Of a stretch of DNA of 64,000 bases, positions 1-64,000 are shown one piece after another. The stretch is from Prorocentrum cordatum. Its lineage: Eukaryota > Sar > Dinophyceae > Prorocentrales > Prorocentraceae. The notes under the pieces were generated by a model that saw nothing but the letters and a program-made list of their open reading frames with translations, did no database searches and was not told where the DNA came from. The position numbers and the translations under genes were made by a program. Numbering within the stretch: position 1 is the stretch's first letter; each line of letters starts with the position of its first letter. The stretch lies in NCBI GenBank assembly GCA_963575745.1, contig CAUYUJ010000336.1:1-64000 (forward strand). The letters run 5' to 3'.

Positions 1-69
1 AAAAGGCCCCAAAGCCCGCCCAGGAGGCCCCCAAAACGGCCTTAGGGAGGCCCAAGAGGGCCTCGTTCG

Positions 70-106
70 AAATCATGTTCCAGAAGCTTCTCCGGGAACG
101 TGATTT
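70..106. repeat. Palindromic hairpin element, copy A
   Basis: Near-palindrome with outer arms AAATCATGTTCC and GGGAACGTGATTT and a self-complementary centre AGAAGCTTCT. It is a member of a family with at least eight copies in the window. Confidence 0.75.
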
Positions 107-404
107 CCGGGTTCCCAGGACGCCCAAGAGGGCCCCAGGACGGCCCCAAAAGGGCCTAAAATGACATTCAAAAATTCCCAGAGGGCCACACTTCGCTGAT
201 TTTCGCGAAATGTTGTTGAATCTCTTCCGCGCGGAGGAGACGGAGACGGCGAAGGAGGAGGAGGAGGAGGAGGAGGGGGAGGAGGAAGAGGAAAAGGAGA
301 AGGACGAGGCGGGGGGGAGGAGTGGAGGGGAGGAGGGGGGGAGAGAGGAGGAGGAGGCTCGAGGGCGATCGACGATCGGAGACGACGACCGGCGACGGTG
401 ATTC

Positions 405-436
<32 letters not shown>

Positions 437-887
437 CACGACGACGACCGATGACGATCGACGACGATGACAACAGTCGACGCCGCCGATCGATGATCGA
501 CGGCGACGACGACGACGGCCACGCCGACGGCGGCGACGCTGTCCGACAGCCTCAGCGAGGCCCAAGGGGGCCCCAAGACGTCCAAGAACGCCTCAAGAGG
601 GCCCGAGATGGCTTGAAGCTGGCCGAAGAGGGCCTTCAAAAGATACAAATCTGCCCATTCCCGTTGTACAACGTACGTTTTCAGCATATTTGCTTGCTTG
701 GTCCTCATAGTGCCCCAGACGCCCCCGAGCCCCAAGACAGCCCAAGAGAGACCCAAGAGGGCCCAAGACGGCCCAAAAGGGTCGTCCTGTGAAGCTCACG
801 GAACCCCCAAGACGGCCCAAGAGGCCCCAAAGTTGGCCCAGGAGGCTCCCAACACGGCCTCAGGGAGGCCCAGGAGGGCCTCTTTCG

Positions 888-925
888 AAATCATGTTCCC
901 AGAAGCCTCTCCGGGAACATGATTT
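888..925. repeat. Palindromic hairpin element, copy B
   Basis: Perfect 13-bp outer arms AAATCATGTTCCC and GGGAACATGATTT around AGAAGCCTCTCC. It lies in the same flanking context (GGCCT...TTCGAAATC ... GATTTCC.GGTTCCCA) as copy A. Confidence 0.8.
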
Positions 926-1219
926 CCTGGTTCCCACGACGCCCAAGAGGGCCCTAACACGGCCCCAAAAGGCCCCAAATGGACGCTCAAAAAGGCCCGG
1001 AGGGCCATAGCTCGTTGATTTGCGCGAGATGTCGTTGGATTTCTTCCGCGCGGAGGAAACGGAGAAGGCGAAGGAGGAGGAGGAGGAGGAGGAGGAGGAG
1101 GAAAAGGAAGCGGAGAAGGAGGAGGAGGCGGGGAGGAGGAGTGGAGGGGAGGAGGGGGGGAGAGAGGAGGAGGCTCGAGGGCGATCGACGATCGGCGACC
1201 ACGACCGGCGACGGTGATT

Positions 1220-1251
<32 letters not shown>

Positions 1252-1415
1252 TGACGACGGTCGACGACCGACGACGACGACGATAGACGACGATGACAAC
1301 AGTCGACGTCGCCGATCGACGATCGACGGCGACGACGACGACGGCCACGCCGACGGCGGCGACGCTGTCCGCGTGCGCAGAGCCACCCTGGACCCAGTCT
1401 TTTCTGCATCGTTCG

Positions 1416-1453
1416 AAATCCTGTCCCCAGAAGCGTCTCCGGGAACATGATTT
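1416..1453. repeat. Palindromic hairpin element, copy C
   Basis: Arms AAATCCTGTCCCC and GGGAACATGATTT around AGAAGCGTCTCC. The left arm carries substitutions while the right arm is intact. Confidence 0.7.
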
Positions 1454-2309
1454 CAGGAGGAGGAGGAGGAACAGGAAGAGGAGGCAGATTAGGACGAGGA
1501 GGAGGAGGAATAGGAGGAGGAGGAGGAGGAGGAGGAGGAGAGGAGGAGGAGGAGTGGGCGGGAGGGCTCGGGGCCGATCGACGATCGGCGACGGTGATCG
1601 GCGACGGTGATTGACGATGACGACGACGGTCGTCGACGGCGACGACCGACGACGACGACGACGACGATGGACGACGATTACAACAGTTGACGCCGCCGAT
1701 CGGCGAACGGCGACGACGACGACGTCTTCACAGTGCCACCCCGAGGAGCCCCAAGGCGGCCCAAGAGGGACCAGAGAGTACCCATGAGAGCTACAAGCCA
1801 GCCCAAGAGAGCCCCAAAAGGCACCCAACATAACCACAACGGGGGCAAGCAGAGCTGCCTATAGAGATTATCGGGAGGCCTCTTCCGCAGCGTCCGAAAT
1901 GATTTGCGGGTTCCCAGGGCGCCCAATGGGGGCCCTAAGACGGCCCCGACAAGTCCTAAAAGGACGCCCGAAAAACTCCTGGAGGGGCACAGTTCGTTGA
2001 TGTCCGCGACACGTTGTTGGATTTCTTGCACGCGGAGGAGGTGGGGGAGGAGGAAGAGGAAGAGGAAAGGAGGAAGAGGAGATGGACGAGGAGGAGGAGG
2101 AGGAGGAGGAGCAGGAGGAGGAGCATGAGGAAAGGGAAAACGAGGGGGGCGAGCGAGCGAGCTGGCGGCGGTGCGGGCGGATCGCTGGCATCGTGCCCAT
2201 CAGAAGAACATGGAGTGGCGATCGCAGCTGGCGAACACCGTGTGGGGGGAGGTGGGGAGGGGCGGCGGTCCTGCAACGCAATGCGGCGAGACCCCCTACC
2301 GTCCCCCAC

Positions 2310-3060
2310 CCAGGAGTTTTCTGGTTCTTCTGGTTCTTCTGGTTTTCAGGTGCCGACAAACAGGAGGTGGGGGAGCGGTGGGGCGAGGCCGCGGCGAGCA
2401 TTTCAGCTCCAGAAGCCAGAAAAACCAGAACAACCTGTGATACGCAGTGTTTCGTTGGTTCCCAGACCAGAAAAACAAGAACAACCTGTGATACACAGTG
2501 TTTCGTGGCCTCGGCCGAAACCGATATGCTTGCGCGCACGGTGCCCGTGACGGATGGGCCGAGCGGATGAGTTCGTCAGCCTGGATGGCAGGCCAAAGTT
2601 GAGTTTTGTATTCGTGCTTTGGGCGCTCTGGGGTAGTCCCCGAAGAGTACACAGTGTTTTCTTGCTCGGAGGCCACGAAACACTGTGTATCACATGTTTG
2701 TCTGGTTTTTCTGGTCTGGGAACCAACGAAACATTGTATATCACATGTTTTTCTGGTTTTTCTGGTTTTCAGGTGCCGACAAACAGGAGGTGGGGGAGCG
2801 GTGGGGCGAGGCCGCGGCGAGCATTTCAGCTCCAGAAGCCAGAAAAACCAGAAAAACTTGTGATACGCAGTGTTTCGTTGGTTCCCAGACCAGAAAAACC
2901 AGAAAAACCTGTGATACACAGTGTTTCGTGGCCTCGGCCGAAACCGATATGCTTGCGCGCGCGGTGCCCGTGACGGATGGGCCGAGCGGATGAGTTCGTC
3001 AGCCTGGATGGCAGGCCAAAGTTGAGTTGTGTATTCGTGCTTTGGGCGCTCTGGGGGGTC
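2310..3060. repeat. ~290-bp direct repeat pair with internal inverted repeats
   Basis: A block beginning CAGGTGCCGACAAACAGG recurs at 2347-2633 and 2770-3056 with a constant offset of 423 bp. Inside, 2462-2510 is nearly the reverse complement of 2671-2719 (CACTGTGTATCACA against TGTGATACACAGTG), and CCAGAAAAACCAG-type runs flank the arms, so a long hairpin can form. ORFs on both strands here are by-products of the inverted structure. It resembles a non-autonomous fold-back or MITE-like element; no transposase is seen. Confidence 0.7.
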
Positions 3061-3320
3061 GCTGGGGGGGGGGATCGACCATATATGTATAGCACAATCA
3101 CGGCATGACACATCGCAGTTCAGCACGGCGTAACACAGCACAGCCTTCGGCACAGTACATCGAAATCGATACATTCAGTATTGCATTTGCCCGTCGCCCA
3201 ATCAGGTGTTTTGAAACGTTGCCATGCCTTTCATGTCTATATTCCTTTCTGGGTTCGTGGGTCGATCATGTTTCAGGGACAACTCCTGAATAAAACCATC
3301 AAAACACACGTTTCGGTTAG

Positions 3321-3365
3321 ATTGCGAAGGCCTTACGGCCGGTACCGCCGACCCTGTAGACGACG
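3321..3365. repeat. Dispersed GCGAAGGCCTTACGG motif, copy 1
   Basis: About 41 bp, ATTGCGAAGGCCTTACGG followed by CCGGTACCGCCGACCCTG, also found at 9607-9647 and 14014-14055 in the same orientation. On the minus strand it reads YRVGGTGRKAFAI. It is followed by a GA-rich run (3366-3500). Confidence 0.65.
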
Positions 3366-3639
3366 CAGTTGAAAGGGAGGGGGGGGAGGTGCAGCGGGAG
3401 AAGGAGGAGTGGCAGGAGGAGGAGGAGGAAGGATTGCAGGAGGTGGATGAGGAGGAGGGGTGAGGAGGAGGAGGAGGAGGAGGAGGAGGAGGAGGAGGGG
3501 AGGAGCCTCTTGGAGCCTTGGTGGGGGTGTTGTTGGAGAGCTCCTGGGACGTCTAGGAGGCTTGTTGGACCGTCTTGGGGCCATCTTGGCCGTGCTGGGC
3601 CGATCTTTGAGCGACACGGGGCTCTTGTGGGCAATCTTG

Positions 3640-4540
3640 GGAGCCATCTTCATTGAGGCTGTTCGATATGTGAGGGCCGCCCGAGGAAAACGAATCTGGG
3701 TGGCGACCCCCCCGGGACCCCTCCCCGGGATCACTCCCTGGGACCCCCCCCCGCGGAGAAGGGATCAAAGGAAAGGGACTTCCCTTCGACTACAAAACGA
3801 CGTTGTACAATTTCACCTGGGATGGCACGCTTGAGGAGCAGGGGACAGGGGACAGGGACGACGGATACGGCGAGGAGGCGATCGTGAAGACGACGAAGAC
3901 GAGGAGACGACGGAGACGACAACTCGAACGGAGAAGCCCCTCGCACACGCCGACAGGGTCGGCGGATTTGAAAGACAAGGGAAAACCATGCAGATCCCAG
4001 GAAAACAACAGGAAAACCAAAAAACATAAAAAAGAGCACCGAAAGACATCAAAGACACCAGTTGTTTTCCAAGGACAATCCCTGAGCAAAACAATCAGAA
4101 TACAGATTTTTGTTCGTTTTTTTTGATTTTCTGTTGAATAATCGTTTCTATGGGTTGTATGTTTTTTGTTTCTCTGATTGTTCTGCTTCCCCCCCTCTGA
4201 TTTTCGGTTTTGTATTCGACTGCTACCCAACAGCACGAATTCAATTCACATTGCCACGGACCACTACAGCAAAAACCGCAAAAACACCGCACAGCACAAT
4301 CTCTGCACAGCATCGAATCGAAATCGCACAGCACATTCAAGTGCTTTGACGCCTACCACGTTTACCACCCTATTCCCCCTACTTCCAATCGCCCACTGAT
4401 CGCCGATAGTGCCTGATGGCCCCAACCTGCACAGGAAGGTGCGGTTTCACCATCGGGGGCCTGTCGCCCATCTAGCGGCGATGTATCGCCGATTCCATGT
4501 CGATGCATTCCCCCCTCTGCCAGTGTCCCCCTATCGTTGT
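3640..4540. other. No recognisable gene
   Basis: Mixed-composition DNA with AT-richer stretches (4000-4400) and short palindromic GGGACCCC runs near 3715-3755. No ORF with a recognisable domain and no RNA gene was seen. Confidence 0.5.
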
Positions 4541-4547
4541 CCCTCAG

Positions 4548-4917
4548 GTCTGGGACGCGGCGTCCGGCGCGGACCTCTGCGTTGCGGTGGGCGGCCCGAG
4601 CAGGGAGGTCAGGGACAAGCACGGCCATGTGCTACGCCTTGTGAGGGGCTACGGTGGCGATGTCCGGGCGGTGGCGGCTCGGCGCCAGTGGCGACTGCTT
4701 CGTCACCGGGAGCTTCGACCAGACGGCCCGGGGGTGGGAGGCGGCGTCTGGCGCAGACTTCTGCGTCGCGAGGGGCCGCGGCGGCCCCGTCGTGGCGGTT
4801 GCGGCCCTCGGCGCCGGTGGCGACCGCTTCGTCACCGGGAGCTGGGACGGGACGGTGCGGATCTGGGACGCTGCCACGGGGGTGCTGATCTTCAACGTCT
4901 CCAAGCACGGCGCTCTG
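4548..4917 (+). pseudogene. WD40-repeat fragment (frameshifted)
   Basis: The plus strand encodes parts of at least three WD40 blades. The first reads VWDAASGADLC from 4549; after a one-base frame change near 4670, the next reads GDCFVTGSFDQTARGWEAAS, and the last reads DRFVTGSWDGTVRIWDAATG. The GS-D-TVR-WD spacing is diagnostic of beta-propeller WD40 units, which act as protein-interaction scaffolds. A CAG precedes the first block, so it may be an exon start. Only a few blades of the usual seven are present and no start codon or complete ORF spans them, so this is an isolated exon group or a decayed or retroposed copy. A base-calling error at the frame change is an alternative. Confidence 0.65.
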
Positions 4918-5189
4918 GACTCTGGATTTGTATGGGCATCGTCGAGGCTGCCGCGGGCCTCTCGCAAGCGGTCGGGCTCGCTTTTGACGATGCCGTCAAG
5001 TGGAATCGCAAGGCCATCGCCCCGATCGCCGCTTCCGTTGAAAGAAGCCTGCTTGATTTCACCCCCCTATGGTGTTTCACCGGAGCTTCAATTTTACCCA
5101 GCTGCCTGCGGCAAGTCCCGCCGCCGTGCCTGCCCATCATGCTTGGCGGCTCTCTTTCGAGGGGACACCGGAGGGGCGTAGTGGATGTT

Positions 5190-5500
5190 CGTTGGTATCT
5201 CGTGGGGGCCTCTTGGGGCCTTTTGGAGGTAGTTTTGAGGCCTTTGGGAGGCCTCTTGGGGGCCTCTTGGGGCCTCTTGGGGGCCTCTTGGGGGCCTCTT
5301 GGGGCGTGCGCCTCTTCGGGCCTCCTGGGGGGCCCCCCCTTGGGGCGGAAAGCTCGGATTGTCAGTTCGTGTTCCCTCACTGGGGCTCCTTTTGGGGCCG
5401 TCTTGGGGCCGACTTGGGCGCCTCTTGGGCTGTCGCGTGGCGCTCCCAGGCCGTCCTGGGGCTCTCTTGGAGGCCTCTGGGGCCGTTTTGGCATGACCTC
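5190..5500. repeat. GGCCTCTTGGGG degenerate short-period repeat
   Basis: Many tandem copies of GGCCTCTTGGGG-like units about 12-16 bp long. This is the reverse-complement orientation of the CCCAAGAGGCCCC units at 1-1000, 10830-11150 and 55150-55820. It gives stop-poor ORFs in several frames but no protein domain. Confidence 0.6.
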
Positions 5501-6880
5501 GGGGTCCTCTTGGGCCTTCTTGGAACGTCGGAAAACCTAAGAGGCGAGAACGCCAACATCATTCAAAAACGCAAGCAAGGACAATCAATGATTTTTGTCT
5601 TTGGGCGCCCTTTTGGGGAGACTTTTTGGAGGTCTCTTGGGGCGCCTTGGAAGCCTCTTGCGTCATCTTGGGGCCATCTTGGGCGTCTCTGAGCGATATT
5701 TCGGCGACTCGGGGCGGACTGTTTTGGGGGTCTCCTTGGCCGTCATGGAAGCCTCGGAGGGCCCCGGGGAGGCGCCGTGGCCGCCCAGAGATCCCCCGGG
5801 AGCATGGGTGATGCGCGCAGCACGACGCGACCCAGAGGGGGGGGGGGGGGGGCGATTCGAATATTACAAAAGCCTTCAGCAATCTAGCGCGCCCCAACGT
5901 GCCAGGGGGCACGGTGGCGGATTGCAAGGCGTGTTGCGCTTTGTCAGCAGCGTTCGCGTATGTTCTTTTGGCAAAATATCGCAAGCTAGTATTCGTAGTG
6001 AAGATTTGTAGTGGGGCTTATGTGTGGCCCCACTGGTCGAGCAGTTGGCTTCGGTGGTGAATTGCCACGTCGTAAAGAGGCACCGTGTGGTCGACGTGGC
6101 TCCAGCTATTACTTGCTACACCGGGTTTCATCTGTACTTCTCCGTCCTTGCCGTAATCCTAGGGTTTTTGTTTGCCATGATCCTTCAATTGACCGGCGCG
6201 GTACGGGGAACCCTCTGCCGTCCGTCGGCTTGGCTCCCTTCATGTACATGTGAGGTGGCGCGCCAGAGTATGCAAAGTAACAGCTGCACAGTGCCTCGGA
6301 GGTCTTCTTTGGGCCAAAGAAGTGCGAGGGAAACCTGCGCGGCTTTCCGGAAGGAGGTTGGGGAGGGAGGGAAGGAGTGCGGGAGGGAGGGAGGAGGCAC
6401 AGACGGAGAACACATTCACATGAATGAGTGTGTATTGATCGACTAATGCTTCCCACCGTGGGGGTTACGGGGTGGAACCCTCGAACTCTGGCCCTGGTCA
6501 CGGGCGGGATGCCGCCAGAACCCCGCAGAATCCGCAGGAACCCTGCAGGAGCGCGGCAGCGCGCGGCTTCAGGCGACGCGGACGGCCTCAGGAGGCCTCA
6601 AGATGCCCGAGGTCGGTCCGATACAGGCCCGAGGGGACGCCTCCGAGTGGGCTAAGATGGCCTCATGGTGGGTCCAAGGTGGCCCAAGACGGCCTGGGAG
6701 CAGCCCACGGGGGCCCCAAGTCGCCCCCCGACACAAATTGTTAGCCCTCGAGGCTTCAGTCATAAACGGATCTGGGGTGAAGAGCTTCGCTGGATGGACC
6801 CCGAGAGAGGTTTCCGGGATCAATTTTGAGCGGATCTGCTCTTATCCGGGGCCCAGTCAGTTCAGCCCCCTTCTCTGCCT
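5500..6880. other. No recognisable gene
   Basis: Continues the GGCC-rich repeat to about 5800, then has unique-looking sequence with a poly-G run at 5838-5851. No domain-bearing ORF was found. Confidence 0.45.
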
Positions 6881-7118
6881 CTAGCCCGACCCCTGAACCA
6901 GGGGTAAAATCACAGTCTTGCTTACCAGATCCACCTCTGACGGGCCCGCGGCGACCACGAGGCCAAGATCGCGGAAGAGCCGCTGGTCGACAAAACCAGA
7001 TATCACCACCGCCGATTGACGAAACCACGTCGCCATTGCCATCGCCAGGCATCGGGCCCACGAGGCCGAGCTCGAGGAAAAACCGAGCGCTGACCAGAGC
7101 ACATCGCCGGAGGTCCGG

Positions 7119-7322
7119 TCACCCGCTTGGTGCGGCCACAAGCCAGATCTGCGCGCCGCCCTGGCCGTCCGCGGCCGCCGAGGACGTGAAGGCGAAGTAA
7201 CGCGGGAGGTCGATGCACCGGTTGCCCTCGATGCGGCTCTCTTGGACGCCCGCGAGCTGGATGCCGCGCGCATAGAAGAAATCATCCATGAAGATGTTGC
7301 GGGCCGAGTGCGCCTGCCCCAC
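7119..7322 (-). pseudogene. EEP (AP-endonuclease-like) N-terminal fragment of LINE
   Basis: The reading GIQLAGVQESRIEG matches the EEP motif in which a Q-E pair supplies the catalytic Glu that binds Mg2+. It is followed by YFAFTSSAAADGQGGAQIW, which fits the next beta strands seen in dinoflagellate LINE endonucleases. In an intact LINE this domain nicks target DNA to prime reverse transcription. The frame is lost just downstream (about 7118), and later motifs (GDxN, SDH) are absent, so the domain is inactive here. Confidence 0.6.
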
Positions 7323-7439
7323 TCGGTGCAGCTGCCAGGATTCATGCGGATCCAGTGTCTGGACATTCGCTGGCGATCTTGAAGTTCTCGACGTTCGTCT
7401 GGCCAGCTCGCTGTCGATGATAGTGCCACCGCTCGCGAT

Positions 7440-8336
7440 TTAGCCGGCGTCGTGGTCGTTGCCCTCGCGAGAAGTTACCGCTGATTTGGAGCGGATCGGG
7501 CCGTGGCTCGGGGGTGCGCTCTCCTCGCGAGGGGCTGGCCCGGTCGACCGCCCCCTCGAGGTCGGGTATGGCTGGCTGTCCCCCGAGGCCCGGAAGTACT
7601 TCAGCAGGGACGCTTGGTAGGTCGGCATGGTCTGCTTGCCCTGCAGCCGCCACGGGGGGTCCCGAGGAGCGTCCTCCCCCAGGACGGGCGGCCCCTCGCT
7701 CGAGTGTCGGTGCCTGGGGCCCTCCGCCCGGAGGAGATTGGGCCGCTTCTGCGCCTCCTGCATGGTGGCCTCGAAGCGCTTGAGGAGAATGTCGCCCTGC
7801 TTCGTGGCCTCCTCGGGAACGGATGCGTCCACGCCGACGAGCTGCTGAAGCTGGTGGACGGCCGCTTGCATTGACTCATGGAGGGCCTCGATCGGGGCCT
7901 TCAGCCTGCAGTCCGTCTCCTTGTCCTTTGCCGTAGCCACCAGGGCCTCCAGGTCGGCAAGCTCCGCGGTCAGTTGCTTCACCTCTTTCTCCGCCGCGGA
8001 GACGGCCTTGGCGGCCAGCTCCTGAGCCACCTTGGCCTGCGCTAGCTGCCGCTGCCCCCGGGTCAGCGCGTCCTTGCAGCCGTCGTACCTCTGGCCGAGG
8101 GGCTTGTCCGCGCGAATGATTTTGCGGTGCTCCCGTATCTGCTGCTGGATCCCTTGCTTTACGACGTCGTGCTCGGCGCCCACCAGCGCGGCCGCTGCTG
8201 CCTCCATCTGGGAGATCATGATCTGCCTCTGCGCAGTGGTGTAGTCCGCGGCGGAACTCGAGGCTCCCGACGTCGTCGTGGCCTCGGGGGGGGGTGGCAG
8301 GCTCTCGGGAGCCGCTGCATGTAGCATCGCCGCCAC
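7440..8336 (-). CDS. LINE ORF1-like coiled-coil protein (fragment)
   Basis: This 298-codon ORF has a low-complexity Ala/Pro/Ser N-terminus, then a long charged helix-prone region from about residue 30 to 185 (for example KAVSAAEKEVKQLTAELADL) predicted by eye to be a coiled coil, and a disordered tail. Coiled coils in LINE ORF1 proteins mediate trimerisation and RNA binding. The frame upstream is open with a CxxC half zinc finger but is cut by a TGA, so the ATG at 8336 may be only an internal Met. The downstream EEP piece at 7322-7119 supports the LINE assignment. No nucleic-acid-binding motif is seen inside the ORF. Confidence 0.5.
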   Translation of the reverse strand: MAAMLHAAAPESLPPPPEATTTSGASSSAADYTTAQRQIMISQMEAAAAALVGAEHDVVKQGIQQQIREHRKIIRADKPLGQRYDGCKDALTRGQRQLAQAKVAQELAAKAVSAAEKEVKQLTAELADLEALVATAKDKETDCRLKAPIEALHESMQAAVHQLQQLVGVDASVPEEATKQGDILLKRFEATMQEAQKRPNLLRAEGPRHRHSSEGPPVLGEDAPRDPPWRLQGKQTMPTYQASLLKYFRASGDSQPYPTSRGRSTGPAPREESAPPSHGPIRSKSAVTSREGNDHDAG

Positions 8337-8789
8337 GGTCTGAACTTGCGCTGTAACGCCGCCAGTCCCCTTGCGGGGGGGCAGCAGCCGTCGTCGAAGA
8401 ACTCGGATTGAAGTTTTTTTCGCTCCACAGTGGGAGCACTTGGTCTTGGGCGTCCAACGTTGTGTACCGATGACCTTTCAGTTCCATGGTTTGGCACCCC
8501 ACGAGGCTGCACCTCCGCTCCAGGTCTGGCCGTTCTTGGTCCAGCTGCCATCGACTTGCTGCACCCAGCCTTGGTTGCGCCACTGATTCTGATCCCAGGT
8601 CATCCTGAAGCTGGTAGGACACGGCCTGGACGCGAAGAGCAGCGCTGATGCCCGCGCTCAGCACCGGGAGGGCAAGAAACATGAAAGACCCACAGGTCGA
8701 GTTATGGAAAGAATCGCCAGCGATCGTGGACCGGGTGTAGATTGAGGTGTCTCGGCCGCAGCTTGCTTGGCTGAAGCTTGAGCCAACAT

Positions 8790-9056
8790 GGATACGGATG
8801 ATGAGGAGCATTATGCTGCTGATGATGATGATGATGATGGTGCTGATGCTAATGCTGCTGATGCTGATGCTGATGCTGATGCTGCTGCTGATGATGATGA
8901 TGATGATGATGATGATGACGATGATGATGCTGATGATAGTGATGGTGCTGGTGCTGGTGCTGATGATGCTGATGCTGATGCTGATGCTGATGATGCTGAT
9001 GCTGATGATGATGATGGTGATGGTGATGATGATGGTGCTGATGCTGATGATGATGG

Positions 9057-9098
<42 letters not shown>

Positions 9099-9179
9099 CG
9101 CTGATGATGATGATGATGATCTGGATGACGATTATGGTGATGATGATGATGCTGATGCTGATGCTGATGATGATGATGG

Positions 9180-9229
<50 letters not shown>

Positions 9230-9300
9230 GTGATTGTGATGATGATGAGGAGGAGGAGGATGCTGAGGGTGAGGAGGATGATGATGATGAAGATGATGAG
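8790..9300. repeat. (GAT/GCT)n microsatellite
   Basis: About 450 bp of GATGAT with interspersed GCT and GGT triplets. It produces poly-Asp/Ala, poly-Met and poly-Ile/Ser ORFs in different frames, none with other sequence complexity. Confidence 0.9.
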
Positions 9301-9606
9301 GATTGGAAGGAGGAAGCAGAGGAGGGTGGGGATGAGGATGAGGATAGGGCTGAGGGCGAAGGCAAGGGCAACGACGATATCGAGGAGGAGGAGGAGGAAC
9401 CTTGGTAGGAGGCAGGAGGATGAGGAGCAGGAGGAGGCAGAAGGAGGTGATGGTGGTGGATGTGGTTGAGTAGGCGAGCGAGGAAGCAGGAGGAACATGC
9501 AGAAGGAGGAGCCGACAGGAAGAGAGGTGGGAGGAGACGGAGCCGGCAGGAAGGGAGGCGACGACGACAGGGGATGACTGTGATGTTGAAGAAGCTGGAA
9601 GTAGTT

Positions 9607-9647
9607 ATTGCGAAGGCCTTACGGACGGTGCCGCCGACCCTGAAGAC
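9607..9647. repeat. Dispersed GCGAAGGCCTTACGG motif, copy 2
   Basis: Matches copy 1 (3321) and copy 3 (14014) over about 41 bp with few substitutions. The minus-strand reading is FRVGGTVRKAFAI. It lies between the GAT repeat and a GA-rich tract. Confidence 0.65.
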
Positions 9648-9649
9648 AG

Positions 9650-10180
9650 CGACGACGAGGATGTTGAGGAGCAGGTGGCGGAGGACGCTCGGGAGCAGGA
9701 GGGGTGAGGGAAAGGAGGAAGAGGTGCGAGGGGGGAGGAGGAGGACGAGGAGGGGGGCGAGAGGGACGGGGTGGGGAAGACGAGGAGGGGGGGAGAGCAG
9801 GGGGGAGAGCGAGGCGATCAGGGACGTATTTGCAGGGGAAGGGCGGCTGACAAGGAGGAGGGGCAGCGGTGGGTAGAGCGTGGCGAGCATGAGCAGCAGG
9901 AGACGGAGGAGGAAAGTAATGGCGATAATGTTGATGATGATGATGATGACGCGGATGATGTCGGTGATGATGACGATGATGATGTCGTTGAGGGAGGGGG
10001 GGTGTAAAGCCAGCGGCAGGAGAAGTCGGAGGAGGAGGAGGAGTAGGAACGTCAGGATGATGGTAATGAGTGGGAAGAGGAAGGAGACGAAGCATAGGGG
10101 CTGAGGCCGAGGAGGAGTAGGCGTAGGAGGCGGAGGAGGAGGAGGAGGAGGAGGAGGAGGGCGAGCATGGGGAGGCTCAC
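9650..10180. repeat. GA-rich simple-sequence tract
   Basis: Mostly GAGGAGG-type purine triplets with a GAT patch (9930-9990). Long ORFs on both strands are repeat artefacts. Confidence 0.7.
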
Positions 10181-10829
10181 GAGGTTGAGGAACACAAGGG
10201 TGAGGGTGCACACATACTCTTGTGCGGAGTGGTTCCCCGGAAAGGCAGATGGGGGACACGGACGACGTGATGACGACCACGACGACGACGATGACGACTA
10301 CGACGCTTACGACGACGATTGACAACCAACTGTTTTTTTGGCAGCGCGTCCGTGGCCGAAAGAGGAAACGGAGGGTCAGGAGAGGGAGAGAAACGGGAGT
10401 GGTGGACGTCCCCAGAACATAGGAAGCGAGCCCTCGGGGTGCCTCCGAACCGATGTCCAGGAGAGTTGGGACAGTCAGGGAACTGTAGGAGCAAGAAAGG
10501 GGCAGCCGTTATCTGTCGACTGAGGAGGAGGATGGAGCAGGAAATGGAGGAGGAGGGATAATGAGAAGGAAGAGGCTGAGGAGAAGGAGGAGGAGGAGGA
10601 GAGCCAGCAGAAGGCCCGAAGCTTTTGACTGCCTCTCGGAGTCTCTTGGGATGTCTCTTGGTGGATTTCTTGGCAACCCATGGCCGAAGACGGCGAGCTG
10701 ACGGCCCCAGAGGTCCCCGATGAAGCTTCCGAAAGGCCAAAAGCATCAAGCACGCATGGCTTTCTCAACACTGTTATCATTTACGTTATGTTGCTTTCGC
10801 AGCAGCCAAGACCGCCTCTGTGGCCCCCA

Positions 10830-11150
10830 ATATTGTCCAGAGACGGTCCAGGAGGCCTCCAAGAGCATCACCACAGCCCAAGGCGGCGCCAAGATGGCCC
10901 AAGAGGCCCCCAAGACGAGCCCAGGAGGCCCGTGAGACGTCCCAAAGACGCCCAAGAAACGCCCAAAGACTTTCGACAGAGGGCTCCAAGAGGGCCTCCG
11001 AGGGCGTCTGTCGGACCGCGAGCGCTCTAAGGCAGCCCAAGGGGCCACCCAGAGACCCCAACAGGTTTTCAAAAGGCTCCAAAAAGACCCCAAGAGGCTA
11101 CCAAGAGGCCCCCAAAAGCTCCCCCAGAGGGTCCAAATAGGTTCCAACGA
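10830..11150. repeat. CCCAAGAGGCCCC degenerate short-period repeat
   Basis: Same unit family as 1-1000 and 5190-5500, here in the CCCAAGA orientation. No gene is seen from 10180 to 12890 that I can support. Confidence 0.6.
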
Positions 11151-12890
11151 GACCCGCCCCCAAACCATACCAATTGGACGAGATGAGAGCTTGAAGACGG
11201 CCCGAGAAAGCCACATAACTGCTTAAGAAGCCGTTCGGATAGTTCAGGAGGCCCTCATGATGCTTGCATTGTTTCGCATTGAGGCGTATGGGTGTATCCT
11301 TACATTTAATGTGTGCCTGTTGGGTCCGCAGTCTTGCTACTTATTCGCGGCAACAGTGGGTAACCACTGGAGTGCAGTTGTGAGTTGGCCACGGACTGGG
11401 CCTTGCTGGAACCCAAGCGCGCACGAGGCGCGCGCGTGGTTCTGGTCCACATGTGTTTTGCCAAGACCTTGAATTATCACAGCACGTCGGACCAACATGT
11501 ATCCCCCCTTCTCCCAAATTCAAGGTTGACGGGTTTAGGCGGTAGGCTGAAAGCCAGGGACAAAATGTGGACACTTCAACTTTGGGTTTCGGGGGGAGGG
11601 GTGCGAAGCAGGGGCATTTCGCAGTTGTGGCTGTTATCATGTTGCGTTGCCTTACCGCCATGGGTGTGGACATTGTTTGTCTGGGCGCCGGCGGCCCCAA
11701 ATCGCTTTCGAGAGATGTCAGACAGCCGTTCAGGCGGCCCTGGACGGCCCCAAGTCACCCCCAAGGCGGCCTCCAAGGGTTTCAGAGGCTGCAGACGCCT
11801 CAAGAGACGACGCTCAAGACAGCCCCGACGGCCCCAGGAAGCACTCCAGGACGCCTCCGGGAAGGCCAAAACCTTCAAATCCAATGGCCAATGCGAGATC
11901 TATGATTTTGCCTTCTCGCCTTGTCGCTTCCGATGGTCTGCTGAGTTCGCAAGTCCGCCCCCAAGGCGCCCCCGCAAAGCTCTGTGGCCATTTCAGCTCA
12001 AGTCCTCTCCTTGTTTGACCGCGTGTTCCCAGTCCTGCGACGGCAAGTCCGCTACGCGCGATGTCGCTGCAGCACAACATGGCCCGCCTTCGCAGCGCCG
12101 AACAGTCTGCGAGTCGTCCTTCACGTTCTCCGTCATCGACCTCAAGCAGAGCACTCAGTCTCGCCCTCCTCTCACGGAGGAGGAGCTCACCGCCTTCAGG
12201 CCGCCCCCTCGGTGCCCCGCAAACGGCAGTACCGCCGAGCTTCAGACGGCGGCGGACGAGCCGATACGCTGGGCGGGGGCGGCGGTCTTGGCGCTCCGCA
12301 GGAACCCCAGGTCCACAGAGTCTCAGGAGTCGGAGAGGGGAGAAGCGACGCCAACACCACCCAGGGGGCCACCTCCAGCGTGTAGGCTGGGGACTGCTCG
12401 AGCGAGAGGAATGACCGCACCGCCAGGGGGGCCCCTTTGCTCCTCGCATCTCCTCGTCCTGGTGGTGTTGGCGTCGCCTCCCAGAGATCCGACGTCGTGG
12501 TATTTTTCAACGCGGGGTCCCTGGAAGTTTCGACCCATTCCCCAGGACCGGCTTTTCATTTTGAGTCGTTTTTAGACGCTCCCGAGGCCCGGCGAGGTCT
12601 TCTAGAGACCGAAAGCGGCGAACAACTCCCGTCTAGGCGTTTTCAACACGTTGGATCTCTGGGCCCCCTCGCTCCCGCAGAAGCGCGCCGCCGCGGAGGC
12701 CACGGGGCCCACAGTGCCCGTCAGGGGGGCAGCGCTCGCGGGCGCCTCGCTCCGGCCGGGGGCCCGGGCGTGCAGCTCGCTTTCCGGGGGCGCGCCGCCG
12801 AGCTCGTAGGGCGGAGGCGGGGGCGCGCCGCTCGCAGGGCGCAGGGGCGGTCCAGCGCGGCCTGCTGGCGCACAGATCGCGTTTCGGCGT
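11150..12890. other. No supported gene; GC-rich open frames
   Basis: Several frames stay open for more than 300 codons (for example 11385-12575 on the plus strand), but none shows a domain and competing frames look equally plausible. It could contain exons of an unrecognised gene. Confidence 0.35.
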
Positions 12891-13071
12891 CCATGCACGT
12901 AAACTTTGGCGCTCCGCGCAGATTTCTTGGATCCGCGCTTGGGCCCCCCCTGCGGCGCCTCAGGCGCCGCCCTGGCGCGCTCCGCGCGCCAGGGAGGGCT
13001 CCGCGCGCCAGGGGGGGGTCCAGCCCGGATCCAAGAAATCTGCGCGGAGCGCCACAAGTTAATGTTTATGC
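12891..13071. repeat. Large fold-back palindrome
   Basis: 12908-12935 is the perfect reverse complement of 13026-13053 (28 bp, beginning GGCGCTCCGCGCAGATTTC), with imperfect pairing extending outwards to about 12891/13071 and inwards along GGGCCCCCC. The 60-bp centre contains nested hairpins (GGCGCC-TCA-GGCGCC and CTGGCGCG-CTC-CGCGCGCCAG). Such a structure can extrude as a cruciform and resembles a fold-back or MITE element; no flanking target duplication was identified. Confidence 0.85.
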
Positions 13072-13395
13072 CGTTCGTTCTTCTTCTAGTGTCAGCAGGC
13101 AGTCGTCGAAGAGGCGGGGCTTCTGTGATGCGAGGGGGCCATTGGCTGGCCTCGCCGTCCTTTCCCGGCTGAGAGCCGCGCGCTGACAGACCGAGACACC
13201 TCGACCAGCCTCGACCCACGCGAGCAGGTATGTTCGCCTGGTGTCGGGTATGCAGTTACGGCTCCCTCAAGGTTTTATTTCAGAGTTTGGATCATGCGGC
13301 CTGCAGACATGGAGTCTGCCGTCCCCCGAGGGTTCTGACTCTTGGCGGGCTTGAGAGTTCATCTTTACTACTTGATATCAATACTTTGTTATCTC

Positions 13396-13411
13396 TCTCG
13401 CTCAGGCTCTG

Positions 13412-13462
<51 letters not shown>

Positions 13463-13491
13463 GTCTTTCCCTCTTTCACTCGCTGCCTCTC

Positions 13492-13539
<48 letters not shown>

Positions 13540-13546
13540 CCCCCCT
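13396..13546. repeat. (CT)n microsatellite
   Basis: CTCTCT dinucleotide run with small interruptions; a shorter run is at 13839-13880. Confidence 0.95.
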
Positions 13547-13844
13547 CCCTGCGGCACTAGTCCAGCTGATAGCCAGGCGAGTTGCCTTGACCAGGGAAGC
13601 GCTGGGGCAGGCATGGGAGGTTGACGCTGACATGCGCTTCCAGTTTTCGCGTTGTCACCGCCCGTGGCCGCAGAAGTCTGCCCCTTGCGGTGGCATGCGT
13701 TCCTGGATTCCCAGATGCTCTTAGGCTTTTCGTGGAAGCGAGCCACGCGATGCCATGTAGGCCCAATGCGTGCTAGTTCGCCCCGTCCGTGCAGGGCGCT
13801 GGCCAAAACGCCAGCAGTAGCCATCCCAATGTACGGAGAATCTG

Positions 13845-13881
<37 letters not shown>

Positions 13882-14013
13882 TTGGGAGTCCGTACCAACA
13901 TGGGGACCTGAGTTTCACCGCGTTGCTTCCTGTTTCTCCTCGAGCTGTCGGCGCCGCGGACAGTCAGCGAGCTGACAGACCGCAGTTAGCAGCGAGCTCG
14001 GCGGGGTTCGGTG

Positions 14014-14055
14014 TTTCGCGAAGGCCTTACGGCCGGTGCCGCCGACCTTGAAGAC
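14014..14055. repeat. Dispersed GCGAAGGCCTTACGG motif, copy 3
   Basis: CGCGAAGGCCTTACGG then CCGGTGCCGCCGACCTTG; the minus-strand reading is FKVGGTGRKAFAK. It directly precedes the G-rich tandem repeat. Confidence 0.65.
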
Positions 14056-14066
14056 GCCGAGGAAAA

Positions 14067-14510
14067 GGCTTCCGCGGGTTAGGAGTGCCGAGGGCAGGAG
14101 GGAAACCAGGAGGGGGGCGCGGGTCGGTTCTGGGTGCAAAAGTGCGGTTCAGAAAGGCCTGGCGGACAGAGCTTCCGTGGGTGTGGGGTGCCGAGGCCAG
14201 GAGGGGCGCCAGGACGGGGGCGCGGGTCGGTTTTGGGCGCGGAACTGCGGGGTGGGGGTTCGCAAGCACAGTTCAGTGCGTTGGGGGTGCCGAGGCCAAG
14301 GGGGGGGCCAGGAGGGGGCGCGGGTCGGTTCTGCAGGGCGGGGGGTCCCAAAACAGAGTTTCTGTGGGTTGGGGGTGCCGAGGCCAATGGGGGGGGGGCC
14401 AGGAGGGGGGCGCGGGTCGGTTTCGAGCGCGAAATTGCAGGGTGGGGGGTCAACAAAAACACAGCTGCCGTGGGTTGGGAGCGCCGGGGCCAGGAGTGGG
14501 GCCGCGGAGG
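14067..14510. repeat. G-rich tandem repeat, ~5 units of 85-105 bp
   Basis: Each unit carries GTGGGTTGGGGGTGCCGAGG, then CCAGGAGGGGGCGCGG, then GTCGGTT. The runs of four or more G could form quadruplexes on the plus strand. Confidence 0.75.
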
Positions 14511-15259
14511 AGACCGAGAAGGAGAGCGTTGGTGGTGGATGTTGGAAGTTGGCCATAGTTGTGTCAATTGAGTCGCGCACACGCCTCTGGGGTCGGCGGA
14601 CTAAGGACCAGTGATGAACCCCTTTCCGAAGGGGAAGAAGGGTTTGTGGAAGGGGGAAGAAACACATCGTTAGGCCGCATGTCGCCCAAAGGGCTGGCGG
14701 GATTCGGACCCCCCCCCCCCCCGGGATTATCAGCACCCCCTCGGGGTGTGCAGTTTACATACGATTCCGCCCCGTCGCTCATTCGACACTTGAAGTCATA
14801 TGATCCTAGCCAAGCCGGGTTCCCCCCCGGCCAACCATCTTCTGCAATAACATACCATGCGGACATACTCCTTCATCTTCACATGTTTCCCATAATCGCG
14901 ATCATAAGAAAACGAGACGAAGTGCACACCCGCGCGTCGTCGCGCGCGCAGCCTGAAATCCAAAAACCTCCGTATTCGTAAGGAATTCAACGCCGAGTGT
15001 CTCGAAACCATATGCAGCAACAGCTGGCCACATACTATTCCCGAAGCCAAACACCATTTTGCTAATTTTAAAGATAACCATTGACATGTCTATCAAATGC
15101 GACGAAGCGCGCCCCTCGCGTGCGCATGTCGTAAACCTTTGAACGCCTTTGCGCGCGTGCTGTCGCAAGAGTCCCTTGCTAACAACGGGACGGAGTGCAC
15201 GCGCGCGTCGTCGCGCGCGCAAGCCGAAAGTCTTCAGAGACTTTATGCGGATCATGTCA

Positions 15260-16975
15260 TTCCGCTGGGCCCGCCAGCAACCCACGAAGGTGGCGACAGT
15301 TTTGCACTTCGCAGCCCCCTAGGGCCGGCGAGGCCTCATTCTGGTTCGCGTATCACGCCACCCCGCTGGATCCGCCAGCAGCCATCGAAAGTGGCGACCG
15401 TCTCGCTGCTCGCAGCCCCCAGGGACAGCAAGGTCTCATTCTGATATGTCGTAGGAGCCATCGGAATCGGGAACAATTTCGCAGCTCGCACTTCGCAGCC
15501 CCCAGCGGCGGCCAGGCCTCATTCTGATTCGCGTAGGACGTGACGCCGTTGGGCCCCCAGGAGCCCACGAAGGTGACGACAGCTCCGCTGTTCGCAGCCC
15601 CCAGGGACGGCGAGGTTTCATTCTGATCCGCAGAGATCGTCACGCCGCTGGGCCCGCCAGAAGCCCACGAAAGCACCGGCAGCATCATGGCTCGCAAGCC
15701 TCAGGGGCGGCGAGGTCTCATTCTGATCCGCGTAGGACGTCACGCCGCTGGGCCACCCAGAAGCCAAGGAGAGCGGCGACACTTTCGCATTTCGCAGCCC
15801 CCCAGGGGACGTCGAGGTTTCATTATGATATGCGTGTGTCGTCAATTCGCTGGACCTCCCAGGACCTCCCAAACGTGACGTCAGTTTCGCAGTTCGCAGC
15901 CCGCAGGGACGGCGAGATCTCATTCGGATCTGCGTGTGGTACCACTCCAGTGGACCTCCCAGGAGCCCCTGAAAGTGGCGACAGCTTCGCAGCTGCAGGC
16001 CCCAATCCCAGCGAGGCCTCAGTTTAACCCGCGTCGGACGTCACGCCGCTGGGCCATTCAGAAGCTCACGAGAGTGGCGACATATTCGCATGTCGCAGTC
16101 CCCAGGGATAGCGAGGACTCATTCTGATCTGCGTATGACGTCACTCCGCTGGACCTCCCAGAGGCACACGAACGTGGCGACTGTTTCGCCGTTCGCGGCC
16201 ACTTCAGGGACGGCGAGGCCTCATTCTGATCTGGGCGTGGCATCACCCCGCTGGGTTCCCAGGAACCCACGAAAGTGGCGACAGCTGGCGAGGCCTCATG
16301 ACGATATGCGAATGGCACCACTCAGCTGGACCCACCGGGGGCCCACGAAAGTGGCGACGGTTTCGCAGCTCGCGGCCTCCAGGGACGGCGATGCCTCATT
16401 CTGATCTGTTTGTGGCACCGTTTCGCTGAGCCTCCGAGGAGCCACCGAAACCAGCGACAGTTTCGCAGTTCGTATCCACCAGGGGCGGGGAGGTTTCTTT
16501 CTGGCCTGCATGTGGCACCACTCCGCTGGGCCTCCCAAGAGCCCCTGGAAGTGGCAACAGGTTCGCTGTTCGCAGCCCCCAGGGACGACGACGCCTCATT
16601 CTGATCTGCGGATCATGTCACTGCGCTGAGCCCGCCAGCAGCCCACGAAGGTGGCGACAGTTTTGCACTTTGCAGCCCCCCAGCGCCGGCGAGGCCTCAT
16701 TCTGGTTCGCGTATCGCGCCACCCCGCTGGATTTCCCAGGGCCTACGAGCGTGGCGCAATTTCGCAGTTCACGGCCCTCAGGGACGGCCAGGCTTCATTC
16801 GAATTTGCGTATGAAGTCACTCCGTTGGGCTTCCCCGGAGTCCACCAAGGTAGCGACATTTTCGCAGTTCGCAGCCCCCACGGACGGCGAGGCCTCATTT
16901 TTTGTCTGCGTATGAGACCACTTCGTTGGGCCTCCCAGGAGCCCACGAACGTGGCAACAGTTTCGCTGGGCCCTC
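15260..16975. repeat. ~100-bp satellite array, about 17 units
   Basis: The marker CCTCATTCTG or a variant recurs at 15334, 15434, 15517, 15616, 15716, 15818, 15918, 16017, 16117, 16219, 16294, 16394, 16494, 16594, 16695, 16793 and 16893. Spacing is mostly 98-102 bp, with two short units of 83 and 75 bp. Each unit also holds TTCGCAGCCCCCAGGGACGG and GCCCACGAAAGTGGCGAC. The array ends about 80 bp before the copia element. Confidence 0.9.
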
Positions 16976-17049
16976 TTGGCCTGTCGTGGCCCGTTTGGGA
17001 GCGGGCCGCGGCAGTCTCGGGAGCCTTGGGACACCCCCGAAGCCTGGTG

Positions 17050-17054
17050 ATGTC
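17050..17054. other. Target-site duplication (left), ATGTC
   Basis: ATGTC immediately precedes the 5' LTR and recurs immediately after the 3' LTR at 26019-26023. Five base pairs is the usual duplication length for Ty1/copia integrases. Confidence 0.9.
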
Positions 17055-17240
17055 TGTGGAATCATATGGCTCCCTCTCGTCCTGACTATCCGTGCTTTTC
17101 TGTGTTTGTGTCTGTTGTATGCTTGCTTGTGCACAGCGCCGTGACTGACGCTTTGGCTCAAGCCATTCTGTGTGCGTTGAGTGCAAAGGCATCCCTTTCA
17201 GTACATTTTGCGATGGCCGCCTGAACCCGTCGTGCCCACA
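17055..17240 (+). repeat. 5' LTR of copia element
   Basis: 186 bp, begins TGTGGAATC and ends GTGCCCACA, the canonical TG...CA termini. It matches the 3' LTR at 184 of 186 positions. At 17152-17162 it contains TTTGGCTCAAG, identical to the last 11 nt of the dinoflagellate spliced leader. Confidence 0.95.
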
Positions 17241-17241
17241 G

Positions 17242-17260
17242 TGGTAGCGGAGCGTGGTTC
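17242..17260 (+). promoter_or_regulatory. Primer binding site, initiator tRNA-Met type
   Basis: One base after the LTR, TGGTAGCGGAGCGTGG would pair with a tRNA 3' end finishing CGCTACCA. The common plant copia PBS for initiator Met tRNA is TGGTATCAGAGC, and animal initiator tRNA also ends CTACCA. The tRNA identity is inferred. Confidence 0.8.
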
Positions 17261-17373
17261 ACCGAACGACTTCCGGAAGCGAGGCCCAGGGCGGGTGCGC
17301 AGCTGGAGGACGGTTCACAGATCTACGGCAGGGCGAGGGCGACCTACGAGGGTGCAAGTACTGAAGACGGGTG

Positions 17374-18795
17374 ATGAGTCATTCGAGCGCAGCTGCCTCA
17401 GCTAGCAGAGGTGCTCTTGTTAGCCCTCGAGGCGGCAGGGAAGGGCTGACAGACGCAGACATCGACAAGATTGCAGGCAGAGTGGCCCAGATGATACGGC
17501 TGGGCACAGGGGCTGCGCCGGCCTCGGCGCCACCTGAGGGCGCACCTAACCTCCAGGGGCTCGCCGGTCAAGATCAGAGCGCGGCTCCATCTCACGAAGC
17601 AGGCTGGAGCGTGGTCGACGACCCCTGGACGGAACACGATCCGTGGCGAGAAGAGTGGAGAGCGAAGGATGCGCGGGCAGAAGAGGACAAGCTAACACCA
17701 CCATCCATGATGGCATCAGACACCTGGAAGGAGTGGAGAGACAGACCCGGGCGCCAACAGACCTGGGATCAAGACTACTCGTGGCAGAGCTGGGGTAGTC
17801 AAGGCAGCACGTGGCAGCACGACCGCGGCTGGTGGCAGGGCCAGTGGACCCAACCCAGGCCAGCACCATCCTGGCCAGGCTGGGAGAGATTCAGGCTGCG
17901 GAAGCAGTACGTGCAGCGCTGGAAGAACGGCCTGAACTTGAGCGAGGCTCAGGCAGCAGACAGACTGCTAGAGATCCTGCCCTGGGAGATCCGGGCGACC
18001 CTCGAGGACGTCCCGGATAGCGAGCTGACGGTCGAGCTCATACTGAAGAGGATGGGCCTCAAGTCCGGTGAGCGCGAGGACGACGACCTCTACCGGACGG
18101 GCAGCGAGGCCATGCAGGACACGGAGAGGAAGAAGGATGAGGACCTGCACACCTTCGCAGAGCGACGCCGACGCCAATTTGACAAGGCGAAGAGCATCGG
18201 GATGGAGATCCCACAGAAGATCCAGGGCATGCTGCTGATGCAAGGAGCTCGTCTCAACGAGCAGGGCAGACAGAACCTCAAGAGCCTGACGAAGGGCTCG
18301 ATGCTAGGCGAGGACATCCTCTGGGCGCTGCCCAAGCTGGACACCGGAGGAAAGATCTGGAGCGACGGCAAGCAATCATCACTATTGAGTATGGGACTGG
18401 AGGAGGCACTGCCAACTCCCGAGGTCCAGCGGGCAGAGACCGGGCCGGTCGAGGAGCCGATCTACGAGTGGTCGTACTGGGCCGACGAGCTGGACTCGGA
18501 GGACGAGGCCATGGTTCTCGTCGAGCTCTCCGAGAAGGGCCTCGCGGAGCCAGAGGTGGTCGAGACCTTGGCACAGATCGGCAAGACCAAGAAGACGTGG
18601 AAGGAGAACCAGCAGCTGAAGACTGCGCTCAAGCGGGATCGGGGCTTCTGGAAGAAGAAGCGCCGGCTCACCCCAACACAGCTGAAGTTGATCACGAAGT
18701 GCGGCAACTGTGGAGAAGTAGGGCACTGGCACAAAGAGTGCAAGAATCCTCATCGTCCCAGAGAGCGAGATGGCAAGGGCAAATCTCGGTCTTGA
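17374..18795 (+). CDS. gag: Gag protein of copia element
   Basis: The 473-residue protein forms the nucleocapsid that packages element RNA. The N-terminus is disordered and rich in Trp/Gln/Asp (residues 90-175). A helical retrotransposon-gag-like core follows at about residues 175-330 (LRKQYVQRWKNGLNLSEAQ and FAERRRRQFDKAKSIGMEIP). Near the C-terminus is a CCHC zinc knuckle, C-x2-C-x4-H-x4-C, at residues 443-456 (CGNCGEVGHWHKEC), for RNA binding. The ATG at 17374 is chosen because a GTG precedes it. The ORF ends at a TGA (18793-18795) that is in the same frame as pol, with no in-frame ATG before the protease, so pol probably depends on passage of this stop. Confidence 0.9.
   Translation: MSHSSAAASASRGALVSPRGGREGLTDADIDKIAGRVAQMIRLGTGAAPASAPPEGAPNLQGLAGQDQSAAPSHEAGWSVVDDPWTEHDPWREEWRAKDARAEEDKLTPPSMMASDTWKEWRDRPGRQQTWDQDYSWQSWGSQGSTWQHDRGWWQGQWTQPRPAPSWPGWERFRLRKQYVQRWKNGLNLSEAQAADRLLEILPWEIRATLEDVPDSELTVELILKRMGLKSGEREDDDLYRTGSEAMQDTERKKDEDLHTFAERRRRQFDKAKSIGMEIPQKIQGMLLMQGARLNEQGRQNLKSLTKGSMLGEDILWALPKLDTGGKIWSDGKQSSLLSMGLEEALPTPEVQRAETGPVEEPIYEWSYWADELDSEDEAMVLVELSEKGLAEPEVVETLAQIGKTKKTWKENQQLKTALKRDRGFWKKKRRLTPTQLKLITKCGNCGEVGHWHKECKNPHRPRERDGKGKSRS
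18793..18795 (+). other. In-frame TGA between gag and pol
   Basis: Context TCT TGA GGG GCC. Gag and pol share frame 1, and pol codons run open from 18796. The stop may be a leaky gag-pol boundary, as in gammaretroviruses, or a recent inactivating mutation. Confidence 0.85.
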
Positions 18796-21700
18796 GGGGC
18801 CGAGATCGAGGCCTTCACGTTCACAGCGATCGGCGCGGGCGACGACCAGGACTTCAACATCGACGGCATCACGGTCCTGGGCAGGGAGGTGCTGGCGACC
18901 CTCAGGGAGATCGTCAGCTCGGAGACTACGGAGCTCTCGCTGCTGATTCTCGAGGGCGGCCTGATCATCGTGGACAGCGGTGCCTCCCAGGCTATCATAG
19001 GCCGCCGGGCTTTGAAGGAGCTCGAGGGAGATCTGCAGCAACGAGGCCTGCGGATCAACTGGATCGAGAAGAGCGTCCAGACACCTCGGGGTATCGGCGG
19101 ATCGGCCACGCTGGTCGGAGTCGCCGTGGTGCCCATCTCCATCGGTGGCAAGAGCGGGACCATCGAGTTCGTGGTGACGAAGGAGGACCTGCCGCCACTC
19201 TTACCAGGCGGGTTTCTCGAGCAGTTCGGCGCAGTGCTGGACTACGAGAAGGAACTTCTCATTTTGAAGAAGTTGGACTGTGAGACTGAGCTCCACCGGA
19301 TCGGGAAGAACCATCGGGGGATCTACATCAACGACTGGCGCGGGACGGAGAGCAGCTTCTCTCCCAGCTCGCGTGCCTTGCCAGCTGGACTCAGCTCGGA
19401 CGCCTTCCGAGCCCCGACTGAAAAAGAAGACGTACTCTCTTGGAAGGATCCCTCCAGGCCTCAGAAGGAGAGAAACGACCCCACAGGAGCCCCCGCACCT
19501 CAGAGAGATCCCGGGAGCCTGCATACCGACTACAGCAGTTCGAAACCAGTGATGCCTTCCTCCAACCACGACTCCCGCCACATCTCCAACCCTGTAGCTG
19601 ATCTGGCTCAAACATCGAGCCAGGCACAACCACCAAGCTCACCGCGAGATCCGCCTCAAGTCGATGCGGGACCGCCCAGACTTGGACATCTCAGAGAGGG
19701 TCAAGATCCAGTGGATCAGGCTGCTGCATGCCGGACTGATGTGGACACAGACCCTCATGGACAAGTTCTTTGCTCTGAACAGGCGCGGGAGACTCTTCCC
19801 GGGAAAGGAGCTCCGTCGGAGGATGGTGGAGGACCCCAGGCTGGTGAACGACCTCTACGAGTACCGGGTTCCGATGACGGCTCCCTTGGCGGACGGGTCG
19901 GTGCCTTGGACGCTCTGTGTGCACCGCCCCAGGTGGTTCGTGACCTCCCACAACCAGTACGGGAACTGGGAGCAGTGCAACAAGTGCAAGGTGAGGACGT
20001 CCTATCGAGAGATCGGGTACCGCGGGGGCGGCCACCGACAGATGACGGCACCGGAGATGAGGAAGCTCAAGCAGCAGCTCCCGCGCGACGTCAGGCCCCT
20101 GAGCTCGGCAGGCTCGGCGATGCGGGAGGGCGCAGCTCCGGCTCCGAGTCGACGCGTGGCGTCGGCGCCGAACGACGAGAACACCTGGTCGAGCTTCAAC
20201 CAGGAGCCCCCGCCACCGTGGGCATCAGAGATGGTGCGAGGCCTGTCGGCAGCAGTGGCCGAGGCGATGGCGGCATCCACGGGGCCGATGACAGCAGCGA
20301 TACGCGAGCAGTCCGTGACGCTCTCGCACATGGTGGCCACGATGCAGCAGATGGCGTCAGAGTCTCCAGCAGCAGGCGGAAGTGCGGACTCCAGCTCGCC
20401 GACACCGCCAACCGGTCCGCCACCGACGACCACCGGGGCATTGCCAAACCTCGGGTTCACCATGGTGGAGGAGGTCCCGGCGGACACCGACATGAGGGGC
20501 AACTGAGAGAGAGCGGCGTGCTGCGGCTACTTGGCGACAAGTCTCGACAGGAGTGCTGGCTTCGAATCCCTACCTCTCGCAGTTTACACAGAGAGGCCAG
20601 CGCTGTTCTGGAGCAGGCCAGGGCCAACGGCCGGTGCTACCGGATCGATCAGGAGGCTTTGGAGAAAAGCGAAGGCCCTCTATCTTCTCCCTCATCCCGT
20701 CTCAATCTCCCCTCTGTTCCTGCCTGGCAGTGTGAGTCCGACGACGGGCGATACCGACTCTGGGTCAGCACCTACACATCCACCTATCAGGGTAGACCCA
20801 ACTCTACCGAAGGCGGGTCTGCGGGTGCGGGGTTCTACTACGTTGTCCCTCTCCAGAGCTACCTGTCTATCACGACGCTACGCGGCTCCGAGCTACATCA
20901 CGACTCCGACGACACGCTAGCTAATCTAACGGGCCTGGACAACTACACTCACCAGTTCAAGGTTGACCAGAGGAGTAAGCGTCGTCTTCGTCAGAGTCTC
21001 CGAGGTCTTGGAAGAGTATCGGGATCCGACTCCTGGGGATTCGAGTTTGTTGAAGTTTTCTCACCTCCTCGCACGGCAAAGGTCTCCTCTCAGCTGGGCT
21101 CCAGGGGCTCACCGACTGGTGGCAGCTTAGACTTAACCACGGGCTGGGATTTCCGACGTACGGATCACCGGGAGCTAGGAAAGCGGTTGATCAAGAAGTG
21201 GCGTCCATGGTTGGCATTTCTCAGTCCTCCCTGCACTGAATTCGCCGCCATCAACGCAGTCAACGATGAGCGGCGAGATCCGATCGAGATGGCCCGAGCG
21301 CGTGGAGAAGCATTGGACCTGTGGGCGTACGCGATGGAGATAATCGAGCTTCAGATCTCGGGCGGTCGCAAGTTCGCTCTGGAACAACCTACTACTGCGA
21401 CCTCTTGGGCTCTTCCCAGTACTCAGAGGCTTCTGGAGCTCCCGGGCGCATCCAGGATCACGTTTGACATGTGCAGGTTTGGGCTCTCGGTCAGGCCTGG
21501 CACGATTTCCAAGAAGCCAACCACTGTGGTCTCCAACGACTGTGAAGTTTACAGGGCTCTCTTGGGAAAACGGTGTGCCGGGGACCACCGACATTTGGTG
21601 CTGGAGGGAGGCGGTCTGCCACGACGCGCGGCATGCTATCCTACTAAGTTCTGCAAGACCATAGCCCACGCGGTTCACCGATCCGCAGAGCTTCAGCAGC

Positions 21701-24700
21701 TGGGAACCGACGAGAGCTTTCCGAGCGGGGTGCTGGCGACTCGTCGACAGGAACGACCGACCCAGTCTCAGGTGGAGGGCCACGAGCAGGACAACTCTGA
21801 GGACGAGGAGGAGGAGGATGAGCAGCAGCAGCAGCAGGACTGCCCGTTGACTCAGGAGCAGATTCGGCAGGTGGAGAAGGCACATATTAATCTTGGTCAT
21901 CCCACCAAGAGAGACCTGCTTCGTATCCTTCGGTGTGCTCACGCTCGGCCAGAGATACTGCGCTACGTTCAGCATCACTTTGTGTGCCAGTCATGCGAGA
22001 GTGCCGGCAAGTCGATTCCTCAGCGAAAGGCAACAGTTGCTCGGACATTCTCATTCAACAAGCTGATTGGAGTAGACCTGTTCTTTGTGACATATCAGCA
22101 CCGGGAGTACACGTTTCTGAATGCCGTATGCCTGGGGACCTCGCTACAGTGGGTAGGGATTGTGGGACCCGGGAGATGTTCGCAGCCAGCAGCAGTGTGG
22201 AAAGCCTTCTCACGGGGGTGGATCCGACATTACGGACCTCCAGAGGTCCTTATATCCGACGGCGGGAAGGAATTCGAGGCTGAGTTTAGCAGACACTTGG
22301 AGCAACAAGGGGTGTTCCAGCACACCACCGACGCAGACAGCCCTTGGCAGAACGGGAAGACAGAGCGGGCGGGTCAATGGTTGAAGGAGCGGCTCCAGCG
22401 GTTCGTGGACGATACCATCCTGGAGGGACCCGACGACCTAGAGCTGGCGGCCTGCGAATTGGCTGCCTGGCGGAATCGTTTCCTGAATCGAGGCGGGTAT
22501 TCACCACTACAGCTAGTATTTGGGCAAACCCCCAGGGTACCACAGGAGTTGCTCAGCGAGGACCCGTTAGACCACATAGGACTTCACGATCTCGAGGAAC
22601 CGAGCGCCGACCTCGACAGTGCGGCGGCAGCTTTCCGACATCAACACGAGATCCGGTCTCGTGCCCGACAGCTTGCGATGGAAGGAGATGCGCGTAGGAA
22701 GTTGCAGCATGCGTTGGGATCAGCGCGGCACAGGGACAGGACCTACCGACCAGGGGATTGGGTATACATCTGGAGGCGAGCGCCCAAGACAGGGCGCAAA
22801 CCATACGGTTTGCAACGGGATCGGTGGGTTGGGCCAGGTGCAGTGATATTTCATCATGGAACAACAGTGTGGGTGTGTGTGCGCAGTCGTTTGTGGAAAT
22901 GCAGTTGTGAACAGATACGACCTGCTACGCAGTCAGAGTCCCTCGGGGCCGAGCTCATCCAGACCACGTGCTATCGGGACGTCTTGGACGAGCAGCTTGC
23001 TAAGGGGATCTCGGGAGGGGCTCTAGACGTTGCTCAAGAGGGACCACCACCACCAGAGGCCACCATGACTCCCATCAGCTCCGAGGGTAACGCGTCTCCT
23101 GTGACCATAGCACCAGCAGGCTCCAACGAGGTTCCAGGCCACCAAGGGGGCTCTCGGGACTCCAACATGGGCTCCAACAACATCGAGGCTCCAGAGGTCC
23201 CTACTCCAGCTCCCGACTCCAGCTCCCACCCCACTCCAGCTCCGACTCCGGCTGTCGCAGGTATTGTGGCTCAAGCAGTTGCTGAGCCTCCTGCACCGCC
23301 ACCGGGACTGCGACCTCCGACCCAGGCTGCCGGCGTGAGACCTAGACCGCGACTCGTCTGGGCTCCCGGTCCAGTGACTCGTCTGATACCTGTGCCAGAA
23401 CACGAGGAGTCAGATCCTGCTCCAGCGGACCCTGCAGGAGCTCTCGGACAGGGCGGTGCTGTCTCAGCCGCAGCCGGACCTCAGAGGGAGCCAGCCGCCG
23501 AGCCAACACCTCCTGTGTCTCAGACTGGCTCGACACCTGCCGGATCGGAGACAGGCTCACAGGCGGTGGCCACAGCTGGCGGCTCGCGGGCTTCGTCGAG
23601 ACGACCTTCTCTGTCCGAGGACGACCTGGAGATCAAGCGAGCCAGGCTGGATCCTGACACACTCCGGTCCGCGACCGGAGGGGCTCCTACCGACGAACAG
23701 CTCAGGGGTTCTGGCCTACCGACACCCATGGAGCTCTTGCCAAGGGCCGAGGGTCGGGTTCGCACCCAAATCCAGGAGTTCGAGAACTGGCGGTCTCAGC
23801 AGAGCAGCGCTGCAGCCTTTTCTCAGGCCGGGCCCCTGGAGACGGGGTCGGAGACCCCGATGGACGAGACCGGCTTCAGCGCTCTCGAGGGCTACTGCCA
23901 GGTGCTGGACTCTTGGTTCGAGGACTCCGGCTGGAGCGGGGACGTCGAGACCTACATGAACGGCCGGAAGGATCTGATCTTCGAGTGCTCAGAGGACAGC
24001 GCCGGGCAGTGGTCTCTGCTCTCCTCACGCGGTGGGGAGGTCAAGCTCAAGGATCTCTCGGCACAGGAGCTCGAGGATTTCCGACGATCGGACGAGGCCG
24101 AGTGGGGCGTACTCAACAAGCCTAACGTGCTGCGGATCCTCAGCAAGGAGGAGTCCACTCATGTGCTTCGCACCCGGCCAGAGCGGGTGCTATCGTCCAG
24201 GATGGTACGACGATGGAAGGCCCAGGAGGGTACGTTTAGTGCCCCAAAGGCCAAGAGCAGATGGTGCGTGCACGGTTTTGCAGATCCTGACACTGAGCAT
24301 CTAGTGACGTATTCTCCGACGCCTCAGTCCGAGGCCATGATGCTTTTCGGGCTGGTACTCTTGGGCCATGGCATGGACCAGAGTATAGTGGACTGCAAGA
24401 ACGCATTCAGTCAGTCGAGGCGACTCCGCAGGGCTGGTGGACCCATCTACGTGGCTCCCTGTGAGGGGCTCACTGGCATTCACGTTCCCGACGGGTGCCT
24501 TATTGAGCTACATGTCGCCGTCTATGGTCTAGACGACGCCCCTTGGGAATGGCACGCCACGATCACCTCCTACCTACGCGACCTTGGCTTCAAGAAGTTG
24601 CTGATGGAGCCATGCTACTGGACTCTCCGGGAGCAGGGCGCCCTGAAGGCTCAGGTCCTGATGGAGGTGGACGACCTTTGGCTGGGTACAGTTGCCTCCC

Positions 24701-25821
24701 ACACGAGGTGGTTGGCCGACTCTCTCAAGGCCAGGTTCACCTTCGGCAAGTGGAGAGGCGACGAGGCCGAGTTTGCAGGACGCCGCATCAGGAAGGAGGC
24801 TCACCGCATTCGCCTGGACCAGGAGAAGTACATATTGGAGGATATTCATCCGATTGTCTTGGAGAAGGGCCGCCGCTCCAAGAGACAAGAGCCTCTGAGC
24901 CGCTCAGAGTTCGAGCAGCTCCGATCCGGCATCTACCGGATCAACTGGGCGGCGAAGGAGACCCGTCCCGAGGTGGCGGGCACGGCTTCCATACTCGCCA
25001 GCAAGCTGGAGCAGGCGGTGGTGGAGGACATCGTTGTTTTCAATCGGGCCGTCCAGATGCTGCGTGACACCGCCTCGCAGTACCTGACCATCTGGCGCCA
25101 CGACCTATCGCAGGTGGTGAGTTTTACTTTGAGCGACGCGGCGGGGATTGGCACGGACTCACCCATACAGTGTGCCTGGGCTGTGGGAGTGGCTGACCCT
25201 CAGCTGGCCGCCGGACTGACCAGCAAGGTGACGATGCTTTCCTGGAGATCCTCCAAGATGCGTCGAGCTGCCAACTCATCCCTGGCCGGTGAGGCCAACT
25301 CTCTCTGCCAGTCTCTTGGAGAAGCCGACTGGATCCAGCTGCTACTTCGTGACGCTTGCTTTGGGGACGTTCCTACTGCCGACTGGCGACAGCACGCAGG
25401 CCCCTACGTGTCGGTGTTACGTGACAACTGCGAGTTGCACCGACCCTTGCCTGGAGTTCATGCCACGGACGCCAAGTCCATCTTCGACTGTCTCTCCAAG
25501 AACTGTGCTGGCCGGAAGGAGGACCGCAGGACTTCCGTGGACCTCGCAATTGCTCGTGACTCTTTCTCCCAGCGGGGCTCGTGCGTGAAGTGGTTTCCTC
25601 ACCTGCTCAATCCCACTGATGTGATGACCAAGGCTGATGTGTCCAAGGGGTCCGATGCCATGGGTCACATGATTCGCCGTGGGACTTTGACGTTGAGTGA
25701 TGCTGAGTCGGAGAGGGCTCACCTCTTGGCCGGTGGTGAGAAGGGCCGGCGCAGTCGAGAGGCCAGCCGCCGCTATCTACAGGATCGCGAGCGCCGCCTC
25801 GAGGAGTCAGGCCGACAGTAA
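18796..25821 (+). CDS. pol: Pol polyprotein of copia element
   Basis: About 2,341 codons up to the TAA at 25819. Domain order: aspartic protease with IIVDSGASQAIIG (Asp codon 18973); a linker and a module in another frame (19.55-20.51 kb); a methyltransferase-like domain (about 21050-21700); integrase with an HHCC finger (HINLGH...CQSC, 21880-22000) and D,D,E at codons 22075, 22258 and 22363; a GPG-type integrase tail (about 22740-22930); a Pro/Ser-rich linker (23000-23850); reverse transcriptase with motif A VDCKNAF (Asp 24391), HVAVYGLDDAPWEW, and motif C EVDD (24664-24675); and RNase H with the Asp at 25135 and ATDAKSIFDCL. All catalytic acids are present. No usable ATG lies before the protease, so the annotated start is the first codon after the TGA; translation as gag-pol readthrough is inferred. 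Confidence 0.9.
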   Translation, partial: GAEIEAFTFTAIGAGDDQDFNIDGITVLGREVLATLREIVSSETTELSLLILEGGLIIVDSGASQAIIGRRALKELEGDLQQRGLRINWIEKSVQTPRGIGGSATLVGVAVVPISIGGKSGTIEFVVTKEDLPPLLPGGFLEQFGAVLDYEKELLILKKLDCETELHRIGKNHRGIYINDWRGTESSFSPSSRALPAGLSSDAFRAPTEKEDVLSWKDPSRPQKERNDPTGAPAPQRDPGSLHTDYSSSKPVMPSSNHDSRHISNPVADLAQTSSQAQPPSSPRDPPQVDAGPPRLGHLREGQDPVDQAAACRTDVDTDPHGQVLCSEQARETLPGKGAPSEDGGGPQAGERPLRVPGSDDGSLGGRVGALDALCAPPQVVRDLPQPVRELGAVQQVQGEDVLSRDRVPRGRPPTDDGTGDEEAQAAAPARRQAPELGRLGDAGGRSSGSESTRGVGAERREHLVELQPGAPATVGIRDGARPVGSSGRGDGGIHGADDSSDTRAVRDALAHGGHDAADGVRVSSSRRKCGLQLADTANRSATDDHRGIAKPRVHHGGGGPGGHRHEGQLRESGVLRLLGDKSRQECWLRIPTSRSLHREASAVLEQARANGRCYRIDQEALEKSEGPLSSPSSRLNLPSVPAWQCESDDGRYRLWVSTYTSTYQGRPNSTEGGSAGAGFYYVVPLQSYLSITTLRGSELHHDSDDTLANLTGLDNYTHQFKVDQRSKRRLRQSLRGLGRVSGSDSWGFEFVEVFSPPRTAKVSSQLGSRGSPTGGSLDLTTGWDFRRTDHRELGKRLIKKWRPWLAFLSPPCTEFAAINAVNDERRDPIEMARARGEALDLWAYAMEIIELQISGGRKFALEQPTTATSWALPSTQRLLELPGASRITFDMCRFGLSVRPGTISKKPTTVVSNDCEVYRALLGKRCAGDHRHLVLEGGGLPRRAACYPTKFCKTIAHAVHRSAELQQLGTDESFPSGVLATRRQERPTQSQVEGHEQDNSEDEEEEDEQQQQQDCPLTQEQIRQVEKAHINLGHPTKRDLLRILRCAHARPEILRYVQHHFVCQSCESAGKSIPQRKATVARTFSFNKLIGVDLFFVTYQHREYTFLNAVCLGTSLQWVGIVGPGRCSQPAAVWKAFSRGWIRHYGPPEVLISDGGKEFEAEFSRHLEQQGVFQHTTDADSPWQNGKTERAGQWLKERLQRFVDDTILEGPDDLELAACELAAWRNRFLNRGGYSPLQLVFGQTPRVPQELLSEDPLDHIGLHDLEEPSADLDSAAAAFRHQHEIRSRARQLAMEGDARRKLQHALGSARHRDRTYRPGDWVYIWRRAPKTGRKPYGLQRDRWVGPGAVIFHHGTTVWVCVRSRLWKCSCEQIRPATQSESLGAELIQTTCYRDVLDEQLAKGISGGALDVAQEGPPPPEATMTPISSEGNASPVTIAPAGSNEVPGHQGGSRDSNMGSNNIEAPEVPTPAPDSSSHPTPAPTPAVAGIVAQAVAEPPAPPPGLRPPTQAAGVRPRPRLVWAPGPVTRLIPVPEHEESDPAPADPAGALGQGGAVSAAAGPQREPAAEPTPPVSQTGSTPAGSETGSQAVATAGGSRASSRRPSLSEDDLEIKRARLDPDTLRSATGGAPTDEQLRGSGLPTPMELLPRAEGRVRTQIQEFENWRSQQSSAAAFSQAGPLETGSETPMDETGFSALEGYCQVLDSWFEDSGWSGDVETYMNGRKDLIFECSEDSAGQWSLLSSRGGEVKLKDLSAQELEDFRRSDEAEWGVLNKPNVLRILSKEESTHVLRTRPERVLSSRMVRRWKAQEGTFSAPKAKSRWCVHGFADPDTEHLVTYSPTPQSEAMMLFGLVLLGHGMDQSIVDCKNAFSQSRRLRRAGGPIYVAPCEGLTGIHVPDGCLIELHVAVYGLDDAPWEWHATITSYLRDLGFKKLLMEPCYWTLREQGALKAQVLMEVDDLWLGTVASHTRWLADSLKARFTFGKWRGDEAEFAGRRIRKEAHRIRLDQEKYILEDIHPIVLEKGRRSKRQEPLSRSEFEQLRSGIYRINWAAKETRPEVAGTASILASKLEQAVVEDIVVFNRAVQMLRDTASQYLTIWRHDLSQVVSFTLSDAAGIGTDSPIQCAWAVGVADPQLAAGLTSKVTMLSWRSSKMRRAANSSLAGEANSLCQSLGEADWIQLLLRDACFGDVPTADWRQHAGPYVSVLRDNCELHRPLPGVHATDAKSIFDCLSKNCAGRKEDRRTSVDLAIARDSFSQRGSCVKWFPHLLNPTDVMTKADVSKGSDAMGHMIRRGTLTLSDAESERAHLLAGGEKGRRSREASRRYLQDRERRLEESGRQ
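19664..20506 (+). CDS. Frame-2 module inside copia pol (CxxC domain)
   Basis: 280 codons in the frame +1 relative to pol, open from 19553 and ending at TGA 20504-20506. Its product looks like true protein (WIRLLHAGLMWTQTLMDKFF, NQYGNWEQCNKCKVRTSY) with high GC3, whereas the overlapping pol frame is Gly/Arg/Asp/Ala-rich and resembles a shadow. YGxWxxCxxCxxRxxY is a pattern I associate with dinoflagellate gag-pol proteins between protease and integrase. A late helical stretch (residues 180-225) follows. Either programmed +1 then -1 frameshifts join it to pol, or two compensating indels occurred. The ATG may not be a true start, because coding-like sequence (HREIRLKS) precedes it. Confidence 0.7.
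   Translation: MRDRPDLDISERVKIQWIRLLHAGLMWTQTLMDKFFALNRRGRLFPGKELRRRMVEDPRLVNDLYEYRVPMTAPLADGSVPWTLCVHRPRWFVTSHNQYGNWEQCNKCKVRTSYREIGYRGGGHRQMTAPEMRKLKQQLPRDVRPLSSAGSAMREGAAPAPSRRVASAPNDENTWSSFNQEPPPPWASEMVRGLSAAVAEAMAASTGPMTAAIREQSVTLSHMVATMQQMASESPAAGGSADSSSPTPPTGPPPTTTGALPNLGFTMVEEVPADTDMRGN
21052..21700 (+). other. Methyltransferase-like domain within copia pol
   Basis: In the pol frame the order is FEFVEVFSPPRTAK (a motif I-like strand with a cofactor loop), LDLTTGWDF (acidic motif), WLAFLSPPCTEFAAIN (motif IV-like PPC with a candidate catalytic Cys), FALEQPTTATSW (motif VI-like E), and then a conserved Cys/His C-terminal part (MCRFGL, GDHRHLVLEGG). This resembles the C5-cytosine methyltransferase fold. 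Capture of cytosine methyltransferases by retrotransposons, including in Symbiodinium, has been published. Whether this copy is catalytic is unknown, since motif I is not the classical FxGxG. Confidence 0.6.
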
Positions 25822-25823
25822 GT

Positions 25824-25832
25824 GGGGGGAGC
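25824..25832 (+). promoter_or_regulatory. Polypurine tract
   Basis: GGGGGGAGC lies between the pol stop and the 3' LTR. It is the expected primer for plus-strand DNA synthesis, although a C separates the purines from the LTR. Confidence 0.75.
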
Positions 25833-26018
25833 TGTGGAATCATATGGCTCCCTCTCGTCCTGACTATCCGTGCTTTTCTGTGTTTGTGTCTGTTGTATGC
25901 TTGCTTGTGCACAGCGCCGTGACTGACGCTTTGGCTCAAGCCATTCTGTGTGCGTTGAGTGCGAAGGCATCCCTTTCAGTACATCTTGCGATGGCCGCCT
26001 GAACCCGTCGTGCCCACA
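25833..26018 (+). repeat. 3' LTR of copia element
   Basis: 186 bp, 98.9 percent identical to the 5' LTR (two transitions), TG...CA ended and followed by the ATGTC target duplication at 26019-26023. It has the same spliced-leader-like 11-mer at 25930-25940. Confidence 0.95.
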
Positions 26019-26235
26019 ATGTCTCTCCCGCTCCTTTCGTGGGGCCGGCTGGGACACAGGAGGGACCTCAGCGAATCCAGTGTGGGGCTTACTTCTGGGC
26101 GCTCTGAAGATGGTGTAGCGCTAAAACAACCACATGCATAGACCAGAATGGTTGACAAAAACATGTTGGTGAGTTTTTTTTCAGAACCAGAAAAGATGGC
26201 GTTCGCAGTTTTTTGGTTTTGAGACATGACAATTG

Positions 26236-26400
26236 TAGCCCCTTCCGATTTTCAAAATAGAGCGTGTTAGCCCATTCTGATTTTCAAAAAAAGAGCGCGT
26301 TTGCCCATTCTGATTTTCAAAAAAGAGCGCGTTAGCCCAGTCCGATTTTCAAAGAAGAGCGCGTTAGGTCCTTTCGATTTGCAAAAAAAGTGGTTTTACG
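26236..26400. repeat. ~32-bp tandem repeat, 5 units
   Basis: Units of the form CCCATTCTGATTTTC followed by AAAAAAGAGCGCGTTAG. Degenerate copies of TTTC-AAAA-GAGCG continue to about 26650. It is AT-richer than its surroundings. Confidence 0.8.
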
Positions 26401-26749
26401 ATTTCAGGTTGTCAAAAAAGAGCGGTTGAACGATTTCTTCTGTTCAGAAAGTATGTTTTTGTTTTCCGAAGCGTGTGTTCCAGGATCTTTCGGATTTCGC
26501 AAAAGTGTGATACAGAGCTTTTTGAGTTTCAAAAGTGAGTCGTTCTGGAAAAAAATCATTACGGTTCAGACTTTCTCGGCCTTCAAAAGGGAGTTGCATA
26601 GACAAAATTGCGTTACGCATGTCTGTTTGTGGAGCTTTCGATTGTCAAACCATTGTGGTGTTAGGCCCTAGGGGTTGCAGGTTTGCAGGTTTGCAGGGTT
26701 CGAAAAGGAGCTTTGTATGTTTGTAGGGCTGTAGGGGAGTCCCATCTCC

Positions 26750-26880
26750 TCCCCCCCTCCTTCTCGTACTCCCTCCTCCCTCCTCCCTCCTCCCTCCTCC
26801 CTCCTCCCTCCTCCCTCCTCCTCCTGCTTCTCCTCCTCCTCCTCCTCCTCCTCCTCCACCTCCCCGTCCTCCCCCTCCCC
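26750..26880. repeat. CTC triplet run
   Basis: CCTCCTCC/TCCTCCCTCC pyrimidine tract; ORFs across it are artefacts. Confidence 0.9.
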
Positions 26881-27367
26881 ATCCTCCACAATCCCACAAT
26901 TATTCAATATGAATACTACTCTCGCTACTCTCCTCTCTCCCTCAAAACGGAATGACAGGCGCACTCCATGCATTGTCCTTCTTCCTCGCCCTTTCTTCTC
27001 TTCTGTCCTTCTCTCCTGCGCACTCGCGCGAGTAAGAAATGCTCGCTAGTTTGCGTCGAAGGCGTCAGCAAGTCTGTGGGTTTTTTACATGCGGCGACCT
27101 TGTAGCTAAGGTCTGCCCCGCAACGGGCTCTGGAAGGAGCCAGCAAAAAGCTTGCAAAACATCGATGGACCGTGGCCGAAATGACGACTGGCCAACGAAA
27201 AAAAACTGAGGTCTTCACGATGACCACGAGGACAGGGGAGAGCAGGGGAGAGGGGAAGAGGGAGGAGGACAAACTAGGCGCGCGCATCTGATCTGACGTT
27301 GTGATGTCCTACCCCCCCAGCAGCTCAGGAGCTCAGGAGCTCCCATCCTTACCATTGCGTAGATGTC

Positions 27368-27462
27368 CTCTTTAGGCCGCCTAGGCTCTTGGGCTCTTAG
27401 GTTCTTGGGGTTCTTAGGGCTCTTAGGTTCTTAGGTTCTTGGGTTCTTGGGGTTCTTAGGGT
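27368..27462. repeat. TTCTTAGG / TTCTTGGGG short tandem repeat
   Basis: About ten units of 8-9 bp. They superficially recall telomeric repeats but do not match TTTAGGG. A small GCATT pentamer run follows at 27537-27557. Confidence 0.7.
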
Positions 27463-27679
27463 GACGCAACGCTGTGCCGTCAAGCGCTGCGGCTAAACGC
27501 ATGGCGCCGCACGTCGCACTGCAATGCAGCATGGCATTGCATTGCATTGCATTGCAGGCAGTGGCATGGCATTGGAAATGTGGCCAGCGCCGCAGTAGGA
27601 ACGCGATGCGGAACCCGATGGCCCGAGAGGCCCGAGAGGCCAGGCCAAGTTCCGTTGCTGTTCGAGGCTCGAGCACGCA

Positions 27680-30600
27680 ATGGATCGAGGGCTCAGCCGC
27701 CTCGTCATCTCGCTCTCCCCTCGCTGCACGTGGTGCCGAGATGGATTGTACATTGCGCGGCCTGCGTTGACGGCGTGGTTGGCTGATCTCGGGCTCAGGA
27801 AGCCGAGTCGGTTTCTGAACGATTGTTTCGCAGATTCGAGAGTTGCAGATTTGCAGTGCCCGTCGGACCCGAGCTTATACGGCGTGGAAGCCGCTGGCGT
27901 TCTGGCTGAATTCTGCGGGTATGCCGTGGGTGCTGCAGATTGGCAATTGGTGAAGCAAGAGACCGAGAGGGCCTTCCATGCGCAGCAGCTGCAGCAACAG
28001 CAGCAGCAAGTGGTCGCCGCGGGCGCCCCCGCCGCCCTTGCTGCCCCCGCCCCCGGGGCCCCCGACCAGGTCGTGGCGGCCGCGGCTGCCGCTCCAGCTC
28101 CAGCAGCGCCAGCCGCTCCAGCGGCGGGGCAGATTGTTGTCTTTGACAGGGATGCGTTGGAGGCGATGTCCCACGATGAGTTGGTGGAAGTCGCGGCCTC
28201 GCAATCCAGAACGATTCAGAGTCTGCAAAACAAGGTGGCAAGCGTGAGGGGTTTGAAAGATAACTGGAGAAAACGAAGCAACAGACATAAGGGACAGGTT
28301 GCAAAGGCGAAAAGAAAGCTGGAGCGTGAACAACCGAAAGTCAAGGAATTAGAGTTTACAGTGTTTAGAGGCGCTGCGAAACGTTATTTGACGTTGGAGG
28401 GCGGCATGTCCCTCGCACTCCGGAGAACCCTATGCGGCGTTGGCGCCAACCGCCTGGGCCTTGTACTTATGGAAGATTTGGGGCGGAGGGCGATAACGAG
28501 CGCTGAGATTCGAGTGCGGGCAAGTTTGGTTGCTTACGCGCAGAATTTCAACAGGCATCGAGCTTGTCGCCTTGCGGTTGAAGACGATTTCATCCCAGAT
28601 CCGATTGTAGATGTGCCTGCCAATATTGATGCCCGCCTTGGTGCCATGCCGTGTTGGCGTTTCAGCGCGTATACTATCCGCGGGGACGCCGCGAACTCGC
28701 AGGTGTGGCAGAGGCGGAAATTAAGGCCCCAGGGAGTTCAAAACCCCAAGGAACAGGAGGAGAGGAGGAGGAAGAGAAGGAGGACGAAACAGAGGACGAG
28801 AGGACGAGGAGGAGGAGGAGGAGGAGGAGGAGGAGAAGGAGGAGGAGGAGAAGGAGTCAAGGAGGAGGAGGAGGAGGAGGAGGAGGGAGGGGGGTCATTC
28901 CCTTCTTTTCCCGATGCCACAGAAACTGTCGTTTTCCGCATCACCAGCGTGGCGGCCAATGCGTAGCGATAAATGAAACACCGCGCGAGGACCTCGCGTC
29001 GGTCCTCTGGGGACGACCGTGCGGCCCTACGGGCCCTTCGGCCACGATGAGGAGGAGATGAGACAAGATAAGATACCCGCGGGGGCCCTGGGTTTCTTTT
29101 GAAACGAGGGGGTCGCGAGAATTCCTCCTGGGCCCTTGGGCCCCATGAAACCCTAAAACCTTGGCGCCTTGGCGGCGCCACTGGGCTCCTCGGCGGGGCG
29201 CTGAGAGAAGATGAGATGGGTGGGAGGGGGTGAACAAAAGGAACAAAAGGGGAGCTCCTCCCCATCGCCCCCCTCCCCTCCTTATCCCACCTTCTCTCCC
29301 GCCTCCTTCTCCTTCGGATTCGGATGCTGGCGCGGGGGGCCAGAACTCGGGGCCTCGTCGCCTTGCCGCCACCGCTGGGCGCAGCTCATGAACTTGCACG
29401 CCGTTTTCGGCGGAGTCACCTCCTTCCCTCCTCCCCCCCCCCTCCTTGTCCGAACCCTCCCGCACAGATGCCAAGAGTACCATTCCTATTTTGGTTGCGA
29501 GGACATTTGCCCGTGGGTGAACAGCATTATCAAGGACAGTCTTGGGCTCCTCGCAAAATCAAATCGTCTGCCTTCTCCTCTTGACACCTCCTTCTCCATC
29601 CTTCCCCCTCCTCCTCCTCCTCCTCCTCCTCCTCCTCCTTCCTGTCCTCCCTCCCTCCCTCCTCAACGCAGGCAGGCACGGCTGCTCGCCCGCTCCCTCG
29701 CGCGGCCATCACCTCGCTCCCTCATTTCTCACCTTCTCACCGTCTCGCCCGGGGAGGGAGCGCGAGGAGGGCGAGGCGGTGGGGGAGGGGGGGAGGGAGG
29801 GCGGACTGGGGAGGGGCGGCGAGGCGACGAGGAGGCGGAGGAGGTGGAGGAGTCCAGGAGGAACGGGAAAGCCTCAATGGAAGAGGAGGAGTACTTCTCC
29901 TCCACCTCCTTCTTCTCCTCCTCCTCCTCCTCCTCCCCTGCAGCCGCCCGCCCCCCTCCCCCCGCCGCTCCACCAGGAAACCGTGCGCAAGAACCCTGCT
30001 ATACGCATGCCGCTCCTCGACGCGAGGGTGGGGAACGTCGAGGCCTTGAACTTCGGCGGGCACGCGGGGGCTGTGAAATGGAGTGGGGTGGCAGATAACT
30101 TCCGTTTCTCATTTGACTGCGCTGTTTACTCGGCTGGCCAAGTCGACCGCGTGTTGTCCGACGTGCACAGGTTTGTAGCGCCGTCCCCCATCCAGGACGT
30201 TGCTCCGATTCCTGGCGATCGCGGGGCTGCGTGAAATCAGGGGCGGGTGGGCGCGGCTCGGAAAACAAGCTGGAAGTGTTGGCGCGAATCCTTGAGGCCC
30301 TTGAGGGGCCGATCGCCCCTCGCCACGCTGGGCGCAGCTAGGGGAACTTGGGGGCGACGTTGACGCTTCGCGTCAGCTTTGGTGCGGATTTGGGATTTGT
30401 CGCGAAATCTGGCGCCCTGGGGGCAAGCGCCCATCATCCCACCGTCGCCTCGTCGTCGCGCTGGACGTGGATCTGAAAACTGGCGGCCCAGTACCATGGA
30501 ATCCTGGCAGCGTTTGGGGCAGGTGAGATATTTGATGGTCGCCACTGCCCCGCTGCATCTCTGGAATGGGCAAAGTTGTGCAGCTTGAAACTACTGAGGG

Positions 30601-33227
30601 CCATCAGGGTTGCCCGATCTGAAAAGCCCGTAGGCTCGATCTTTGTGCAGACGCCAGCGCCTGGGGATCCATCCGGGGCGCGAGCTACGTACGTTGTTTC
30701 GAAGATCTATGGGTACGTTGTGTTCTTGAATGAAGTGAAACCCGTTGTCTTCAGGGGGTTTGTCAGCGAATCGAGCGACGGCGGCGTGTCATCAAACATT
30801 GCGCTTGACGTATTTTGTTGTTTGGACGCCCGTGCCCTCGATACTTCGCCCGCTGAGAACCCAGTGTGCTTATTTTTCGGGGATTACAGGCTTGGTAAAC
30901 TCGACGACAACCCATGCGACACCCTGCTGTTAGATTCTGCAATTGCGATCCCGAAGAAGAAGCCCAAGCCGAAAGCGCTTCCAGGGCCAGTTGAGCCCGA
31001 CCCAGGTATTCTACAAGGTCCCACGGGCCTATGAAGCTTATCGGCTTATGGGGAGGTGGAGGGGTGTCCGTTTAGAATCTTACTCCAGCGTCGCCGCGGC
31101 TGGGCGTAGCTCGCATCTGCTTCCCCACTTCCAGGGTTGCCAGGCCAGGGGGGTAGGGGGGGCAACGGCAAGGGCCTTGAGACCCTGTGGCCCTGAGGGG
31201 CCTGAAGGGCTCAGGGGAGGTGGTGATGGCGACCTCGACTGCGAGCGAGATGATTTTCTTGCAACAGAATTGGAGCGCCTCCTGGACTCGGCAGACGCGG
31301 GCGAGGCGGCCGTGCTGGGCGAGATGGTTGCAGAGGGGGGGATCAAGCCTGCGGAGGCGCAGAGGGCAGAGGACGTCGAAAACAAAAGAGGTGAGGCGGC
31401 GATGCAAGGCAGGCGAAAGAAAACGAAGTGCAACTTCCCCGACTCATCTTTCACAGATGCAATTGCTAAGCTGTTTGGACCTGAGGCAGCGCCGCCGCGT
31501 GATGATGGCGGGCTGCATCGTGATCATGATGGCGAAGGGGACATGGGGGCCACGGGGTCAGACGGAGCAGGACCAGGGCCCGCTGTTGCTGTCGTGGATA
31601 TGTTGGTGGGTTCTGCGGCTGCAGATTTGCACGTTGCAGAGGCTCTCGCAGCCGCCGCTCCTGCTGCCGTTCCAGCTCCGGGAGATGCTTCCCATCATCG
31701 CGAGCCTGGTGGCAGTGACGAATCCAGGAATGGCTGGGCCTCGGGGGGAAGGGGGGGGGCACCCTTGGGCCCCTGGGCTCTTTGGATCTTCGGGCTCTGG
31801 GGCCCTTTGGTGATGAACGCGGAATGTTTCTCGCGTCTCTTGACGCGTCGCGGGGCGTTCAAGGCCTCAGTGCCTCAGAACCCCGAGGCGTTTGGGGGCA
31901 CTTGAGGCTTTCTTTCTGTAGACCTTGAGCTAATGAGAATCGAAACTCGAAACCAGCTAAAGTTCCTCGTCCTAGCTCAGCCCAGCTCCCTTCCTTGAGT
32001 CTACTCGCACGGCTGCTTGGGGGGAGATTGAAAGCCACCTGCCGCCGCCCCCCTGGGTCCCTGGCCCCCAAGGGCAACGAGGACTTGCCGAGCAACCCAG
32101 GGGGGGGGGTCGGCTTACTTGCTGTAAAAAGAGCCCGCCCTCAGCCCTCACCTCCAATCTCCCCATCTCATTCCTTTCATTCTCCCCCATCATACCCCCC
32201 TCCTACCCGCTTCCCGCTCGCCCCCGCATCCTCCTTCTCCTCTCTATGTTTCTCTTCTGTGCTCTGCCCCCCCCCTCCCCCCGCCTCGCCCCCCCGAGGA
32301 TATCGAAGACACTGGCAGCGTGGAGAGCCTCTGCGGAATTGTCGCAGAGGGCCCTGACAAAATTGGCGGACTCACGAGCCCGAGAAGTCCAGCTGCTCCG
32401 GGGGGCCGCGGACACCTCGCACATGTCATTGGTTGAAGATTCAGAGGGGCAAGTTCACTATGTAGCATGGCGCGCTTCAATTGGGGATGCCAAGAAAGGT
32501 TTGTATGTTGAGATACGTCGCAAAAAGCCGATATTCATGCCAGAACCATCAATCAAATCGCAAGGGTTAGAGAAAGACCTCACGGATGCAACCATCATAC
32601 ATGCATGTACTTCGCTCTACACAAAGCTCAAAGTTGACAGAGAGGATGTGTTCGACTGGGCAGAACGGCTTAGACGCATGTGGGAAATATGCGTGGTGGT
32701 CCGAAGTGGCGGTGTCAGGCAAGGTTTCCATTGTTTTGCGTGCGAAGAAGAGATTACTGTGCTGGCTCAACCATCGGATGACGAGGATATCATCGAATGT
32801 GCCCACTGCATGCTTGCATTTCACTCGCAATGTGCCGACGCACTCGTACCTCATGTGCGTGCTCCTGCTGCTGCCCCCGCGGCGGCGGCCGCCGCGCCTG
32901 TCGCGGCCGAGCCCGTCGCAGCTGCAGTTCCGCCGCGCTTGGAGGCGCCAGCGCCGCCGCCTGCGGGGATCGGGCGGGAAGCGTGGCTGTCGAGTTTATG
33001 CCGTCTGTGCCGCGCCTGTCTGTAACTCAAGTTCGGGGTTTATCAATCCAGGAGTCTAGGAATTGATCGACTACTGCGGGGACTGGGGGCGCTACTGGGA
33101 CTGCCACATCCAGGAGTGGGTCGCGCGCGGCTGTTATTTGGGCGCCCTGGAGATCCAGGAGTGGATCGCGATCGAGTTCGGCGGGGGTTCGGACATCTTC
33201 CTGGGGCGCATCCTCACGAGCGGCTAG
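27680..33227 (+). CDS. Multi-exon gene, unknown function, coiled coil plus PHD/RING-like finger
   Basis: Coding-looking blocks on the plus strand: about 27680-28735, 29466-29590, 30008-30168, 30585-31005, 31240-31600, 32300-32990 and 33060-33227. The first starts MDRGLSRLVISL, holds Gln and Ala/Pro runs, then a basic coiled coil (NKVASVRGLKDNWRKRSNRH) and a hydrophobic block (SLALRRTLCGVGANRLGLVL). The sixth has a zinc-finger pattern C-x2-C-x17-C-x2-C-x4-H-x2-C (CFACEEE...CAHCMLAFHSQC), typical of PHD/RING folds that bind chromatin or ubiquitin partners. The last ends at TAG 33225. Blocks are separated by GAG or CTC runs. Linking them into one gene and all boundaries are inference. It could be a host gene or a repeated dinoflagellate family. 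Confidence 0.5.
28786..28895. repeat. GAG triplet run (probable intron)
   Basis: GAGGAGG run directly downstream of the first coding block. A CTC run at 29608-29640 is its pyrimidine counterpart before the third block. Confidence 0.75.
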
Positions 33228-33657
33228 AATCACAGATACTGGGGCATCCAGGAGCGGATCGAGCACAGTGCCAGGGACTGAGTCACAGACGAGGCCCTGG
33301 TCGAGACATTGAGTGCGTCCACCAGACGCGCGCGGAGAGAAAACGCGCTCCGAGGCCCCCTGGGCCCCTGGGCTCGTGATGTATGTTGTGTTGGGTAGAG
33401 TTCGTTTCTCTAGCCCCTGGCTCCTGGGGATCCCAGGAGATGTAGTGGTTGCGGCTGGGCGCAGCTCGAAAAGCTGGCGCGTCTGGCACCCAGGAAGGGG
33501 TCGGATGTGGGGGGCTTGCAAAAGGCGATGTATGTGTGCTCACATAGAATCAGGTCCCGCCCCTGCCAACCCTTACCTACCCCCTACGACGATCGCGACG
33601 ATCACGATCTCACGATGACGACGACCACGACGACTGGAGGGCGGAGATGATGCGTGG

Positions 33658-33704
33658 AGTGGGAGGGAGAGAGAGATAGAGAGAGAGAGAGAGAGAAAGA
33701 TAGC

Positions 33705-33772
<68 letters not shown>

Positions 33773-33797
33773 GACAGAGAGAGAGAGAGAGGGAGAG

Positions 33798-33828
<31 letters not shown>

Positions 33829-33830
33829 GG
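33658..33830. repeat. (GA)n microsatellite
   Basis: GAGAGA run of about 170 bp with small interruptions. Confidence 0.95.
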
Positions 33831-33839
33831 CGGGGCGAA

Positions 33840-36040
33840 CCAAACAGCGGGCCATGGCCTCGGGCCTCTGGGCACTCTCCAGGGACTCCAAGGATTCAAG
33901 AACCTATGCGCCTATTGCGTCATTGCTCCTTTGGCGCATCCAGTGGGGCACCCAATGAAGTTCGGCTCGGGCGGCGGCGCAACCTATAACGCAACCGTCA
34001 GTACGTCTGCTGTCTAGCCGTCCAAATGACAGAGGCGTGAGGGTTCAAGTCCTGTGTGGCTGCGCCGTGGGGCCTTGCTTCGGTCGGGCGCACGGGCAAT
34101 GGATTCGTCTTCGTTTACAGTTATTCCCCCGACGCCTCAGTACGCGCTGGATGGGGCAATCCCGAAGACCCCAGAGGCCCAGAGGACGTGCTGTTGAATA
34201 AGGTGTTGAATCGAATGGATCAGGTTGACGGGCCGGGGCTGGAGGGGAGGAGGAAGGGAGGAAGGGGGCAAGAGGGGGCAGAAATGAAAGGGGGGGCGCC
34301 CCCGAGGGGCAGGTGCTTCGGGAGCTTGACAACCTACAGAAACGCGTGGCTGAATTGGAGACGAAACTTGCCGAGGCTGAGTCGACGGCAACGCGCCCTG
34401 GCGCATCGCCGCGTCGTTGAATTCACGAAGTGGCGAGGCGGGGGGGGGGGGCGAGTGCTGAGAAGCGTCGCGGCTGGTGTAGAAGGGGGCGCAGACGCGC
34501 CGCCCCGCGACCCGGAGACTCATGATAGCATGATTGGACACGTGCTTGGGCTGCGCGTAAACCCTGCCTCGCTATTCACTCACCCCCTCTTGTCCTTCAT
34601 GGACTCCATGGAGGGTGAGAGGGCGATGAGGGAGAGGATAGGCGGTTGAGAAGGATCGGGCGGAGGAGGAGGAGGAGGAGGGCAGGAAGTGGAGTTATTG
34701 AGGCGAGAGGAGGGGGAGAGGGAGAGCAGGAGGAGGAGCAGGAGGAAAGACAACCGAGGGACCACGCAGCGTCGGCGCTACATGCGTTCCAGGGGAGGTC
34801 AGGTCCAGCCGCCCAGGGGCCCAGGAGTCCAGGAGCTGGGGCCCGGGTGGCCCAGTGGCGCAGTGCCCCAGGTGCGCAGGAGTCCAAGAGGAATGCCCCA
34901 GTGAGAATTCCAAGGGTCCAGGGGATCCAGGGAGTAATGTCCTCGTGCCGCCGCTCGACCGTCGCTGCCGTTGCGCCCGTTGTGCTCTGGACCTCTAGCC
35001 TTTAGCGGCCCTTGTCTTGCCGCTGCCGCCCCTCTCGTCCTCTCTGGAGCCCGCGGCGACCCGCAACGGCTACGACAAGTGCGACATCGACCGCGACGCA
35101 GGCGGGCGGCCGCGGCCGCCTTTCTGCTCACTTTCAGGAAGGGGGTCTCACTCGATCTTATTGCGGTACTGTGCTACTCAGTGTACTTATTCATTCACTC
35201 AACCTGTAAGCGCCAGAACACCGCCAAAGCCAATCGAGTCCCAGTCGAGGCCCAGGAAGCACCCTCAGCAAGTCAGGCAAGGGCCCAGGTGGGCCTTCTA
35301 GGTGATTCCTGTCAAGCCTGTCAGGCATTCCTCTGCATGGTAGGGAAGGATGAGGAAGGATGGGAACGTGCGTGTGGTGCCAGACGAAACAAGCGTCTCG
35401 CTCGAGAAATCTCAAGATGCTACCATATGCTACATCCGCAATCGCCGCAACCACAATATGCTACCACATATACGCATATGCTACCACAATGGACGAAACA
35501 AGCGTCTCGCTCGAGAAGTGTGACGGTGCTACATTATGCTAACCCGCTGTAGCACCAGATGCTACCGCAATAGCAGCAAGGTGAACTCCTCATCGCATTT
35601 GTTTTGCCAAGGCTGAACGGGAAGCCTTACGGCGAATCACATCCAAATTCGCGAAGGTCGTGCGGACACCCACATGCACGAAGCAACTACGCACGCACGA
35701 CCAGGCATGCACGTGCATATCCTGCAAAGTAGGCGCCGCCGCTCTGCGAACTCGGCGCCGCCACTTTGCATTCGGGCACATCAAGCGACCAGAACCACAA
35801 CGAAGTTGATGTTTCTGAAGGGCCCATCGGGGGTTGTGGTCGATATGACCGTCCTGGACGCCAATATCGACCACAACCAGTACTCAGCTGGTTCGGTGGT
35901 TCGGCGTCCTGAAGCCCAATGGCATGTCTATGGGGTCTAGGGTATGCCCCAGGATGTGCCCTCGACACGGTTGTGGTCGCTTGCTGTCCCCAGATTGCAT
36001 CTAGACGGGCGTCGCGTCTAGGCGCCGCCCAGTTGGCAAG
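33840..36040. other. No supported gene
   Basis: Mixed sequence with a GAG-rich patch (34660-34745) and short ORFs without domains. It contains a 26-bp direct repeat (35383-35408 and 35492-35517, GACGAAACAAGCGTCTCGC...), several ATGCTACCA copies between and beside them, and the stem-loop at 35832-35878. Confidence 0.5.
35832..35878. repeat. Perfect 15-bp stem-loop
   Basis: GGTTGTGGTCGATAT and ATATCGACCACAACC are exact reverse complements separated by 17 nt. Confidence 0.8.
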
Positions 36041-36399
36041 ATCACAAGCCGCGGAAAATGGTGCCGCATGGCGTCCTCGGCCCGCTGATCCAGCACGAAT
36101 GGCAGAACCAACGGGCCCCCGCGCACTGCACCATGTTCCCTAAGAGCTCACGGTGCGTGCATCCCCGTCGCACCGCAACGGGGCGTTCTCTAGGCGCGTC
36201 GCCCTCGCCAAGTCGCGGCGCCAAAGGGAGTCGTTCAGCTTGGCCCCTTCCGAAGGCGGGGCCCCGTCCGAAGCCAGGACCGAGGCAAAGGTGATCGCGT
36301 TGTGGGTGCGGTGGTCGGGCATGTTCGGCACGGTCGGCGTGCGCGGCGTGTGCGGCACCAATTGCGGGTACGGCGTCGGGCGGGCGATGATGCAACTGC

Positions 36400-36700
36400 G
36401 AGTGCGACGCGCGATCCGCCTTTTCTCGTCGTCGGTGTTGGCGTCAGCGTCGGCGTTCGTGCTGGCGGCGGCGCTGGCTGCGACACCTGTATCGGCACTG
36501 GCCGCGGTGCTGTCGTCGGCGTTGGCGTCGGGGTCCTTGATGCCGTTGATGCCCATGGCGCCGGCGTCGGCGATGGGGATGGCCGCGGTGCTGGCGTCGA
36601 CGTCGTTGATGCCCATGGCGTCGGCGTCGTCGGCGTCGGCGATGGGGATGGCGTCGTCGGGTCGTCGGCGTCGTCGACGTCGACGGCGTTGGCCTTTGGC
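36400..36700. repeat. GTCGGC-type hexanucleotide repeat region
   Basis: GGCGTCGGCG-like units keep several frames open on both strands. The minus strand reads repeated DAIPIADADDADAMGI peptides. No conserved domain was seen. Confidence 0.6.
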
Positions 36701-37029
36701 GGCGAGCAAAGATTGGGGACGGGCGCCAGGGCATGTACGGAATGGCCGCGGCGACTGGTTCTGGTACGCCGCGCGCTCTCGTGCGTAGGCCACGGGCTCG
36801 GGCGTTGAGGAACGTTTGGGTTCGTCTGTCCCGAGTACGGCCCAAACATATTCCGCAGCGCGCGGGCGGTCGCGCTAAGCTCGGCCCAAGGTGGGTCCGA
36901 GTGCGCCTCCTAAACGGCATGCGCCATGCTGCATGTGAAGGTGTGAAGGCGCGGCGCGCGATGGGGCGAAGGGCCTGGTGCCCGCTTCCACCGCCATGAG
37001 TTGGTGTTCTTAGTTCCTGGAAGGGGGGG

Positions 37030-37250
37030 CCTCCTCCTCCTCCTCCTCCTCCTTCTCCTCTTCCTCCTCCTCCTCCTTGTCCCCCTGAGGCCTCCTCCTT
37101 CCTCCTTTCCTCCCCGTGCTACCCCTCCTCCTCTGCCTCCTCCTCCTCTTCCTCCACCTCCTCGTCCTTCTCTCCTCTCCTCCTCCTCACGGTCCTTCTC
37201 TCCTTTTCCCTCCTCCCCATCTCCCCCTTCCTGCTGCATCTCCCCCCTCC
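37030..37250. repeat. CTC triplet-rich tract
   Basis: CTCCTCC runs; leucine/proline/serine ORFs here are artefacts. Confidence 0.85.
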
Positions 37251-37544
37251 TCCTCTTCGAGGGTGCCCGCGGCCTGTGGACTTGAAGAACTGCAGAAAAG
37301 GACCAAGCTGATCCGAGGGGGGCCGCGACCTGTGGAACTGTGGAACTGTCGAAAGTAGAAAAGGGCCAAGCTAAAACAACATAGGGTGACAACGGCAAAC
37401 ATCACATGTGGTAATGTAGTGATGTCGTAGCGTAGCAGTGTAGTCATGTAGTCATGAACATACATCAATCATGTGCGCCACTGTAAGATCCCTAGGCCCT
37501 CTAGGCCCTAAGCCCCTGATAATACCTCTACGCCATCCAGGGCC

Positions 37545-39360
37545 TCCTCGGCGAACTTCGCCGAGGTCATCCCTAAGTCCTCTTGGGCCTCAGCGAACTT
37601 CGCTGAGCTGTCCTCAGGCCCTTGTAGGGCCTCGGCGAACTTCGCTGAGGGTCCCTCTGGCCCTCTGCGGGCCTCGGCGAACTTCGCTGAGACGTTCTCA
37701 GGCCCTTGTAGGGCCTCGGTGACCTTCGCTGAGATGGCCTCCACTCTGATGCCTCGGCGAAACTCGCTGAGGCCTGCCTGAGGCCCTCTGGGGCCTCGGC
37801 GAACTTCGCTGAGCTGTCCTCCAGCCCTTGTAGGGCCTCGGCGAACTTCGCTGAGGGCCCCTCTGGCCCTCTGCAGGCCTCGGCGCACTTCGCTGAGGGC
37901 CCCTCAGGCCCTTGTGGGGCCTCGGCGAACTTCGCTGAGGTGACCCCACGGCTTCCAGGTGCCTCGGCGAACTTCGCTGAGGCTGCCCCTGCGCTCTCTG
38001 GGGCCTCGGCGAACTTCGCTGAGGCAGCCTCGGGCCCTCATGGGCCTCGGCGAACTTCGCTGAGCCCCCCCCCCCCTGGTCCCCTGAAGGCCTCGCCCTT
38101 GTCTGATGCCGCCCCTGCGCTCTCTGGGGCCTCGGCGAACTTCGCTGAGGCAGCCTCGGGCCCTCATGGGCCTCGGCGAACTTCGCTGAGCCCCCCCCCC
38201 CCCTGGTCCCCTGAAGGCCTCGCCCTTGTCTGAGGCCCTCTGGGGGCTCGGCGAACTTCGCTGAGCTGTCCTCCGGCCCTTGTATGGCCTCGGCGAACTT
38301 CGCTGAGGGCCCCTCTGGCCCTCTGCAGGCCTCGGCGAACTTCGCTGAGGGCCCCTCCGGCCCTTGCTGGGGGCCTCGGCGAACTTCGCTGAGACATCCT
38401 CATGTCCGTGTAGGGCCTCGGCGAACTTCGCTGAGGGCCCCTCTGGTCCCCTGAATGCCTCGGCGAACTTCGCTGAGGTGACCTCAGGCCCTTGTAGGGC
38501 CTCGGCGAACTTCGCTGAGACATCCTCAGGCCCTTGTAGGGCCTCGGCGAACTTCGCTGAGGGCCCCTCTGGCCCTCTGAGGGCCTCAGCGTACTTCGCT
38601 GAGGTGACCTCAGGCCCCTGTGGGGCCTCGGCGAACTTCGCTGAGACATCCTCAGGCCCTTGTAGGGCCTCGGCGAACTTCGCTGAGGTCGCCTCTGGCC
38701 CTCTGTAGGCCTCGGCGAACTTCGCTGAGGTGGCCTCAGGCCCGTGCAGGGCCTCAGCGAACTTCGCTGAGACCATCCCTGCGTCGTCTTGGGCCTCGGC
38801 GAACTTCGCTGAGCTGTCCTCGGGCCCTTGTGGGGCCTCGGCGAACTTCGCTGAGACATCCTCAGGCCCTTGCAGGGCCCCGGCGAACTTCGCTGAGGTC
38901 GCCTCTGGCCCTCTGTAGGCCTCGGCGAACTTCGCTGAGGTGACCTCGGGCCCGTGCACGGCCTCGGCGAACTTCGCTGAGCTCATCCCTAAGTCGTCTT
39001 GGGCCTCGGCGAACTTCGCTGAGCTGTCCTCAGGCCATTGTAGGGCCTCAGCGAACTTCGCTGAGGGCCCCCTCTGACCCTCTGCATGCCTCGGCGAACT
39101 TCGCTGAGGGCCCCTCAGGCCCTTGTGGGGCCTCGGCGATATTCGCTGAGAGCGTCCCTGATCTCTCTGGGGCCTCGGTGAACTTCGCTGAGGCACCTCC
39201 TAGGCCCTCTGGGGCCTCGGCGAACTTCGCTGAGGGCCCCTCTGGCCCTCTGCGGGCCTCGGCGACCTTCGCTGAGATGACATCATGTGCTCTTAGGGCC
39301 TCAGCGAACTTCGCTGAGGTGATCTTGTGTCATCTGGGGCCTCGGCGAACTGCACTGCGC
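37545..39360. repeat. 42-bp minisatellite, about 40 units
   Basis: Each unit holds GCCTCGGCGAACTTCGCTGA followed by a variable 22-bp half with GGCCCTNNNGGG. Core starts at 37551, 37593 and 37635 give an exact 42-bp period. Because 42 is divisible by three, frames stay open on both strands (minus: SAKFAEALQGPEDV, 14 residues per unit; plus: SANFAETSSGPCRA). Every core contains the dyad GCGAA-C-TTCGC. There is no start, signal or unique sequence to suggest a real protein, though this cannot be excluded. Confidence 0.9.
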
Positions 39361-39419
39361 TGTGACCATCCCTAAGCTACCCCTAAGACCTCTGGAGCCT
39401 CCACGGCCTTCGTAGTGCC

Positions 39420-40330
39420 TTGACAACATTCGCTGGTGAATCATTATCATGTATAAACATTAACGAACGTTGGTAGACCTCATGGCCTCATCGGTGCTCA
39501 GCGAACGTCTCTGATGTATTTGTTTGTTATCATTCGCGTCATACGTTCATTGTCGTTGTGCTTCTGATGGGTCAATTGAGATCTCTTCGGCTGACATCGG
39601 CGGGTTTGGGCCCTCATGGGCTCAGCTGGTCGCGTGTGTTTTTCGTGCAACATCGGTATGTGATAATAATATGGTGTGGCACAACCCTTGGTTCATATCG
39701 TCAACAATGTAACAATGAATGCCGTGCTGCGCTGGCGTGTTGGATGATTGCACTTTCGCTCACGTTGGATGCGGCTGGCATATAGTCTGTCCGGGCCGCC
39801 TGGGCTGGGGGGAAGGGGGGGACGGGTGAATGAGGGTGAGGGTGGCAGGTGCAGTGGGGGTGGGGCGGGGGCTCCCTGGACGCGTTGGTGGGCATTCTTT
39901 GATGTGTGCAGAATATGCGCAATCCTCTGGGGCTCTTGGAGAAATGCCATGCCGCGCGAACGCTGTTCCGAAGGCTTGGGGACCTCGAGTTCTTTTGGGC
40001 CTCTCCTTGCGAAGATGCGCTTCGAACTTAACCAATTTAGAATACCAGGCAATTCGCTTCCAAGGCTCTCATCTAGTCCTCTGGGATGTCTGTCTGGCGC
40101 CTCCGCCCACCGCCCCCCCTGCGCCATCCTCGGGCTTCAAGCCGCCGCAACCCCAGAGCCCCAGGGCAGGTTTGAGGGTCGGGGGGGGGGGGCCCGCGTG
40201 GCCCATGGGCGGCCCACAGTCCTAAAGCTCGAGGTGCTTTACATGCAAGGCACGGGCAAGGGCCGAGGGTGCAGAGGGGAGGGGGCAGAGCGAGAACACA
40301 TCGTCAGAACATCATACATCCATCAATCTA
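39420..40330. other. Spacer upstream of methyltransferase gene
   Basis: No domain-bearing ORF. A pyrimidine-rich ATTTCCTTAG at 40331-40340 lies 27 bp before the methyltransferase ATG and is a candidate trans-splice acceptor for spliced-leader addition. Confidence 0.4.
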
Positions 40331-40367
40331 CATTTCCTTAGCCCTTTGTTTGGCTGGAGCGGTGAGC

Positions 40368-42044
40368 ATGGCAAGCATGCCGAGCGCACCGCAAGTGCCA
40401 CGCACACCGCGGTGCCATCCCGTCGTTGGCGATCTGGCAACGGCTAACAAATGGGCAGAACATAATTTGGAGCGGGCGTTGGCGTATATCCAGGAGTGCA
40501 AGTGCGGCGTCGGCGTCGACGATATCGCTCACGAAGCCGAACGTCTTTCTTTATCGACATCGTTCAGCGGCACGGGCGGGGCAGAGATCGCACGTCATGG
40601 CGGGGCCCTTTGTCTCGGGCACATGCGTGGCCGACTTCTTCGATGCAGGACGTTGTGGGCGTGCGATAGCGACGATGAGTGCAGGTTCGAGCTGCGAGTG
40701 TTGCCAGAACCACCTGAATGCGTGCTGAACAACGTCATCGCGTGCATCCGCCCTGACGTTCGGAGCGATCTCATTCAGCATGCGCCCAATATGAGGTACG
40801 ACAGGCTCCATGAGATCGCGAAGAATAGAAACTTGCTCCTTGACAGGTGGCCCAGAGGCTGCTGCGCTATGCACCCCGATCAAGACTGTGCTCTGCAGAA
40901 AGCCGACATTCATGCGGCGGGCACAGAGTGCCCCACGTGGTCGGAACAAGGGACGAAGGACGGGTGTTCTGGCACGAGAGTTCTAGCGTGGATAAGTTGG
41001 GTTGCGTTGAGGAGGAAAATCCAAGAACCAATCATTTATCATGAAAATGTACCAGAGTTTCCGCTGAGCCTCTTGGAATCAGAGCTTGGGGATCTTTATC
41101 TGGTGATGCCGCAATTCAGCCACGTCGTCTGCCCCAGCAAGTACGGGCAGCCGTGCGAGCGGCCGAGGCGTCTCACGCTTCTATGGCACAGGGGCCTGAT
41201 AAAACACAGCCCCGACAAAGAGGCGCTGCTCACCCAGAGGTCGTGGCAGGAGTACGCGGCCATGGCCGAGCGCACTTACACAATTACGTGGGAGGCTTAT
41301 TTCGTGGCCGACGACGATGACGAAGAGGTGAGGCGAGAGCTTGCTTGGTCGCTCCAGCGCCCAGGCTTGAAGCAGGATATGCAGAAAGCGCCTTCGAGTC
41401 GACCAGATCGGGCGGCGTGGGAGCAATCGGCCTTCGACAAGTCGCTGAACGATTGGGAGGTCCGCAACATCATCAAGTACGAGGTTCTCAACGATCACAG
41501 GCCGATGATCTGCGCCGTGGGGCAGAGTGCAGACAAGCACGCTACGCACAGCAAGGGCAAGCCTACCATGATGACAATCATCAGGAAAAACGACATGTAC
41601 TACAGCAGCAAGCACCGCAGGTGGCTCACGCCCAGCGAACTGCGCACAGTGCACAACTACGTTGGCGACTCGCTGTGCCAGTGGGGGCTGCAAACGTCTT
41701 TCAGTTTCAAGAGGGAGGACTTCGGCTTCCCCCCTCGCCGTCGGGTCGCAACGCTCCACCAGATCGGGAACGGCATGGCGTTGTGCACGGAGTCCCTCGG
41801 CTTCTACTTCATATGGGCAGTGATGGCCGCCTTGCGCGAACCTGGCGCAGGTTCAGCGAGCGTGGACATGACCGACAGCTCCAGCCACTCAGCCAGCTCC
41901 AGCAGCGGCATCGCCCAAGCGCTCGCGGCCGCTCGCCAGCAGGGCGCGCCCAAGAGGAGGAGGCTGCGCAAGGGCACGCCATCTGATGTGGAGAGAGCTG
42001 CTTCGGTCCTCAGTGAATTGATGCGCCCTGGAGGCCAGGCATAG
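40368..42044 (+). CDS. C5-cytosine DNA methyltransferase-like protein
   Basis: 558 residues from the ATG at 40368 (MASMPSAPQ) in one uninterrupted exon. Family motifs appear in order: motif I SFSGTGGAEIA (about residue 63), an acidic strand LWACDSDDECR, motif IV GTECPTWSEQG with the candidate catalytic Cys at residue 188, motif VI IIYHENVPEFP (Glu at 226), motif VIII YGQPCERPRRL, motif IX RRWLTPSELRTVHNY and motif X LHQIGNGMAL. Enzymes of this family transfer a methyl group from S-adenosylmethionine to C5 of cytosine in nuclear DNA. The usual PPC of motif IV is TEC here, so activity is not assured. The tail is Ser/Ala-rich with a basic KRRRLRK, a possible nuclear signal. A DNMT2-like tRNA enzyme or a retroelement-derived copy are alternatives. 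Confidence 0.85.
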   Translation: MASMPSAPQVPRTPRCHPVVGDLATANKWAEHNLERALAYIQECKCGVGVDDIAHEAERLSLSTSFSGTGGAEIARHGGALCLGHMRGRLLRCRTLWACDSDDECRFELRVLPEPPECVLNNVIACIRPDVRSDLIQHAPNMRYDRLHEIAKNRNLLLDRWPRGCCAMHPDQDCALQKADIHAAGTECPTWSEQGTKDGCSGTRVLAWISWVALRRKIQEPIIYHENVPEFPLSLLESELGDLYLVMPQFSHVVCPSKYGQPCERPRRLTLLWHRGLIKHSPDKEALLTQRSWQEYAAMAERTYTITWEAYFVADDDDEEVRRELAWSLQRPGLKQDMQKAPSSRPDRAAWEQSAFDKSLNDWEVRNIIKYEVLNDHRPMICAVGQSADKHATHSKGKPTMMTIIRKNDMYYSSKHRRWLTPSELRTVHNYVGDSLCQWGLQTSFSFKREDFGFPPRRRVATLHQIGNGMALCTESLGFYFIWAVMAALREPGAGSASVDMTDSSSHSASSSSGIAQALAAARQQGAPKRRRLRKGTPSDVERAASVLSELMRPGGQA

Positions 42045-42049
42045 GCGCG

Positions 42050-43990
42050 CCGAAAACGCGTTTTCTCGGGGCGCGTCGCGCTTGCAGGTCTATTCCTTTT
42101 CACTTTCTCTCTCGCTCGCCCTATCTCACCATCTCACCCTACATATCTTTCTCTCTTGCTCAGCTCGTTCGTGCAGGCCCGTGCTTGGCAGTGTAGGTTG
42201 CCCAAGGCTTTTCAGCTGTGGTCAGACGTTGGTAAGCAGCGGTATGCCGCGTCGCTGGGATGTTGGGAAACAAAGCAAAGGGAGCGATTGCACGTTGGAC
42301 CGTGCAGTTTGGCCTTGGCCGCCGAACGCGGGCCTGGCACTGCCATCGGTTCATCGTTGCGTCACCGACATCGAACTGAGGAAGGGGGGAAGGGGGGATA
42401 GGAGAGGTGCGCGGGGAGGGCGAGGACGGACGGACATCTGAGCGAGAAGGAGGGTAGGGGGTAGGGGATCGGGGGACAAGGGGATAGGGGGGCAGGGGGA
42501 TCCGCGCGGCAATGAATGCAATACTCGTCAATTGAGCAGCCTGAGGACTTGATGCCCTGGGCCCTGGGGCCCTTGACCTTTGAGGCTTTGAGGGGTCTGA
42601 AGGTTTAGCGGTCTCCAAGTCTACAAAGTTCAAGGCCTTTTGGATCTTAGCATGAGCGCCCCCAGTTCCCAAGGTCCCAAGGCAAATAAGTAAAGGTCAC
42701 TAACTTGCTTGGTTGGTCCGTCTCCTCCTCCTCCTCCTCTTCCTCCCCTCCCCTCCTCCTCCTCCTCCTCTTCCTCCTCCTCCTCCTCCTCTCCCTCCTC
42801 CTCCTCCTCCTCCTCCTCCTCCTCGCCTCCTCCTGAGTCCTCGGGGGCTCGGGGGCATGCGCCGGCGAACCAACGACTTCGACGCGGCCATGGGCCAAAG
42901 CCTTCGGGCCCAAACCTCTCCCGGGGCCACGCGCGCCAGAGTTGCGGCGTTGAGAGCCGCGTCCAGCCGCGGCGGCGAGGATTGACCCCGACGGCCGAAA
43001 TCGCCGAAATCATGCCTCGAGAGCTCGAGAGATCGAGAGTAGCTGTTCGCTGGCGCGCCTTCTCCCCTTCTCCCCCCTCCACCATCCACCCTTGGTGTCT
43101 CGGCCTTCGCGCTTGCTGTCCCCCTTATTATTTCTCTCACCCTCCCCTGGGCGCTCGGCCCCTGCCTGTTGGATGGTGGCCGCGCAGTGTCGCGAACCGT
43201 CGTTTAATGTTTGTATGCGCGTCCTGGTACATCGAGCGTCAGAGTGTCAGGATCGGGTTCGGGTCCTCGGAGGTTCGAAGGCGGCCATTTACCCATCCAT
43301 GTTCTACCACTACCAGGGGGCTGAACCACCGTGCTGGCGTTGTGGTGTCAAGCTGTCAAGCTTATCGTGCCTGCTTGCTGCCGCGATCGTTGCCGCCAGC
43401 CAGCGATCCGTTTCAACCAGAAGAACCCGAAACATGCGAGCACATCTGGGCATTCGAAAGCATCGGCGATCGCAGAATCTTTGACTCTCGACAAGGAGAG
43501 TGAGAGCGATGATCGTCGTCTGTGTTGCTGAGCTTGAGAATCATGTGTTGAACACGGCCAACAACAAACATGCCCTCTTGATCCGCGTAAGCGTAAGAAT
43601 GTGCGCAGCGCCGAGGCGAGAGAGGCGAGAACCGTGTCAGATTTTGCTTCCATAGCCGCCCCTCCTGTCTTTTTTTGCCATCCCTAGCACCCTAGCAGCC
43701 CCTCCTCTCACTTCCTCTCCACCCTTCCTCCCTCTCCTCCTCGCTCCTCTTTCGGCTCTTTCTGTCGTCTTGGGATTCCTTCTTCTGATCCCTTCCCTTG
43801 CGTGCCTCCTCCACTCCTCTACTCCTCCACTCCTCCACCGTCCTGGCCCCCCTCCCCTTCTATTTCTCCTCTTCCCTATGACCCTACATCCTCTTCCCGA
43901 TATCCTCCTCCTCCTCCTCCGTCCATCCTTCTCTGCTTTTCTGCCCCCCTGTCGCGCGGCCTCGCGCAGCCTGTCCTCGCCCCGCCCCGG
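42050..43990. other. No supported gene; CTC tract at 42719-42835
   Basis: Pyrimidine-rich intergenic sequence with a dense CTC run and further CTC patches at 43680-43920. Short ORFs lack domains. Confidence 0.5.
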
Positions 43991-43995
43991 AGGCG

Positions 43996-46900
43996 ATGGC
44001 AGCCGCCGCCGCGGCGGGCCACTCGGCCCACTCGGCGGCCTCGGAGGGCGCGGCGAGCGCGGCGGTCACAGCCGCGCTCATCGAGAAATACGGGGAGGAG
44101 GAGTACAACAAGTTCTTCAGGCCCCTGCAGGATAACATGACGATTGAGGACGCGCGCGGCAGGGGGAGGGGGAGGGAGGAAGGGAGGGCAGGGGGGAGGT
44201 CTGAGAAGGGAGGATCGAGCATAGGGACGATCATGGAGGCTCCCAAGGAGCTCCAAGAGGGCGCAGGAGGGCCCTCAGGGCCTTCGGGCCCTCTCGAGGT
44301 CTTATTGGGCCCCCCAAGGGGGTATATAACAAAGGGGGTGCGTTACATATGCACCCGCGGCCATCTTGGGGCCGTCTTGTGGTCTTGGGGCCCGCTCGGG
44401 GCCCTCTTGGGGGCGGCCCCAAGGGGCCATCTTGGGGATCCTTGGGGGCCCAAGACAGGTACATAACGAAGGGAGTGTGTTATATACTCAGCCGTTGCCC
44501 TCTTGGAACCGTCTTGAAGGCCGTCTTGGGGCTCGCTCGGGGCCCTCTTGGATTCTTGGGGGCCCCCATGGAGCTCCAAGAGCTCCAAGGGAGAGGGCCC
44601 CTCAGGCCCTCTTGGGGCCCATTTGGGCCCCGAAGAGGGGTATATGACGAAGGGGGCGTGCTATGCACCTCCAGCGGCCCTCTTGGCGCCGCCTTGGGGT
44701 CCTCTGAGGAGGCGAGAGCGGGGGGGGGGGGGGGCAGGAAGAGCAGGAGGAAGAAGTGAAGCAGGAAGAGTAGCAGGAAGAGTAGGAGCAATAACAGAGA
44801 GAAGAGAGAAGAGAGGGAGAGAGGAAGAGGAGAATGAAGATGATGGGAGGTAGGAGCTGCTCGCGCCCGCCCTCTGCCGCAGGATCGCATGCCCGACCAC
44901 CAGGGGTCGCGGAGGCGGTCGCTGCGCCTGGAGAAGTATGCGAAGCCCGAGAGAGCCACGCTGCAGTACTACAAGAAGGCTGCTTGCAAACGAATCGCCC
45001 ATCCTCCTCCTCCTCCTCCTCCTCCCCCTCCTCCTCTGTCTCCGCTGTTGCCCTCTCCGCCTTCTCCATTCTCTCCTCCGCCTCCTCCGCGTCCTCCCTC
45101 TTTCCTCTTTACCCCTCCCCGCCGCCTCCCCTCCGCCCCTCCAGTCCTCCTCTCATCCTCTCTCCTCCTCCTCGTCATCCTCCTCTTCCTCCTCCTCCTC
45201 GACCTCCTACTCATTCTACTCCTCCTCTTCCCCTCCCTTCCTCTTCTCCTCTTCTGATCTCTCCTCCTTCTTCCCTCTTCCTCTTCCTCTCTTCGCCCTC
45301 TTCCCGTCCTTGCCGCCGCCCCCCCTTCTCCGCGGGCCCTGTGACTGTGACCTCGTGCCCCCCTGAGGCCCTGAGGCCAATTGGTCGGATCCTTGGAGAC
45401 CGCTGTCGAAACTTCCTTTTCTCCCCAGACCCCCAGACCAGACCCCGTGGGCCGCGCGACAGCGACGCCAACGATGTCAACGATGCAGACTATCAGTGGC
45501 GTTCGGGCTTTCGGCGCGGCCGTTCTTTTCTGACCTGTCTAGGCCATTGGCCGTCGCCGCGGCCGGGCGCAGCTCGGGAAGCTCTCCCCGGGCGGGGGCC
45601 CCAGGACCCCAGGGCCCTAAGCCTGGGGGGCTAGGAGGAAGCCATATGGCCCGCGTTTCGGTTCGTTGCGCGCGATCCGAATAGGACGGCATCAAGAGCG
45701 TGGTGCGTTCGAAGTTCAACGACCGTCGGGAGGCCCAGACGGTTCGCTCGTACGCGAAGGGGGTGCTGGAGTTCGGGGCGAACTGGATCGGACGTTCATG
45801 CGCGATGGCCGTCGAGGACATCTGGGCTGAACCTCGCTGCCGCCCCTTCGGCTCCATTGCTCTATCGCCCCATCTCGATGGCTGAGGCCTCGGCCTCGCG
45901 GCCAGCGCCGCCGACCCAGACGGCCGCAGCTCTCGAGGATGGCAGGATGGATGAGGATAGATTCGCGCTAGGAGGAGGAGGAGGAGGAGGAGGAGGAGGA
46001 GGAGGGAGAGGATGAGGATGAGGAGGAGGAGGAGGAGGAGGAGGAGGAGGAGGATGAGGAGGAGGAGGAGGAGGAGGAGGAGGAGGGGAAGGTAGCGATC
46101 GCCTTATCTCGATTCCCTGCCAGCCCCATGCACGGCGCTGCCTGGGCGCCGCCGGGTGCCTGGGCGTAGCCCCATGCATGGCGCTGCAGGCCGCCATGCC
46201 GCCATGGGCGGCGAGGCGTCGGCCTTGGGGGCTTGGGCGCGCGTCGAGGCGTCGAGCTCTCTCGCTTCTCAGTCTTTCACTGACACTACCCTCCTTCTTG
46301 GCCTCTTGGACTCTTGGACTACTCTTGGGCTCTGGGGCTCTTGAAACGTCACTTGCCGATCCGTCCGCCCGCTGCCTCCAACTACAATTTGCGCCGTCCC
46401 ACCGCCCAACCACCCCGCCACCCCGCCGCCGCCTCCTCGCCTCCTCCCCTCCTCCTTCCGCCCCTCCCGTCGGCTGCGAGCGACGTTGCGAGCCTGCCAG
46501 AGGACTCCAACGGCGTCTATCACATGATCGCAGGCGCGACGCTGGCCGAGGCAGTCTTCGTCGCGGAGGAGCTGGGCCCCAACAACGACTACGTGAAGGA
46601 AGCGATGCGGAATGGTATCCCAGGCGCCATCGTCATCAAGTGCGAGGCGCCAGACGACGCTGTGATCTGGCTCAGGCACAGCCACAACTTCTACAACACG
46701 CTGGGAGGTTCCTCGGCGTCATGGCTGGAAATCATGGAGAACTGCAGGAAGGTGGAGGAGTCGTGGCGCGAGGAGTGCCGCATCAAGGCCATCACTACAG
46801 AGAACTGCCCGAAGAGCGGTCCGTATCGGTACGAAAAGTTGCATGCGCAGCACGTGCAGAAGAAGTTCAAGGGATGGTTCTTAAACTGGGACCATTTTCA

Positions 46901-49900
46901 AGCATCGAAGGCCGCATTCGGCAAGGCAGGCAGTTTCGACGCGGATGCCTCTGTGTATGCTGAGTGGAAGGCTCGGGCAGAAAGTCACTGCAATTTCCTG
47001 GACTCAACGGTGAGGAACAGCACACTGGCCGACATCCACAACGCGGTGCTCGTGGCGGCCGAGTGGTTCAAAGACAACGGCGCAGGGCCAGCTTGGCTTC
47101 TCCGGGAGGCCGTCTTGATCATGCTGAAGTTCGCGACGCCCACCGTGGAAGTTGACGATGCGAAGAAGTTCTGCGGAGGTTTGAATATCCATCACGCCGT
47201 GAGGGCGAGGAGGCAGCTCTCAGCTCTGAAGTGCCCTATGGGCGGCAGCGTCACCTACAAGAGGACCAGCTCCAAGCGCAAGAAGGGCGGCGATGGCGAC
47301 AACGCAGATGATGAGGGAGAAGCAAAAGCACCTGCTGTGGCCGACGAGGCTGCAACCGCGCCTCAGGCAAAGGGGAAAGCCAGAGCTAAGGGCAAGGCGA
47401 AGGCAAACGCTGCGAAGTTCAAGATCGAGGAGAAGCTGGTGGACACGGTCACGACGGTCACCTCAGCAACGGGTTCGAGGGGCAAGCTCTGGCTCGACGA
47501 CCTCTTCGCCGCGGTGCTGGCGCCGTTGCAGTCGATTCACGAGCGCAACTACGATAAGAAGGCGATGTCTGACATCCTCTGTGACGGCTTGAAGTTCGCT
47601 ACCAACGGGGAAATCTCGTTGAACGGCAAGGCGTTGAAGTCTGCGGGGAGGGGGCTGCCCCCCCGCCATCTCCCACCGCCCGAACTTCAGTTACGTGGCC
47701 CAGGGGTGAAGGGGGTAAGGGGGAGGTGACGCGGTCACAATGGCCGACGGTCCCAGGTCCTACGGCCCTACGGCGGCCTCTAGGGGCCTTCGGGCGGCCC
47801 CAGGGCATGGCGGCCCCCAGAGGGCCCGCGAGCCAGGGGGGAAGCACAGTTTCCAGGGCCTCATGGCCTCATGGGGCCCGCCCTCCTCGGAGCTTCAACG
47901 CCTCAGAGGTCGTGGAGCAAGGTTCGTAAAGTGCTGCAGGAGGATTGCGTGAAGGCCCACGTCGCCGCCCTGACGGCCGTGACTGAAGTGCAGGCGGCGA
48001 TTCAGCCGACAGCGGACGGCGCAGCCCCCAGCGCCGATGAGGTCGCGTCGAACGTGCTTGCCATCCTCGGATCTGGCGACTCACCCCTCATGGTGGACGA
48101 CTTTGAGGCACCGCAAGAGTTTCACGCGGAGCTGAAGGACTTCCTGGAGGATTCTTCGTTCGTCTTGCAGTTCATGGCCGTCCACGGGGGCAAGAAGATC
48201 GACGCTCCAGTCGCGTTGCAGCCAGCTGTGATCAACATGAGCGCTACCATCGGCACAGAACTACCATGTCTCCAAGATCGCTATGGGCAGGGCAGCAAGG
48301 GCCGCGTAGACTTGTTGTTGCTATTGCAGACCATTGGGCCCCACGTCGACAGCGTGTACAACGAGCGTTGGGCAGACTTCGGCAGCAAGCTCACCAATAT
48401 ATGCGCTGCTGAGACTGCGGGCTCGTCGAACAACGATGAAAATCGAAAGACCATCGATTTGATGTCGGCTGGCATCTTCTCAGAGTGGTCCGACATCGAC
48501 AAGGTTTTCAAGCGCCGCAGCGACGTCGTCATGGGCTTCATCCAGAAGCTGATGTGCGGCGACGACAGGATCACCAAGACCGGCTGCGCTCGCAGCTACC
48601 AGGCGTTGGTGGCCTCCTCGGACACGCTTGTGTCGTGCGAGCTAAAAGTGCCGCTGACTGCTTTCGCAAGGTTCTGGGAGGTCTTGTTGATGTCTGAGCC
48701 CTCTAGCATGAAGCAAGTTCTGATTCAAGCTGTGAATTCTGCAGCGTCGCCGATGAAGGGCGATGGCGTGGCCGCGAGCGCGCCCCCGGCAGCCGCTGCA
48801 GCCTCTGCACCGTCCCCCCCGCAGTTGGCGCTGACGGACAGCACGACTTCCCGAATGGTGGCGCCGATGTTGTTTTCAGCGAATTCGGCCGAGGAACTTG
48901 TTTGGCGGTTTCAATGGCCATGCAACCTTTGCGGCATTGAAGCTTCCACATTGGCCTGACTTCGCTGAAGCGGCATCCGCCTGCAATGGTAGTCGCGCTG
49001 TCCCAGGACGCCCCCCAACCCGAGAAGGAGAAGGAGGCGGACGCAGCAGCCGCTGCGGGCCAGGGGGCCGAGGCGGATGTTCCTCACCTTCCCACCCGCC
49101 TCGCTTCCCCTACTCGCCGACTCCCACTCGTCTCAACTCCTCGGCCTTTCTCCGCTCCCGAGGCTGAGAACGCTGACAACGCGAAGGGCAAGGGCGAGGG
49201 TAAGGGCAAGGTTGCGGACCAGGGCAAGCAGGAGAACAAGGGCAAGGCCAAGGAGGAGGGCAAGGGCAAGGAAGATAAGGGAGATAAGAAAGAGCCCAGG
49301 CTCGCGTTGGTCTCGGAGTTGCGTAATGAGTGGTCGACCTTGGTTGGCATCGCTGCGGGGGGGCCAGTCCTGGACATCTTCACGACGAGGCTCAAGGCAT
49401 TCGTGCTGGAGAATACATTGCAGGCGAATGGTAAGTCAGCCAGGCTGCCTGGGCCCGATCGCGGATTCGGCAAACTCAAGATCCAGGAGACCCCTGGCAA
49501 CAAGGATGGCGAGTTCACCTACTCTGTGTTCTACGATAAGGTCGACATGGAGCCCCCTGCCCCGATGAACGCAAACTTCTATGGTGAGATTACGACGCTC
49601 CCGAAAGTTGGCCACATCAAGGCATGCGATGCCTTCAACACTTCGTTCTACTTGTCCCCGCAGGGGTACGACGACCCGAAGAAGTCCGACGCGTTCTGCG
49701 TTGCCTGGCTCACTAAGGATACAAGTGCGTTGGGAACGGGAGTCATTGGAGTCATTGGAGCCCTTGGCGCATCATTTGTTTCAAAGGCCAGGGGCCCTAG
49801 GGGCCTCGGGGCCCCATGGCCCCAGGATGATCATCTTGCGTTGGCTACCGCAACATTTCAACATAACATCATCCTCCTTTATCCTTTCCTCCTTCCTGCC

Positions 49901-50889
49901 TCCTTCGCTCCTTCCTCCTTCGCTCGCGCCGTCTTCCCCTTCCCCCCTCCTCTCCCCCTTCTGCTCGCCTCCTCCCGTCCCCGCTACAATGCCGACGTGG
50001 TGTCGTGGAGGGCGAATGGCCAGAGCAACACGCTGCTCAATAAGGCCACGCTGAACTTCGAATTTACGCACCCTGGGGTCGATGGCGACGAGTGCACCAT
50101 CACCGTCCCGGTCGAGAGGGCGAACCCTCGCCAATTCACCTTCACCTCTCGCCCTCTGATCCGCCGCCCCCCCAAAGGCACCGCGGCCCCAAGGCCCCGA
50201 GGCCCCGGATGGGGCCAGAGGGGATGTGCGAGGGGGAAATGGGGAGCAGGAAGAAGAGGAGGAAGAGGAGGAGGAGGCCGAGGAGCCGAGGAACCGAGGA
50301 GGAGGAGATGGAGGAGGAGGCTGAGGCTGAGGCTGAGAGGCTGAGGAGGTGAAGAGGAGGAGAGGTGGAGATGAGGAGATGAGGAGGACGTGGAGAGGCT
50401 GATGATGAGGTGGAGTGGAGAGGCTGAGAGGAGGCTGAGGAGGTGGAAAGGACGAGAAGGAGGCTGCGGAGGTGGAGAGGATGATGCTGCTGATGATGAT
50501 GATGATGACGGTGATGAGGAGGGGGCTAAGAGGCTGAGAGGGCGAGGAGCTGAGGAGGCGATCGAGGAGAGGAGGAGGAGGAGGGATATGAGGAGGGGGG
50601 GGGAGGGAGGCGAGGAGGAGAGGGAGGGGAGAGGAGGAAAAAGGGGAGGGGGGAGGGAGGAGGGAAACGGGACGTAGTATAAACTTTGCCAGCCCAGGTG
50701 GCGTTCTACTCCCTGAGCCTGGACGCGGAGGCGGTGGCGGTGGATGTCCGGGGTTGCTTCGAGCTCCGCCGCCCCGTGGTCGAGGCGATGCTCGTGCAGG
50801 GTAGCATGCCGAGCGCGCCGAAGACCAGGGCGGCCAAGGAGAGCAACGTCCCTGCCGAGTGGGCGTTTGCGAAGCACCTGCTGAAGTAG
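43996..50889 (+). CDS. Multi-exon gene of unknown function
   Basis: Coding-looking blocks on the plus strand: about 43996-44153 (starts MAAAAAAGHSAHS), 44882-45000, 45685-45840, 46500-47650, 47905-48900, 49146-49735, 49985-50150 and 50690-50889 (ends HLLK, TAG). The fourth and fifth are the longest. The fourth ends in a basic Lys/Ala-rich segment (KGKARAKGKAKANAAK); the fifth is helical with an Ala/Pro tail and WPCNLCGI; the sixth starts with a KGKGEGKGK linker before a folded segment (YSVFYDKVDMEPPAPMNANF). I recognise no family. It lies on the same strand as the two upstream genes. The segments between blocks are almost pure GAG or CTC runs. It could be two adjacent genes, with a break between 48900 and 49146. 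Confidence 0.45.
44310..44700. repeat. Three-copy repeat with TATATAAC motif, inside a probable intron
   Basis: GGTATATAACAAAGGGGGTG (44319), GGTACATAACGAAGGGAGTG (44456) and GGTATATGACGAAGGGGGCG (44639), each followed by GGCC-CTTGGGG units. Confidence 0.7.
45000..45300. repeat. CTC-rich probable intron
   Basis: Dense CCTCCTCC pyrimidine tract between the second and third coding blocks of the gene at 43996-50889. Confidence 0.7.
45970..46090. repeat. GAG-rich probable intron
   Basis: GAGGAGGAGG run between the third and fourth coding blocks. Confidence 0.75.
50230..50680. repeat. Near-pure purine probable intron
   Basis: Almost only G and A on the plus strand, separating the last two coding blocks. 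Similar purine runs continue downstream of the gene at 50900-51410 and 51735-51960. Confidence 0.75.
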
Positions 50890-51836
50890 CCGTGGCAGTA
50901 GGCAAAGGAGGAGGAGGAGGAGGAGGAGGAGGAGGAGGAGGAACAGAAAGAGGAGGAGGAGGAGAGGGGGGGGATGAGGGGGGGGGGGATGAGATCGGAG
51001 GAGAGGGGGCGGAAGATGAGAGGGAGAGAGGAGGAGGGGCGGTTGGGGGGAGGAGGAAGAGGAGGAGAGGAGGACTAATATTCTTAGATGAGGTGATGGA
51101 AGGGCGAGGGCGAGGGATGGTCAGTGAGGACGCTGCGCTGGTCGGGGGGACAGGATCGAGAAGGAGGAGGGGGAGGGGGAGGGGGAGGAGAGGAGGAGGA
51201 GGAGGAGGAGGAGGAGGAGGAGGAGGAGGAGGAGGAGAGGAGGGATAGGAGGAAGATGATGAGAAGGGGAAGGAGAGGAGAAGGAGAGGAGGAGAAGGAC
51301 AAGGAGTGAGGAGGAGGACAAGGAGAGGAGGAGGAGGAGGAGGAGGAGGAGGAGGAGGAGGGAGGGAGGGAGGAGGAGGAGAAGGAGGAGGAGGAGGAAG
51401 CGTCTTCTTCGCATGCCATTGTCTTCGCCCGTTGCCCCCGCTCATCCTGCGTGCCTGCGTGGCCCTGCAGTGGCGGCACTGTGCGAACAGTGCGCAGCCT
51501 CGCAGTCAGGGGAAGGCATCTTGGGGCGACGCGACGGGCCAGCAATTCTTTTGGCCGCTCGAGGCCGCCGATCGCTTTGATTTGACGATGAGTTGTTTCA
51601 TTCCCCCAGGTGGCCTCAAGGGGCTCCAGGTTTCCAGAGTTCAACAGGGTTTCCAATGTTTCGGCGATGGTCGGCTCGGAGCGGATAGCATCCGCGGTGA
51701 CGCATTGGCGCGAGGGCGCCAGAGAGGCCATTGAACCTTAAAGGTCTGGATGGGGGAGCAGAGGAGTAGAGGAGCAGAGGAGGTGAGTGAGGGCGATGGG
51801 GGATGGGGGGGGGAGGTTGAGGGGTGGAGGAGGGGA

Positions 51837-51867
<31 letters not shown>

Positions 51868-51999
51868 GAGGAGGAGGAGGAGGAGGAGGAGGAGAGGGAA
51901 GATGGGGGAGGGGTAGAAGGGGGGGCAGTGGGAGGAGGGGGGAGAGGATCGGACGATAGGCCGATAAGCTAACAAACAGAATCAAAGGGATATGGCCTC

Positions 52000-54230
52000 T
52001 GCGTCGCCGCTCCGAGGTTTACTTTTCTTTCGTACGGCTACCTATGCCGCCACTCTCCTCTTCTCTGCTGCTCCGCGGCGCTCGCGCTCGCGGGGAGGGG
52101 CGGCCTCCTGCGCGCGCAGCCGCGCAGCCCGGGAGCCCAGGGAGGGCCAATTGCTCTGGGCCAGCAATACGAGCCCGACTGCTGCTGGCGTGCCGTGAGA
52201 AAACAGAGGGGACACATCAAACGGGGTTTGCCAATGCCAGGACTTCGTTTCGGTGCGAACCCAGCGGCGGCGACGTAGGCACTGTAGGCACCAAACCGAG
52301 GCCCAACGGGCCCATGGTGAAGGGGAAAACGAGGAGGCCAACAAACTAACAACGAAACAATCCCAGGGCGCCAGCCCAAGGTTCTTCCAAGTTCTGCAAA
52401 GGAAAACAAAATTCGAAAGCGTAGTCGACTTGTCCACCTCTGTTAGTCTCGTCATTCTCGTCTTCATTTCTCATGCCACCCCTCCTCCACTCCTCAACTT
52501 CTGCCACTCCTATCCTCCTATCCTCCACCTCTTCCTCCCTCCTCCCCTCTTCCTCCTCCTCCTTCTCCACCTTTCCTCCTCCTGCTCTGCTCTCCTTACC
52601 GTCGTCCTAGTCACCTAGTCACCTCCTCCACCCCCCTTCCCCTCCTCCCCTCCTCCCTCGTCCTCTCCTCCTCCTCGTCTCCTCGTCTTCCCCTCCTCCT
52701 CGTCCGCTTCATTCTCTCCCCCTCCTCCTCCTCCTCCTCCTCCTCCTCCTCCTCCTCCTCCTCCTCCTCCCCCTCTCCCCCCCCGTCCTCCTCCTCTTCC
52801 TCTCTGACTCCCCCCTCTCCCCCTCTCCTCCTCCCTTCCTCCCTCCACCCAGTCCCAGTCCCCTACGCCATCCTCTCATCCTCTTTACACCCGTCCTACT
52901 CCTCTCCTCCTCTCTCCCTCTTCCTCTCCTCCCTCCTCCCTTGCCCCTTACGTCAGCTCGGGCGCTCTCCGAATCTGGAGGCGTGGTCTTCAACCCTTTA
53001 GCCACGGCGCCGTTTGAAACACTGCTTTGCGTGAACAGGGGGTGATGGGGTCAAGGGTCAATGTAGGGGCCCAGTGTAGGGGAGAAGAGGTGGGCGGGAT
53101 GGGGCCTTGGGCCCCTCATTCGACCTTGGGATCTTAGGGTCTCGGTCTCAGGGTCCTGAGACCCCTGCGGGCCCCGCAGCGCGTCCTGTGGCCGCGGCAC
53201 ATCCGCGTGGCCAAGGATGTGCGTGACGCAGTGGTCGTTTACTGCATCCTCGCGCCCACTCGAACCGAAAATTGAAAGTTGGCCCACGCCCTCACGCGGC
53301 TCGTGCCCCTGCTGATGTCAGCGCGCATGCCAGTGAATTTGGTGTGTTGCGCGGTTTGCGCGAAATTGCGATATTATGTCGCGTCCACTCGTGTCTGAGA
53401 TATCCTTGCCTTCCAGAGCGCTGTCTGGGATACAAGTAATAAGGGTATCATCGGGCGCCCTTCAGATCTCTTCCGAGAGGGGAAAATAGAGAGGAACATG
53501 AGATCAGGAGAAGAGGGAGACACCAACAATTGCGTGAGACCCTCGCCCTGGACCCTTCCTGCCCTGAGGGAGAAACCAACAATTGCGTGGGACCCTGCCC
53601 TGGTTGAAGACCATTGCAAATTGCAAAAAACAGTTGCCACCGACTGGACGCTGCTCGAAAACTGCATCCTTGAGCCCTGCGCGCACAACGCCAACGTTAA
53701 TTCGGCAGCGGGATGGATGACGACGCTCGTCCACCCCGTCCTCACCGTCCTCCTCCTCGTCTCCTCCTCCTTCTCCTCCTACCTCTGCTCCTCCTTCTTC
53801 CTTTTCCCCCCTGTCCTCCTCTTCTTCGTCCTCCCCACCCTCCATAGTCTTACTCCTCCGTTTTCCTTGTCTGGGGCTGATTTCGCTGAGGCCTCAACCT
53901 GGCCTCCCGTGACCCCAGAACGGGTTGGGGAGGAACATCCCCACCCGAAGCCCCCGGGGGTCCCCCATGAAGCGGCCCAAGAGGCTTCCAAGATGTCCCT
54001 GGACGGCCTAAGAGTCCCTCACGAGGACCACAAGACGGCCCAATAGGGCCCCAAACTGGAAATTTTCTGGAGAGGCTGCAACTAGCTTCCTGGGCCCGCG
54101 GGCTCGCGAGGGCCAGGGCTGCGCCGCGTCCAGCGCGGCCGTCTGGATTTGGAGCGCTGATGTTGTTATATTGTAAAATATGCATATGTTGGTTAATGAG
54201 TAGGTATTCGTTGTATACATTCAGAATGCA
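52000..54230. other. No supported gene; CTC tract at 52620-52940
   Basis: A direct repeat of ACCAACAATTGCGTG lies at about 53522 and 53577. CTC-rich sequence is at 52620-52940 and 53750-53830. No domain-bearing ORF was seen. Confidence 0.5.
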
Positions 54231-54236
54231 TGCCCA

Positions 54237-54430
54237 GAGGGTTCCGCAAGGGTCCCGCAGGAGAGTCCGATAACGAAATCCCCTGATGGTCCCTCATCAT
54301 ATATCTCAAGTAATTATTTGCAGTAAATGCAGCACAGGGTCCCGCAAGTGTCCCGCAGGAGGGTCAGATAATTCGATTCCCTGATACTCTTTGAGTTACA
54401 ATGAATAGGGAGGGTCCCGCAAGGGTCCCG
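54237..54430. repeat. ~95-bp direct repeat, GGTCCCGCAAGGGTCCCGC
   Basis: GGTTCCGCAAGGGTCCCGCA (54239), GGTCCCGCAAGTGTCCCGCA (54338) and GGTCCCGCAAGGGTCCCGCA (54413); the third runs into the CA array. Confidence 0.75.
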
Positions 54431-54720
54431 CACACACACACACACAAACACAAACACAAAACACAAACACAAACACAAACACAAACACAAACACAAACAC
54501 AAACACAAAAACAAACACAACCACAAACACAAACACAAACACAAACACAAACACAAACACACACAACACAAACACAAACACAAACACACAACACAAACAC
54601 AAACACAAACACACAAACACAAACACAAACACAAACACAAACACAAACACAAACACAAACACAAACACAAACACAAACACAAACACAAACACAAACACAA
54701 ACACAAACACAACACAAACA

Positions 54721-54788
<68 letters not shown>

Positions 54789-55048
54789 CATTCACACACA
54801 CACATTCACACATTCACACACCCACACTCTCACACACACACACACCCACACCCACACCCACACGCACACGCACACGCACACGCACACCCACACGCACACG
54901 CACACGCACACGCACACGCACACGCACACGCACACAGACACGCACACGCACACGCACACGCACACGCACACGCACACGCACACGCACACGCACACACACA
55001 CACACCCACCTACACACACCCACACACACATATGTATGCAGATCTATT

Positions 55049-55092
<44 letters not shown>
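54431..55092. repeat. Compound CACAAA / CGCA / CACACG / TA array
   Basis: About 290 bp of ACACAA units, about 55 bp of CGCA, a mixed CACA segment, about 150 bp of CACACG, and finally (TA)n at 55053-55092. Alternating purine-pyrimidine sequence favours Z-DNA, and the (TA)n end is easily unwound. Confidence 0.95.
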
Positions 55093-55093
<1 letters not shown>

Positions 55094-55149
55094 CGATATT
55101 TACGATGATTTCGGGAAGACCCCCGCCCGCTGGAAATAACCGTCGCGGG

Positions 55150-55820
55150 GTCCAAGGGGCCCTCATCGGGCCCCCATGGGCCCATTTTGGCCCTCGAAGG
55201 CCTCCTCGGCGGGGGCCCCCATGGGCATCCTCTCTCCTTGCTCCTTGGAGGGCGTTTGGCTTTAAATTGGGCCCGCAAGAGGCCCCGAAGACGCCCAAGA
55301 TGGCCTCAAGACGGCCGACGACGCCGCCAAAACGCCCCAAGAAGGCCTCAAAAGGTTCCCAGAAATGGCCCCAGAAACACAATCATATATTCCCCGCCGT
55401 TGGTTTTTGAAGGATTTGTGCGTTCCCACATGTTCCGCTTCCCCGCGGTCCCGGACGCCGTGAGAGGCCCTTCAGATCGCTCCAAAACGGCCGAAAAAGG
55501 CTCCCAAAAGGGCCCCGAGACGGCCCATGAGGCTCCCCAGACAACCCAAGAGGGCCCCAAGAGCGCCCCAACAAGGCCCCAAGAGCAACCCAAGAGGGCC
55601 CCAAGAACGCGATATTTCAAGGTCTCCGTCGCGCGCGCGCGCCTTAGAGGCCCCCAGGCAGGCCCCGGAGGCCATCAAGAGGCTCCCAAAGAGCCCCGTG
55701 AGGCTCCCAAGAGGCCCCCGGAAGCCCCAATAGGCCCCCAAGGAGCCCCAGGGGAAGGCCCCAGCGGGCCTCCAAGGCCCCAGTGGGTCCCCAGATGCGC
55801 CCCCTGAGGCCCCCGAGACA
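55150..55820. repeat. CCCAAGAGGCCCC degenerate repeat
   Basis: Same unit family as 1-1000. It runs directly into the hairpin array. Confidence 0.6.
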
Positions 55821-55827
55821 GCCCAAC

Positions 55828-56345
55828 AAATCATGTTCCTGGAGAGCTTCCCGGGAATATGATTTATCGGGTTGCCGCCCTCCGCTCAAACTATGTTCCC
55901 TCGCCTGCCAGGAAACACCCTCCGAGAGTCCCAAACAGCGCTAGCTGCCGCCACGCTCGCAAACGCGTGAGGCCCCGAAACCCCCGGAGGCCCCCAAAGA
56001 CGCCCCAACAAATCATGTTTCCAGGAAGCCTCCAGGGAACATGATTCCTCAGTCTTCCGCCCCCGGCCCCAACCATGTACCATGTGCCCCAAAATGTTTG
56101 CCGGGCAGCCCCCCAATGGGCCCTCATATACGCGCCCAGAGGCCCCCCAAGACAGCCCAACAAATCATGTTCCCAGAAAGCTTTCCGGGAACATGATTCC
56201 TCAGGCTTCCGCTCCCCGCCCACACCATCTGTCCCCCAAATGCCTGCCAAGCAGGACCAGAATGGGCCCTCAGGTCTGTTCCTAGAGGCCCCACAATATG
56301 GCCTAACAAATCATGTTCCCAGAAATCTTTCCCGGAACATGACTG
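55828..56345. repeat. Array of four palindromic hairpin elements (copies E-H)
   Basis: Hairpins at 55828-55865, 56010-56046, 56162-56198 and 56308-56345, spaced 145-182 bp. All are preceded by CCCAACA or CCTAACA and followed by GCCGC/CCGCCC-rich sequence, so the whole ~150-bp unit is repeated. Copy G has centre GAAAGCTTTC and copy H GAAATCTTTC. Confidence 0.8.
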
Positions 56346-56469
56346 CGCTAGCCGCCGCTCCCCGCCCAAACCATGATTCCTAAACGCCTGCCAGGAACCA
56401 CCCTCCGAGAGTCCCACGTACTGCTACCTGCCGCCACGCTCGGAAAAGCCTCTTCGGTGGCCCATGCGA

Positions 56470-56817
<348 letters not shown>

Positions 56818-57277
56818 CCTCGACGTCAGGGCCAATATCTGATATCAAAATATGGTATATACTGAAACCAAACTTGAGAGATCCGTCGCAGAGAGCCGAC
56901 TGTCTCGTGTTGCCCCGCTTGGGCCAGACTGCCAGGGTGCTGCTCGGAGGGGCCTCCTGCGCAGCGCATGCCTAGCAGCGTCGAAATGCTAGCTGAATAA
57001 TATTGGCCGCTTCGTCTTCGGCATTGAACTCGGGTGGGGTGGGGCATCCACCTCACGCAGCTCCTCTGCATGTGCTGGCACGGCAGGGGGGGGGGGGGGG
57101 AGGCACGACGGAGGAGGGCGGGATGTGACCGTGACCGTGCTGCTACTGGCAGGGAGGCTTTAGCCTCGAACAAAAATTGACACGGCGTGGACTCGCCTCC
57201 TCTGCGCTGTGGCCTGCGTTGTGGCGTGCAGGCTCGCTCTGGCAGAAAGACAGGCTCGCTCTGGCAAAAAGGCGGGT

Positions 57278-58770
57278 TCACTGCTCGAGCGTCTCTAGCC
57301 AGTGGCCTACCTCCTCCTCGGGCCAGCCCACTGGGGCCACGCCTCGGTGGTGGACCGCCTGGCCCTCCCACATGGGCGCGCCGATCACCAGCTTCTGCTT
57401 GGTGTCATCGTAGCGGTGCCCGAGCCCTTCGAGCCCTGGGAGGGGCCCAGTGGGAGTCGCCACGTCGCTCTCCGCTTGGCCGTCGTCCCCCTGTCCAGGG
57501 AGAGTAGGCGTAGAGGAAACATTAGCCACTCGGATCGCCCGCGTGGGCGCTACATATACTGCTGCTGGGCGCCGTGCTGCTTGTAGCCGTCGAAGTGGTC
57601 GATGTTTAGGTATGCTGCGTAGGTCGCTGCCCGCGATGTGTTCCACCGACTGGCAGTTGGACGCGCTTACATCATGGGTGTCCTCGATGGCGGGCGAGGG
57701 ACGGCATCTGGATGGCGCAGGGCGCGGCGGGGGAGCACTTGGAGTGGCCGAGCGCGTGGTAATCCGTTTCTGGCACGACCTGATGTTGCACTCGAAGGTG
57801 GGGTTTGTCTCGTCGTCGGTGTCCGTCCCGTCGTGCGTTGTCGCCGAGAGGAGGGAAGAGTTGCTCACGCTGGCCTCGGGGGGAGCCCACTGATCCATCT
57901 TGACAACTCGGAGGGCCTCCTTGTCTTTGCTAATCTCGGCGTAGGCATCGTTGAAAGAAGACGCACGGTGGGCGCCCGTCTGGAGCCCAGCAGCAAGTAG
58001 GCCATAGTCCCAGCGGGTGTTGTTGCTCGTGATGTTGGCGCCGCTGACAGGCATCTTGATCTGCATAATCATGGGGATGTGGTCGGCAACATGTAGTAGG
58101 CTACTTAGCTTGGTGTGGGTCTTCCAATTCAGCTTCACGTGCTTCACGATTTCCATGAAGTTGTCGCGGCCGATGAAGTAGTTGATGCTTGATCTGGCTT
58201 TGTTGTGCCCGTAGTAGGTATTGCCGACGTCGATGTGCATGTTGATGGCTGTCAGCTGATGCGTCAGGAACTTGTCGTGAATCAAGCGTCCGAGCTCGGT
58301 CTCGTCGCTGGGTTGGTAGTTGCCGATTGCGTTGTCGGTGCGGCGCTGTCGTGATCGTCGTCCTGGCCCTTGGTTGAGGTCCGTGAACAGGATGGGCATG
58401 ACGCGAATAGGGATGTCGGCATGTGCCTGCGGTACCCAGCTCCATGGTCGGCGGCATCCTGCTTTCCAGTGTTGGTAATGAACTGCTCCGTTCGGCCGCG
58501 GTGGGGAATACGCAGCAGTGAGTCGAGAGCGGAGCTGGCCTCGATGAAGCTCGACGGCGCCCGCGCCCCGTAGGTCAGATTGCGGGGGGTGCCGTACCTT
58601 GTCGATGTCTATCTTGCGGCTTTGGCGCTTGGATACTGCGATGCTGCGACATACTGAGCTGCCCGTGTGTGCCCCGCGACCCCCTCCGAAATGGACCCAT
58701 GTATGATAGCGGCGGTCCTCGAAATGACGCGGGGCGTCGGTAGTGCACTGGCGGATCTTAATGCCTGCGT
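57278..58770 (-). pseudogene. LINE endonuclease (EEP) domain fragment
   Basis: Read on the minus strand from about 58765 to 57870. The sequence GGGRGAHTGSSVCRS, then VELHRGQLRSRLTAAYSPPRP, then ILFTDLN (GDxN-like), then INMHIDVGNTYYGHN, SINYFIGRDN and VADHIPMIMQI (DHxP) reproduces the second half of an exonuclease-endonuclease-phosphatase domain as found in dinoflagellate non-LTR retrotransposons, which nick target DNA. The ORF stays open to 57278 with a Thr/Pro-rich tail, but the N-terminal part with the Q-E motif is missing and no reverse transcriptase follows. The region upstream (58840-59800) is tandem repeat. I infer a decayed or domain-only copy. Confidence 0.7.
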
Positions 58771-58839
58771 ACATCATAGTCTGATGTGCACGGCATGTGT
58801 CGGAGATGTGGTCGAGATGCCCTGGGACATCCAGTAGTC

Positions 58840-59800
58840 CTTCGCGAGCTGGGTGTGGATGTAGTGGTCCAGGTGGCAAGTCACGTTCGGCGTGCAATTC
58901 TTCCACTGGTAGTAATTCAGGAGTCGCGTGGTGTGATCCTGCATTTGCTGGCCCTCTGTGTTCTGCCTCGATGTCCTCGGTCTCCGCTCGGTGCAGCCGG
59001 TTCCGAATGGCACCTTCCATGGAGCCGCCCACGTCACACTTGTGCAGTCCTTCCAAGATCGCCAGCGCGAAGGGGGGGCGCTGGCGACCCTATCTCCTGC
59101 AGGCGTTTCTTGTCCTCTGGGGTGTCGCTCTTCCTGAGGGGGGAGTCCAGGGTGTACTTGTAGCCTTCGGTCTCCTGCGTGATGGCTATGATCCCTGTGA
59201 GCTCTTTCCTCATCGTGTAGGTGCCCGTATTGCTGCTGCCATTCAGCCTGGTCTTGTGCGTCGTCTGAAGCAGCATGTGGCAAGTCACGTTCAGCGTGCA
59301 ATCGTTCCACTGGTGGCAATTCAGGGGCCGCGTGGTGCAGTTCTGCATGTGTTGGCCCTCTGTGTTCGTGAGGGTGTTGAAATTGAAGCTCAGCGTCCTG
59401 TAGTTCGGGGTCAGCGTGTCGTAGTCCTGTCTGTGCTGGCCCTCTGTGTTTGTGAAGATGTTGAACTTGAAGCTCAGCGTCCAGTCCTGCACGTACTGGC
59501 CCTCTGTGTTCGTGAGGATGTTGAATTTGAAGTTCAGCGTCCAGTCGTTCAGGGTCAGCGTGTTGTAATCCTGCATGTGCTGGCCCTCTATGTTCGTGAT
59601 GATGTTGGAGTTGATTTTCAGTGTCCAGTAGTCCTTCGCAATCAGGGTGGGGTAGTCCATCTGGCCAGTCACGTTCAGCGTGCAATTGTTCCACTTGTGG
59701 CAATTCATGGACCGCGTGGTGTGCCTGTGCTGGCCCTCTGTGTTCGTGATGATGTTGAAGTTGAAGCTCAGCGTCCAGTAGTTCAGGGTCAGCGTAGCGA
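58840..59800 (-). repeat. In-phase tandem repeats upstream of the endonuclease
   Basis: CCCTCTGTGTTCGTGA-type units start at 58952, 59356, 59440, 59500, 59584 and 59734. The last four spacings are 84, 60, 84 and 150 bp, all divisible by three. On the minus strand one frame (59849 to 59034) reads repeats such as FNFNIITNTEGQH and CTLNVTG. A longer unit with TCACGTTCAGCGTGCAA recurs at about 58890, 59285 and 59670. Confidence 0.75.
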
Positions 59801-59959
59801 GTCCTGCGCTCAGCAGGTGCGCGGCGCCCGCGCTCCGGAGCACGGCCACGGCGGCGCGGCGGTGTGCGGGGCGTCGTCAAGCGGCCCCCTGCCTTGTGGG
59901 CATGGCAAGGGGGCGGTGACTGGAGGCCGCTGCTCCATCAATGGCCTGAGCGCGCGGCG

Positions 59960-60280
59960 GCCTTTGATAATGATGAAGATGATGAAGATGATGATGATGA
60001 TGGTGGACATGATGCTGATGATGATGGTGATGATGGTGATGGTGCTGGTGATGGTGATGGTGTTGATGGTGCGGACGACGATGGCGACGACCACGATGAT
60101 GATGCTAATGATAATGATTGTGCTGTTGATGATGAGGATGATGGTGCTGCTTCTGCTGATGATGATGATGATGATAATGGTGCTGATGCTGATGCTCATG
60201 CTGATTATGCTTCTGATGATGGTGTTGATGATGATGACGGCGGTGACATTGACGATGACGATGATGACGATGAGGATGAG
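59960..60280. repeat. GAT/GGT/GCT triplet microsatellite
   Basis: Degenerate GATGATG triplets; poly-Asp or poly-Ile ORFs are artefacts. Confidence 0.85.
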
Positions 60281-60357
60281 CCCCCCAGGAAGTCCCAGGA
60301 GGCCCCCAAGGGTCCCCCAAGGGAAGCCATCATATGCCCCCTGAAAGACATCCCAAC

Positions 60358-60395
60358 ACATCATTTCCCCAAAAAGCTTTTTGGGAACATGATTT
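60358..60395. repeat. Palindromic hairpin element, copy I
   Basis: Right arm GGGAACATGATTT is intact. The centre CCAAAAAGCTTTTTGG is a perfect 16-bp palindrome, and the usual CCCAACA precedes it. Confidence 0.75.
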
Positions 60396-60589
60396 CTGAT
60401 GCTTCCACCCCCCAGACCACCGGGAGGACGAGGGCGACGACGAGGGCGAGGTCGAGGAAGAGGAAGGCAAGGAATAAGAGGATGAGGAGGCGGAGGAGGA
60501 GGGAGGCGACAGGCGCTGCCCGCCGCGCGCGCCGCGGCGCCCCCCGAGGGAAACGGGCGGGGAGACGGAATCGGACGGGAGGGAGGAAG

Positions 60590-60726
60590 AGGGAGAGGAG
60601 GGAGGAGGAAGAGGAGGAGGAGGAGGAAGAGGAGGAGGAGGAGGAGGAGGAAAACGAGGAGGAGGAGGAGGGGGGGGAGGAGGAGGATGAGGGGGAGGAG
60701 GTGGAGGAGGAGGAGGAGGAGGAGGC
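60590..60726. repeat. GAG triplet run
   Basis: GAGGAGG run ending exactly where the spliced-leader copies start. Confidence 0.9.
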
Positions 60727-60770
60727 TCCTTGGCCATTTTGGCTCAAGTCCGTAGCCATTTTGGCTCAAG
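60727..60770 (+). other. Tandem dinoflagellate spliced-leader (DinoSL) sequences
   Basis: 60749-60770 is an exact 22-nt DinoSL (TCCGTAG then CCATTTTGGCTCAAG). 60727-60748 is the same 22-mer with two changes (TCCTTGG). DinoSL is added to mRNA 5' ends by trans-splicing, so a genomic copy means the downstream sequence came back into the genome from a trans-spliced mRNA; two copies mean this happened twice. The next bases are TATACC, not the GT donor expected in an SL RNA gene. Confidence 0.9.
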
Positions 60771-60848
60771 TATACCATTTCTCGAGGTGGCTTACAAAGA
60801 AAGCTAAGTGTTCTCGCGCTCATTCAATCCCTGGTTGCGCCTGGTGGC

Positions 60849-61274
60849 ATGCAGTTCTCGTTTGGTGGAGGTTGGCGCCAAGGTGGCGCGCCCAGGTGCG
60901 ACAAGTCCAAGGTGCTGTGCCCTTCCTGCTGGTGTAAGAAGAACTCGTTCGGCACCTCCCATTGCTACCACTGCGCTGCTCCTCTCCCTGCTCTTGGCTT
61001 TTCTGGCCCGAGCCGTCCTGCTGGCGCGTGGTCCCAGTGCCCTCCAGGCGTCTTCCACGCATCCCAGCTCTCTGCTGGCGGCCTCATGCAGTCTGGCGGG
61101 GGGGGGGGGGGCAAGGGCCGGGTTGGCGGTTGGGGCGGGGGATGCATCGGCGGCAAGGGTGTGTCGGGTGGCGGCGGCGTGCGGGAGGGAGGTCCCGCAG
61201 GCGGTGGCTCGCAGAGCGTTGCCAAAGGGCGCTGGTCGTTGCGGGGGCACGCCACCACTGCCCTCGAGACCTGA
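60849..61274 (+). CDS. Zinc-ribbon ORF1-like protein of LINE
   Basis: The first ATG after the spliced leaders opens 141 codons. Residues 24-43 carry CPSCWCKKNSFGTSHCYHC, a C-x2-C ... C-x2-C zinc ribbon suited to nucleic-acid binding. After residue about 80 the protein is Gly-rich and crosses a 14-G run (61098-61111); in the alternative frame after that run the sequence continues to 61422 (for example ISAEEAEQLAAMTAKAGG), which looks more protein-like. The true ORF1 therefore probably changes frame at the G run, through sequence error, indel or slippage. Confidence 0.55.
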   Translation: MQFSFGGGWRQGGAPRCDKSKVLCPSCWCKKNSFGTSHCYHCAAPLPALGFSGPSRPAGAWSQCPPGVFHASQLSAGGLMQSGGGGGGKGRVGGWGGGCIGGKGVSGGGGVREGGPAGGGSQSVAKGRWSLRGHATTALET

Positions 61275-61439
61275 ACCCGCCATTTCAGCCGAGGAAGCAG
61301 AACAGCTCGCGGCCATGACGGCCAAGGCAGGGGGCTCCACGACGGCCCAGAGGTGCACAGATGATGCCAAGCACCCCAGGCTGCCCAGCGCGCCCCCGCA
61401 GAGCAGCCTCTGCACCATCTAGTCAATGTTGCTCGCGGC

Positions 61440-62410
61440 ACGGTCAAGCGTCTGAGAAGAAGATGGAGGTCGACCTCGGTCGCGTTCTACGTCTACGTCG
61501 GGAATTGGCTGAACATGAAGACAAGCTTCGTGATGCTGGAGAGTCTTTGGTGCAGGCTTGGCGGAGTACAAGTCCCTGGTGGTCAAGCTCAACCAGGAGG
61601 CATCCAGCGGCCCCTCGGAGTCGTTCCAGCCCGTTCCTGTGTTCAAGCTCATCGCCCTCGCCGGCCTCGTCGAGGGCCAGGTGGATTTCCCCTCTCCCAT
61701 CTCGCGCGACCTCCTGGAGTTCAGCAATTCGTCTGATGATTGGGGACCCATCTCGGAGGACCAGCGAGACATTGGCAAGCGCAAGAAGGAGCTTACTTAC
61801 GGGGCCCAGTCACTGGCTCACAAGCTGTTCAAGCAAGTTGTGGATGGATCACGCTCGGACGCAGAAGCAAGCTCGCACTACTACCTCACGTGCGCGGGCA
61901 AGAGGAAGCGTCGCGCGGAGGCGGGTGCTGCTGCTGGAGGCGGGGTCGAGGTTCCAGGGGCTGCGGCGGCAGGTGACGGCGGCGAATTGGCGTCCGCAGG
62001 TGATTCGGGGTCCAGGGCAGCGGGCACTGAGCCTTCGGCGGCCGCTCCCAGCGATGAAAAGCCTGCGCAGGATGTGCGAGACAAAGTTGATGCAGCGTTG
62101 TCCTGCGCCCCCCCCCCCCCCCCCCCCTCTGCCCCCCCCCTCCCCTCTCGCGCGGGGAGGGGGGGGGGGGGCATCACCACATTGGCGCGGCTGTGCTGGG
62201 GTTTTCTCAGAGTCTGCGATTTCGTGCTTTGCGTTTTTTTGTTTGCGGATAGGCGGTCGAGCATGGACTCCCTGTCCAGGCTTGCTGGCATCCGTTTGTT
62301 CAAACGTCGGAGGGCTGAGTTTCCTGGTGGGGCCCTGTCTGGGTGCCAGGCTCACCCTGCCACAATGGCGCCGCAACAGTCAGGGCTTCCAGGCACGGCC
62401 CACGATGCCG
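61440..62410 (+). pseudogene. ORF1 continuation: charged coiled-coil region
   Basis: EVDLGRVLRLRRELAEHEDK (near 61470) and LAEYKSLVVKLNQEASS (near 61560) are helical, but in different frames. Then GKRKKELTYGAQSLAHKLF and an Ala/Gly-rich basic tail lead to a 20-C run. Heptad-like spacing supports an ORF1 coiled coil. Frames are broken, so no intact protein is encoded as sequenced. Confidence 0.45.
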
Positions 62411-62469
62411 CCCCCCCCCCCCCCCCCTCCATTCCACCCTCCCTACTGCTGCTCCGGCTGTTGAGCCGC

Positions 62470-63230
62470 CGGGAAGTTTCGAGCTTTTCTTCGAGGGGGT
62501 CTCGATCACTATGGCTAGCTGCAATGTTCGGGGCGCTCTGAAGGGGCACTTGGAGGCTTCAACTGCGATGGTCATTTTGGGCTCGGAGCTTCGGTTGATG
62601 GAGCTAGCTGGCTTCGGCGGGGCGTCAGCCTCGACTCGTGAGCTTGGTTGGAAGAGTGCATGGTGCCCTTGTATCTCTGGCCCTGGAGGAGGGGTCTGCT
62701 CTGGCACTATGTTTTTTGTCCGCGACGCGTGCGGCGGCTTCGAAGTCTCCCAGGCGGTGCTCTTCCTTGGCCGCGCTGTTGCCAGCATGGTTCACGCACT
62801 TGGTTGCGAGGCCTTCTGCGTCGTCTCGCTGTGTCTGGTCCGCACTGAAGGCTTGTCGGAGGGTAATCTTGAAATTGCGATGGAAGTTGGAGCGTTCTTG
62901 TCCTCCAATTGGTTTGAGTTTGTGGTTTGTGGGGACTGGAACCTCGCTCCCGAGGTCTTACAGGATTCGGATTTCGACAAGGAGCTCTCGTGCCAGATCG
63001 TAGCCCTTGGGATGGACACGTGTTTTCCCTCATCGCCCCCCCCCCGTTTTTGTTGTGCATCTACTGGTCTGCCCTAGGGGGACGAACGAGTCGAAGTGGA
63101 TGCGAAGGCCTCGACCTCGCCTCACTTTCCCGCCACCCTGAGCTTTTACCCATCCCTGTTGGACCTCAAGTCTCTCGCTTTCCGCGCCCCCCCCCCGCTC
63201 CCTGCGGGCCCCCCTCGGAATTGGAGCGCG
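62470..63230 (+). pseudogene. EEP endonuclease domain of LINE
   Basis: In the frame that is open 62343-63077, after a Pro-rich start: TMASCNVRGALKGHL (EEP strand 1), GGGVCSGTMFFVRDA (the GG-x-A-x-x-VR strand), LGCEAFCVVSLCLV and FEFVVCGDWNLAPEVL, the GDxN motif with catalytic Asp and Asn. After a 10-C run the other frame gives TSPHFPATLSF, corresponding to the terminal S-D-H-x-P motif but with Pro in place of Asp. The enzyme would nick DNA for target-primed reverse transcription. The expected QE motif appears as VILGSELR, so a key residue may be lost. Confidence 0.65.
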
Positions 63231-63359
63231 GTGTTGGGGGGTGGCCCAGAAGGGCGCCGACGCTGTTTCTGGGTGGATTTTGAGAGAGCTGTTTTCGTGT
63301 TGGACTCAGGTTACAGGTTACAGCCTTTGGGCCAACACGGCGGAGTCTGAGTTGGGTTC

Positions 63360-63740
63360 TGTCATGGGCGTCGAGGCGCCAGGTGCAGGTGCGCGCGGCA
63401 AGAGGCCGCAGATGCACTGGCGGTCGGTGCCCGAGCCCTCTGGCCGCTTTGGGGACGCCAAGCAGCGCCCCATCTTCTGGCTGCGCTCGCAGATGCGCGC
63501 GCTGCAGTGTTACCTGAGCGACTGGGAGATCAGTTCGGCGTCTGTTTCCCTGGACCCTGGGCCTCCTGTTCGACAGGTCCTTCTCCGTCTCAGGTCCCCT
63601 GACCCCTCGGTCTCGCCCCATGTTGATGACGACTATCTCCCAGTCTTTCGCTGCCGCCAGCTTAGCTTTGCGCGGGTTGGCGCTCGGCCAGGATGGCCGT
63701 CATCTGTTCTTTTTGGAGTTAAGGGAGCTTATCGATGAGG
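63360..63740 (+). pseudogene. LINE linker before reverse transcriptase
   Basis: Open frame reading SLWANTAESELGSVMGVEAP and RGKRPQMHWRSVPEP. The W-x-x-x-AE-x-L ... GRG-x-P pattern is one I associate with the segment between endonuclease and reverse transcriptase in dinoflagellate LINE polyproteins. No catalytic motif is present. Confidence 0.4.
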
Positions 63741-64000
63741 TGAGGGATCTGTCTTCTAAGGCGCGTGCTGCTGCATAGCTTGGTCCGAGCCTCTTGGAAT
63801 GACTGGCTGGAAGTCGGTCTGGGCAACGCGGGCCGTAGGGTCCACGCCGCGTTGAGCGATCCCGAGCGTTGGTCCCCCATTACCACTCTGTCCTCCAGGG
63901 GTTCTGTCGTCGCGGATCCGAAGTCTTCATTGAAAGCTGAGGGGGTGAGTTTCATCGGATTGTTTTGTTTGGGGGGGTGGGGGTGGCGATGGGCCGCGGG

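Follow-up and report, generated by a model that had tools for sequence, protein, structure and literature searches.

Positions 1 to 64,000 of the forward strand of contig CAUYUJ010000336.1 (Prorocentrum cordatum, assembly GCA_963575745.1), the stretch of DNA analyzed here and referred to as the window, carry two adjoining copies of the dinoflagellate spliced leader (DinoSL) shortly upstream of the ORF of a LINE-like element. A source on DinoSL relicts of recycled dinoflagellate mRNAs is reportedly Slamovits and Keeling (2008). The question raised by this locus is whether such a relict can mark a retroelement itself, with the leader becoming part of the element and being acquired again in repeated cycles, as was suggested in a preliminary description of the sequence.

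Two adjoining leaders at the 5′ end of the first element

When all 22-mers of the window were scored against DinoSL on both strands, four sites reached at least 18/22: 60749 (22/22), 60727 (20/22), 8798 on the minus strand (20/22) and 11981 (18/22). Simulated windows (n = 60) contained a mean of 0.017 such sites each and none at ≥19/22, and chance origin of the window matches, being negligible by simulation, is ruled out. The copy at 60727 abuts the copy at 60749 with no gap, and the inner leader is full, not cut after its internal AG, which makes this a full+full stack. The body of the first element begins at 60771. The double leader described earlier before a zinc-ribbon ORF is real, with the ATG lying 78 nt past the inner copy. 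This spacing is a plausible 5′ UTR, as is the 173 nt between leader and ATG in a second element of the window (8798–7140, minus strand); the usual leader-to-ATG length given in the consulted portion of a review is 50–100 (PMC6050394), a range that the 173 nt exceed.

None of the four window copies is followed by a GT donor, and an SL RNA gene at the window leaders is excluded on this ground. An Rfam scan of the whole window was blank. A GT donor is present at an SL-RNA-gene-like copy elsewhere (L003, 4334–4354, minus strand), where DinoSL is followed by GTACGC and AATTTTTTGG and eukaryotic rDNA was recognized by eye next to it. The contig is assigned to a Dehalococcoidia MAG; L003 is probably contamination, with the leader belonging to an SL RNA gene of alveolate origin.

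SLACS, CZAR and NeSL are LINEs of other lineages that insert into SL RNA genes, and their existence gives some initial appeal to the idea that the window leaders are a fragment of an SL RNA gene, or the trace of an SL-gene-inserting LINE, beside an unrelated ORF. However, all four window copies differ from L003 in lacking the donor, the leader is whole with a repeat on its 5′ side, and the same boundary recurs at unrelated places, as described below. This explanation is scarcely credible; neither the flanks nor the position after the leader shows an insertion inside an SL RNA gene, in the window or in either family.

Coding content of the first element

The features of both elements are collected in Table 1. 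In the ORF of the first element, CPSCWCKKNSFGTSHCYHC matches the Pfam double zinc ribbon with an E value of 0.025, below the cut-off. The window copy has broken frames and continues beyond 64000. An ordered series of endonuclease motifs, drawn up post hoc with the sequence already known, is found in 1 of the 981 window ORFs, that of the first element at 62319–63077, and in 0 of 100000 shuffles. This endonuclease frame had no match in Pfam, in two protein-database searches or in PDB sequences, the last giving only unrelated sub-threshold rows. A fold search with a poor-quality endonuclease model yielded no useful match, with no AP-type endonuclease among the matches listed. Alignment of an AP endonuclease to the first element is weak: its score was equalled or bettered by 142 of 3000 shuffles, and by 1104 of 3000 under looser gap settings. 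The short fragment of the second element gave nothing. Reverse transcriptase (RT) motifs of the first family were recognized by eye past the window, where Pfam was blank. The LINE label of the window copy would accordingly be read from its motifs, the by-eye RT-like motifs past the window and the dispersed family taken together, and is weaker from the window alone. Scans of IMG/VR found no protein relatives and no exact full+full leader tandem. Near the first element, LINE-like ORF regions of another kind were noted by eye at 57278–59056 (minus strand) and, outside the window, at 4781–7675 of L039 (plus strand); Pfam was blank for them.

Table 1. Features of the two leader-bearing elements in the window
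Feature	Position	Strand	Evidence
(GGA)n microsatellite, directly 5′ of first element	60582..60725	+	Tandem Repeats Finder; GGA-type purine-rich flanks at six siblings
Outer DinoSL copy, 20/22	60727..60748	+	22-mer scan
Inner DinoSL copy, 22/22, without GT donor after it	60749..60770	+	22-mer scan
5′ UTR of first element, 78 nt	60771..60848	+	Alignment to sibling copies
ORF1 N-terminus, CxxC-CxxC zinc ribbon	60849..61274	+	ORF list, Pfam sub-threshold, motif
Remaining ORF1, frame-shifted, decayed, with homopolymer C/G runs	61319..62541	+	Homologous copies
ORF2 start, endonuclease-like motif series	62319..63077	+	Motif; Pfam none
ORF2 onward, beyond window end	63078..64000	+	RT-like motifs farther along contig (C336, L039), by eye; Pfam none
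(TCA)n-type microsatellite, 5′ of second element	8820..9299	-	Repeat scan, flank inspection
DinoSL copy, 20/22, 5′ end of second element	8777..8798	-	22-mer scan
5′ UTR of second element, 173 nt	8604..8776	-	Leader-to-ATG distance
ORF1 of second element, multicopy, one in-frame TGA (8480-8478)	7440..8603	-	ORF and genome matches
Endonuclease region start, second element	7140..7439	-	Homology with longer copies lost near 7140

The leader marks the boundary of the first family

A genome search with the body of the first element as query, without the SL, returned nine rows, in which L070 is the window itself and L078 is the same place as L072, each place being counted once. Copies were taken as 5′-complete if the body alignment reached within 104 nt of the body start. 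In all seven 5′-complete copies (the window copy and L071–L076, the siblings being 67–80% identical), DinoSL lies near the body boundary, and for each of them 0 of 1500 shuffles were as good. The proposal that the relict marks the retroelement itself and that the leader is part of the element is borne out by these copies. L077 and L078 were left out of this count; L077 starts at body base 506 and has no SL (1261 of 1500 shuffles as good). Full-length copies running upstream without SL, set beforehand as the observation that would speak against the proposal, were sought in the matches of both families, and none was found.

The sequence preceding the SL is purine-rich and of GGA type in every 5′-complete copy of the first family. 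Against a clean triplet repeat at all of these junctions, the period-3 score just 5′ of the best SL reaches only 0.47 in the window copy, where the outer SL lies, and 0.50 in L072. The (GGA)n tract next to the window copy is likely the insertion target of the first element. Since the upstream flanks share no similarity after low-complexity masking, these copies appear to be separate insertions and not copied loci.

The stacking of leaders at this boundary varies from one to three across the family. A single leader is present in L072, in addition to the full+full stack of the window copy. A full leader followed by a truncated one is seen in L073, where the inner leader is truncated directly behind the internal AG, and in L074, where the cut is one base off; L071 and L075 also appear by eye to be full+truncated, with a decayed inner part. 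In L076 two truncated leaders come after the full one, and the inner cut again lies behind the internal AG. Truncation after nucleotide 7 is described, in the part of PMC3229502 consulted, as the product of re-splicing at the AG of the old leader, and inner leaders shortened in this way at the internal AG are the expected trace of repeated trans-splicing. That independent insertions carry stacks of different height points to leader-bearing copies having themselves gone through transcription, trans-splicing and a further round of copying, in agreement with the repeated cycles proposed earlier.

A different origin of these leaders has to be weighed, in which the SL belongs to the encoded 5′ UTR, where it might act as a promoter, and is inherited with the element and not re-added by trans-splicing. 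It would account for the same location of the leader in the 5′-complete copies, and a promoter role of genomic DinoSL has been proposed in the section seen of PMC6050394. However, inheritance alone leaves the variation between one and three leaders unexplained, and the inner cuts, which in L073 and L076 follow the internal AG directly and in L074 lie one base farther on, also argue against it. We regard this origin as very unlikely when taken alone; inheritance of an encoded SL and trans-splicing may act together.

For the window copy, the double leader could instead have arisen by a local 22-bp tandem duplication after insertion. Its full+full stack does set it apart from the siblings, five of six of which have truncated inner leaders and one a single leader. 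Against such a duplication, the repeated unit coincides with the 22-nt leader at both ends, full+full-like stacks were found by eye elsewhere in the genome (L057, L060), and the stacking in the siblings fits trans-splicing. The duplication is unlikely, and successive trans-splicing is the preferred reading for the window stack as well. The preliminary description also attached weight to the upstream copy being the diverged one, the reverse of the usual order. This is not supported: there are two substitutions, both in the outer copy, an outcome with a probability of roughly 1 in 4, and the siblings split 3 versus 2. Five siblings with stacks can be compared by eye: the inner relict has changed more in L071, L075 and L076, and less in L073 and L074.

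A second family with an SL-like boundary

The window copy of the second element is cut short, since its homology to longer copies stops near 7140. Its ORF1 protein has a relative at 93% identity across 75% of its length. The genome contains 27 matches of this family, among them the window copy (L013) and a near-identical duplicate (L012). Copies were considered 5′-complete when the body alignment, again with a query lacking the SL, came within 36 nt of the body start, which holds for the window copy and L016–L020 (L027 and L019 being one locus); the other matches start at least 228 bases into the body and were excluded. An SL-like junction after a TCA- or TCG-type run is present in 6/6 of these copies, with 0, 21, 0, 9, 0 and 0 of 4000 shuffles as good, and the expectation of a leader at the boundary is upheld in this family too, with two junctions weak (L016 and L018). 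Within the 17 of 27 matches inspected (L012–L028), the incomplete copies have SL scores of at most 10, unshuffled, some of them beside N. Once low-complexity sequence is masked, the upstream flanks have no similarity to one another. L040 is bordered by a TCA run at its 3′ end as well, which places this copy inside the repeat. Any target-site duplication is obscured when insertion occurs within repeats.

Both families have the same properties: dispersed copies, a common 5′ boundary and unrelated flanks. Duplication of whole loci at the DNA level is excluded by the unrelated flanks, except for L012/L045. L045 (contig C14321) is a 99.7% duplicate of ~9.8 kb within window positions 1–11000, either an allele or a recent duplication, and was not counted.

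Longer relatives of the second family contain the RT motifs AFDS, GARQGC and YVDD (by eye). In all three ORFs covering the RT region, RVT_1 is the sole or best Pfam match, with E values of 0.0011–0.0026, below the cut-off; the endonuclease-region ORF, one of the four proteins of the family given to Pfam, had no match. Pairwise dN/dS values, as point estimates, lie between 0.54 and 0.87 in all 28 pairs of eight second-family copies, and copies that were once functional and are now decayed would fit these values.

The decay of the window copies and of the inspected second-family copies could also be taken to mean that the copies are dead ends, in which LINE mRNAs were retroposed by other machinery in the manner of host mRNAs and the SL-bearing copies stand outside the element's own cycle. 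Host retrogenes do bear the same mark, according to the text available from PMC6050394 and PMC12014239. On the other hand, the SL is found on each 5′-complete copy, and stacks of two or three leaders require that an SL-bearing copy served as the source at least once. We consider dead-end copying quite unlikely, and a cycle that passes through leader-bearing copies remains the preferred reading.

DinoSL copies and triplet repeats across the genome

With up to 3 mismatches, DinoSL occurs at 48069 places in 4.13 Gb, about 1 per 86 kb, compared with 121 for the reversed pattern. In a sample of 28 exact sites, the first listed and located on three contigs, a period-3 repeat, mostly of TCC or GGA type, adjoins 22, and 6 are without one; in the control, drawn from the window alone, 6% of 3000 random 40-mers score as high. 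GT follows the leader at two of the 28 sites (L063, L067). Full+full-like or triple stacks were seen by eye at three sites of this sample (L055, L057, L060).

Among the eight SL sites with longer sequence, three have the zinc-ribbon pattern within 1 kb downstream, as do 0/24 upstream or antisense stretches at the same sites and 16/400 random window stretches. Two of these three, L068 and L069, were read further. In L068 a 1201-aa frame, with no stop before the available stretch ends, shows endonuclease- and RT-like motifs by eye, and L069 has a short RT-like motif, also by eye. Pfam detected neither endonuclease nor RT in L068 and L069; in L068 it gave a sub-threshold RNase_H match (E 0.044) and a coiled-coil match. 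A large share of the genomic DinoSL copies may be 5′ ends of LINEs.

Other leader-like sequences

Several further leader-like sequences were noted. The relict at 11981–12002 (plus strand) differs from DinoSL by four transitions and lies inside an ORF. At 40335–42044 (plus strand), a DNA-methyltransferase-like ORF (PF00145, E 0.006, below cut-off) is preceded by a decayed SL-like stretch whose start lies ~33 nt ahead of the ATG; its score was matched in 6 of 3000 shuffles and in 14 of 1276 window stretches, true SL sites among them. Like the copy at 60727, this stretch has G changed to T at leader position 4.

The window also contains a Ty1/copia element with a 2310-aa ORF (RVT_2), flanked by LTRs of 186 bp at 17055–17240 and 25833–26018 with 2 differences and a 5-bp duplication, ATGTC. 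Its LTRs contain TTTGGCTCAAGCCATTCTG, which resembles the end of an SL fused to a relict in truncated form (0/5000 LTR shuffles as good, 29/5000 for the SL alone, and 1/40 in window-wide nulls). Judging from this resemblance, the RNA of this element may also be trans-spliced.

L001, an AT-rich virus-like IMG/VR contig (14–19% GC), holds a 254-aa gene in a stretch of 48% GC (1939–2913, minus strand). Two exact DinoSL copies stand in front of this gene, an arrangement that looks like the capture of a dinoflagellate mRNA in cDNA form.

A proposed cycle of leader acquisition

The SL stands at the 5′ end of each 5′-complete copy found in two families, and these copies have unrelated flanks of repeat type and, in the first family, varied stacks. 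As judged from sequence comparison, we propose, with a probability of about 0.87, that the elements are non-LTR retrotransposons that would use their trans-spliced mRNA as genomic RNA, have it reverse transcribed together with the leader, insert at trinucleotide repeats and be spliced again in a later round.

Transcription from upstream would enter an element copy, and the spliceosome would add a fresh DinoSL, either at an AG before the old leader or at the AG within it (TCCGTAG). The leader-bearing RNA would then be reverse transcribed up to its extreme 5′ end and inserted, presumably in a target-primed manner, at a trinucleotide microsatellite picked by the element's own endonuclease. A full-length copy would then read microsatellite, SL, 5′ UTR and ORF1. 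With successive cycles the leaders would pile up, use of the internal AG giving full+truncated and use of one immediately before the old leader giving full+full. The inferred parts of this scheme are that splicing took place, that flanking transcription was used, that copying ran to the extreme 5′ end of the RNA, that insertion was target-primed and that the endonuclease selected the target.

A broader proposal, which we put forward tentatively and at somewhat less than even odds, is that most of the ~48000 DinoSL copies are 5′ ends of microsatellite-targeting LINEs that have no fixed promoter, depend on flanking transcription and receive a capped, translatable 5′ end from the spliceosome in each cycle; the stack would then be a cycle counter, and the same machinery would write host mRNAs back into the genome. 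Recycling of host mRNAs by these LINEs is plausible.

Comparison with known systems

Dinoflagellate retrogenes, the recycled mRNAs of these organisms, carry DinoSL relicts and stacks cut after nucleotide 7, as described in the parts consulted of PMC3229502 and PMC7245778. The elements reported here resemble them in having a DNA copy of the leader at the 5′ end, with relicts stacked and truncated. In contrast to the retrogenes, the marked unit here is a LINE, the mark is on each 5′-complete copy found in two families, and trinucleotide repeats accompany it. For integrated dinoRNAV copies in Symbiodiniaceae, DinoSL was reported within 500 bp of 6/26 RdRp ORFs and LINE-mediated retroposition was proposed (PMC10235124, in part); there the marked unit is a viral RNA, whereas here it is the LINE itself. 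SymbioLINE is likewise a dinoflagellate LINE with ORF1 and an RT ORF, and the section seen of its report does not describe a 5′ SL (PMC5890265). No description of dinoflagellate LINEs starting at DinoSL was found in the openly licensed literature, among the matches listed.

In Schistosoma mansoni, six cases of SL-containing retrotransposons have been suggested, with chimeric assembly not excluded (PMC5832876, in part). As here, genome-encoded SL is merged to transposable elements, and that text likewise proposes elements that are trans-spliced and retro-transcribed. The present elements differ from those six cases in their family-wide boundaries, unrelated flanks and leader stacks. L1Tc of Trypanosoma cruzi and Cer1 of C. 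elegans are also retroelements in hosts with SL trans-splicing. In the passages available, L1Tc RNA is produced from the Pr77 promoter without SL (PMC4748587), and the 8-kb RNA of Cer1 is not trans-spliced, a 2.4-kb mRNA existing both with and without SL1 (PMC3315495). Unlike these full-length RNAs, the copied RNA of the P. cordatum elements evidently bore the leader, to judge from the genomic copies. In both other SL-using hosts that were checked, the full-length retroelement RNA is without a leader; here the leader is part of the copied unit.

The element that drives the heavy recycling of mRNAs in dinoflagellates is given as unknown in the consulted part of a review, which leans toward LTR elements (PMC6050394). 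LINE families bearing this same scar of the leader at insertion sites of repeat type make a LINE source of mRNA recycling directly testable, and the leader stacks could act as a built-in record of retroposition cycles.
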